Shown: positions 1-64,000 of the stretch, one piece after another
How the letters are laid out: every line of letters begins with the position of its first letter
Numbering within the stretch: position 1 is the stretch's first letter
Made by a program: the position numbers and the translations under genes
Source of the DNA: Mesostigma viride
Taxonomy: Eukaryota > Streptophyta > Mesostigmatophyceae > Mesostigmatales > Mesostigmataceae
Length of the DNA: 64,000 nt
Direction: 5' to 3'
Assembly (NCBI GenBank): GCA_009746045.1
Contig: RPFO01001141.1
Span: 62,001 to 126,000, forward strand
The notes under the pieces: model-generated
The model's input: the letters and a program-made list of their open reading frames with translations, nothing else
What the model was told of the DNA's origin: nothing
Database searches by the model: none

Positions 1-11
1 GCCATGTCTAG

Positions 12-516
12 CCGTTTCTAGACTTTGGAATTGACGGAATTGCAGTTTAGTTAGGCAATCCATGGTACACAGAAATACGTAGGCTATGGGACATGGCGCG
101 TCATGGGGCCGGTATAACCGGACCGTGGCGGGGGACGTATCTAATATACTCTGTTTGAAAACTGTTGCGCGGTTACGAACCGTACGGTGTGTGTGATTGG
201 CTGGCCACTTACGGGGCGCGAAGTGCAAGGGACAAGGGGGGGACACACGTACGTGTATCCTTTCCATTACATGCATGGCGACGCGTGTCCCCCCCGTAAG
301 TTCCTTGCACTTCGTGCCCCGTAAGTGGCCAGCCAATCACACACACCGTATACCTGGTTCGTAACCGCGCAACAGTTTTCGAGTAATAGATACGTCCCAC
401 GCCATCGTCATACCCCCAAGACGCGTCACGTCCACGACTGGATCCTCGCGCAAATTTCCATGTATACCGTGGATTGCCTAAACTGCCGAATTCCGTCAAT
501 TCCAAAGTCTAGAAAC
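12..516. mobile_element. Fold-back (MITE-like) element with long terminal inverted repeats
   Basis: The two halves of this stretch are imperfect reverse complements. The block at about 13-75 (tttctagactttggaattga...) reappears inverted at about 455-515. The block at 155-245 (gcggttacgaac, gattggctggccacttac, gtgcaaggga) reappears inverted at about 285-385. The arms are close to 240 bp around a short centre near 245-285 that itself contains acacgtacgtgt. No convincing coding region is present. Long arms, a small centre and no open frame fit a non-autonomous fold-back or MITE element. A target-site duplication was not identified, and the left end lies within 12 bases of the window edge. Confidence 0.7.
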
Positions 517-554
517 GTCCATCGCCATGCAGCTCACCAAACAGTTCTCCCCCA

Positions 555-1640
555 GCACGCCCCCCATCCTCCATCACCACCCCTACCATGCATCACCACC
601 CATCCCACCTCCACAGCCCATGCACCACCTCCGCTTCCCCCTCCTCCACTCCTTCCCCGGCCGCCCCGCCCCCTTCCCCACCACCCAGGCTTACCCTCGA
701 CACACCATGTCCCCCCGCTGCCCCCGCCCCGCCGCCGCCGAGGACGTCACCCCTCCCCCTGCCCCCGCCGCCGACGATGATGCCGACACCCTGCCCCCGG
801 CCCCGGCCCTCCTCCCCAACGTTTGCACCACCTTGCGTTCTCCCGTTGCCCCTCCCCCCTGACGACGACGATGATGCCGACACCTTGCCCCCCCCCCCTC
901 CTCCCCACCGTTTGCACCACCCTGCCATTCTCCAGTTGCCCCTCCCCCCCGCCGACGAAGAAGATACCGACACCCTCCCAGCCTTCCTCCCTCAACCCAC
1001 CACAAACCGGCCTCCCCCCATCCCACTGCCATCGCCCACCACCTCTACTCCCCCCTCCACTATTCCCCCCCCAGCCCCTCTTCTCGATCCCCCCGGCTCG
1101 GCACCGGCCCTTGCCACTGCCCCACCATGTCCCCCCCCCACCCCCCCCGCTGCCGCTGCCAAGGTATGCCACCCGGCCCCCCTCCCTCCTCCTCCACCCC
1201 ACCGCCACCACCCGACCCGACCACCTCCCATCAGTGCACCACCTCCGCACTGCCCTCCTTCCCCCTCCGATTCCCAGCCATTCCCCCCTTCCCCCCAACC
1301 CTCGCCACCCCCCCCCCTCTCCCCCCACCCTTGCCACCACCCCACCATGCCCCCCCCACACACACACACCGCCGCCGCCGAGGACGTCCCCCCAGCACAC
1401 ACACCCGGGCCCCCCTCCTCCAAAACCCTGCCGCCACCACCCGGGCCCGTTCCACTGCCAACCACCTCCGCCTTCCCCTCCCACCCGGCCCCCTCCTACC
1501 CCACCATTCCCACTCGATCCCGCCTCCCTGCACCCTTGCCACCACCCTGTCCTCTCCCCCCTGCCCCCCGCCGCCGGCCGATGCTGATGCCGACACCCTC
1601 CCACCCCCCCTCCTTTCTCGATCGCGAAACCTCACCTCCG
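555..1640. repeat. C-rich low-complexity tract
   Basis: About 1.1 kb is strongly C-biased on the plus strand (long CCCC and CCACC runs) with very few G-rich patches. Degenerate repeats are visible, for example blocks around 'gacgatgatgccgacacc' near 770, 870 and 960, and 'gccgccgccgaggacgt' near 730 and 1370. Open frames exist on both strands simply because stop codons are rare in such sequence, and all encode Pro/Ser/Thr or Gly/Arg strings. I see no gene here. Confidence 0.75.
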
Positions 1641-1706
1641 TAATTTATCATTCTCAATGAATATGTATTCATTGAGAAATGAGAATGATAAATTACGAAG
1701 GTGGGA
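1630..1706. repeat. Short perfect-type hairpin repeat
   Basis: The sequence cacctccgtaatttatcatt followed by ctcaatgaata is repeated in inverted orientation immediately downstream (tattcattgag...gataaattacgaaggtg), separated by only a few bases. One arm of the same sequence (gagaatgataaattacgg) also occurs at about 47448-47466, next to another retroposon. The motif is therefore a dispersed repeat, perhaps a mobile-element end. Confidence 0.65.
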
Positions 1707-1984
1707 TTGGCATGCAACATAAGGAAAACCCCTCGAAAAGAAGAAGAACCCTGAAGAAATTAATAGTAATCTGACACGGACATTCAAGGATCATGCCAGC
1801 TGTGCCACACGGTACAAGTAACTATGTATCACAAAACTACAACACGAAGCAACATCGCTGTTGGCCCACCAGGCCTGGGAGGAATCTACGCCTCCTTGGT
1901 CGCGACAAAGTCGGTCCGGGTGCAGCGGAATAACACATCAGCCACGGTGCGAGTGAGGGCGAGTGACAGGCGCTGCCGCCAATA

Positions 1985-2959
1985 CTATAGGATGCACGTG
2001 CGGGCAGACCACGGGGGGGTCTGACCCTCGAGGTACGTCGAGGCGGTCTTCACGGCGCTGACGCTGACCACGTGGAAAAACTCCGCCGTCTTGGGGCCCA
2101 TGGCCCCGAACACCTCAAGGACAAAGGGGATGACCCGGTGGGGCCCCACATTGCCGTACGAGGCAAACTTTTCGCGCTCAGCCACAGCGGCAGCAGCGCC
2201 GGCATCCACAGCCGCCCGGAGGATGTGGCGACCGGAGAGGGGCTAAGCCACGAGGCATCGATTAATTAATTAATTATCAACATCACTCCGTTGGGAGTAG
2301 ATGTAGCACATAGCCCTGAGAAGGGGCATATGGCTTTTAATACATTCTAGGCTACTTCATGCAAGGGTGGGAATGTAAGCTACCCCTGCTCTAGGTGCAC
2401 CAGGGCACCTGCACCCTCATGGTCTATCACGCTATGCCCGGGTAAGGGGGGGAGCATGCCTGTGAGGGAGGAAGATCATCATGGCTATACAAGAGCTAGG
2501 ACATGGCTTCTCGACAGAGAGCATCTCTCTGCATGGCATAGCATGGCTAAATTCTTAATGCAACAGAGGCATCTATGAGCAGGTGGCGACCCTGCCCGTC
2601 GTAGGCAAGCACGGTAATGTCGCCCGGCGGTGGTTGGGGTGAGTAGGGGGCGGCCCCATCCGCATCCCCGCACTTGATGCATATGGTGGAGTGCATGCAT
2701 GGGGAAAGACCGACCGCGAACCATGGCACACACCACCCGGAGGAGAGCGGTATGGCGGCCGGAGATAGAGGAACCCGTTCGGGTTCTGCTGGCCACCCAT
2801 GCACGCGATGTAGTGCGCCCCAGTACTATCGAGAGCAAGCCCACAGCTGCCGCAGGCCGCCCCCGCCGTGATGAGAGATTGCGGGGCAAACACGCTAAGC
2901 CAATCCTTTAATTGGGTAGGTACTGTGCACATCTCTGGTTGATGCACAGCAAGAATCAA
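1985..2959 (-). pseudogene. Decayed LINE ORF2 C-terminus, interrupted by a retroposon
   Basis: Reading leftward, pieces of a non-LTR retrotransposon ORF2 C-terminal region appear in changing frames. First is a zinc-binding stretch of the form CGSCGLALDSTGAHYIAC (about 2850), then GDITVLAYDGQGRHLLIDAS (about 2560-2630). After the 306-bp insertion at 2260-2565 come GRHILRAAVDAGAAAA and FVLEVFGAMGPK (about 2060-2240). This order (Cys/His cluster, a 'DGxGRHLxID' block, then a 'VPFVLExFG' block) is one I recognise from LINE ORF2 C-termini in algal genomes. Several frame changes and the insertion show that the copy is dead. The family assignment is from recognition, not a search. Confidence 0.65.
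2252..2573 (-). mobile_element. 5'-truncated retroposon (3' end of the ORF1-only family) with 8-bp TSD
   Basis: The insert at 2260-2565 is nearly identical to 35860-36165, the 3'-terminal part of the full-length ORF1-only retroposon described at 35860-37940. Both end in a run of TTAA/ATTA units. The insert is flanked by an 8-bp direct repeat, gaggcatc, at 2252-2259 and 2566-2573. It interrupts a LINE pseudogene whose halves are otherwise collinear. Loss of the 5' part, a simple-repeat tail and a TSD are the signature of target-primed reverse transcription. The element reads right to left. Confidence 0.85.
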
Positions 2960-3494
2960 AGGCCTATGAAATCGTGGATCGCAATATTACTAGCAATAGA
3001 AAATCCATACATAGTCTGGTACCTGTATGAAGTACACCAGCATCTTGCACTTTTTGCCCAAATGAATTCAATGTTTCATGCAACAGTAAAAATGCTAGAA
3101 AAGTTAACACAATGGCCAGAACCACTGGCTGATTTCATTAGCCACAATAATTTATGCCACAAGGAAATTTGGCGAACGGGTAGGGATCTGGGGACATGTC
3201 CACTGGAGGAGCGGGCAGAAGACATGGGTATATACAAAGTGTCAGGTACTTTTGCTATGTTCGGGCAGCCCTATGAATGTCACATGCGGAATCTCCCTCT
3301 CAAGTGTGCATTCCTCTAACGCCATATGCCTACACTGCAATGTACCCTAGCAACTAAAGATGCTATGCAATGTGGCCATTGCCATCCAACTGACTCCATC
3401 CGCTCCACTGGCCGGTTCCAATAAGACAGGTCCCCTCAAGACAACAATATGAAGCATACACAAAAAACACCACTCTCTTGCGGTTCATTGTCAC
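2960..3494. other. Intergenic stretch, no gene recognised
   Basis: This is AT-richer than the neighbouring sequence. A plus-strand frame of 135 codons crosses it (2912-3319), but it has no recognisable domain or compositional support and lies between a dead LINE and the 3' end of the minus-strand gene at 3495. It may contain that gene's 3' UTR. Confidence 0.4.
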
Positions 3495-5201
3495 TCAGCA
3501 GCGCTCATCCAGGTCGCGGTCAAAGCTTGCGTACAGCTGCTGTAAGAACCCCGTCGTGTTCCTCAGCTCCTCACACTTCTGCTCGACGCGCTCAATCCAT
3601 AGCCACTCGGCCACACCCAGCGCCGCGCTCCAGTGCTCCATGGCGGCAGACGCCTGGTCAGGGTCCGCCCCCAGCTTGGCCTCCAGCATGTCGAGTGCAG
3701 CCACCAGGTCATCCAGCTGTGCCTTACTGGGTATGACTCCCATGGACGCCTCCATGTCCACCAGCGCCTCCTCCAGCATCGCCTGCTTCTCTTCCATCAT
3801 CCGGCACAGCATGGCATCGCCAGAAGCGGCCGCCCGCATCTCCATCCCTTCCAGCTCTCGCTCCAGCGCAGCCACCTGCGCGATGCGGGGCACGCCACGC
3901 AGCACCGACTCCATCACTGCCGCACGCTCGGCAACTGCCGCAATTGCCTCCACCTGCTCGCCCCCATGCTCCAGCTGGTAAATCGCCTGCGCCAGCGCGC
4001 TCTCCTTGGCGTCTACATTCGCACCCCCACTGGCCTCGCGCAGCGCCTCCTCCACCCCCATCATGTGCGCGGCTAGGCCCGAGTGGCCCTCCATGCCGAC
4101 CGCATCGCCCACAACCGCGCGCGTCATCGCCTGGGCTACAGTGCGCTGCTGCAGCTGCAGCCGCAGCTCCTCCTCCATGGACTGTGTCTTCAACCCGCCG
4201 CCCTCCCGAGACAGCCGCACAGGCTGGCGGCAGCTGGCGAGCACAAGCGGGCTGCGCCGCAGGTAGGAGCACGCCTGTAACGACTCACGCAGCACGTCCA
4301 TCTCAACCACCAGCTCGCTCAGCTCCTCGGGGTCAAGCTCTTCCACGGCCTTGCCGCCCAGCCAACGGGACGCCTTGATGCGCTGACGGAGGAACGCGAC
4401 CATTTCCAACGGCTGCTGCCCAGCGACGATGCGCCAACGTCGGCTATCATCGGAACGCCGCTCCTTCCTGGTAAAGTCGGGGGCCCGCACCGAGCGCCTG
4501 GCAGGGGTGTCGACAGGTGGTGTTGGGGAGGCGGGGCCCAAAGGCCTGTCTGATTGGCGCGCATGATGCTCCGACGTGGAAAGTGTGTGCGATGCAGAGG
4601 CCTTTGACGGGATCCAGGGCTTGGCAGGCGCCGGAGATGGCGCCACGGAGGTGCTCGATCTGGGGCTGCCCTGCTCGTCGTCACGGTTATCCATACGGCC
4701 TATCCACGGTGGCGTCGTGTCACCGGATGGCACCGCCTTCGCGCCCTTTGCGGTGCCCTGGAGCAAGTTAATGGGCAAGCTCTCCTGGGACGATGTTTCA
4801 ACGGCGGTGTTCTCGACCACGTTCCCGGAAGCCTTGCCATTTGCATCCCTCCCAATCCTGGTCCAGGACGGTTTCGTGGGAGCGCAAGATGAACTCGGTG
4901 CAGCAGTTTTATGGGACGGCAAGATGGGCAAGACAGGAGCTCGCCGAGTCGCGTTAGTCGAGGTTGAGCTTTGCCGTCTACCTCGGTCCTCGCCACCAGC
5001 CGAGGGCGCCGAGCACGTGGAAGCGAGATGCTTCACCAAGCTGCATGGCCGAACTCTTGTTTGCCAGGAAAATTTTTTCACCGTCGGGAAGGAGTGGATG
5101 TCTCTATGTCGACTGCCTTTGTGAAGATGGGCTTGTCCCCCAAGCAATGGCTGAAAATGCATGCATGTCGATGATGATCTAGAAAAAGCGCAAGTATCCA
5201 T
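3495..5201 (-). CDS. Intronless coiled-coil protein, function unknown (possibly HAUS8/augmin-like)
   Basis: One uninterrupted frame of 568 codons starts with ATG at 5201. Residues 1 to about 260 are basic, Ser/Pro/Thr-rich and apparently disordered (RKERR, RRSVRAP segments). The remainder, about 275-568, is almost entirely helical in character with heptad-like Leu/Met/Ala spacing, for example VAALERELEGMEMRAAASGD and a C-terminal helix ending FDRDLDERC. A disordered basic N-terminus followed by a helical C-terminal half resembles the layout of the augmin subunit HAUS8/AUG8, but I see no diagnostic motif, so this is only a suggestion. The codon pattern and the length of the frame support a real gene. 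Introns upstream cannot be excluded. The nearest neighbour on the left is a LINE pseudogene. Confidence 0.55.
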   Translation of the reverse strand: MDTCAFSRSSSTCMHFQPLLGGQAHLHKGSRHRDIHSFPTVKKFSWQTRVRPCSLVKHLASTCSAPSAGGEDRGRRQSSTSTNATRRAPVLPILPSHKTAAPSSSCAPTKPSWTRIGRDANGKASGNVVENTAVETSSQESLPINLLQGTAKGAKAVPSGDTTPPWIGRMDNRDDEQGSPRSSTSVAPSPAPAKPWIPSKASASHTLSTSEHHARQSDRPLGPASPTPPVDTPARRSVRAPDFTRKERRSDDSRRWRIVAGQQPLEMVAFLRQRIKASRWLGGKAVEELDPEELSELVVEMDVLRESLQACSYLRRSPLVLASCRQPVRLSREGGGLKTQSMEEELRLQLQQRTVAQAMTRAVVGDAVGMEGHSGLAAHMMGVEEALREASGGANVDAKESALAQAIYQLEHGGEQVEAIAAVAERAAVMESVLRGVPRIAQVAALERELEGMEMRAAASGDAMLCRMMEEKQAMLEEALVDMEASMGVIPSKAQLDDLVAALDMLEAKLGADPDQASAAMEHWSAALGVAEWLWIERVEQKCEELRNTTGFLQQLYASFDRDLDERC

Positions 5202-5542
5202 GACTGGGCAGCACGTAATATGATAGGGTTTGGCCCTCCTCTATTTCAATAAGCGTACGCCATGGAACATACGTAGCCTCGCACTAGCCATTCCTAGCGA
5301 CATGGCTGCCAGCGGAGCTCAGCGAGGATGGTGACTTGGCTGGATCACCATTACAGCACTAAAAATGCATACGCGCGACGACTTGACCGTTGCGGCTTCA
5401 AAGCCAACGGCTATATTGCCCCGCGCCCATCCCTTGCGGTCGGCCGGTCGCCCGTCAGCCGTTGTTGTTGTACCTAGTTGCTTGTAGTTGTTGTTGCCCA
5501 CGCCGCACATGGGCGGCAGATATTTGGAAACGGCCGTCAGCC

Positions 5543-5650
<108 letters not shown>

Positions 5651-5805
5651 GCCCAGTGACCACGCCGCACATGGGCGTCAGCCTTGCAGCAACGTTTGGG
5701 TCCGTATTCCGTGAAAGACCTGCGGGCAGCTGTTTTACTAACTTGCTCTGTATTCACGTTCACGCTGTAAATTAGCGGCCGCTAGACTAATGGGACGCTT
5801 GCAAC

Positions 5806-7201
5806 CCAAAGTTGCGTGGTTTTCCGGGTAAATGGGTATTTTTATTAACCAATAGGAATATCATTAGGTGAAGAGGTACCACGTATCGACCAGCTGGTTA
5901 CCCTCTGAGGGTAGTGTGATAGGTGAAAGGTTTAGAAAGGAGCATTGTGTGACCAGGGGAGCCAAGTGACGCGCGTAAGGTCACCGTGCCGGTGAGGAAT
6001 GCAAGTAAACACCCTGTTGCGTCCCAGGAGAGCATGGAAGAGCTCCAAGGGGCTGGGCCTGTCATTGTTGGGCCCGGGGTCCCACACCTTGTATTGTTCT
6101 TGCGCCAAGAGCCAAGCGCGACGCATTGCTGATGAGTTCCAGAGGAAGATAAACCGCCTCACAACGGCGGCTTTGGTGTATTCGTGCCGCACTTTGAAAA
6201 CCGTCTCGTTCCGGATAGTCCAGATCGCGTATAGCATATTAGTTCGGAGCCATACCCAGGCTAGTTGACTGTCGGATAGCTCCTCCCCGGGGGTCCCCGC
6301 CATACCGAATATGATACAACGCACGGATAGCGTTAGTGTGGAATGTGGTAGCGCGGTCCATGCGGACCATACGTTAAACAACCATTGCCACACCCCGCTC
6401 ACTTGGCAGTAGAGAAAGCGGTGCTCAATTGTTTCCGAAGGGAAGGTGCACAGGCATGTCGCATCGTGGTGAAACCGGCTGCTGAGGGTCGCGTTTACCC
6501 CGATGGCTCTGTGCAGTAAAAGATGTTGAATGTCGGTCGCTCTGCGGTGGCACCAAAGGGTGATCGACCGCCAGGGTGATAAGTTTAATCCAACTATATC
6601 CAGGCCATTGAAAGCCCCATCGTGGGCGGCCAGGGTGGAGCTTATGGTTCTCGTGCAATAAAATGTCATAACCCCATTCTGCCGTGTACTCGTAAACTGA
6701 AGACATTTGCTGATCCTAGACATCCCCTTGGTCAGGGTCCAGCCAAATTCCAGGGGGTCCAATGGTAAAGTATCCAATCTCGTATTGCCTACGTGTAACC
6801 AAGTGATGGCCTCCGCCGGGGTCGTGGGGTCCGGCTGGAACATGCAGGACCTTGATACTAACCACGGGACCATCCGGATACGGTGACATTGGTGGGCTGG
6901 AAGACAGACACATAATGTCGCCAACTGATTGAGGCAACCATTGTGGCCTGGAAGGGTGTCGGCCACTTGGACTTGAATTCCGGCCGGAGGCAACACTCCC
7001 CGGACCAGACCTTTGCATGTGGATGTGATCCCGTCTGGGTAAAAACTGATCCAATCACCCGGCTGTAGGGCCTTGCGTGGGGCCATCATCACAGCATGCC
7101 ATGTAGCTGGGATGGCCTGGATGAGGGTGTTCCAAGCGTGTAGCGATGGCATGTTTTGCACCCAAGCATTAACTTCAGTGTATGCCAAAGTTGCGTGGTT
7201 T
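5806..7201 (-). mobile_element. 5'-truncated LINE insertion with 17-bp target-site duplication
   Basis: A 17-bp direct repeat, ccaaagttgcgtggttt, lies at 5806-5822 and again at 7185-7201, bounding about 1.36 kb of sequence. Inside, on the minus strand, an open frame runs to the left followed by about 110 bp of 3' UTR. The element is cut at its 5' side inside the reverse-transcriptase ORF, as expected for incomplete target-primed reverse transcription. The preserved TSD and the intact reading frame suggest a fairly recent insertion. Confidence 0.85.
5932..7188 (-). CDS. LINE ORF2 C-terminal fragment with zf-RVT-type domain
   Basis: The open frame has 418 codons. Its first in-frame ATG lies just inside the right TSD, so the true N-terminus with the endonuclease and catalytic reverse-transcriptase domain is missing. 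The segment from residue about 230 has the Cys/His arrangement of the zinc-binding region found after reverse transcriptase in plant and algal LINEs: a His-rich start, CLCTFPSETIEHRFLYC, then Trp-rich helices (VWQWLFNVWSAW), then the common WTIRNETVFK block. The product would have no polymerase activity. It is a fragment, not a host gene. Confidence 0.75.
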   Translation of the reverse strand: MAYTEVNAWVQNMPSLHAWNTLIQAIPATWHAVMMAPRKALQPGDWISFYPDGITSTCKGLVRGVLPPAGIQVQVADTLPGHNGCLNQLATLCVCLPAHQCHRIRMVPWLVSRSCMFQPDPTTPAEAITWLHVGNTRLDTLPLDPLEFGWTLTKGMSRISKCLQFTSTRQNGVMTFYCTRTISSTLAAHDGAFNGLDIVGLNLSPWRSITLWCHRRATDIQHLLLHRAIGVNATLSSRFHHDATCLCTFPSETIEHRFLYCQVSGVWQWLFNVWSAWTALPHSTLTLSVRCIIFGMAGTPGEELSDSQLAWVWLRTNMLYAIWTIRNETVFKVRHEYTKAAVVRRFIFLWNSSAMRRAWLLAQEQYKVWDPGPNNDRPSPLELFHALLGRNRVFTCIPHRHGDLTRVTWLPWSHNAPF

Positions 7202-7692
7202 CATGTGGCGTCCCTTGCCATTCTTCCGTACAATGCCCAGCGCGGCAGCAGTGCGGCAGCTCACGTGACGTGGAGTGGAGTAGTTACATATGAGCTCAGA
7301 GGCCAGAGCTGATGCTGGCGAGGCTGACATCGCCGACAGCATTAGCGTGCAGAGTGCAGGCTACTGGTAACAGAGCCTGAACCTTCAGTTCGAGTCAGGA
7401 AATTGAGAATGCTGCATGGTGCTATCACTTTGCTGCATAAGTACACGTGTGTAGTGGAAACCCGAGCTGCAACCAGCGTTTGCTACCATAATTAATCTAG
7501 GAGCCCACAGTCAAGTCCATTACAACGCTAGAATTGCCCGAAATGTTTCTTTCCACAACTTGGCCTGCCCGATTACGGAAAATGGGATACATGAAGTAGT
7601 GAAATCCCTCGTGGTGGATGACTGAGGCGATTCTACACGTAAGGGTCAGTTTACCTAGGCAGTAGAGGCTCAGCGTGCTTCCCCCGGCAGCC
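7202..7692 (+). promoter_or_regulatory. Upstream region of the TRIM37-like gene
   Basis: About 490 bp separates the LINE insertion from the start codon at 7693. I see no clear TATA box or open frame of interest. The LINE has therefore landed immediately upstream of the promoter. This entry records position only. Confidence 0.35.
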
Positions 7693-25138
<17,446 letters not shown>

Positions 25139-25331
25139 CGTGTGTCCCCAATGGCGTCTATAATAGGGTTTATTATAGGGCCCATTATAGTGTCCATCCC
25201 GAAGGGTGCATATGTCCGTTATCGCGTCCAGTATAGCGAGCAACACATGTCACAAACAGGAGAGCTCATGAGGCCACATGCAGAGCAAAGCTATACGTGC
25301 ACGACAAGAGGGCCATATGCGTGGGCAGGTC

Positions 25332-25377
25332 TGTAACGGGCATGCCACGTGACATGTTGGCACTGCCAGAAATGTAA
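25332..25377 (+). terminator. Candidate polyadenylation signals of TRIM37
   Basis: TGTAA, the usual chlorophyte polyadenylation element, occurs at 25332-25336 and 25373-25377, about 200 bp after the distal stop at 25138. Confidence 0.45.
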
Positions 25378-26771
25378 TGCAAGTCATGGCTGGTGCGCCA
25401 AGGGGACTTGCGTTTTCCCGGCCCTGTGGGGCTGGCACCAGCGGGCACAAGACTTAGTTGGCCGCTTTGAGATCGGTGGCGAGTGGGCTGGTGGTTCAAT
25501 AGGACAGGGCAGGTGGGACACCCGATCTACGCTATTGTTACTGAGATCTCTAAGGGATGCCTTCCTGACAACCATACAGCCTCAGTGGTTGTCAGGAACG
25601 CACCCCTGCAGCCTGGCTGCACCACTAAAGGCAGGCGCCTCACTGGATGTGGGCTGGCCTCACCCACCGGTCCCTGGGTGAAGATGCCAACCAGTGTATG
25701 CCTCAGTGCCAGAAGCGGTCTGCATCACACTCTACCCAAGTCGAGACGAGTCCTCAGCCTGGATGTAAGCCTGTTAGGTGCCTCCACGTATTGTCCATGA
25801 GATTGCTGGCCTCAACATTCCTTGGTCGGTGGGGGCAAGGCAGAGCCAGTTGGGGTGTCACCTCAGAGGGATGCCGCTCTTGCATTCGGCGGTTGGACGA
25901 AGGAGTAAGTGTTTGGACAAGAGCTTGAGCCAAAGTAACCTGAGCTATATTTGTATCTGCTGCAGCACGCTTGTCCTAGTTGAAGTGTTCAGGCTGCACA
26001 CAGTCCGGGCTGATTTTTCCAGGACGCTGGCTTGTCAAACGGATAAAGCTCACACGCCTTCTTTGGGACAGTACTTGCATCTTAGAAACTGCTGCAGCTC
26101 AGGTATACTCGCCTCAAACAGTCGGTACCACAACTAATAATATTAGTGGGGACAACGGACCAGCCTGAATATTCGACCCTAGTTAAAGATTCGATTAGCC
26201 TTCAGGACTCTAATACCTTAGAGGGAAGCTGTGAACCTGGCGACTAGTGATCATGTGCACATGCATGAAGCAAACAAATAAATAATTTTCTTATGCTAGG
26301 TGTGCCTGGCATGTCGCGGCTGGTCGGCAACTATACCGGATGCTCCCGATTTCTGGCCTGCACTGGTTGTCTAGCCTTGATCAATATACAATTGATGCGT
26401 ACCATAGGTGCAATGGGAGCAACTTGAACTTTTAAAGCCGCGAATTCTAGGGTACATAAGATCTATGAAGTGAGACAACTATGCCTGGAGCATGGCGATC
26501 CAACGCCGTGGAAGGACTAGGGTAGGTGTCTGAGAGGAAAGACGCGAAGGCCGCGGGAGCCGCATGGCCATCTCTAGGTAGACCTGCATGGAGGGAGACA
26601 GAGGGTAACAAGAAAGGTTGATAGGGAAAATGTACTCGTTAGGTATACGGAGGTGTGCTGCCGGCCTTGACAATTACAATTCGATCCTCCCTGCAAATTA
26701 AAGCAAGTTGTCTTATTAGGAACGTGCGCAGTCAAATAGTTTGACTAGCATGAGTACGACTAGCAATAGCA
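25378..26771. other. Intergenic region between convergent TRIM37 and HCF173-like genes
   Basis: No convincing coding frame is seen. A TTACA (TGTAA on the minus strand) at 26674-26678 lies about 95 bp past the stop of the minus-strand gene and is a candidate polyadenylation signal. Nothing else is recognised. Confidence 0.5.
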
Positions 26772-28973
26772 TCAGATGCCAGGCAGAGCTTCCCCCCATC
26801 TTCCCTGGGGTGGTGCCGTAACAGGCTTCCCCTTGCGCTGCGAGCGGGTCCTTGCCGACTCCTGCCTCGAAGGGGTCTTGCGCTTGGGTGCTGTCTTCGG
26901 CGCAACCTCTGCTAGCCTCCCCAAAGCGTATTGCTCGAGTTCCTGCCCCGTGTATTGCTTGCCCACCGCGGCAGGGTCCTGGATGCACTTGTACACGGCC
27001 AGCGCCAACCGGATAGCCTGTGGGTCCGCGCCCAGGTCTACCTCTGGTTGCTGTTTCCAGGGTGCCGCGTGTCGCATTCCTGGCGTGGCGCGCTGTCCTG
27101 CGGTGACGGACGGCCGCAGTATTACCGAAGGTATACCCGACTTGATCACTAGCTCACCCACGTCGTCCAGACCAGGGTCTGCCACAGGGATGGGGGTGCC
27201 CGGAGCACCCCCTGGCCCCCCCTGGCTCGGCAGCACGGCAAGGGTGGAGGGCGGCGGCAGGTCGGGCAGGGCAGACGGCTTTGGTGTCGCCGGCGACGGC
27301 ACCACGAGCACGAGAGAGGGATCGTAGGAGACGGGCACAAGCTTTAAGAAGTGCATCTCAAGGAAGAAGTGGGGGACGCCAACCAGATCCGATAGTGACG
27401 CGTGAACAGAGGATGCGGACGTGCGCGCCGACACCCTGGCATCCAGGCCTGTCACGACCAGGGTGTTCTCAGGGCCGGCAGGAGAGGGCTCGGCATCCTC
27501 CTGTGCGCGCTCCTGCCCCCCCCCCCGGTTCTGCTGCGGCCGCATCTTGGTGCAGCACAGCCCGAGCCGCACAATGTCCCTCACCACCAGGCGCCGTTGG
27601 GAGCCACCCCCGATTCTCCCCTCGGACCCCTTGGTGGAACCGTTGGGCGCTGCACCCCTGGCAGGCAATGGCCGCAGCGACTCAAACATGAGCACGGCCG
27701 AGGTCCAGCGGCCAGATGGCGGCTTAAACTCGCACCCGTACCAACCCCCCGACGATGTCTCTGCCAGCAGAGCGTAGGTGGAGCCATCCCCTCGACACTT
27801 GAGTACCACGCCCCCGTAGCTGGTCAGGGGGGGGGAGCCAGGGGGCAGCGCCACGCGCACGCTGATGCGGTCCGGTAACTCCTGCGTGGGCGGCCCATAG
27901 CGGCCCGGCGGCGGCTCGGCGGATTTGCGCCACAGCCGGCGGCCCTGGGTGCCCACAAACGCGGTGGTGGCAGATGACAGCTCGCAACCGCTGATGTCAT
28001 CGCCCAAGTCCCTCTCAGCGCGCGTTAAGGCCCCCTCCCTCACGTCCACACTCACGTTGGCCAGAAATGAAACCGACGTCCCCGTGGCCTCCCAACTACT
28101 GGCGCCTGTGCCCTTGTCTCCCTCCGCCCCCGGCCGCTCCCTGGTACGGCTCCACAGCAGCTGCTTGTGAGCGGGCGGCATGCGCACGGCGGCACGCTGC
28201 TCGTCCGACAGCTGGCGGAACCACGCGTTGGAGGTGCCCAGGACGGCCTGACACAGCGCGGCCACCACTTTGGTTCGCGCAAAGCCGGCACGCGGGCGCA
28301 CCAATGCTGGCGCGGTTTCGGGGGGGACCATGCCAGCTGTCAAGGTGCCACGCTCGGTACGGCTGTCGCTGTCAAGGAACGCGATGACCTTGGAGCACTC
28401 CGAGACCGCAGTCCAAATGCGGGTCTGCAGCTCGCGCTCGGCCTCGCTCGCCAGGTCCGCCGCCGGCTGCTCCGTCCACCAGCCGCTGCGCCACTTGAGC
28501 GGGGCGTCGTTCTCGTGCAGACGCACCGTTGCCCATCCGCTTTTGACGGACAGGACCGTCGCGATTTTGCCGTCCAATTCGGGCTTGCGCCCGTCATCAC
28601 TTTTCAGTCGGACAACGCGGGAGGCACCCTCTACTTGTGGTTGCTGTACCCCTTTCTCGGCCGGACTGCTGTCAAATAAGTGAGACAGGTCCTTAATGTT
28701 AAAAATCCTAGTATCGTAGCCGCCTTGCAACAACAGCTTGTTCGCCAGGTCGACACCGGCGGCTCCTCGCTCGCTCAGGTCCGCGACCAGAACGTTGCAA
28801 TAACGTTTTTGCTTGCCGTCAACCACCCGCTCAAGCGCGGGAGGCAGGGACTCGCGAAGAGAGCAGCAGCAAATTCGAGCGCTTCTGAGTTTCGTTGGTC
28901 TTAATGGAACCCAGTTGAGAGTTGGTCGCTCTTCCTGGAAAACACGCGTTAGAGGATATAATGCAAGCATCAT
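26772..28973 (-). CDS. HCF173: HCF173-like protein (atypical SDR with inserted CIA30 domain), chloroplast
   Basis: A single frame of 733 codons starts with ATG at 28973. The first ~40 residues are rich in Arg, Ser, Leu and Cys with few acids, as in a chloroplast transit peptide. Then come an NAD(P)-binding-like start (NVLVADLSERGAAGVDLANK), an AVSECSKVIAFLDS strand-helix, and an inserted CIA30 domain (TSYGGVVLKCRGDGSTYALL, WYGCEFKPPSGRWTSAVLMF, SLRPLPARG). The SDR part then resumes (PHFFLEMHFLKLVPV, IKSGIPSVILRPS, IRLALAVYKCIQDP). An SDR interrupted by CIA30 is the architecture of HCF173, which with HCF244 promotes initiation of psbA translation for photosystem II. The C-terminus is an extra basic tail. 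A GxxGxxG motif is degenerate here (GAAGVD), as in other atypical SDRs. Assignment is by recognised motifs; a paralogue of the family is possible. Confidence 0.75.
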   Translation of the reverse strand: MMLALYPLTRVFQEERPTLNWVPLRPTKLRSARICCCSLRESLPPALERVVDGKQKRYCNVLVADLSERGAAGVDLANKLLLQGGYDTRIFNIKDLSHLFDSSPAEKGVQQPQVEGASRVVRLKSDDGRKPELDGKIATVLSVKSGWATVRLHENDAPLKWRSGWWTEQPAADLASEAERELQTRIWTAVSECSKVIAFLDSDSRTERGTLTAGMVPPETAPALVRPRAGFARTKVVAALCQAVLGTSNAWFRQLSDEQRAAVRMPPAHKQLLWSRTRERPGAEGDKGTGASSWEATGTSVSFLANVSVDVREGALTRAERDLGDDISGCELSSATTAFVGTQGRRLWRKSAEPPPGRYGPPTQELPDRISVRVALPPGSPPLTSYGGVVLKCRGDGSTYALLAETSSGGWYGCEFKPPSGRWTSAVLMFESLRPLPARGAAPNGSTKGSEGRIGGGSQRRLVVRDIVRLGLCCTKMRPQQNRGGGQERAQEDAEPSPAGPENTLVVTGLDARVSARTSASSVHASLSDLVGVPHFFLEMHFLKLVPVSYDPSLVLVVPSPATPKPSALPDLPPPSTLAVLPSQGGPGGAPGTPIPVADPGLDDVGELVIKSGIPSVILRPSVTAGQRATPGMRHAAPWKQQPEVDLGADPQAIRLALAVYKCIQDPAAVGKQYTGQELEQYALGRLAEVAPKTAPKRKTPSRQESARTRSQRKGKPVTAPPQGRWGEALPGI

Positions 28974-29826
28974 TGCCAGCTCGTGTCCACGTGCAAGTTT
29001 AGCTTGGCATCATCGTTGTCGTAAAATCAAGCTCCTTGAAATATCTTGCTAGGTGAGGAAGTGCACAGCAGATGGGCAGCCTTTGGATAGGACTTGTCCT
29101 GTGTTTGTCCTGGAGCTACCGCGCACGTTCTTCGGGTACGTTGTTATTACAGCCATGAAATTGGCCGGGCATGAGCAGGGTCACGTGTCAAGCTTGTGAT
29201 GGATAACTTCCAGCAGCTCTAATGCCGGGAAAACGGTTATCATTCCAATTGTGGCACAATGCTTGCTGCTGGTTGCCGTACTCAAGGCGCTAGCGAGAGC
29301 TCTATCGAGGTCGGTTCACTCGGTTGTCGTGGTCGTGGTTTAGGCGGGCCACTTGGCGCAATTCTGTATTCTTCATTTACCTGCTTCGCCACAAGTGCTA
29401 GTGTGGATGTAGTGTACTTTGTTTGTTTACTAGCCGTTAAGTACGGTGACGAACGGAGTTCAACGCTTCGGTTTGACTTCGCGTTCAGCTCAGCTCGAGG
29501 TTGGGCTTGCTCTGGGCAAGTTGCCCGACGAGGGCAAGTTGGTTTGACTTTCGCGGACTTGATGGGTTTGTGAAAATGTGCAGCGAGGAAGCTTACCGCA
29601 AATCTGGTGGAGAATCATGGTGGGCTTGGCGGGGTAAGAACTGGGATAGCTGACATGGTGATGCGCCCTCATTTCATTGTGGGTTTGGCTGCTCTACGCC
29701 CCGACTAGTTCACGACGCGTTTTGGCAACAAGATTGTCTGCAGCCACAAACGAGGCGGCAATGACAAGTGAGAGAACGCCTAGTCGTAGGTGAAGGCAGC
29801 ATCGGTGCTCTTCGGACGCGGTTACG
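28974..29826. promoter_or_regulatory. Divergent intergenic region between the HCF173-like and kinase genes
   Basis: About 850 bp separates the two start codons, so both promoters must lie here. I see no obvious TATA box or shared palindrome, and the short open frames look random. Confidence 0.4.
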
Positions 29827-32800
29827 ATGAGGGTAAATGTTCTCCTGTCATGCCGGCCCGAGGAGCCGGTGGTATACGGCGTGCGACATGCTGCAGATTT
29901 CAGAATTGAGGACTTGGCGAGGCTGATTGAGAAAAAGTACGAATATGAAACACGCCACGCCATTGAGATTGAATACCTCGCTATCAATGGTCATCGCGTG
30001 CCCCCGTTGGAGTTCGTGGAAGACGTCATACGCGCGGAGGACCTCGTCATCGCTCACGTCGTCGGCTACCCTTTGTCCACTGACATTGCCGTAGGCTGGC
30101 CTGCTCAGAGTAGTGAGGCACATGGTCTGGCAGCACTGTCGACTCCGAAGTTCTGCGCACTGCTAGTGGCCATCGTTATCACAACCGCCATTCTTACGTC
30201 GATTTTGTCCCCGACAACGGTAGATCTAAATTTCCTCCCTTACAGAAAGGGCCGCACGGAAATACAGCGCCACGGGCAGGAAATGCCTGGCCACCCGGTT
30301 CACACGTGGCGAAGGACAAGCGCCGACGAGGATGATGCCACACCCAGAAGCCTCAGGGATGGCTGGTCGATGCCAGCAGGGACAGGACGATACGAGGATA
30401 CGGATGACGTAGAGCCGGAAGACAAGCCGATGTCCCGTAAATTGCCACCAGATGCGCCGGTGCGACGGCCCGCTCCAGTGGAGGCAGGGGTGCCCAACCC
30501 ACGGCCGCGGGTGCTTGCGTTGCAGGAGCGTGCTGGCACCCGCACGCCCACGGATGCCAGTGCCACGTCATCCTCCCCTCACATGCGGCGGGCAGGGCTT
30601 GCCGAGACACCGTCCTTTGTGTCGCCTGCAGTGCCTCGTGGACGGCCAGTCCCTAGCCACCAGGAGGATGCACAGACCGTAGCGGCAGGGGTTGCTGCCG
30701 CGGGTGTACCCCTGCAGGTACCCAACCCCATGCCGTCCGTCAGCACAAGGCCACGGGGGCACGAGCCCATGACCCGCCCGGCTGGCGTGCCGTCACAAAC
30801 AGCCGCCAACCCCGCGGCGGGGGCGGTCGCGCGCGCGCCCGATGGGCTACCCGACCGCGTCCTGTGTGCAGAGCTCCCGCTGGTGACGTCGCGCAGCGGC
30901 ACCCACAGCTGGCCGAGTGTGCGCGCGCCCACGTGGACCAGCTGCTGTGTGGGGTGCAACATGGTGCTGTCCTACCCACCGGACGCCGTGATGCTGGGCC
31001 GCCACGCATACCCGATCGAGACGGGTGCGTCGGGCGCCATCATCCTGATGGCCCACTTTGGCGACGGGCGCCCGCCCGCGTTTGTCAAGTTCATCTGCGT
31101 GCCTGGAGTACAGGTGGGTGCAGGGGGAGATGAAGGGGGGGGGGGGAGGTGAAGGATCTGGGTGCAGCTAGTGGTGCGTCTGTGTGTCTGTGTGCAGGTG
31201 GCACGGGGTGGGAAGGCGGGGGGTCTGGCCTGGTTAGGGGAGGGAGGGAGCACGCAGGGGGGGCGCATGTGGGTCGGTGGCTCGTAATTGGTTGCTCTAT
31301 TTGGAAGCAGGTAGGAATGTGCCCCGATGAGGGCTGGGGCAGCTCCATGCACGTTGTCTGTGTGGCACCTGGTCCTCCCGCGGACCCCTTCCCCGGACGT
31401 TCGGGGATGAGGACGGCGCGGTGTGCTAGGTCTTGGGGCCAGGTGGGGGAGAGTGCGCACAGCTTGCTGCTTCACGCGGGAGGCCCCCACCAAACTAGGA
31501 TGGCCAAGCAAGGGGGCGGAGAGAGGGTGAAGGCCGCGCAACGAAAGAGTGGTCCACCAGTCACTGTTGGTTGGAGTGGGAAAGTCCATGTGCCTAGCGC
31601 TAACGCTGCCCCCCAGAAGGTCCTGCATCCTTGCCCCCAACCCTTCCATTCCTGATGCACACGCACCTGACAACGCACCGCCGCTGCGCATCTGTGGCCA
31701 TGCACGTGCCGTCATGTTCATGCATCTTGTGCTTGTGCTTGTGCTTGTGCTTGTGCTTGTGCTTGCGCTTGCGCTTGCGCTTGCGCTTGCGCTTGCGCTT
31801 GCGCTTGCGCTTGCGCTTGCGCTTGCGCTTGCGCTTGCGCTTGCGCTTGCGCTTGCGCTTGCGCTTGCGCTTGCGCTTGCGCTTGCGCTTGCGCTTGCGC
31901 TTGCGCTTGCGCTTGCGCTTGCGCTTGCGCTTGCGCTTGCGCTTGCGCTTGCGCTTGCGCTTGCGCTTGCGCTTGCGCTTGCGCTTGCGCTTGCGCTTGC
32001 GCTTGCGCTTGCGCTTGCGCTTGCGCTTGCGCTTGCGCTTGCGCTTGCGCTTGCGCTTGCGCTTGCGCTTGCGCTTGCGCTTGCGCTTGCGCTTGCGCTT
32101 GCGCTTGCGCTTGCGCTTGCGCTTGCGCTTGCGCTTGCGCTTGCGTGTGTTGCGCAGGTCACCTCCAGCTACATCTTTTACGCGGGCAAGACGGGAGTGG
32201 ACGCATGCAAACAAAAAGCTCAAGCTGGCAACTACATGCTGCTCAACACCATGTCCGTCGAGCGCATGGCGGCCGAGTGCGGGCTGGACGACCTGTCGGT
32301 GCGATCGTGGACTGAGCAAGTGTACGCAGCGCAACCACGCACCAACGCGCTGGTGGACCAGCAAGGGGTTTTCTCCACCGCGGCTCCCGGTGTGTCTCTC
32401 AACAGCATCATGAACCAGGGCATGCCGCGCATGAGCTTTGAGGAGATGAAGGCGATCGCTGACAAGATGAACGGGACCAAGATCCTGCGCGCCGCGGTGT
32501 TCGACGTCCTCTTCTCGAACGTGGACCGGCACCCGGGCAACGTGTTCGTGACGGAGAGTGGCCACATGACGCTGATCGACAACGACCAGGTGGGGTCACT
32601 GTAGCGGGTGTGGCGGCTGTAGTGGGTATGGCGGGTGTGGTTGCTAAGCGGGTATGGATGATGGAGGGGGGACGGACACTGGTACAGACTGCGTGTACAG
32701 ACATCGTACTGGGTGTGGTGGGTAGGGTCAACATTATTTGCCTTTGGGAAGCATCCATGTTGGAGAGTCTAGTAGATAGTCTTCGTGACTCTAGGGGCAG

Positions 32801-34511
32801 ATTTTTGGCTGATAGCAATGGGTTAACGTGATGGTCCAAGGGATGGGTTGTAGCCTTTTGGGGGGTTGGGTAGTGTTGAGTTTCTTGCTGACAGGTGACA
32901 GCTCATCCATGCCTGAAGCAAGTGCAGAACTGCCCTCGGCACGTGGAAGTGGGGGGCAAGTTCTTAGCTCTTCCGCTCGGATCGGAAACGTGCGTGGATA
33001 TGTGCCGGCGGCCAGAGGCAGAGACGGGCCGTGTTTAGACCGGGCCATGCTTAGCCAGGCGTGGGAGCGAGGGATGAGTCGATGGCTACGGCCACCCAGG
33101 GCGGCGTGCAGGGAGCTAGCATAAATGACACCCCGGGCTTTTGCCGCCACATCCCTGGATGCTACGGCGTCCACTTGCCCCCCTGCCCTTCTACCCCTTG
33201 GCTTGACCCTTTGCTGGCCCCTGTTCGTTACCCCTTGGCTTTGTCCCCACGAACATCACACGATCGAGCTGCGTGCGCGTCCAGGTGTTTGGCACCATCA
33301 ACAAGGCGTACATCGACTCAGTGTTCATCCCCACCACAGACCGGCACGCAGTGGGGCAGCGGGGGGGCAAGGGCGCGTTCGCAAAGGCGCTGGACTACAG
33401 GTAGGGCGTGCGCGCGTCAGGGGAATCCATGCGGCTGATGAGGCAACGCAGGATGAGCGGGTGGGGCTATGTGGTGGTTAGAGCATGGCTTGGACCATGG
33501 GACGGGACCTGGAGCGTAGAGAGTGGTGTGAGGCCACATGCCGATGAAGTGTGCTGCCCTGTGCGGTTATCCCGGGGCAAGCAGTGGCATTCACGGTCTC
33601 CATCACAGCCTTGGTTTGGATGCAACGTCGGTTTTTTTTGGAAACCTTCTTGTTTCCCTCGTCATTTGTATTTCTTTATGAGGAGCTTGGGCCTAATTCT
33701 TTCTATTCGGCGTTCAAGCAGTGAATGGCACTGTGCCACTACAGCATGGTGGTTGCCTGTTGTTGCACTTGATGGCTTCATTTGTATCTTTTCATGTTGT
33801 TAGCAATGACCAGCACCGGGAATTTCTCATACGACGACCCTGTAATCAACTATGTTTACAGGTATTGAAGCATAGTAGCTGGATCGTTCCCAGGTGCAAA
33901 AGATGCTTTTGTTCCAGGGCGACCAGCTAGCCTGCCACCATGGCTTCTAGGCTTAGCTGGGGCCAATACTTCGCTGGAAGCGCTTTTTGAAAAATCTTAT
34001 TTTTCTAGCTAGAGTACTGTAGTCCCATGGACGGCATGGAGTTGTATAGTGTATGTGTGCATGGTGGGACAGTTGACAAGCGAGGGTTGGATGAGTCATG
34101 CTGTGAAGCAGCCTGGATTTCAACTTATGGCCATCCTCTTTCATTCCCTGATTCTTGCAAGCACCTGCCTCTGGTATGTGCTTGGGTTATGTGCCTTCCC
34201 CCTGCAGGTGCCATGCCAAAGGGGGCAAGCTGGGCTTTGACTACCCCCCATCCGTGGAGCGATGCATGCAGCGCTTCTCCAGGATGAGCCCTGAGGAGCT
34301 GATGCACAAGTACGGGATGACCTCAGTGCGCCACGCCGCCGCCGTGCAGGAGCGCTCGACGCAGCTGCTCACGCTGGGGTTTGAGGCGACGATCGAGAAA
34401 GTGGGCGAGCACCAGAAAAAAACGTACGTGCCAGAGAAGGGAATCACGCAGGGCTCGCGGTGGCGGCCGATGGTACCCAGCCCGTGTGACCCGGGCATGG
34501 CGTCACAGTGA
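29827..34511 (+). CDS. Membrane protein with ubiquitin-like N-terminus and atypical (PI3/4K- or FAM20-like) kinase domain, 4 exons
   Basis: Exons: 29827-31113, 32158-32589, 33285-33400, 34208-34511, all with GT..AG borders and consistent phases; 712 residues. Residues 1-80 look like a ubiquitin-type beta-grasp fold (MRVNVLLSCRPEEPVVY, ARLIEKKY). One hydrophobic segment follows (about 110-130, CALLVAIVITTAILTSIL), then about 230 disordered Pro-rich residues. The kinase part has a nucleotide-binding Lys (PPAFVKFICV), a helix Glu, a catalytic loop NVDRHPGNVFV and a metal-binding LIDNDQ. The DRHxGN..LIDND pattern belongs to the lipid-kinase-like/atypical kinase superfamily (PI4K-gamma, FAM20 and relatives), not to ordinary eukaryotic protein kinases. 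With one N-terminal membrane segment, a type II Golgi/secretory kinase is plausible, but the ubiquitin-like domain recalls plant PI4K-gamma. Substrate unknown. Intron 1 carries a large hexanucleotide array. Confidence 0.75.
31726..32145 (+). repeat. ~70-copy hexanucleotide array (CTTGTG then CTTGCG) in a kinase-gene intron
   Basis: The first five to six units are CTTGTG, and all the rest are CTTGCG without a visible interruption. The array ends about 12 bp before the acceptor AG at 32156-32157. It contains no stop codon in any frame, hence the spurious Leu-Ala, Arg-Leu, Ser-Ala and Lys-Arg frames. Confidence 0.95.
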
Positions 34512-34608
34512 GCTACTGTTATTTCACGAGACTACAGGCACAGGCCTGAAATCTGGAACATCCGGACCATGAATGGAAGGTATTACTTGTATCGATCAAC
34601 CTGACACC

Positions 34609-34613
34609 TGTAA
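34609..34613 (+). terminator. Candidate TGTAA polyadenylation signal of the kinase gene
   Basis: TGTAA lies 98 bp after the stop codon at 34509-34511. Confidence 0.45.
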
Positions 34614-35084
34614 TTTCCTGCATAGTGGTGCATGCGATTAGTCACGCAGTCCTGTTCTGAGCCGCGGAGCATTAACCCCTTCGGATGATGCAGTGTACCG
34701 GTGACCTAGCTAAGCTACCGGGCTCTCTAATTCTAATATATAGAATATACAAGCTACAGGGGGCAGGGCCCTGAGTGGCCCAGTTGTGGCCATGGAGGTT
34801 GAGGCCTCATACTCAATTGATTATCCATGGTCGGGCGATGCATAGCACGTCCAGTAATGGTAATTGGGCCTCGTTGTCCAGAGCTAGTTTGTCTAGAATG
34901 CACGTGCGGAAACGTGCATCGACGCTCATGGGCCACGCCTTGGCTTCCAGGTTGGATGGCACCGTCACGCGCATGTTACATTCTGGACATTTTCCAGGGA
35001 TCAAAAATGCCAAGCTCGCGCCATGTGCATATGACGATTTATATTTTAGCTAGGCACTCCGCTCAGTCATACTATATCAAGCAT
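34614..35084. other. Intergenic, no gene seen
   Basis: Short random open frames only. The composition is mixed and becomes AT-rich toward the retroelement debris on the right. Confidence 0.45.
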
Positions 35085-35087
35085 GCA

Positions 35088-35190
35088 TTAAAATCATGTA
35101 ACATAACTCCGTTGGGAGTACATGTAGCACATATCCCTGAGAATATGTGCTACATGATAGATCTCCCAACGGAGTCATGTTATAATATAG
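35088..35190. repeat. Two retroelement 3' tails fused head to head (hairpin)
   Basis: The left arm (catgtaacataactccgttg...gtagcacatat) and the right arm (atatgtgctacat...ctcccaacggagtcatgtt) are inverted copies around the loop ccctgaga. Each arm is the conserved 3'-terminal motif shared by the local LINEs and ORF1-only retroposons. Confidence 0.8.
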
Positions 35191-35399
35191 TTTATTTTAA
35201 TTTTTTTACTCTGGGTGCACTCTATAGGTGCACCTGCACCACCATGATGTATCATACCCAAAGGCCTAGTACCGGTGTATGGTGATTGGTGGGGGCTCGT
35301 ACCCCCCCCAAGTGGCTGGGAAAAAAAAAAGTATCATATATTTATGGTCCCCAATCATCATTGGATTTTTAGCACATGCATCTTGCATGCATAGGTATG

Positions 35400-35812
35400 G
35401 TTTTCAGCCGCCCTTGGTCTGGCAGGCCCCCAGCGGCTTGGCCAGCCAGGGCGGCATATTCTGACCTGGCCTGGCCCCGGCCAAGGGCATTCCCAAAAGG
35501 GTAGGGAAACATGTCACGAACTACACCCAGATGTTGCTGGATGACCTAGTGGTCCCAGCCCAGTTTGAATACCGCATCCACTCTCTCTCCCTTCTTTGGA
35601 CTGCCATGCAGAACAAGACGCGGTGGCAGAAGATTGTCAAGGCTCACACGCCCGACCCTGTGGGCAAGCCACCTCCCCCTAAGAGGAGGAGGCGTTTTGA
35701 TGAGTAGGGTAGTTAGGATTTTTCTAGACTAGATAGATTAGCGTTAGGTTAGTTAGATTACGCGGCTCCCTCCACTCCACCATCCATCAAGGAATATGTG
35801 CTACATGATCTC
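35400..35812 (+). pseudogene. 3' fragment of a LINE (ORF2 C-terminus plus 3' UTR)
   Basis: About 90% identical by eye to 38700-39100. It starts in the ORF2 segment LGLAGPQRLGQPG, contains the coding end RWQKIVKAHTP...KRRRRFDE, the stop at about 35707 and then the 3' UTR ending ggaatatgtgctacatgat. It is truncated at its 5' end and has a small insertion (ccccggccaagg) relative to the longer copy. It is not functional. Confidence 0.8.
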
Positions 35813-35847
35813 CCACCATTCCGGCCCCTTCACCACGGGGTGTGGCA

Positions 35848-37952
35848 AGGTTGTGTCCTTAATTAATTAATTAATTATCAACATCACTCCGTTGGGAGTA
35901 GATGTAGCACATAGCCCTGAGAAGGGGCATATGGCTTTTAATACATTCTAGGCTACTTCATGCAAGGGTGGGAATGTAAGCTACCCTTGCTCTAGGTGCA
36001 CCAAGGCACCTGCACCCTCATGGTCTATCACGCTATGCCCGGGTAAGGGGGGAGCATGCCTGTGAGGGAGGAAGATCATCATGGCTATACAAGAGCTAGG
36101 ACATGGCTTCTCGACAGAGAGCATCTCTCTGCATGGCATAGCAAGGCTAAATTCTTAATGCAACATCCATGGGGGTCCCATTATAGACAAAGCATGGCTA
36201 AATGTTGAAGGCATCATCCATGGGGGCCATTATGGGCGCACATGCGCGTGGGCCACATGCTAGGCTAAGCCTTACTAATCTACACTACTGGTATATATAT
36301 TAAAAATATAATTACTTACAGCAGAGTGAAATCACTCAAACCAAAGCAAACGCCCAGCTATAAACCTATGTACAGAGCCATGTCAAAGCTCTATACTACG
36401 ATAAGACCAATGGAAACGCCTAACGGGAGGAACTGGTATATATATTCCTAGTCTGAGGTGGCAGGCGGGGGCTGCCAGGGCTTGTGGTCAACGTGGATGA
36501 CCGCCCCCCTCCAGTATACCGGCTTCCCCCTTGCGCTCTGCCGGAGCTGAAGGTAGGTCGGCCATAGCTCGCGTCGCCGTTGTTGCTGGGCCAGGGTCAA
36601 GTCGTCGTCCAGCGTGAAGCGAGTCTCCGAGAGCTTCTTGCGGCATTTAAGGAACGCCAGCTTGTCCGCCATGTACTTAAAGGTGAGGAGCACGGGTGCC
36701 GGGCCAGCCTTCCCCCGCGCGCGGGGGAGGCGGACAGCCGACATGGCCAGCTCACCAGTGAGTAACATGGGGGCAAGAATGGCGCGCTTAAATGCCTCAA
36801 GAAGGCTCGTGGAGGTCTCACCTGCCTGCTGGTCGAAGTGCTTGACGATGACATTGTGGCTGCGCCGGGCGATGTCGGCTTCCTCGCGAAGGTCGAGGGC
36901 TTGTTGCTTGAGTTGTGCCGAGATGGTGGAGGTGGTGGAGGTGGTGTGCTGCTTAAGCAAGTCCGCCCAGGTGGAGGGAGCATCGCCGGCTGAGCCAGCA
37001 GACGCCGGCTGGGCGGCGATGTCCTTTACCGCCTGGGCGGTGAGGCCGGCGGTGTCATGCAAGCTCTCAAGGGCGTTGGCGGTGGCTTGAAGGCGGTGGT
37101 CGAGGTCGAGGAGCTGGGCTTTGATGTCGGCAGTGGAGGCGGAAATGGCAGTGGAGGTGGAGGCGGCGGCGGTGGAAATGTGAGGAAGTTCAGCAGTCAG
37201 CGTGCCGCCGATTGCTGCTATGTCGGCAGCAAGGGGGTCACGTGCTGCTGAAAGGCTTCCGTGAGGATGGAGCGGAGGGTGGGGGCGGAAAGGGGTGAAG
37301 CCCAGATCTCGGCGTCAGAGCGCTGGAGAAGGGAGTTGAGGATGGCGTGCTGGAGACGGGGGCGGTAGCCGCCGACCAGATGGTAGACGTTGCCCACGCG
37401 GCTGCCGTCCGGGGCGAGGAGGCGGTTGGTGGAGAAGAGATGGAGGCACAGGTCGTTAAGCGAAGCGTAATCCCCGAAGAAGATGCAGCGCATAGCATCG
37501 GTCGGAGAAATGGTGGCCCAGTCGTAATCTGCGACCTTGAAAGGCCGGGGACGAAAGCTCGGTTCTGGGTATGAAGACCCTCCTGTGGCGTCGGCTGGGC
37601 GGGTGCGCTTGGGGTCAGGCGATGCAGATGGCGAGGCGTTAAGCCCGGGGGGTTGCTGGACGACCACCAGTGCACTAGTGTCCTCGCCGCCTGCCGGACC
37701 TGATGGCGAAGCTGCAGCCGGAGCTGCAGGCGTATTTTCATTGCTGAGCGCAGCCGCCAGGCTGCGTTGCGTCGAGGCGCGTTTGGTCGCCATATATTGC
37801 GTATTAGATTCGGAAAATTATATCAGCATGTGCGTCTTAGAAAGACGAAGCGATAGTGATATTCACGGCTAAATTCGGTGCTCAAACGTGAAAGTTATGA
37901 GCTCCGACAGCCATGGCTACCTCGTGGCCGGAATTTCGCGAGGTTGTGTCCT
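35848..37952 (-). mobile_element. Full-length ORF1-only non-LTR retroposon with 12-bp TSD
   Basis: The element occupies 35860-37940 on the minus strand and is bounded by the direct repeat aggttgtgtcct at 35848-35859 and 37941-37952. Reading leftward: a 5' UTR of about 147 bp, one ORF (37793-36448), a 3' UTR of about 590 bp and a (TTAA)n tail. No reverse-transcriptase or endonuclease sequence is present. Joining the flanks at the TSD restores a LINE reverse-transcriptase segment (V-x-Q-G-C-V-L-S ... LF-I-VVD-V), so it inserted into that gene. Confidence 0.88.
36448..37793 (-). pseudogene. LINE ORF1-type RNA-binding protein, one frameshift
   Basis: The first frame starts with ATG at 37793 (MATKRASTQRS) and stops at 37218. 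The same protein continues one frame over to 36448, with the switch in the run gaccccctt near 37,235. Restoring one C would give about 448 residues. The N-terminus is disordered. A helical Ala/Thr-rich segment (about 190-270) probably forms a coiled coil. It is followed by an RRM-like core (VIVKHFDQQAGETS, PAPVLLTFKYMADKLAFLK) and a C-terminal domain ending VYWRGAVIHVDHKPW. This is the order of ORF1 proteins in L1-type LINEs, which bind RNA as trimers. The frameshift may be real decay or a homopolymer error. Confidence 0.75.
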
Positions 37953-39145
37953 GTCCCATGGATACCTGTTCATTATTGTCGTGGATCACGTCATGCGCCG
38001 GGCACGTGCGCGCTTTACTGCTCTTAAGGGGTTCGAGCCAGGCTTGGACATCCTTAACGAGAAAGAGTACGGCGGGGTTAGACCTGGTTACCGCCTGGCC
38101 GACCTGATTTATGCGGATGACACCACCCTCATCGCGAGCCCCGAGCACATTCAGACCTGGCTGGACTGTCTGGGCCTGGAGGCGCGGGCGGCCGGGTGGG
38201 GTTGGAGATTAGTGTCAAAACCACTTTGAGGCGATGGTGATTGGGGCCTCCAGATCACCACCGCTGCCGCGCCTGCTCAACGGCGCGACGGGACGGAGGT
38301 CCCGTTACGCGATCGCTTCAAACTGTTGGAGAGTTGGCTTCCTGACACTGCAGACGATGTGGACGTACACCCGCATCGGCCTGGCCTGGGCCAGGCTCCG
38401 TTCGCTCAACACCTACTGGCGCTCGAAGGGCCTGGGCGAGCACCGCAAGCGCATGCTCTTCAAGGTCCTCGTCCTCACGGTCCTCACGTATGGCGCCGAG
38501 GCGTGGACACTCCCACCCAAACTGGCAGCTAGGCTCAACGGTACGGTTTACAGGATGCTCCGACAGGTAATTAACGTAGGGTTTTCTGAGCGCCCGTCAT
38601 CAGAATCTTTGTATCATGGTATGCCTCGTATTTCGGACGAGATTAGGCAGCGTAGGATAGCATTTGTAGGACACCTTGCTCGCACCAGCCAGGTCGACAC
38701 CGCCCTTGGTCTGGCAGGCCCCCAGCGGCTTGGCCAGCCAGGGCGGCACATTCTGACCTGGCCTGGCCCCGAGGGCATTCCCAAAAGGGTAGGGAAACCT
38801 GTCACGAGCTACATCCAGATGTTGCTGGACGACCTAGTGGTCCCAGCCCAGTTTGAACACCGCCTCAACTCTCTCTCCCGTCTTTGGACTGCCATGCAGG
38901 ACAAGACGCGGTGGCAGAAGATTGTCAAGGCTCACACGCCCGAACCTGTGGGCAAGCCCCCTCCCCCCAAGAGGAGGAGGCGTTTTGATGAGTAGTGTCG
39001 TTAGGCTTTTCTAGACTAGATAGCTTAGAGTTAGGCCGTTAGTTCGATTACGCGGCTTCCTCCACTCCACCCATCCATCATGGAATATGTGCTACATGAC
39101 CTCCCAACGGAGGCATGTTATAATTTAATTTAATTTAATGGTTTT
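37953..39145 (+). pseudogene. LINE ORF2 reverse-transcriptase C-terminal part and 3' tail
   Basis: The reading starts in the reverse-transcriptase domain (after the QGCVLS motif split by the retroposon), contains the catalytic YADDTTLIA at about 38110-38136, then changes frame near 38,215. It runs open to a stop at 38995 through the LINE C-terminal region (MLFKVLVLTVLTYGAEAW, RRIAFVGHLAR). A 3' UTR follows, ending gaatatgtgctacatgacct, then cccaacggagg and a (TTTAA)n tail near 39,120-39,140. The 5' part of the element begins only about 40 bp left of the retroposon (about 35,812), so it was 5'-truncated before being interrupted. Confidence 0.82.
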
Positions 39146-40051
39146 CAGAAAAGTGCCCTATAGGGGCGTCCCCTCCGCGTACACGCCTCTCCCTGCTGCG
39201 CCGCACCCGTATGTATCTCCAAGATTTAGGTCAGAAGTCACAGAAGCCGAGGCAAACAGCACTCGAACTCAAGCTTTCACCCCACCTAAACTGGCGACCT
39301 AAATAGGAACCCGAAAAACTAGCCGTTAAGCCGGAGGTAGCATAAGGGGGCTAATACAACTAGCTAATAATATATAATCTAGTTAATTCATGAATTGTTG
39401 ACTGACGATCCGAGGGCTTGCACCCAGCCAGGAAGTGCATGCTTCCTATCGAGACCTATCATGTGCAAGCACACATAAAACGAGTACTTGTACCAAGGAG
39501 ACAACCAGCGCAGGCCAGAAATCTACTACTATCAAATGCTGCAGTTGTCAGTTAGTTGAGCACTTGCACACGCAATTGAACACATGCATGGTTCCAATGA
39601 CAATGTTTCAATTACATATGCCAACTAGAGCTGGTGGAATGTTCAACGGCAGCACACCCATTTCTCTCTCTTAATTTCTGGCAATGGCCAGGGTACACAG
39701 ATACTTAAAGTGATACAGCTACGCAGTACAGTCTAACACAGGCTTAGAGTGAGACAAGTGGGGACTGCCTCCTGACACCACGTTTCCCCACGCCACGTTT
39801 CCTACGCACGGCACCATTTGCTAAGGTGTACGGAGTGTCACGTAAATGGCTGGACAGAAAGGTACCTATACCACAGCTGTTTTCGTTTCGAATAGGATGC
39901 TCCCCCGTGTATGGCGGGGACAATCTGGGACTCGCTTTTGTCCCATGCAGCTGCTTGCCGCTTGTCGGCTGCTGATGATAAGCCAAAAACACGCCCCACC
40001 TAAGCATGGGACGCGCGAATCACGGGCCTGCTGTCCGTTTATGCGTGCCGT
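39146..40051. other. Intergenic region downstream of CYP97A
   Basis: No coding frame of interest. A TTACA (TGTAA on the minus strand) at 39612-39616 could be the CYP97A polyadenylation element, about 435 bp after its stop. Confidence 0.4.
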
Positions 40052-43000
40052 TTATGCATGGGCGATATCGGCGGCCACATGCGTGGTGTCGCTACCATTC
40101 ACCGATGTGGTCGTTGTCGGAGGTATCCGCCGGCGCACGGACATGTACAGGCCTTCCTTAGTGTGGATGGTGGCACCTGTTGCCATCCTGACAGCTGGCG
40201 CGTCGTCGGCCAGCCGGAAGTCAAAGCGGCGCAGCAACATGCTAACCACCACCATACCCTCCAGCATGGCAAACTGGTCACCGAGGCACTTGCGGGGGCC
40301 GCCGCCAAAGGGCAAGAACCTGGGGGGGCAAGGCACAAATGTGATAAGCAAGGTACAAATGTGTATCATGTAAGGATACCTCCCGCAGCCAACACCGTCC
40401 CGCACGCATTACCCCCGCGCAGGGATGCCCTCCAAGCCGCACACGGACCAAACAAACAATAAACAAACGCGGGTGATGCATGTGCAAAGCATCCCACCCA
40501 TTCATCATTACCCTGGGTTCTTGGGTGGTATGCAATGATAAGCGACAAGCAAGGGTGGACCCGGGGACGACATACACGGGAGGCGTCAAGGCAACGGCCA
40601 ATGACGTGCAGCCACCGGCAGGTTCCTCCCACAACCCCATTTCCCCTCACGCGGCAAAACAAACAATAGCAATTAGATGAAACAACACAAAGACAAGGAA
40701 GGCTGCACAATGCAAGGCCTGCATAAACCCAACACCGCACAAGGGAGCGCGTCCCATCTGGGACAGGGCCACCATGAACCGATCATTTTCCGACACCCCC
40801 ATGAAACTGACATGGGACCTAGCGGGAACGGAACTTGGCACATATCCCATCCCAGACAAAGCTTGCCCCAATGCTCCACCCACCTTGTCCCGATCCTAGC
40901 CAGCACATACCGGTACTTGTCCGACACTCGCCATCCACACAGAAGCGGGAAGGAGCGCATCCACCCCTAGACATGGCCAGCCCGCACCTATACTTGTACG
41001 AGACCTGCAGGGAACGGACATGGGGCCTAACAAGGACTTTTCCCAATCCTACACCAAGGCCAATCACGATGCTAACCAGTGCGCACCGGTAGCTCTCCGA
41101 CACTCCCCATCCACACAGAACCCCATCAACCAAGGATGCCACCACGTACCGGTAGTTCTCCGACACCTCGTTCGGGTTCCCCTCAGCGTCCCAGCGCGAG
41201 GGCACAAACTCGTTGGGCCTCTCCCACGAGTTCGGGTCGCGGTGCAGGTTCCACACCGACAGAAAGATGTCCTCCCCTTTCTTCACGTCGTAGCCGTTGA
41301 TGACCGTGTCGCACAGCGTGCGGCGGATCAGCACGGGCGGCTGCGGGTACAGCCTCAACCCCTCGTTGATCACACGCTTGACGTGCTTGAGACGCGCATA
41401 GTCCTCCATCGTTGGGAGCCGGTCCCCCAACACCTCGTCCACCTCGCGCTGGACCGCGGCCGCCTCCTCCGGGTGCAGGGAGAGCATGTAGAAGGTCCAC
41501 GTCATCACAGCGGCCAGCGTCTCGTGGCCCGCGATGAGCAGCGTCATCAGGTCGTCGCGCAGCTGCTTGGAGGAGACCTGGTCGCCCGACATGATAAGGT
41601 AGTGCAGGATGGAGGGGTCCGACTTGTTCACGTACTCCTCAAAAAAGGCCTCGTCGTTCTTCTCCACCGCCGCCTGGGGAAGGGAATGAAGATGGGGGGG
41701 GGACATTGGGAGGGGGGGAGTCGGAAATCGGCACGCAATCGTCGCGGGGTGTAAATGGGTATGGTGAAACAACCACATACCTGAGGGCCCTCAAGTCAAC
41801 CGCACAATGGCCACTGCATGGTACTTGATATGGATACAAGCGTGTGGACCGCCTGTAGCGCGCGAGAGCACTTGCCGTCACTTCTTCATGGCCGAACACA
41901 ATCTAGCCTCCTCCCCTTGCAATCGGCGATGATGAATGACAGCTACAAGGACCCCCTCACCTTGCAGTCGGCGATGAGCTCGTCGAGCGTCTGGTTGCAG
42001 ATCTCCAGGCTCTTGCGCATGCGCACTTGCGAGGGCAGCAGCGACCCAATGATGGGGATTTTCCAGTAGGGGATGATGGCCAGCGAGCGCTTCTCCGCCT
42101 CCAGCAGCAGGTTGTACACCGCCTTAATCACGGGCGTGCGCTTGGTCAGAGACTCAAACCTGGCAGCGAGGGGAAGGGAAGGGAGGGGGAGGTTGGGGTG
42201 GTGGTGGGGCCGAGGCATGTGTGACAGAGATTCTTGTTCTGTTCAGGATGGTTCCAAGCTGGCTTCCCACAGGAGTGCTTCCAGCAAATCGCATGCACAC
42301 AGACGCACTAGATTGCATTGCAACAACCGCCTAGCGACCCACTAGCTTGCACGGCAAACACCACCGAGCGACCCACTAGCCTGCATGGCAACAACCGCCT
42401 AGCTCACGATAAATATCACCCCACGCATGTCGAACACCCCCGGTCCCCTCCTTACAACCCTCCCACTCGCTTGCGGATGAACCCCCCCCCCTCTACTTGT
42501 AATGTAGTTAAGGCCCCCCCCACCCTCCTCCACTCGTAGTTAAACAACGCCCCTCCTCCCCCCCTTCCCCCCCCCACTCACTTGTAGTTGAACACGGCGG
42601 CGCCGATCACGTCCAGCGCCAGCGAGGAGAACAGGTGCTCCATTTCCACGCTCTTGCCCGCGTCGGCCGCGTCACCCAGCACGCCGCACGCCTTGCTGGT
42701 CACGTCCCCAAACAGGCCCACCATCGCGGCCAGGAACCGCTTGTGGACCGCGGGGAGGATAGAGCGGCGGCGCAGGCGCCAGTGCTCGCCGTCGGCAGGG
42801 ATGAGCCCCTGGCCCATCACAAATTCGACGATCTCGGACAGCATGCCCTTGGAGTAGACCTTGCCGCTCTGCTGCAGCACCTGCTTCACATTGGCTGGGT
42901 TGGACACCACCACGAAGGACTGCGGGAGTGACAACAACGCAAAACACACGTAAGGGAGAAAGCGGGGGAGGACAGCGGGACAGGTGGCGGGCTCGCCAAG

Positions 43001-44806
43001 AGAGGAACTGAGTGCCCCATCCAGTAGAGTGGATGTCTGTAAGAGACATTTGAACAATGAAGGGCAAAATCTACAAAATTTGATAGAGCATTCCGGCAGA
43101 ACTCCTTGGGGCAGGGAGGGCTGATCCATGGGGCAGGGAGTGGGGAATGCCTGGGGAGCCGCAGGACCCCGCATACCGAGTGCACGCCCATGACATCCAA
43201 CAACCCTCGCATCCCACACTGCCCCTCACAAGCTCCTTTTCCCCTGCCAGGGCCCATGGCCCTAGCCTGCCCTCTTTACATCCCAGCCTCCTTTCTCTTC
43301 TCCAGAACCCAGCACACACGCACCTTAGGTCCAAACGACAACCGGAAGACGGGCCCGTAGGACAGGAACAGGCGGTAGAGCGGTACAAAGTGGGGCTCTC
43401 CCACGATCTCGCGCACGTCACCGCGGGCCTCCGGCATCGTGCGCGCGGCGCGGTAGGCGCGCGCGCGCTCCCACGTGGCCATCAGCAGGGCCAGCCAGCG
43501 GCCCCACTTGCCCAGCCGCGACAGAAAGTCACGCACGTAGGCGGATATCACACGCAGCTTGCTGGAGGCAGGCCTGGGGGCAGCGCATTTGGTGCCAAAT
43601 GGTGGCAGACGGTGGCGGCAAGGTGGCGGTGGCAGCAGTGATGGCCAGGGGTAGTGGTGGCAATCAGCACAGCGGGGAGGGGGGTGAGACAGCCGCATGA
43701 GCGAGAGCGACACTGTGAGCCATACGCGGTATCCACGTACACAAGGCATGTCAGCTAAAATACATATGGTATGATGCTATCAGCAAATAGGGAGAACAGC
43801 GATGCGAAAGTCTTGAAGGCCTACTTGCAAGCAAACAAAAATCCACAGCCACGAGGGCAGTCAGCCCAAAGCTGACCAGCACGTAGTAGATCTCACTTGC
43901 AAAATCTGTCACTCCTAATGACATCCGAACAACATGATTACCCCACCAACAAAAGTATTACAACAATTTCGCACTGCTGGCAACTCCGCTTTAGCATCGC
44001 CAATTGCTGGCATTACGGCGTTTGTTTGGGCGCTCAAGCAAGTTTAACCATGAATGTACTCCAGCTACATTACTTTACCGCCGGCACGCAGCCGAGCCTG
44101 CCCCCACTACAGCGTGACGCGCGCTATAGCCAGCAGCACTCGACTTCACTTGCCAACTACTTGCATGACACAGATGGAGGTGTGCTAATAAACCCACCTC
44201 ATGAGGTGGGGTAGTACAACCACCACAGGATGTGGGCTAATGACCCGCCTAATGTGTCTCAGGCTTCATACACTGGCACATGTGTGGGCATGTCAGGACA
44301 CAAAGCCGGCAAGTTGGCAGGCGCCCCCACGCGGGTGGATGGAAGCCAGGCACCGCGCCAGGCACCGCGCCTGCGTGAACACCTCCCCCCCCCACTCACC
44401 GTGCCTGCGTGAACTCCCCCCTCGCGATGCGCTCGGCCAGCAGCTTGCTCCCCTCCTCATATGCGCCGCGCGTGCTGCGCTGCCGCTCCACCTTGCCCTT
44501 GTCCTCCCACACGGTGGCGCCACCGCTGCTGCCCTCCGCACCACTGTTGTTGTTGCTGCTGCTGCTATTGCTGGCGTCCCCACCCATGCCCAGCGGGCAC
44601 GTGCCCATGGCCACCGTGGCGAGCCGCCGGTTTAAAGGTGATAGGTGCGAGGGGGCGGACGGCCCGCAGGCGAGGGGCTGCCCCCAAAACCCCCCCGTGC
44701 GTGCATCCAGGGGCTTGGAATCAAGGCCCTCAGGGTGAAGGGGGGAGGAGTTGAGCACGGCGCATCGTGATGATTCTGGGGGCAGCAAGTCACGTCCATA
44801 TGCCAT
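40052..44806 (-). CDS. CYP97A: CYP97A-type cytochrome P450, carotenoid beta-ring hydroxylase, 6 exons
   Basis: Exons (minus): 44806-44400, 43561-43324, 42919-42582, 42159-41961, 41673-41150, 40319-40052, with GT..AG borders and matching phases; 657 residues. Diagnostic parts: SKGMLSEIVEFVMGQGLIPA, the oxygen-binding I-helix AGHETLAAVMTW, the K-helix ExxR (NEGLRLYPQPPVLIRR), PERF-like VPSRW, the heme loop FGGGPRKCLGDQF with the Cys ligand, and a tail with ATGATIHTKEGLYM. The segment DPSILHYLI..GDQVSSKQLRDDLMT is characteristic of CYP97A (LUT5), which hydroxylates beta-rings of alpha- and beta-carotene in chloroplasts for lutein and zeaxanthin synthesis, working with CYP97C. The first ~130 residues are low-complexity (Ser/Asn-rich near 85). 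A typical transit peptide is not obvious, so a further 5' exon may exist. Confidence 0.88.
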
Positions 44807-46935
44807 TCATGCAGTTGCACGCGACGTGGTCAGGAGAGATATTACTCTCGACGGGCGGGGGTAAGTAAATGGGTTTCAATTGTGTTAGGTTCGCAATTCA
44901 GAAGGACTTGGCGACATGCAAGACAACGCAGTGGGCGAAAACTCCACTACAGAACACATCGACACTGCCTGCCAAGAAGGATCGCAGTTACGCGGTCCAA
45001 GGAGGGCTGTGGGCCAGCGCCTAGCGCAAACGCATGCTTACCCAGGAGTGATGCATGTCTCAAACACGCCGACGGCCTGGCCCCAAGATGTTGATGTGCT
45101 AGGCGGCCCCGCGAGCAAGGCCTTGGCCCCAGTACTGCCACGGGGGAGAGCGCTTGCGAGCACCACGCCATGCCTACCGGCCGGGCTTTAGCCCGGAGGG
45201 CAAGGAACTATGCAGCCGCCTGTACGAACGAGGACAATGCCGGCGATGCGTGCACATGAACGATTTAGAAAGTAGTAATGGGCCAAATGCCGATAAGCAG
45301 GATGCACAGGAATGTCATCTGTTTAATTTCCCGACATGACTCTGACTATGACCCCGAAATTACTGGCAACATCCCTCCCGTAGAGACAGGCATACTAGCA
45401 GGTCTAGGAACGCATTAACTTGCACGTCCAAGATATTATGTGCTGACGATTGTGCGGCAACTTATTTGCAGTAAATGCTTACCGAAGTTTTCAGCAGGGT
45501 GGTGGCTGTGCTGGGCAACTACGTGCATCTCATGGTGTCGCTGCCGTGACGCAGAACTGCCATGGATTGCACGACGACAACGCTTACGGGTGGCGCAGTG
45601 CGTGACGCATAAGGACTTCGTGATGAAAGGCACCCTAAAGGGAACGGCGACATCATGATCAGGGCAGGGTTTATCGGTGACATCGCCAGAAGCACAATCA
45701 GTGACATCGCCGCAGCCCGCACGAGGCGATGAGAGGGCAGTACGTACAGTCCAGATTACGTGAGCATACGGATCCCCGCAAAATCCGTGCTCTGCCATTT
45801 GAAAATCTCCTAACCGCTATAACCGCTATACTATGGAATCTCAAATAGATCTATCCCATTGGTTGTTGCTGGTCGATATGGAAATATCCATGGGCTGAGT
45901 GTTAGACCAGGTAGCAGCTGCTCCGAGACGGATTGCGATTGCCTGCAGCTCGTGCGGTAACAGTGGAGGACTTTTTCCGGCGAATTTGTGAATCCACGTC
46001 ACCACGTTTCATTACTCTGAAGGTAATTTCATAACCTCACAAGGTCTCCATAAGCGCGACGTCATGCCATCAGGCATGATGATTGACGACTACACGAAAT
46101 TTACCCAGCGCGACTCGCGAGCGACGCCTTCATTGTTGAATTCATGCCAGTTTACTCCCTTGCCTTTGTATATCAATGAGATAATCAATACATAGATAAT
46201 TATGTAGCTTTTTCGTAAGAGGTAGCACCATCCTGCATTATATGCAGCTGCGCCGCGGTCCTTATAAGGTTATTACCTCCTAGTCCGGCTCATCGTTCAT
46301 AGGAGCCCACAACGATATATAGCCATCAATTACATGCGCAAATAGCAGTAGTTGGACGGGTGATAAGACATCGTACTCTGTTTCATCGTAGGCGGTAAAA
46401 TAATATTTAGTTATTTAATTTAATCCCAGGACACTGCAATATTTGGACATGCTAAATTAAAGCCGTGTACTGCGCCATGATGGAATCTACAGTGGCAACA
46501 AAGGTGTACTGGAAACCGACGAAAGCTTGGACGCTGTTTTCCTTTTGGCCGGAGTAGCTGTTGCCAGGTTCTGACGGTCATATGGTGTTTCGCTGCATGC
46601 TTGCAGAGCAGCGGCACGTATTAATAAAAAATATAACGTGCCGTTTTTTTAAAAGAAAAATTATATCAAGTACGACTCCAGGATTATTTTGGGAGTTCAG
46701 CGTCCGGGATTTAGTGTATCTGCTCGGTGCACTTAGCCGTGCTTGGTTCTCCTTGCTTCCAGAGTCACCGAATGCTTGTTTGATCGCTAGTCTTCCTCGT
46801 TAGACTCGGCCCACTTGCCCAGCGGTCACCCGCCACATCGTTTGTGCGTTTTAATTTGTGACTCAGTTGCATTGAACCCGCTCGCTTTGTTGTCCAGCCA
46901 TTTTGACCATATCTGTAATTATCCCTAAACAAAAG
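44807..46935. other. Intergenic region upstream of CYP97A, no gene recognised
   Basis: About 2.1 kb with only short, uncharacteristic open frames, the longest being 120 codons at 45436-45798 on the minus strand. It becomes AT-rich from about 45,800. It must contain the CYP97A promoter and possibly an unrecognised first exon. Confidence 0.45.
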
Positions 46936-47034
46936 CCCGCCTACCGGCTACCATGGTTCAGTGGCCATGTACTGCAGAAGGCTGGTGTAGGCAGTGGACC
47001 AGTTGTTGCGGATATTTTAGTGTATAATAAGCAT

Positions 47035-47225
47035 GCTTGACACCTGCTGGAGTACATGGAGGTGCAGGTGCACCTAGCGCACCCATAGTAGGTGCCAGCT
47101 GTTTACACCCCCCACCTGCAGGTTGTCGGCCAGGATGTACATATTAAAAACCAGAGGCCCCCCTTCTCAGGGCCATGTGTTACGTATACTCCCAACGGAG
47201 TTATGTTCTAATAATGCTTGACACC
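47035..47225 (+). mobile_element. Retroelement 3'-end remnant
   Basis: It contains ttctcagggccatgtgttac followed by gtatactcccaacggagtta and tgttctaata, a variant of the conserved 3' tail found at 35,890 and 39,090. A copy of the GTGCACC-rich segment seen at 2390-2410 and 36,000 (gtgcaggtgcacctagcgca) lies upstream. Confidence 0.65.
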
Positions 47226-47465
47226 GAATTGCACAGTTAATCAGGGTTTCCATATCTAGAACCCTTCTGGGCGTGCCATGCACAGAGGCATGCCAGGGAG
47301 TATTAGGTTAACTAACTGAATTAATCTCATTATAATATTCAAATGACTAATTAGTTGATTGCACACACTCCCATGTGGGCAAGTCATGGATCGACTGATC
47401 ATATTGCATGCATCTTGATATTGCATGCATCTCAATATATATTCATGGAGAATGATAAATTACGG

Positions 47466-48990
47466 AGGTGAGATTAATTAATTAATTAATTAATTAAACT
47501 CGTGCTCCCGTTGGGGAGTCACGGAGCACCGAAGTGCTTTTAATCCCTGTGTGTGCACTACAGGAGAAAGGGCAGAGACCCCCAGTCTCCTTCATGCCTA
47601 AGGCATGCCACAGCTGCAATCGGGCGCGGCTAGCTAAAAGGACAGGCTAACGATCCGGCAAACTGTGGGTGCAATAAGACCCATGTGAGCATATCATAGC
47701 AAGGAGCGTGGGCAAGTAATCTGAACATAGCCACCTGGGCGTAGCATGGCTGTACTAGGACTAGGCTAAGGCTACGGCTGGTTGTGTACCGTGCGTTGGC
47801 GGCACGTGACTAGGTGTGTTGGCACAGCTAGGCAACATTCTAGGCATGGCTGCCTTAGCGGCAGTGACGCCAATGGTTACAAGCTAGGGCTATTGCTATT
47901 CTAGCCCGCTGGGGGCGTCCACATCTTGTGGTTGATCATCAGGTCCCCGCCCCTCCAGTACACCTTGGGCTTCTGGGGGTCCTGCTTATGGCGGAGGTAT
48001 TCCGGCCACAGGTCGCGTCGCTGCTGTTGCTGAGCGGGGGTGAGGTCGTCATCCAGCGTCCAGGTGAGGTCGTGCAACCGCTTGCGACGAGAGAGGAACC
48101 GCTGCTTATCCTCAGGGGAGGGGAAGGTGAGTAGGACTGGTGGGGGAGCCGCCTTGTCCCGTGAGTGGGGAAGGCGGTGGCACCCACGCAGTTCTACCTC
48201 ACCTACCAGGCCCATGAGGGTAAGAAGCTGGTTCTTGAGCTCGTCAGCAAGAGAGGTTGACGTCTCACCTGGCTTCTGGGGGAAGCGACGTAGCACCACT
48301 CGGCACTCGCGGCGAGCGCGGTCGGTGACCTCCCGTTGCTGGGCCTGGCGGTGGTCCTCCAGCTCCTGGAGCTTTGTGGCGATGGCGTCGGTGGTGGAGG
48401 CGGTCGCTGACCGCAGCAGGTCCGCGTAGGAGAGCGGCGGGAGGTCGCCAGCATCCTGCCGGGGTGGCTGGGATGCAATGGTGGCCGTCTGCTCCGCTAT
48501 CTTGGGGACCTGTGTGGCCAGGGCCTCGGTGTGGGCGGTGATGGCCTCAAGCTTCTTCAGGAGCACGCCATGCACTTGCCCTCCACCTGGTTAAGGCGAG
48601 AGACAAGTGCAGCATGCGTTTCCGAAGCCTGCGCCGCGGTGTGTAGCGCCGTGAACTGGGGTTGTAGCTTGTGGACGACCTTGGTTTCCACGTTGGAGAC
48701 CCGGGCTTCCACCGTGTTGAGCGTCGTGTTCAGCGAGGTCAGCTTCTCGGCCAACGGCCAGGTCACGTGCTCCTCCAGCACTGCACGGATGTCATCCTTG
48801 CAGAGGGAGGAAGCCGATGTGGCTGTCGGCCGCGCAGGCTGGGCTGGGGTGCGGATCCTGGCGACAATTGTGCTCATAGGTAGCTGGAAGTAGCTGCACA
48901 TGATGGCGATGCGGTGGTTGAGCTCTGGCCTGGCAAGGAACCTGAGTCTCCAGGTCGTCGGCGGGGATGGAGTTAGTCTCCATGCTTTGC
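47466..48990 (-). mobile_element. Second ORF1-only retroposon, divergent subfamily
   Basis: Same plan as the element at 35860-37940: on the minus strand an ORF1-type gene, a 3' UTR of about 430 bp and a (TTAA/ATTA)n tail (47466-47489), with no reverse transcriptase. The 3' terminus is a variant (ctccccaacgggagcacgag) of the family motif. The left flank is a copy of the hairpin-repeat arm at 47448-47466. The 5' border near 49,000 is uncertain and no TSD was found. Confidence 0.7.
47901..48901 (-). pseudogene. LINE ORF1-type protein, second copy, one frameshift
   Basis: The N-terminal frame (48901-48557) encodes a long heptad-rich helix (EKLTSLNTTLNTVEARVSNV). The next frame (48575-47901) continues it and ends with the RRM-like and C-terminal domains (CRVVLRRFPQKPGETSTSLA, APPPVLLTFPSPEDKQRFL, VYWRGGDLMINHKMW). 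These align with the protein at 36448-37793, including the shared GETSTSL, TLDDDLT.AQQQ and VYWRG blocks. The two frames overlap at 48557-48575, indicating a one-base indel. The product would be an RNA-binding retrotransposon protein. Confidence 0.72.
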
Positions 48991-49460
48991 TGTAGACTAA
49001 GTCTCAAAGGCATTGTGAATACAACGTATGAATAAGCCTTGTAAACCTACGTTGGTATGTGAATATAAATACCACGTGGGCTATGCAGATAGGAATGCTA
49101 GTCGAGTCGCATACGTTTCCCTAGATAGGTACTTTGGGTACTGAGGTACGTGACAGATGTCAGTACCCAGTATACGTAGTGTCCTGTCATTGGACGGTAC
49201 TAGAGTATCCTAGATAGGGACCGTACTGCAGCGTGCATTGATTGTGATCGCACGATGCAGTGACTAGACAGCTACCTGTCATCGTGCGGCCTCGGGCCAA
49301 CGGTCTGCACCCAACGGTCACTGGCGGCGCAGCCGGTGAGAGGAACGTTGATAAAGGGTAAACCTATTTTCTAATGAACCAAGCAATTCATTGCTCACAG
49401 CCTTCAGTGTTCTCAAGCAATATATCCCACCGCATTCTAACTTGAATTTTATTTGCTACC
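48991..49460 (+). promoter_or_regulatory. Probable 5' LTR/leader of the copia-like element
   Basis: It contains a TATA-like tataaatacc at about 49,064 and several short self-similar segments (ccctagatagg, gtactgaggtac, cagtacccag). No second LTR can be sought because the element is cut at 53286. The LTR is inferred, not shown. Confidence 0.35.
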
Positions 49461-51909
49461 ATGGCTATCACGAACAAGAATGTCGCTAAGAAGCTTACCT
49501 ACAACGAGGATGATGATGGGCAGGATCGGCGGATGCCCAGAGACAACAACAAGAAGCCGGCTGGCGATGCGGCCATTTCCAAGAAAAAGAAAAAGAACAA
49601 AAAGACTCACAATGGTTGCCAGGACGAGGGGACGGCGGCTGCAAAGCCGACCGACCTACCCCCCTCCCCTGCGAGGCCGGAGGCCGAGACGGCTCCCCCC
49701 GGGGAGACCGGCTTACCCTCGACTCCGGCGGCCGCCCCAGCCGCAACCACGGCTGGCGCGGCCATGGCTGCGGAGACCTCGGTGGTAAACCCCACTGAGG
49801 CTCCACAGTCCGGCCCCACGTTGCCATCTCTTCGGGAGCGTATGCCCCGTCAGACGGCCTCGGTGGCACCGGACGGGACGATTACCTTTCGTCCCGCCAC
49901 ATCAAACCTTAATGTCCCTTTCGCCCAGGGACATAACCACATTGAGCTAACGTTTGGGCGACCCTCTGCGTCCCTTCTTCGCAAGAAGAAGGACATGGAG
50001 AGTATTAAACTCGCACGGGTGGTGCGAAAACCTGTGGAACCCATCGCCGGACAACCAATGTCCGACGATGAGGTATCCGACACTGCCAGTCTCCCCGATG
50101 GGGAGACTGAGATCAATCTTACCCCAGCGCTCCTGGCGGTCGAGCAGGCCGCGCTGGTGGCAAATGAAGAACGCCGAGCGCGGCAGCGGGACCGAGAGGT
50201 CCGCCGAGAGGCGGCTTTTCGGCTCGCCGCTAAGCGGCAAGAATATGAAGAGGAAGCCGCCCGTCGCCTGGCTACCCACCAGGCGATGGCGGACGCGTAC
50301 CGCGAGGCCACCCAGCGGTTACGTGACCTCTTAAAAAATGCTGACTATCCCATGGACTATGCGGACAGTCAAGACCTGGCCGAGCTTGCTCGGTCAGCAC
50401 ACTTTAAAACCATGTCCTCCATCACCCAAGCCAGGGTCACGGAGGCCATCTTGGCCAAACATGGGGTGGTAGCTGAAGAAGCCCCCCCGCTGGAAACCAC
50501 CAGCAAGAAACCCTCTCCCCCCAACCCCTGCAGTACAAGGAGGGACTGCTGGCCCTGGGCGCGAGGAAGGGCAAAGAGGCGGACTGTCCAGTCCGGCCTG
50601 CTATGATCATGGGAGACCACTCCCTGACATACCCGAGGATGAGGCTGCCTTTCAGGCAGCCCTCCGGGAGCATGAGGTACGCAAGGAGATGAAGCGTCTC
50701 ATGCGGGAGGAGGCCAGGAGGAGAGCAGAGGCAGACACCCCTGCCCGCCCCTCCACCGATGGGGCTGGACCCAGTGGGGTTACCCGGACACCCCCGGGCT
50801 CCCCCAGGGCCACCATGACCCCCCTCCCCCTCCCCCACCACCCCAGGTTCGCCCTGTGGGTTGGGGCCCCCTCCCAAACCAGGGGGGGTGGCCAGGACCC
50901 CAGGAGGCCCTGGGGGGAGGTGCAGAGGTGCCACAGGCACCCAACAGGCCTGCTGAGGCCCCCCCAAGGAGCGGGGATGTCCTGGAACAGCTCGCCATTC
51001 TCCAGGCCCAGCTGGCCTCGTTGCAAGATCAGCAGTTAACAGCTAACCAGCTGCAAACTGTCGAGGGCCTGCGCGCCCTGATGTCGCGGTATGAGCGGGG
51101 GACCATCAACCTGGACCCCACCCGCCTGCAACAAGCAACCGACGCTTCTTGAGGGCCAACCCCCCTCTCACAGGTGTGTTTAACCCTCATAAAAAGGAAT
51201 CCAAAATCAATATTGCTGGCTTGCCTGAGGGTCACACTGTTGAACAAGCTAAGCAATTTGTTTTTGCTTTGGAGTATGGGATGGAAGGTCTTAACCTTAG
51301 ACATCAGTTTAAGGCTCTCAGGGCCTCCTCCACATTCCATCAATCATCTCCTGCAATCAGAGCATTGATTCAAACCTATCAGGAACGTACCCTGACACCT
51401 GAAGCAGCCATTGAACAGTGGCCTACCTTTATCACTGATCTGAAACAGCTAGTGCTTACCAATAACCACATGGAAGCAGTAGAACGTTTCAACTGGCTTG
51501 CTGCATATAAGGTGAACAAGAATAACCTCTCTGGGGATGCAAAAACATACAGGGTAATGATTGAGAAAGACCTTGAGCTTCTCAAGCTCCAACCAAGGTA
51601 TCTCATCCACACCTGGCTAACAAAAGCTAATTTGCAACCTTCTGTCCTGGCTACCCTGCTTACAGGCCTCAAGTCCCTCTGGGACAACTTCAGAGCTGCC
51701 ATGCTCTATATCGAGGAGGCAGTGGACCCCCTGGGTACTGGCAACAACCAGGCCCAGGACCCCAAGGTCCAGGGTGTCCAAGGCCACAAACGCAAGGGGC
51801 AGGCCAGCCAGGGGGGGCACCCAAGACCCACAAGTCCTCCCACCAAGGGGGCAGTGGCTCTCAGGGGCGTGGCAACACGTGGCACCGTGTGCCCCTGCAT
51901 GGCAACCCC

Positions 51910-51943
<34 letters not shown>

Positions 51944-53286
51944 GGTCCCAGCAGGGCAACAATAACAACAGGTCCCAACAGGGCCAAAACAACAACAACA
52001 ACAGGTCCCAGCAGGGCCAGAACCGGTCCCAGCAGGGAAACAACAACAACAACAACACCAACAACAACCAGCCTGGCAACCCTGGGGGGTCCATAAGGTG
52101 CCTGAGGTGCTTCCAACGAGGGCACGCACGGCACAACTGCCCCAACAACGACTCCCTGGCCAACGGGGTGGATCTCTGCCCGGGCTGCTGGCACGCACGT
52201 CATCCCCTGGGGCCTCCAGGCAGCCGTTGCAACAGGCCTCGCTACCCAAATCAATGTGAGTTCACTCACCTTATGTACTCTGAGGATGATGATCTCATTA
52301 CCATTGGGGATGGCAACCAGGGCATAATTGATTTTGAGGCAGCAACCTTACTGTCCTCCCAACACCCTGTTCTGGAACCTTACATAAAAGCACTAACCCC
52401 TACTGTTGACAACTCCATAGATATCAAGGAGCTTGCTCATCAGCTGCACCTAGCCATGGGTCATGAAACAGTGGCTGAGGAACTGGCCAGACGGCTGGGG
52501 GGTAGTAGCATGGGAAAACAACTCAGGAATGCAGTAAAACTGGCTAGACAACACTGTCAAGAATGTCAGTTCAATAGCCCCAAACCTCAAAAATGGCATA
52601 CTGCAACTCCTTCCACCAATAGGGGCATGATAGTGGGGGATGTGATGCACATCAACAAAGATGTCCAACCCTACCTGATCCTAAAAGACTCATGGTCCAG
52701 GTTCACAGTAATGGAACCCCTACCTGGCATGTCTGCAGGGCAGCTACGTGTTGCACTCATGATTGCTTTACCCAGATTCTACCCAGTTGACAGAATTTTG
52801 CTTGATCAACAATTTTCTTGTCTGACTGACCTGGAAGGGTGTGAAGCAATAGAGATTGCTGGGCTGGAAGATCATGAGGGTCAGGGGGTCATTGAAAGAA
52901 CCATCAGATCTGTCAAAACCCTACTAGCCAAAAATCCTTCCAAGGATGCTACTTCAGGGGTCTATTGTGACAGGGCACTCTGGTGTCATGAAATGTGCAC
53001 AACCCTAAACATGAGACCTGTCTTGCATGCCACGTGGGGTGAAGTAATCCCAGCAGGCCTGCAGGCAGGTGTATATCCCCCAGAGGTGATAGCGCTGTAC
53101 AACACTGCACGTGCACAAACCTCAGCAAAACTGGCAGAAAAAGATAAAACCCATTCCAGGCCAGTATTCCAAAAAGGTGATCAAGTTCTCTATTACAAGG
53201 AAAACAGCTTTGGTAAGGTTGGAACTTGGCTAGGTCCAGTTACCATCCGTGGATTTACCAAAAACAGCAAGACCGTGGAGGTCAAG
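49461..53286 (+). mobile_element. Copia-like retroelement, Gag and integrase, truncated before reverse transcriptase
   Basis: The coding frame starts with ATG at 49461 and runs, with about four single-base shifts (near 50,515; 50,885; 51,145; 51,835), through a Lys-rich N-terminus and a helical Gag core (FVFALEYGMEGLNLRHQFKA). A Gln/Asn-rich segment encoded by CAA/AAC repeats follows, then a CCHC zinc knuckle (CLRCFQRGHARHNC, about 52,098-52,140), an HHCC zinc-binding stretch (LHLAMGH...CQEC) and a DDE integrase core. The core's Asp, Asp and Glu lie in GDVMHIN, RILLDQQ and GVIERTI. A C-terminal SH3-like segment (KGDQVLYYKENSFGKVGTWL) follows. Gag then integrase is the copia order, but no protease motif is evident and the reverse transcriptase that should follow is absent. 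Sequence beyond 53286 belongs to the palindrome. The 51.1-53.3 kb part is lower in GC than its surroundings. Confidence 0.72.
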
Positions 53287-53478
53287 CCCAGCAACTACGT
53301 GAGCTACCCCCCCAGAGCCTCTGCAGCCCCCAGTCCCCCTGGACCCCCTAGACCCCCTAGACCCCTTGGACCCCCCGGAGCCCCCGGTCCGAACAGAAGT
53401 CCTGTAATCTCCACCGCCGCCGTCGCCTGTCCCGGCCCCGGGAGGCGGCGAAGGGGCAAACGAGGGGGGAGAAGGTAA
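51889..53478 (+). CDS. Gag zinc knuckle-integrase frame running into the palindrome
   Basis: The open frame has 529 codons. Residues about 7-65 are Asn/Gln/Ser-rich. A CCHC knuckle and the integrase domain follow as described for the element. Up to SNYVSYPP the protein looks like genuine integrase C-terminus. From about residue 470 it becomes Pro/Gly then Arg-rich (PGPPRPPRPLGPPGAPG), which is simply the edge of the inverted repeat being translated. The C-terminal ~60 residues are therefore a chimeric extension created at the junction near 53287. The listed start is the first start-like codon in frame and is probably internal to the real Gag. Confidence 0.6.
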
Positions 53479-54106
53479 TCCACCTCCGACCGGCGAGAGG
53501 GGCCGGAGAGGCCCCGCCGATTTCGCTCGCCCCCCGCCCCGGCCCTCCCGATGGGCGACGCTTGCTTGGATTCTCTTGCACTACTTCTTTTTTAGACTCT
53601 TTCAAAAATAATTATATGGGTAATGAAAAATTGCAAAGGGTATAGGCTATATATAGGGCTATATATACAGGAATAATATTTCCCGGGGTGGCTGAAAAAG
53701 AAGTCGTGCACGAGAATCCACTCCACCTCCGATGGTCGGGGGCGGCGGGAGAGGTGGCGGCAGGTTCGCTCGCCCCCGTCCCGGGTCCGTCGCGCCCCGA
53801 GTCTGGATGTGTTTGAAACGTCCTTTTCCCTCCTGGAGGGGCGGCGCGGGCGGGTGGGGGGTCGAGGGTGGATGAGAATGCGTGGTTTCGGTCGGGCTTC
53901 TTTTGGGCTCGGATCCGTTCCAGTCTGCGTCCCGGCGCCCCCCGGGCCGGGGTTGGGAGGGGGTTGCGCTCGCCCCCGGGACGGCCGTGTGGGTGGTCCG
54001 CTACCCTGGGCCCGGCGACCCTGAGTAAGTGACGGGTGCAAGTCTACGTCCCGGCGCCCCCCGGGCCGGGGTTGGGAGGGGGTTGCGCTTACGGGGAGGG
54101 AATAAA

Positions 54107-55035
54107 ATGTGGGGGTACGATAACAGCGGCGACGGGCGAGAAACGGAGATGGCAACCCCGGAGTTCTACGTGACGAACGACGCGGAGGACAAGTGGCGCC
54201 AGAGGGTGGGGTCTTCGGTGCAGACCTTCAACTCTGCCCTGCGGTACAAGTGCGCGAAGACGGGGAGGGGGTTCAAGCGTTTCCGCGAGTCGAAGGCCCG
54301 CGACATGTGGGACGGCAAGTGCGCCAAGTGCGCGACCCCGATCCGCTTCCACTCGTCGTCGGAGGTCCCCCGCATGGGGATCCTGGTGCGTTATCTGGTC
54401 CCGGACGGCGCGGGGCTGTCTCTGACCGAGTCGTCGACGGGCATGCCCCCCGAGTGGAGGTGCGGGCGTTGCAGGGTGGGCCCTCTGGAATCGGAGTACG
54501 ACGAGCTGAAGCACCTCAGGATGGAGGAGGAGTACCTGCGCGCCCGGAAGGGGCTGCCCATCCCGGACGACTCCCCGCCCGTGCTGCCCTTCCCGGAGGC
54601 GGCACCGGCCGGGAAGCGGCCCAGGAGCCCTTGCCAGCATTACGGGGAGTGCCCCCCGATGTCGACCCCGCGGTGTGGTCGCACGTGAAGAAAGCGTTCT
54701 ACGGCGTGCAGTCGAGGGTGAAGGCCGACCTGCCCCTGAGCTGGCAGTCCACGCCCCACGGGGAGCGAGACCTGTCCCCGCGCCTGCTGGAGGCCGTCAG
54801 GAAACTGGAGAGCCAGGAGTGGCGCTGCGGCCACTGCGAGGGGCGGATGTCGCTGGACTCCCCTGAGCTCGCCCCGTCCCCCGACAAGACGGACACGTTC
54901 GACAGGACGTACTTCCCCGACAACTACAGGTGGCTGCACGCGGGGTGCAACCGGGCCAAAGCCGTGGACGACTCCATAGACCAGTGCAGGCGCAGGATGG
55001 CGGAGTACGAGAAGCTGCCGGACCCCGTGGAATGA
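54107..55035 (+). pseudogene. HNH/zinc-ribbon endonuclease-like gene, left palindrome copy, frameshifted
   Basis: Same sequence as the right-arm copy at 55686-56615, but with six rather than seven C in the run at about 54651-54656. The frame from ATG 54107 therefore stops at 54688, and the remainder (to 55035) lies in another frame. All other parts, including the AATAAA at 55051-55056 after the stop, are retained. The difference may be a real inactivating indel or a homopolymer error. Confidence 0.75.
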
Positions 55036-55104
55036 TGAACGCCGTATGCTAATAAAGACACCCCTCGTCCAATGCCACGTGTCACCTCATCGCTAGACAG
55101 TCCC

Positions 55105-55245
55105 AAAGCAAAAAGGGCCAAAGCATAAGGGGCTGGTTTCAAACAGGGTGGGCCAGCATAAGAGGCTGGTTTCAAACAGGGTTCGCCAGCATAAGGGGCT
55201 GGTTTCAAACAGGGTGGGCCGGGTTTGACAGCATAAGGGCCGGTG
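55105..55245. repeat. ~33-bp tandem repeat near the left side of the palindrome centre
   Basis: Three to four copies of a unit with cagcataaggggctggttt followed by caaacagggtgggc. The mirror array lies at about 55,476-55,616. In both arms the array is about 115 bp from the centre, the position at which subtelomeric repeats lie in some linear viral genomes. Confidence 0.8.
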
Positions 55246-55685
55246 CGGTTACTGGAAAAAATATCTAACCCCATGGTATAGGATATACCTGAGAGTCTAG
55301 GCCCCTACCGGCCCTGTCCAGGGCCTGCCATGGGACATGTCCCCGGGACTGATCAGAAACGTTTCTGATCAGTCCCGGGGACATGTCCCATGGCAGGCCC
55401 TGGACAGGGCCGGTAGGGGCCTAGACTCTCAGGTATATCCTATACCATGGGGTTAGATATTTTTTCCAGTAACCGCACCGGCCCTTATGCTGTCAAACCC
55501 GGCCCACCCTGTTTGAAACCAGCCCCTTATGCTGGCGAACCCTGTTTGAAACCAGCCTCTTATGCTGGCCCACCCTGTTTGAAACCAGCCCCTTATGCTT
55601 TGGCCCTTTTTGCTTTGGGACTGTCTAGCGATGAGGTGACACGTGGCATTGGACGAGGGGTGTCTTTATTAGCATACGGCGTTCA

Positions 55686-56615
55686 TCATTCCACGGGGTC
55701 CGGCAGCTTCTCGTACTCCGCCATCCTGCGCCTGCACTGGTCTATGGAGTCGTCCACGGCTTTGGCCCGGTTGCACCCCGCGTGCAGCCACCTGTAGTTG
55801 TCGGGGAAGTACGTCCTGTCGAACGTGTCCGTCTTGTCGGGGGACGGGGCGAGCTCAGGGGAGTCCAGCGACATCCGCCCCTCGCAGTGGCCGCAGCGCC
55901 ACTCCTGGCTCTCCAGTTTCCTGACGGCCTCCAGCAGGCGCGGGGACAGGTCTCGCTCCCCGTGGGGCGTGGACTGCCAGCTCAGGGGCAGGTCGGCCTT
56001 CACCCTCGACTGCACGCCGTAGAACGCTTTCTTCACGTGCGACCACACCGCGGGGTCGACATCGGGGGGGCACTCCCCGTAATGCTGGCAAGGGCTCCTG
56101 GGCCGCTTCCCGGCCGGTGCCGCCTCCGGGAAGGGCAGCACGGGCGGGGAGTCGTCCGGGATGGGCAGCCCCTTCCGGGCGCGCAGGTACTCCTCCTCCA
56201 TCCTGAGGTGCTTCAGCTCGTCGTACTCCGATTCCAGAGGGCCCACCCTGCAACGCCCGCACCTCCACTCGGGGGGCATGCCCGTCGACGACTCGGTCAG
56301 AGACAGCCCCGCGCCGTCCGGGACCAGATAACGCACCAGGATCCCCATGCGGGGGACCTCCGACGACGAGTGGAAGCGGATCGGGGTCGCGCACTTGGCG
56401 CACTTGCCGTCCCACATGTCGCGGGCCTTCGACTCGCGGAAACGCTTGAACCCCCTCCCCGTCTTCGCGCACTTGTACCGCAGGGCAGAGTTGAAGGTCT
56501 GCACCGAAGACCCCACCCTCTGGCGCCACTTGTCCTCCGCGTCGTTCGTCACGTAGAACTCCGGGGTTGCCATCTCCGTTTCTCGCCCGTCGCCGCTGTT
56601 ATCGTACCCCCACAT
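55686..56615 (-). CDS. HNH-type endonuclease-like protein with zinc ribbons, right palindrome copy (intact)
   Basis: The ATG at 56615 gives 309 residues (MWGYDNSGDGRE...). Three Cys-pair modules are visible: CAKCATPIRF (about residue 75), WRCGRCRVGP (about 126) and WRCGHCEGRM (about 252). The last is followed by TFDRTYFPDNYRWLHAGCNRAK, which matches the end of an HNH/treble-clef nuclease fold (Asp-Arg, then Asn, then His..CN..K). The role would be DNA cleavage, perhaps as a viral homing-type or genome-processing nuclease; this is inference from the fold motif. AATAAA follows the stop on this strand. The start region contains two copies of a GC-rich ~48-bp block (tcccggcgccccccgggcc) that may be promoter repeats. 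An alternative upstream start at 56687 adds 24 residues translated from that repeat and is less likely. Confidence 0.65.
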   Translation of the reverse strand: MWGYDNSGDGRETEMATPEFYVTNDAEDKWRQRVGSSVQTFNSALRYKCAKTGRGFKRFRESKARDMWDGKCAKCATPIRFHSSSEVPRMGILVRYLVPDGAGLSLTESSTGMPPEWRCGRCRVGPLESEYDELKHLRMEEEYLRARKGLPIPDDSPPVLPFPEAAPAGKRPRSPCQHYGECPPDVDPAVWSHVKKAFYGVQSRVKADLPLSWQSTPHGERDLSPRLLEAVRKLESQEWRCGHCEGRMSLDSPELAPSPDKTDTFDRTYFPDNYRWLHAGCNRAKAVDDSIDQCRRRMAEYEKLPDPVE

Positions 56616-57411
56616 TTTATTCCCTCCCCCGTAAGCGCAACCCCCTCCCAACCCCGGCCCGGGGGGCGCCGGGACGTAGACTTGCACCCGTCACTTACTC
56701 AGGGTCGCCGGGCCCAGGGTAGCGGACCACCCACACGGCCGTCCCGGGGGGCGAGCGCAACCCCCTCCCAACCCCGGCCCGGGGGGCGCCGGGACGCAGA
56801 CTGGAACGGATCCGAGCCCAAAAGAAGCCCGACCGAAACCACGCATTCTCATCCACCCTCGACCCCCCACCCGCCCGCGCCGCCCCTCCAGGAGGGAAAA
56901 GGACGTTTCAAACACATCCAGACTCGGGGCGCGACGGACCCGGGACGGGGGGCGAGCGAACCTGCCGCCACCTCTCCCGCCGCCCCCGACCATCGGAGGT
57001 GGAGTGGATTCTCGTGCACGACTTCTTTTTCAGCCACCCCGGGAAATATTATTCCTGTATATATAGCCCTATATATAGCCTATACCCTTTGCAATTTTTC
57101 ATTACCCATATAATTATTTTTGAAAGAGTCTAAAAAAGAAGTAGTGCAAGAGAATCCAAGCAAGCGTCGCCCATCGGGAGGGCCGGGGCGGGGGCGAGCG
57201 AAATCGGCGGGGCCTCTCCGGCCCCTCTCGCCGGTCGGAGGTGGATTACCTTCTCCCCCTCGTTTGCCCCTTCGCCGCCTCCCGGGGCCGGGACAGGCGA
57301 CGGCGGCGGTGGAGATTACAGGACTTCTGTTCGGACCGGGGGCTCCGGGGGTCCAAGGGGTCTAGGGGGTCTAGGGGGTCCAGGGGGACTGGGGGCTGCA
57401 GAGGCTCTGGG

Positions 57412-57505
57412 GGGTAGCTCACGTAGTTGCTGGGAAGGCTTTAGGGTGGCTTTCACCGTGGCTAAGGCACCCCTAAACCCTTCCCAGCAACTGCGTGAGT
57501 GACCC
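57412..57505. repeat. Stem-loop at the right edge of the palindrome
   Basis: ctcacgtagttgctgggaag...ctttagggtgg pairs with a following inverted copy (cacccctaaaccc...ttcccagcaactgcgtgag), giving an imperfect stem of about 28 bp around a loop near 57,455-57,465. The palindrome's outer boundary (57434) lies inside the left strand of this stem. Confidence 0.75.
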
Positions 57506-57690
57506 CCTCTTTTCCCCCTGTTCCCCCCTGCGTGTCCCCCCGTTCCGCGCCGAGTGCTTGGGGACCCCGCAGCGTGTCCCCCCTGCGTGTTCCCCCGTTC
57601 CCCCCTGCGTGTCCCCCCGTTCCGCGCCGAGTGCTTGTCTGTTTCCCTGTTCCCCCGCGCGTGATTGTCTGTCCCCCGCGCGCGAGTCCG
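57505..57690 (+). repeat. Degenerate C-rich repeats upstream of the first viral gene
   Basis: Repeated blocks built from cccccctgcgtgtccccccg and ttccgcgccgagtgcttg (two full copies, near 57,540 and 57,615) fill the space between the stem-loop and the gene at 57804. No coding frame is credible here. Confidence 0.7.
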
Positions 57691-57803
57691 TGATCGAGAG
57701 TACGAGTGGCAAGTCCGTGATCAGAAACGTCTCCGCTGGCGGTGTGCGTGCGTTTATGGTCGCGCAAAAATAATCTCGTCGTTCGGCATATCAGTGTCGC
57801 GCC

Positions 57804-58403
57804 ATGACGCATCCGGGTTGGTTGTCCGAGGCGCGTCTGATGTGCGAGTTCGTGGGCGCGTGCGTGCAGCCGTCGTCGCACATCCAGGAGTGGCCGGTGG
57901 CGGGCAAGCTGGCGGACGCCTTCAACGCGTTCCTCGCGGCGAAGGGTCTGCCCCCGTACGCCGCGTCCCGGCTGGCAGGCCCCTGCCCGGGGGCGGACGA
58001 CCTGGCCCTGTGGTCCGGCGTGCTGGCGGGCAAGGGGGGCGTGCTGATGCACGTGGCGGGGGTCGCTGGGGGCGAGAGCGGGGGGTGGTACTGGGCGCAG
58101 AACGTGTCGCTGGTCCATCCGGCTCCCGTGCCCTCGGACGGGGAGGTGAAGCCGTTCCCCCCTTGGTTCAACGGGGAGCGTTTCCTGGCTGCCCGCGAGG
58201 CGGGCAAGAGGCGCGAGGAGATGCGCAGGTGGGTGAGCGCGTACGCGGGCGAGCACGGGCTGTTCGCGGAGATCACGGAGGAGGAGGAGTCGTTCCTGGA
58301 GGAGTGCCACGGCTACCCCGAGGGCGAGATGGCGGACCTGAAGGGCCTGCGCGAGATCCGCGCGCACATGGCGAAGGTGGGCGGCGCGCCCCCGCGTGGA
58401 TGA
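57804..58403 (+). CDS. Uncharacterised viral-type protein, upstream member of an overlapping pair
   Basis: Starts with ATG at 57804 and has 199 residues. Helical, mixed-charge composition. The first 50 residues (RLMCEFVGACVQPSSHIQEW, DAFNAFLAAKGLPPYAA) have the spacing of a small helical or winged-helix DNA-binding domain like those at the C-terminus of D5/P4-type primase-helicases. That is a fold impression only. The C-terminal half is rich in Glu and Arg. Its stop codon overlaps the next gene's start as ATGA (58400-58403), suggesting coupled or re-initiated translation, or a single ancestral protein. I do not recognise a family. Confidence 0.6.
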   Translation: MTHPGWLSEARLMCEFVGACVQPSSHIQEWPVAGKLADAFNAFLAAKGLPPYAASRLAGPCPGADDLALWSGVLAGKGGVLMHVAGVAGGESGGWYWAQNVSLVHPAPVPSDGEVKPFPPWFNGERFLAAREAGKRREEMRRWVSAYAGEHGLFAEITEEEESFLEECHGYPEGEMADLKGLREIRAHMAKVGGAPPRG

Positions 58404-58921
58404 ACGAGCGCGTCCGCGAGATCCGCGAGCGGCTCACGGCGGCGTTCAGCCGCAAGCAGGGTTCGTCCTCGCGCTGGCGCCTGCGCGACAACCAGGCGGG
58501 CGACGCGCTGACGGCGCGGCTGAAGTGGCGGTCGGCGGAGGAGGAGGAGCACGACCTGCAGGGGTCGGGCGAGGCGCGGGGCGGGCGCGAGGAGGAGGGC
58601 AAGGAGCGCGAGGCGGCGGCGCTGGACACGTACCTGCGGCTGTTCCTGCAGCACAGCGACCTGGTGGTCCTGGAACGCGGCGGGCGCCTGCCGCTGGCGG
58701 AGTTCCGCCGCCTGTTCTTCGTGGAGTACCTCCAGAACGGCAGCCGCATGACGCGGCGAGTGCCCAACGCGGACCTGGCCGCCCTGCTGGCCCCCCACGG
58801 GGTCGCCGTGACAGGAAACGTGCGCATGGGCAGCGGGGAGGAGGAGAAGCGCACGGTGTGGGTGACGGGGGTGGCCCGGAGGGCGCTAGGAACGACGCGT
58901 AATAATAATAATGATGAATAA
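58400..58921 (+). CDS. Uncharacterised viral-type protein, winged-helix-like C-terminus
   Basis: The ATG at 58400 (MNERVREIRERL) gives 173 residues. The N-terminal third is highly charged (Glu/Arg). Residues about 75-170 (LFLQHSDLVVLERGGRLPLA, EFRRLFFVEYLQ, LAALLAPHGVAVTG, VWVTGVARRA) alternate helices and strands in the order of a winged-helix DNA-binding domain as found after D5-like primase-helicases. This is inference. The TAA stop is embedded in aataaa (58917-58922), a usable polyadenylation signal. A long frame extends 245 codons upstream but overlaps the preceding gene in another frame. The ATGA start is preferred because the two genes then abut neatly. Confidence 0.6.
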   Translation: MNERVREIRERLTAAFSRKQGSSSRWRLRDNQAGDALTARLKWRSAEEEEHDLQGSGEARGGREEEGKEREAAALDTYLRLFLQHSDLVVLERGGRLPLAEFRRLFFVEYLQNGSRMTRRVPNADLAALLAPHGVAVTGNVRMGSGEEEKRTVWVTGVARRALGTTRNNNNDE

Positions 58922-58963
58922 AACCTCGATGGATGCAATACAGTGAGCGCAAATGCACGGTAT

Positions 58964-60012
58964 TCAGCGCCGCCTCCGCACGGCACTCTGTGGCCTCCTG
59001 ACCCGCCTGGCGGCGGTGGGGTGGCCGGGGTCCGGTGGCGGTGGCGAGGGCGGTGGCGGGCCGTAGTTGTCCATCCACCATCGGTAGGCCGCTTCCGGGT
59101 CCGCCCCCGCCTTGCCTTTGTCCCGGTGTCGCCTCTCCTGCTCGCTGGCGGGTGGAGGGACCAGCCACCTGGGGTCGGCGGGTATCTGTTGTGGCAGTTC
59201 CGGCTGGGGAGGAGGAGGGCTTTGTCGTCGAGAGGGACCGCTTTCCGTACCGGCGGATCTCTTCGCCATCCGTCGGAGACGCTGGGATTCTAGCTTACTG
59301 GCCCGTCGTTTTTCCGCCCATGCGACGGTGGCAGCTGGGTCTTGGCTCTTTAATAGTTCGGTGCGTCGTTTCTCCCTTTCCTTCTTCAAGGCCCGTTCTT
59401 TTTCCGCCCATTCGACGGCGGCTGGGTCTTGGCTCTTTCTCAGTTTGGCGCGTGAATCCCTCAATTTGCGATTTTTGACTTCGCGATTCGTCTCCTGCCC
59501 TTCCTTGGCGTTCTTTTCAAGCCATTGTCTACCCCTAGCCCGGACTTTTTCTACCCATGCAGTGTCGTCGGGGTCCTTGCTCTTTCTCAGTTCAGCATAT
59601 CTTTCCCGGGCTTTGCGATTTTTGGCTTCCGATCGCGCGATGTCGTCGGGATCCTTTCTCTTTTTCAGTTCAGCGTATCTTTCCCGGGCTTTGCGATTGC
59701 TGGCTTCTCTTTGTGTTTCCTGCCTCTGCGCCTGTTGCCGCCCGCCCCCTCCTCGTCACCCGCCTGGGCGGATCGCTCCTTCTCGTACGCGTCCAGGTCG
59801 AAAAAGTCGTCTGGTCCTGGTCCCGCCTCGTCGAGGTCCTGGGGGTCGTCGAGGTCCTCTAAGGTGGGCATCTCGGCCATGTTAAGCGGGTCACCGGGCT
59901 CGGCCTCCTCGAAGCGGGCCAGCTCGTCCATGTCTAGGTCCCCCAGGCCGTCGTCGTCTCCCGGATCGTCCGCCCGCACCCTGTGTCTTCGGGTCGCTCT
60001 CCGCCGCGCCAT
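58964..60012 (-). pseudogene. Acidic/basic repeat protein split by a frameshift
   Basis: The N-terminal frame, from ATG 60012 (MARRRATRRHR), is strongly acidic (DDPGDDDGLGDLDMDELARF) and ends at 59665. A second frame, open from about 59,745 without any ATG, reads through three copies of a basic repeat of the form RKARERYAELRKSKDPDD and continues to a Pro-rich end at 58964. Since the second frame has no start of its own and the repeat begins where the first frame becomes unlike protein, one gene with a one-base shift near 59,715-59,750 is the simplest reading. Corrected length would be roughly 350 residues. The repeat looks like a helical, nucleic-acid-binding charge pattern. Function unknown. 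Confidence 0.6.
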
Positions 60013-60230
60013 GTCCTCGAGTACACCCGGCTGCGAAAATATTTCATCCTCCACAGGGTCACATCATATGTGAAGGCACCTCCGCAAACGTTTTTGACGC
60101 GGTGAAAACCGGCCCCAACGAGGACCGCGGCATCTGGATCCACACCAAGCCACCCCCTAGGGATGTGGATCAGCCCATATTTCTGGAGCTGGCCAATATT
60201 TCCGTGTTTTGTGATCACTTCCGTTTCCAT
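59934..60230 (-). CDS. Small protein with AbrB/MazE-like swapped-hairpin motif
   Basis: The ATG at 60230 gives 98 residues. Residues 1-45 (EVITKHGNIGQLQ, YGLIHIPRGWLGVDPDAAVL) have the pattern of the AbrB/SpoVT/MazE DNA-binding hairpin: K-x-G near the start, x-IP-x-x-x-LG, then an acidic turn and a Val-rich strand. That family is common in prokaryotes and rare in eukaryotic viruses, so this is tentative. The last ~40 residues overlap the start of the next minus-strand gene in another frame and are probably not functional sequence. On the opposite strand a 58-codon frame starts within the same CCATGG (60229). Confidence 0.45.
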   Translation of the reverse strand: METEVITKHGNIGQLQKYGLIHIPRGWLGVDPDAAVLVGAGFHRVKNVCGGAFTYDVTLWRMKYFRSRVYSRTWRGGERPEDTGCGRTIRETTTAWGT

Positions 60231-60659
60231 GGTCAGGGGCGAGGAGGATACAGTACTGGAGAAGCTCGGGCCCGGTTTGGGCGTGCTGGGGTACTACGAG
60301 GAGGCAAGGGAGTACAGGGGCCTGGAGTTTGCCGGGCCCAATAAACGCCTGATGGGCGCGAACAGGTGTTTCAATCGCGAGGGCCGCGCAAGACTGGCCG
60401 CTTGATTGGCCACGATCGCCGTGCCCTGAAATGGGAATCCCCCCATCACAGATCATCTACCTGTGGTGCATAATGGGATCTACCCTTGAATCTTCCAAGG
60501 AGCAGAAGCGATTTTAAAACTAGTGATTGGTCAAAGACCTTTATCGCGGCCTTGCAGAGGCACTGAGATACCCCAACATGAACCTGACAAAGACGAAGTT
60601 TATTTATTAAATGTTCATAATGTTTACGGTTTATGACTCAAGTCCTACCATCGTTACTC
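60231..60659. other. Intergenic in the virus-like region
   Basis: Only a 58-codon plus-strand frame (60229-60405) and antisense shadows occur. No motif was recognised. It contains AT-richer sequence from about 60,500 that could hold the 3' end of the minus-strand gene at 60660. Confidence 0.4.
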
Positions 60660-61403
60660 TCATACATCGTCGTAAAAGTCCTCGTCTAGTGCGAGTTCGA
60701 TGCCGCATCCTTCACAAACTTGTTCGATGGTTCGGATATGTTCAGGGTTTACCTTGCCAGTCCGAAAGATGAATAAACGTTTTTGGTACCCCGGAAAGTA
60801 ATGCCCGTAACTGAAGAGCTGTCCGATGCCCTTCATCCAATCTTTAGATTCTTTCACTTCCACGATGACGGGAGGGTCATGGGCAATGATGTCAATCACA
60901 CCGGCAGGGCATTGTACTTCGCGCTCACTACCCGGCATGGCTTGTGACACTCGTTCTTGAACGGGTGACTCTCTTTGTTGTACCGGTGGTTGCTTGGCCC
61001 ATTCGACGACTTTGTCCACCAAATCGACATGGATCCACGCGCCTCGCTCGTCAACTGGGCCGGTCCTCATGATCTTCACCACGGGAAAAACTGTCTGAGG
61101 AGGGGTCGCCTCACCCCCCATGAGGCCCACACAGTGATGTGTTGACCTCTCCAGAGCCGATATGAAGGCCTTAGAACCGTCAAGACGAAACCAACTTTCG
61201 AAGCGCTTCTTCCCGTTGGACGCTGCCGCCGTCAAGTCCTGGGCATGGACCATTCGGTCGCTCTTCCGGACCTTGATTTCCTTCTTGGGGTCCACTTCCA
61301 GAATTGAACAGGGTTTCAGCGCAAACATCCAAAACGTGTCGGTCTCTCTCGCCAAGTCGAACAACGCGCGGGTGAAAGGAGCTCGACCACTGACGATCGC
61401 CAT
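60660..61403 (-). CDS. KilA-N domain fused to a PD-(D/E)XK nuclease-like domain
   Basis: The ATG at 61403 gives 247 residues. Residues about 1-135 match the KilA-N pattern of large DNA viruses and phages: MVHAQDLTAAASNGKKRFES, WFRLDGSKAFISALE, then ERGAWIHVDLVDKVVEWAKQ. A Gln/Pro/Ser linker follows. Residues about 165-247 have a restriction-endonuclease-like core: GVIDIIAHDPPVIVEVKESK (Asp...Glu-x-Lys), then GIGQLFSYGHYFPGY and a strand RLFIFR. KilA-N binds DNA; the D..ExK motif suggests metal-dependent cleavage or a nuclease-derived binding fold. This two-domain protein is the strongest single marker of viral origin in the window. The gene is intronless and flanked by non-coding repeats. Confidence 0.78.
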   Translation of the reverse strand: MAIVSGRAPFTRALFDLARETDTFWMFALKPCSILEVDPKKEIKVRKSDRMVHAQDLTAAASNGKKRFESWFRLDGSKAFISALERSTHHCVGLMGGEATPPQTVFPVVKIMRTGPVDERGAWIHVDLVDKVVEWAKQPPVQQRESPVQERVSQAMPGSEREVQCPAGVIDIIAHDPPVIVEVKESKDWMKGIGQLFSYGHYFPGYQKRLFIFRTGKVNPEHIRTIEQVCEGCGIELALDEDFYDDV

Positions 61404-62277
61404 GGTTGCAGATGGGAGCGTGGCGGCGGATGTTTGGACGCCCGTTTCTCGTCCGCTTCCTTCCTGGCGGCCGCAAAACGGACGTGACCCTGTCCGCGGA
61501 CGTCCGTGTGACTCCCGACGGATGGATCTCTGTGATCGATGTGATTAGAAATGCGAGTTAAATATAACCCCTATTGAGTGATAGGGGCTTGTGGGGTACC
61601 GGGGAGCTATTATTGAGTGATGATGATTGAGTGATAATTGAGTGATAAAATATTGGAGTTTTTTTGACTTTTTACTGACACCCGTCACGGGCTTACTGCC
61701 CCTTCTCAACCCCCGCCAACCTTGGCTCGAGGGTCGCCGGGCTTTAGAGGTGCTTTATAATGCTGGCATCCGTCACCACCAGCCGTGGGGCTGCCGCCTA
61801 CCGATCCCCTCCTACTCCCGAGCCTGGGGGTGCGATGGTTCGTGACGGGCGTGAAAAGTGTGACTTCCGTTTTGCTCAACCATGACCGACCGCGGACAGC
61901 GGGGTTGGGTGAGAACTGTGGGAGAAGGTTCGGCGTTCTGCCCAACTTTTATACCAAAAGCTTTTAAGAGTTGGGCAGAACGCGGGACCTCGAAAAGTCA
62001 AGCTCACCGCCCAGCGCGCACCCGGGTCGATGGGCGGCGTGAAAAATGTGACTTCCGTTTTGCTCAACCATTACCGACCGCAATTGGTGAGGTCGTGAGT
62101 CTCGATCTGGTGAGAGGGCGGGTAACTGCGGTGGTGCATGCAAATGGAAAATGAAATCGGATTGGATCACACTTTATTGCACATTATAATAACACTTTAT
62201 TGCCAGTTATCATCACCCTTTATTGCCAACATCCATTACTGCATCCGGTTGCATCAACCGACATACAACAGGGTGAG
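61404..62277. other. Viral intergenic region with duplicated 43-bp motif and hairpin
   Basis: About 870 bp without a credible gene. It holds several attgagtgat repeats (61,570-61,645). A 43-bp motif containing gtgacttccgttttgctcaa occurs twice (61851-61893 and 62039-62081, three mismatches, 188 bp apart). A 15-bp-stem hairpin lies between them at 61933-61983. The layout suggests a regulatory or replication site. Confidence 0.6.
61933..61983. terminator. Hairpin with 15-bp stem
   Basis: gcgttctgcccaact is followed, after 21 bases, by its exact reverse complement agttgggcagaacgc. It lies midway between two copies of a 43-bp direct repeat. It could be a terminator, a protein-binding palindrome or part of a replication element. 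Confidence 0.6.
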
Positions 62278-63042
62278 CTAGTAGAGGTCGTTCCATCGGC
62301 CGATGAGGGAGCGCTCCTTGTTGTAGCGGAAGAAGGGGAACACCAGCGCGGGGCTCTGGCACATCTCCCTGCGCTCCGCCAGGCAGATGGGGCACTTGAG
62401 GTCCTCTGCGGGGTCGGCGTCGTCGAGCGCGACGGCCATGCACATGGCGCATATCGAGGGTGCGTGGGTGTGGTCGCCTTCCGTCACGGGCTCGTAGGCG
62501 TCCCAGCAGACCCCGGGGCAGCACGCGCACTTCCCCACCATGCGCGGGGCAAGGCTCCCCCGGCAACGATACATGTTATCGAGGCTGGCATCAATTTCCT
62601 CGCGAAAAGAGGCAGAATAAGGGGGCGACCAGAAGGGATCGACCCTGTATGGCAGCCACGGCGACATTTCGAGATGTCCCGGCAACAGCGGTTCGTAGGA
62701 GAATTCGGGGACGATCTCCATGGCGTTGCGCGTGTTGGCCGCCGGCCCCGAATTCCTCCTGGTTGATACGTAGAGCCGGATGGCCGCCTCCTTGGCGAGG
62801 GCCAGGTTGTGCACGGTGATAGCTCGCGGCGTCGAGGCGGCCGTGACGTGTTCCGAGGTGCAGAGGAGTCCTTTCGACAACCCGCGGCACTGCACGCACT
62901 GCGCGTACCTGCCACCCAGGAAATGGTTGGGATTCTTGCTCTCCTGGCACCGGCCGCATCGTACCGGCGTGTCCATTTTCATGTCCTGCTTCATCATCAT
63001 GAATTCCTCCCTTATCTTGGCGGAATCGCGCGAGGCCCCCAT
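62278..63042 (-). CDS. Viral-type zinc-finger protein with RING-like C-terminus
   Basis: The ATG at 63042 (MGASRDSAKIRE) gives 254 residues. Near the N-terminus is a zinc-ribbon, RCGRCQESKNPNHF...AQCVQCR. The C-terminal third has many Cys/His in RING-like pairs: CACCPGVCWDAYEP, HAPSICAMCMAV, LKCPICLAER, with the last CPIC typical of RING and related E3 folds. It may act in protein degradation or protein-nucleic acid binding; the spacing is not canonical, so E3 activity is unproven. The reading frame is clean and GC-rich like its neighbours. Alternative Met codons exist at residues 15-17 (MMM) and 21. Confidence 0.65.
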   Translation of the reverse strand: MGASRDSAKIREEFMMMKQDMKMDTPVRCGRCQESKNPNHFLGGRYAQCVQCRGLSKGLLCTSEHVTAASTPRAITVHNLALAKEAAIRLYVSTRRNSGPAANTRNAMEIVPEFSYEPLLPGHLEMSPWLPYRVDPFWSPPYSASFREEIDASLDNMYRCRGSLAPRMVGKCACCPGVCWDAYEPVTEGDHTHAPSICAMCMAVALDDADPAEDLKCPICLAERREMCQSPALVFPFFRYNKERSLIGRWNDLY

Positions 63043-63589
63043 GGCTGCGTGCGTCGTTTGCGTGAATGCCGAGGTCTGTCTACGGTCTGCCCAAAATGTA
63101 ATGGACTCGACTCTTCTCTCGCTCTCCCCGGCGCCCCACGTGGCAGGTCGCCTATATCATGCATCCCTCGCGGCAAGGCCCGGCGCGCGCTCTGTGTGGC
63201 GCTCCCACGTGGCTGGGGGCGTTTCCCGCCTTCCGCGCTGTTCTCTCGCGGGTTCGGTCGGATAAGCTGACGGAGGCGTTTTCTCGCGGGCTCGGGTCGG
63301 GACAAGCTGGCGGGGTCCTTCGCCTGGTGGACTGACGTCACACGAGCACGATCCCGCTGGGTCCGAGAGGCGGTTACGGAAAGGGGCGGATGTGCATAAA
63401 CAGGGGCGATACCCCGCGGGCCTCCAGGCCGCCTGACCGCTCCAAGATCGCAGTACACCAGGCCGTCTGACCGCTCTGCCACTCGCTTTCCCACTTGTCC
63501 TCACAGATCGCCTGCTGGGGCGTCAAGTCTTGCTACATTCATGGGTGCGTGTTCTCGTCGGCAAACCCCGTGACAGCGTGTGAGGGGGG
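63043..63589. other. Upstream region with short degenerate repeats
   Basis: It contains two tandem copies of a ~45-bp unit with ctcgcgggttcggtcggata and agctgacgg (63,240-63,315), and a partial duplication of gccgcctgaccgctc near 63,430-63,475. No gene is seen. It probably includes the promoter of the zinc-finger gene. Confidence 0.5.
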
Positions 63590-64000
63590 GCGTTCTTCGT
63601 GGCAGGATGCTCTCGATTGCTGGATGTCGCATGAGGGCCGCATTCTCCGTGGCGAGATGGGAATCGGGATTCGATGCCGTATGAGAGCTGCATTCCTTGT
63701 GGCAGGACGTTGTCGATCGCTGGATGTCGTTTGAAGCCAGCATTCTCCGTGGCGAGATGGGAATCGGGATTCGATGCCGTATGAGAGCTGCATTCCTTGT
63801 GGCAGGACGTTCTCGATCGCTGGATGTCGTTTGAGGCCCGCATTCTCCGTGGCGAGATGGGAATCGGGATTCGATGCCGTATGAGAGCTGCATTCCTTGT
63901 GGCAGGACGTTGTCGATTGCTGGATGTCGTTTGAGGCCCGCATTCCTTGTGGCAGGACGTTGTCGATCGCTGGATGTCGTTTGAGGCCCGCATTCCTTGT
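63590..64000 (+). repeat. Array of 50-bp units of two alternating types, running off the window
   Basis: Every unit is exactly 50 bp and begins gcattc or gcgttc. Type A starts gcattctccgtggcgagatg; type B starts gcattccttgtggcaggacg. Order: B' (63590), A (63640), B (63690), A (63740), B (63790), A (63840), B (63890), B (63940), B (63990, cut). Open frames across the array are an effect of the periodicity (150 bp equals 50 codons) and have no independent support as genes. Confidence 0.92.

Follow-up and report, generated by a model that had tools for sequence, protein, structure and literature searches.

The window analyzed here, a 64,000-nucleotide stretch of a Mesostigma viride contig, contains a large palindrome (P; 53288..57433, unstranded) inserted into an LTR retroelement (48968..53286, + strand). 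This insertion target, which represents the host side of the locus, was recognized from its reading frames and from unoccupied copies. Based on a reading of its frames the retroelement appears to be Copia-like, it shows only a weak zinc-knuckle match in Pfam, and it is present in high copy number (40 copies scored among 586 candidates). The two 2.07-kb arms of P, initially delimited as 53287-55360 and 55361-57434, are inverted relative to one another and meet at 55360|55361, confirming the earlier claim that there is no spacer. In the window copy, gapped alignment of the arms yields 8 differences, each a one-base length change in a C/G run, and no substitutions. Around the centre, the match is exact over a half-arm of 709 bp; the runner-up exact zero-spacer palindrome in the window has a half-arm of 12 bp. 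The bounds of P were corrected using two unoccupied retroelement copies, which read ..GAGGTCAAG|CACAAT.. at the insertion point. Because these sites show that 53287 belongs to the target, the outermost matched pair, 53287/57434, consists of a target C and a junction base. The probable target dinucleotide on the host side is located at 53286..53287 (+ strand), as judged from the unoccupied site. The outer, host-side edge of P is formed by an A-type end (CCAGCAACTACGTGAG; 53288..53303, + strand) and its inner edge by a second A-type end sequence (57418..57433, - strand). The centre itself (55351..55370, unstranded) reads GATCAGAAAC|GTTTCTGATC and is the proposed telomere tip; it is accompanied by 33-bp tandem repeats in the left (55122..55220, + strand) and right arm (55501..55599, - strand).

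Each arm also contains a gene, intact in the right arm (55686..56573, - strand, 295 aa) and broken in frame in the left (54149..55035, + strand) by a one-base difference in the length of a C-run at about 54651. The arm protein combines a zinc-ribbon (Zn_ribbon_SprT, E 2.1e-05, below the curated cut-off) with a C-terminal CxxC/DR/N/CNxAK motif, which, judged by motif alone, may be HNH/endonuclease VII-like. Fold prediction gave a mean pLDDT of 48 and was disregarded. Relatives of the arm protein were found neither in viral contigs nor among solved structures, and phage records contained no relatives of the arm DNA. In six comparisons, divergence was 0.8-0.9% within the gene vs 1.4-6.1% outside it, with too few changes for a substitution-rate ratio.

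At its right edge, P continues into a 98-bp imperfect inverted repeat (57410-57507), which is present in all 21 copies read. P had originally been placed at a host-virus boundary; with this inverted repeat, the right edge is more than a simple border between host and virus. The concern previously raised about an assembly join at 57434 is dispelled by the recurrence of this junction in every copy read. Between the inner A end and the inner G end lies a 50-bp spacer (J; 57434..57483, unstranded), followed by the virus-like segment B (57484..64000, + strand), whose x end adjoins J and which continues at least as far as the contig does, about 6 kb past the window. Segment B carries inverted end repeats of about 340-390 bp, one of them within its G-type end at 57484..57879 (+ strand). 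A centre-like motif in this end repeat (57720) was dropped as a candidate, being present only at the window locus and its allele among the ends compared. B further encodes a KilA-N domain protein (60660..61403, - strand; KilA-N E 4e-11) with a weakly nuclease-like C-terminus (NucS_C E 0.018, below cut-off) and shows a weak Bro-N match. No relatives of the KilA-N protein were found in viral contigs.

P regularly forms one end of a family of large virus-like insertions scattered through the genome, and is not a single accident. Beyond the window, 20 further copies were read; the centre is identical in 21/21 copies read, representing about 15 loci, and a one-off trapped telomere was rejected on the strength of this recurrence. 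Element order is fixed: host, A-end, arm, centre, inverted arm, A-end, J, G-end, segment B, G-end, host. The two outer ends are A-type and G-type, respectively, and have only a short end motif in common, while J is absent from both and is discarded at integration. A census of A/G ends counted 74 exact sites in forward and 64 in reverse orientation, compared with 0 for a control pattern; among the 100 of these 138 sites listed individually, P alone was never seen as a mobile unit. All 13 tested elements with one A-end and one G-end, five of them full-length, are flanked by a 2-bp target duplication, with the duplicated dinucleotide varying between AA, AC, CC, GC, GG, TA, TC, TG and TT. The family also includes small derivatives with internal deletions, 80-246 bp in length. 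As a separate observation, near-perfect 4-kb palindromes are maintained in this nuclear genome, and at some loci both haplotypes apparently carry one.

Segment B is found in both orientations relative to P, with 10 x-near and 11 y-near copies at about 8 and 7 loci, respectively, and all four copies with both B ends read are reciprocal. The inner 40 nt of J also occur in either orientation; 19 copies resemble that in the window and 2 are inverted (L017 and L018), the assignment for L025 being taken from a separate reading of the junctions and not from the main scoring. J orientation is thus nearly fixed in both B isomers, a bias that fits a site located within an ITR better than a tip that flip-flops. 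The J region (57401-57520) has a predicted foldback energy of -74 kcal/mol (RNA parameters). This foldback, the 98-bp imperfect repeat and the two inverted copies would be in line with J instead of the centre being the hairpin telomere, an imperfect inverted repeat in two orientations like the poxvirus flip/flop. We consider this quite improbable, as orientations are not mixed, the two sides of J are flanked by different sequences, J is discarded at both outer ends and P would be left unexplained.

The viral nature of the family is supported by an element on C446, delimited by an A and a G end and flanked by a TG duplication, that contains two NCLDV capsid genes (PF04451, E 7.6e-30 and 7.2e-33); this element is without P. 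Among the 150 of 507 candidates scored, no capsid hits were listed within the five full-length bounded copies. Foldback transposons possess long inverted arms with tandem repeats, and transposon circles carry joined ends. A foldback-type composite DNA transposon with a hitch-hiking palindromic module, and no virus telomere, would accommodate the transposon-like short ends, the 2-bp duplications and the deleted derivatives. Such an origin is nevertheless improbable considering the capsid genes in a bounded element, the KilA-N and Bro-N-like genes in B, the zero spacer and the absence of P alone as a mobile unit among the 100 end sites listed. Mesostigma elements also differ from foldback transposons in having no spacer, virus-size cargo and asymmetric A and G ends.

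Within each copy, the two arms are near-identical. Counts of the 33-bp repeat match between arms in 18/21 copies and are unequal in 3; 13 of the equal copies have 3/3 repeats, and the informative cases are 13/13, 7/7 and 5/5 at three loci. A diverged copy on C91, about 71% identical to the window in the inner arm and 95-96% in the outer third, is mirror-perfect over all 419 bp per side read and has a changed centre, ATCAGAACG|CGTTCTGAT. A sequencing or assembly artefact, which might be suspected since all arm differences in the window lie in C/G runs typical of long-read error, is barely credible: the structure occurs at about 15 loci, presumed allelic contigs agree, unique host sequence flanks one side and J the other, targets are duplicated, and locus-specific repeat counts are the same in both arms. 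Compared with the closest arm at a non-allelic locus, a copy's own partner arm is nearer by 2 or more substitutions in only 8/21 copies and further in 6/21 (by 1 in L010, L011 and L025; by 3-5 in L015, L016 and L017). Arms are thus often as close across copies as within them, which we place in a recent burst of near-identical copies and which counts against reading P as a telomere junction. One copy has a broken B fragment whose join, overlapping by about 1 base, lies 4-5 nt past the centre, as if the centre had been near a DNA end. A join exactly at the centre with 5-nt microhomology was rejected, and the odds of a telomere junction were lowered a little because the join is not exactly central.

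We conclude that P is probably a chromosome end of an integrating large DNA virus with putative hairpin-type ends, replicated but left unresolved in duplex form. The original interpretation is supported in part; its core, a junction from telomere replication preserved in viral DNA that has integrated, is strengthened by the shared centre, the roughly 1:1 isomers, the mirrored repeat counts, the diverged perfect palindrome and the ITR-like order of the copies (centre, repeats, gene, J, B end repeat), from which we infer the ITR layout of the free genome. The free virus genome would pass through a linear stage with two identical ends, each in the order centre (tip), arm, J, G repeat, B. Copying round the tips would generate concatemers joined head to head, or a joined circle, with each tip appearing as P, whose centre would normally be cut by a putative resolvase. 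The integration enzyme would cut beside J and, to judge from the small derivatives, use an A-end together with a G-end. The smallest A+G-bounded unit of such a concatemer or circle would be P-J-B with B in either orientation, and each provirus would therefore carry one unresolved telomere junction. The random unit orientation of a concatemer is matched by the 10:11 isomers, read from integrated copies only; B isomers could alternatively arise by recombination between B's end repeats. The negative protelomerase search described below, the centre lacking poxvirus-like mismatched loops, the three copies with unequal repeat counts and the capsid-bearing element without P also weigh against a telomere junction.

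The main rival, which we judge unlikely, is a circular or other non-hairpin virus genome that opens at one J on integration. P would then be an inverted duplication of ancient origin, situated between two J sites and kept symmetrical by gene conversion or hairpin-mediated repair. A P-J-B-J circle opened at either J accounts for the units and the 1:1 isomers no less simply than a concatemer, and the meeting of A and G ends at J is reminiscent of transposon circles, whose ends are joined. In addition, no candidates for a ResT/TelK-type protelomerase (PF16684) were found in the genome, the control search matching 1 of 14 named genomes. However, zero-spacer symmetry over 4 kb in every copy read, and independently in a diverged subfamily with another centre sequence, would demand constant repair to the last base, while a copied tip needs nothing further. 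The one joint within 5 nt of the centre also speaks against a circular genome, though palindrome centres also break.

Telomere-junction structures of this type can be compared with known viral systems, among which only the endogenous phaeovirus elements of Ectocarpus (PMC13236599) came near among the papers searched. That report describes a short inverted repeat, a tyrosine recombinase, insertion at CC, a telomere resolvase gene and a palindromic, telRL-like linearization site proposed as a hairpin-telomere junction, with circular and linear forms proposed. Fold-back reads at this site are allowed to represent either closed telomeres or replication intermediates (PMC13236599). Both systems are integrated NCLDVs with a palindromic site proposed as a telomere junction, and Mesostigma elements differ in their 2.07-kb arms, variable 2-bp duplications, lack of a detected protelomerase and two isomers. 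Fixed insertion at CC is not matched here, where dinucleotides are duplicated in 13/13 cases but varied. In vaccinia, tip, tandem repeats and first gene lie within the ITR, and replication produces concatemers whose units are randomly oriented and meet at palindromic junctions (PMC8956199). A proposed tip, tandem repeats, first gene and palindromic junction are likewise found in P; poxvirus tips, however, are AT-rich with mismatched loops (PMC8956199), whereas the Mesostigma centre is a perfect palindrome residing in host chromosomes. A mismatched flip/flop tip is absent from P, flip/flop being seen only at J. Chlamydomonas punuiviruses are described as possibly latent algal NCLDVs that leave target-site duplications, have a retroviral-type integrase and carry terminal inverted repeats of large size (PMC12993054, PMC13236599). 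Target-site duplication is thus common to both, while the outer ends of Mesostigma elements share only the short A/G end motif in place of large terminal inverted repeats. Viral contigs matching the end motif, and those listed as matching the centre motif, had no blastn match to the element in the window and only short, scattered tblastx matches; these motif matches were dismissed as chance.

With slightly less than even confidence, we suggest that these elements stem from a large DNA virus capable of latency, with an integration enzyme that requires an A-end paired with a G-end. If so, a mature linear monomer could not integrate, and every provirus would have been cut from replicating DNA, storing one telomere junction as a duplex record that would allow the hairpin ends to be regenerated when the provirus excises. 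Many Mesostigma copies retain an apparent replicated junction, integration sites and isomers, so that the passage of integrating giant viruses in algae and protists between linear, circular and integrated states becomes testable from sequence and simple DNA gels.

The inverted repeat at 53287-57434 was originally described as two 2,074-bp arms without a spacer, and comparison of the arms, which meet at 55360|55361, bore this out: they differ at eight positions, all one-base length changes in C or G runs, and show no substitutions. The exact half-arm at the centre measures 709 bp, while the runner-up exact zero-spacer palindrome in the window measures 12 bp. The left flank, likewise correctly recognized as a retroelement, is a high-copy LTR retroelement (40 copies scored among 586 candidates) that appears Copia-like from a reading of its frames. 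Two unoccupied copies of it read uninterrupted over the insertion site, thus placing the start of the window element at 53288. On the host side, a frame at 40819-41778 matches cytochrome P450; the window also contains 70 copies of the hexamer CTTGCG at 31726-32145 and a dispersed 305-bp repeat at 2261-2565 and 35862-36165 (98.7% identity).

The palindrome is a repeated structure. A search for the arm at other loci had been proposed, and using one arm as the query against the 440 Mb genome (2,243 contigs, with the window at C1431:62001-126000) yielded at least 110 matches, many of them head-to-head pairs (40 of 119 candidates scored). Twenty paired copies were fetched and compared together with the window copy, and the zero-spacer centre was found at the identical place in 21/21. 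More paired copies outside this set are located at C1535:2.94 Mb, C1502:1.93 Mb, C91 and C2067. Based on common outer flanks, the window copy and L009, L014 and L016, and L020 and L021 look allelic; L013 and L015 have a simple-repeat flank in common, while L023/L024 and L025/L026 were judged to be putative alleles from their arms and adjoining sequence only. Subtracting presumed allelic pairs therefore leaves about 15 loci. L025 and L026 (C2214 and C1585) carry arm insertions of about 11 kb and about 1.4 kb on both presumed haplotypes, each arm being broken once and either insertion being present in a single arm only.

At the host-side edge of the copies, variable host sequence abuts the terminal A end, CCAGCAACTACGTGAG; this edge was not found in L024, L025 and L026 within the stretch read. 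The opposite edge is a common junction, referred to as J, consisting of an inner A end, a 50-bp spacer and a G end, CCAGCAACTGCGTGAG, followed by about 380 bp of common sequence. In L017 and L018, the inner 40 nt of J are inverted, a rare inversion between inverted end motifs. Searching the entire genome for the A/G end motif returned 74 sites in forward and 64 in reverse orientation (none for the control pattern), and the 100 of 138 sites listed reveal how the full element is built: A, arm, centre, arm, A, J, G, B, G, where B is a virus-like segment. Full-length bounded elements are present on C1 (~37 kb), C887 (~92 kb), C1502 (~104 kb), C1107 (~76 kb) and C1790 (~40 kb, A end taken from arm matches and end-sequence reading), whereas no far end was found for the window copy, whose B segment contains 100/200-bp tandem repeats at 63590-64000. 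Of the A..G bounded elements, 13 were read into both flanks, and every one of them has a duplicated flanking dinucleotide; matches longer than 2 bp are limited to one simple repeat and one other case. The duplicated dinucleotides vary, which suggests insertion through a staggered cut rather than recombination at a fixed core. On C1776, a G..G element has TA/TA flanks, and a rearranged G..G composite on C1468 lacks a target duplication. Small derived elements, 80 bp to 20 kb long, are likewise bounded by one A and one G end, which suggests that one end of each kind is needed at integration. Tiny derivatives of 80-246 bp with 2-bp duplications (C998, C1535, C1690, C1724 and C552) represent MITE-like offspring of a giant-virus-like element.

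The 340-390 bp adjoining J reappear inverted at the far end of B. Past this end repeat, one of two alternative sequences follows, x in 10 copies, including that of the window, and y in 11. Where both ends of B are known, they are reciprocal (4/4): x is at the far end of three y-near copies and y at that of the single x-near copy. One more far end, that on C1502, was read as x. Isomers are identical within 6/6 presumed allelic pairs, in two of which the adjoining sequence was itself part of the grounds for the allelic call, and this agreement suggests that B flipped mostly before integration. The orientation of J is 19:2 among the 21 copies (18:2 by repeat/J scoring plus L025, oriented separately), a near-fixed state consistent with J being an internal ITR site.

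Beyond this anatomy, we infer every step of the mechanism. A linear genome would have its tip at the centre, followed by the arm, J, the G repeat, B and then their mirror image, and its replication would yield the palindrome. Concatemers could then join genomes in random orientation, as described for vaccinia (PMC8956199). If integration requires one A and one G end, only palindrome-J-B units would result, in two isomers. A circular viral genome with a repaired palindrome would account for the isomers equally well and differs from the linear model solely in how symmetry is maintained. We consider the copying of a linear virus chromosome with hairpin-type ends the most likely origin of the palindrome. 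In the C1468 copy (L058), an 8.5-kb B fragment is joined 4-5 nt beyond the centre; the two sides overlap by about one base, and the joint looks as though the centre had lain at a free or broken end.

Mean arm difference is 0.08% within a copy versus 1.37% between non-allelic copies, an average to be read with care as many copies stem from a recent burst and are near-identical to one another. For the same reason, in only 8/21 copies is the partner arm at least two substitutions closer than the nearest non-allelic arm; in six it is further away (L010, L011 and L025 by 1; L015, L016 and L017 by 3-5). Structural evidence for symmetry is stronger. Tandem-repeat counts are equal in both arms of 18/21 copies, 13 of which are 3/3, the informative cases being 13/13 (L020, L021), 7/7 (L022) and 5/5 (L023, L024); counts are unequal in L019 (3/7), L025 (3/2) and L026 (2/3). 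Near the centre, a substitution in L017 is mirrored while one in L016 is not. The C91 copy, about 71% identical to the window in the inner arm and 95-96% in the outer third, has a different centre and shows perfect mirror symmetry across the stretch read, 419 bp on each side. The palindrome thus appears to be regenerated even as its sequence changes.

The arms encode a conserved 295-aa protein, and a related protein is encoded at the y end of B (28% identity; E 2e-16, calculated for the single comparison). The two have CxxC, DR, N and CNxAK residues in common, a pattern reminiscent of HNH or endonuclease VII folds. No protelomerase was found in the genome search. Endogenous phaeoviruses of Ectocarpus are described as having a tyrosine recombinase and a telRL-like site at which reads fold back (PMC13236599), and punuivirus integration is treated in that paper and in PMC12993054. 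No report of integrated copies with long zero-spacer telomere palindromes was listed in the literature covered, which includes only a minority of subscription papers and preprints.

B encodes a KilA-N protein and contains a weak Bro-N match under the curated cut-off. Two NCLDV capsid genes are found in the C446 element, which lacks the palindrome. This pair of capsid matches is also present in B segments for which no bounding far end was found, at 95-97 kb from J on C47 (the window allele), at about 25 kb on C1 and at about 60 kb on C1585. Another capsid match (C392:15462-16025), in the outer flank of L020 about 1 kb from the element, perhaps reflects a viral insertion within another. Genome-wide, with 150 of 507 candidates scored, at least 150 NCLDV capsid matches exceed the family cut-off and, by score and frame length, are of several kinds. 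Judged from these matches, the Mesostigma viride genome seems to be laden with many endogenous viruses.
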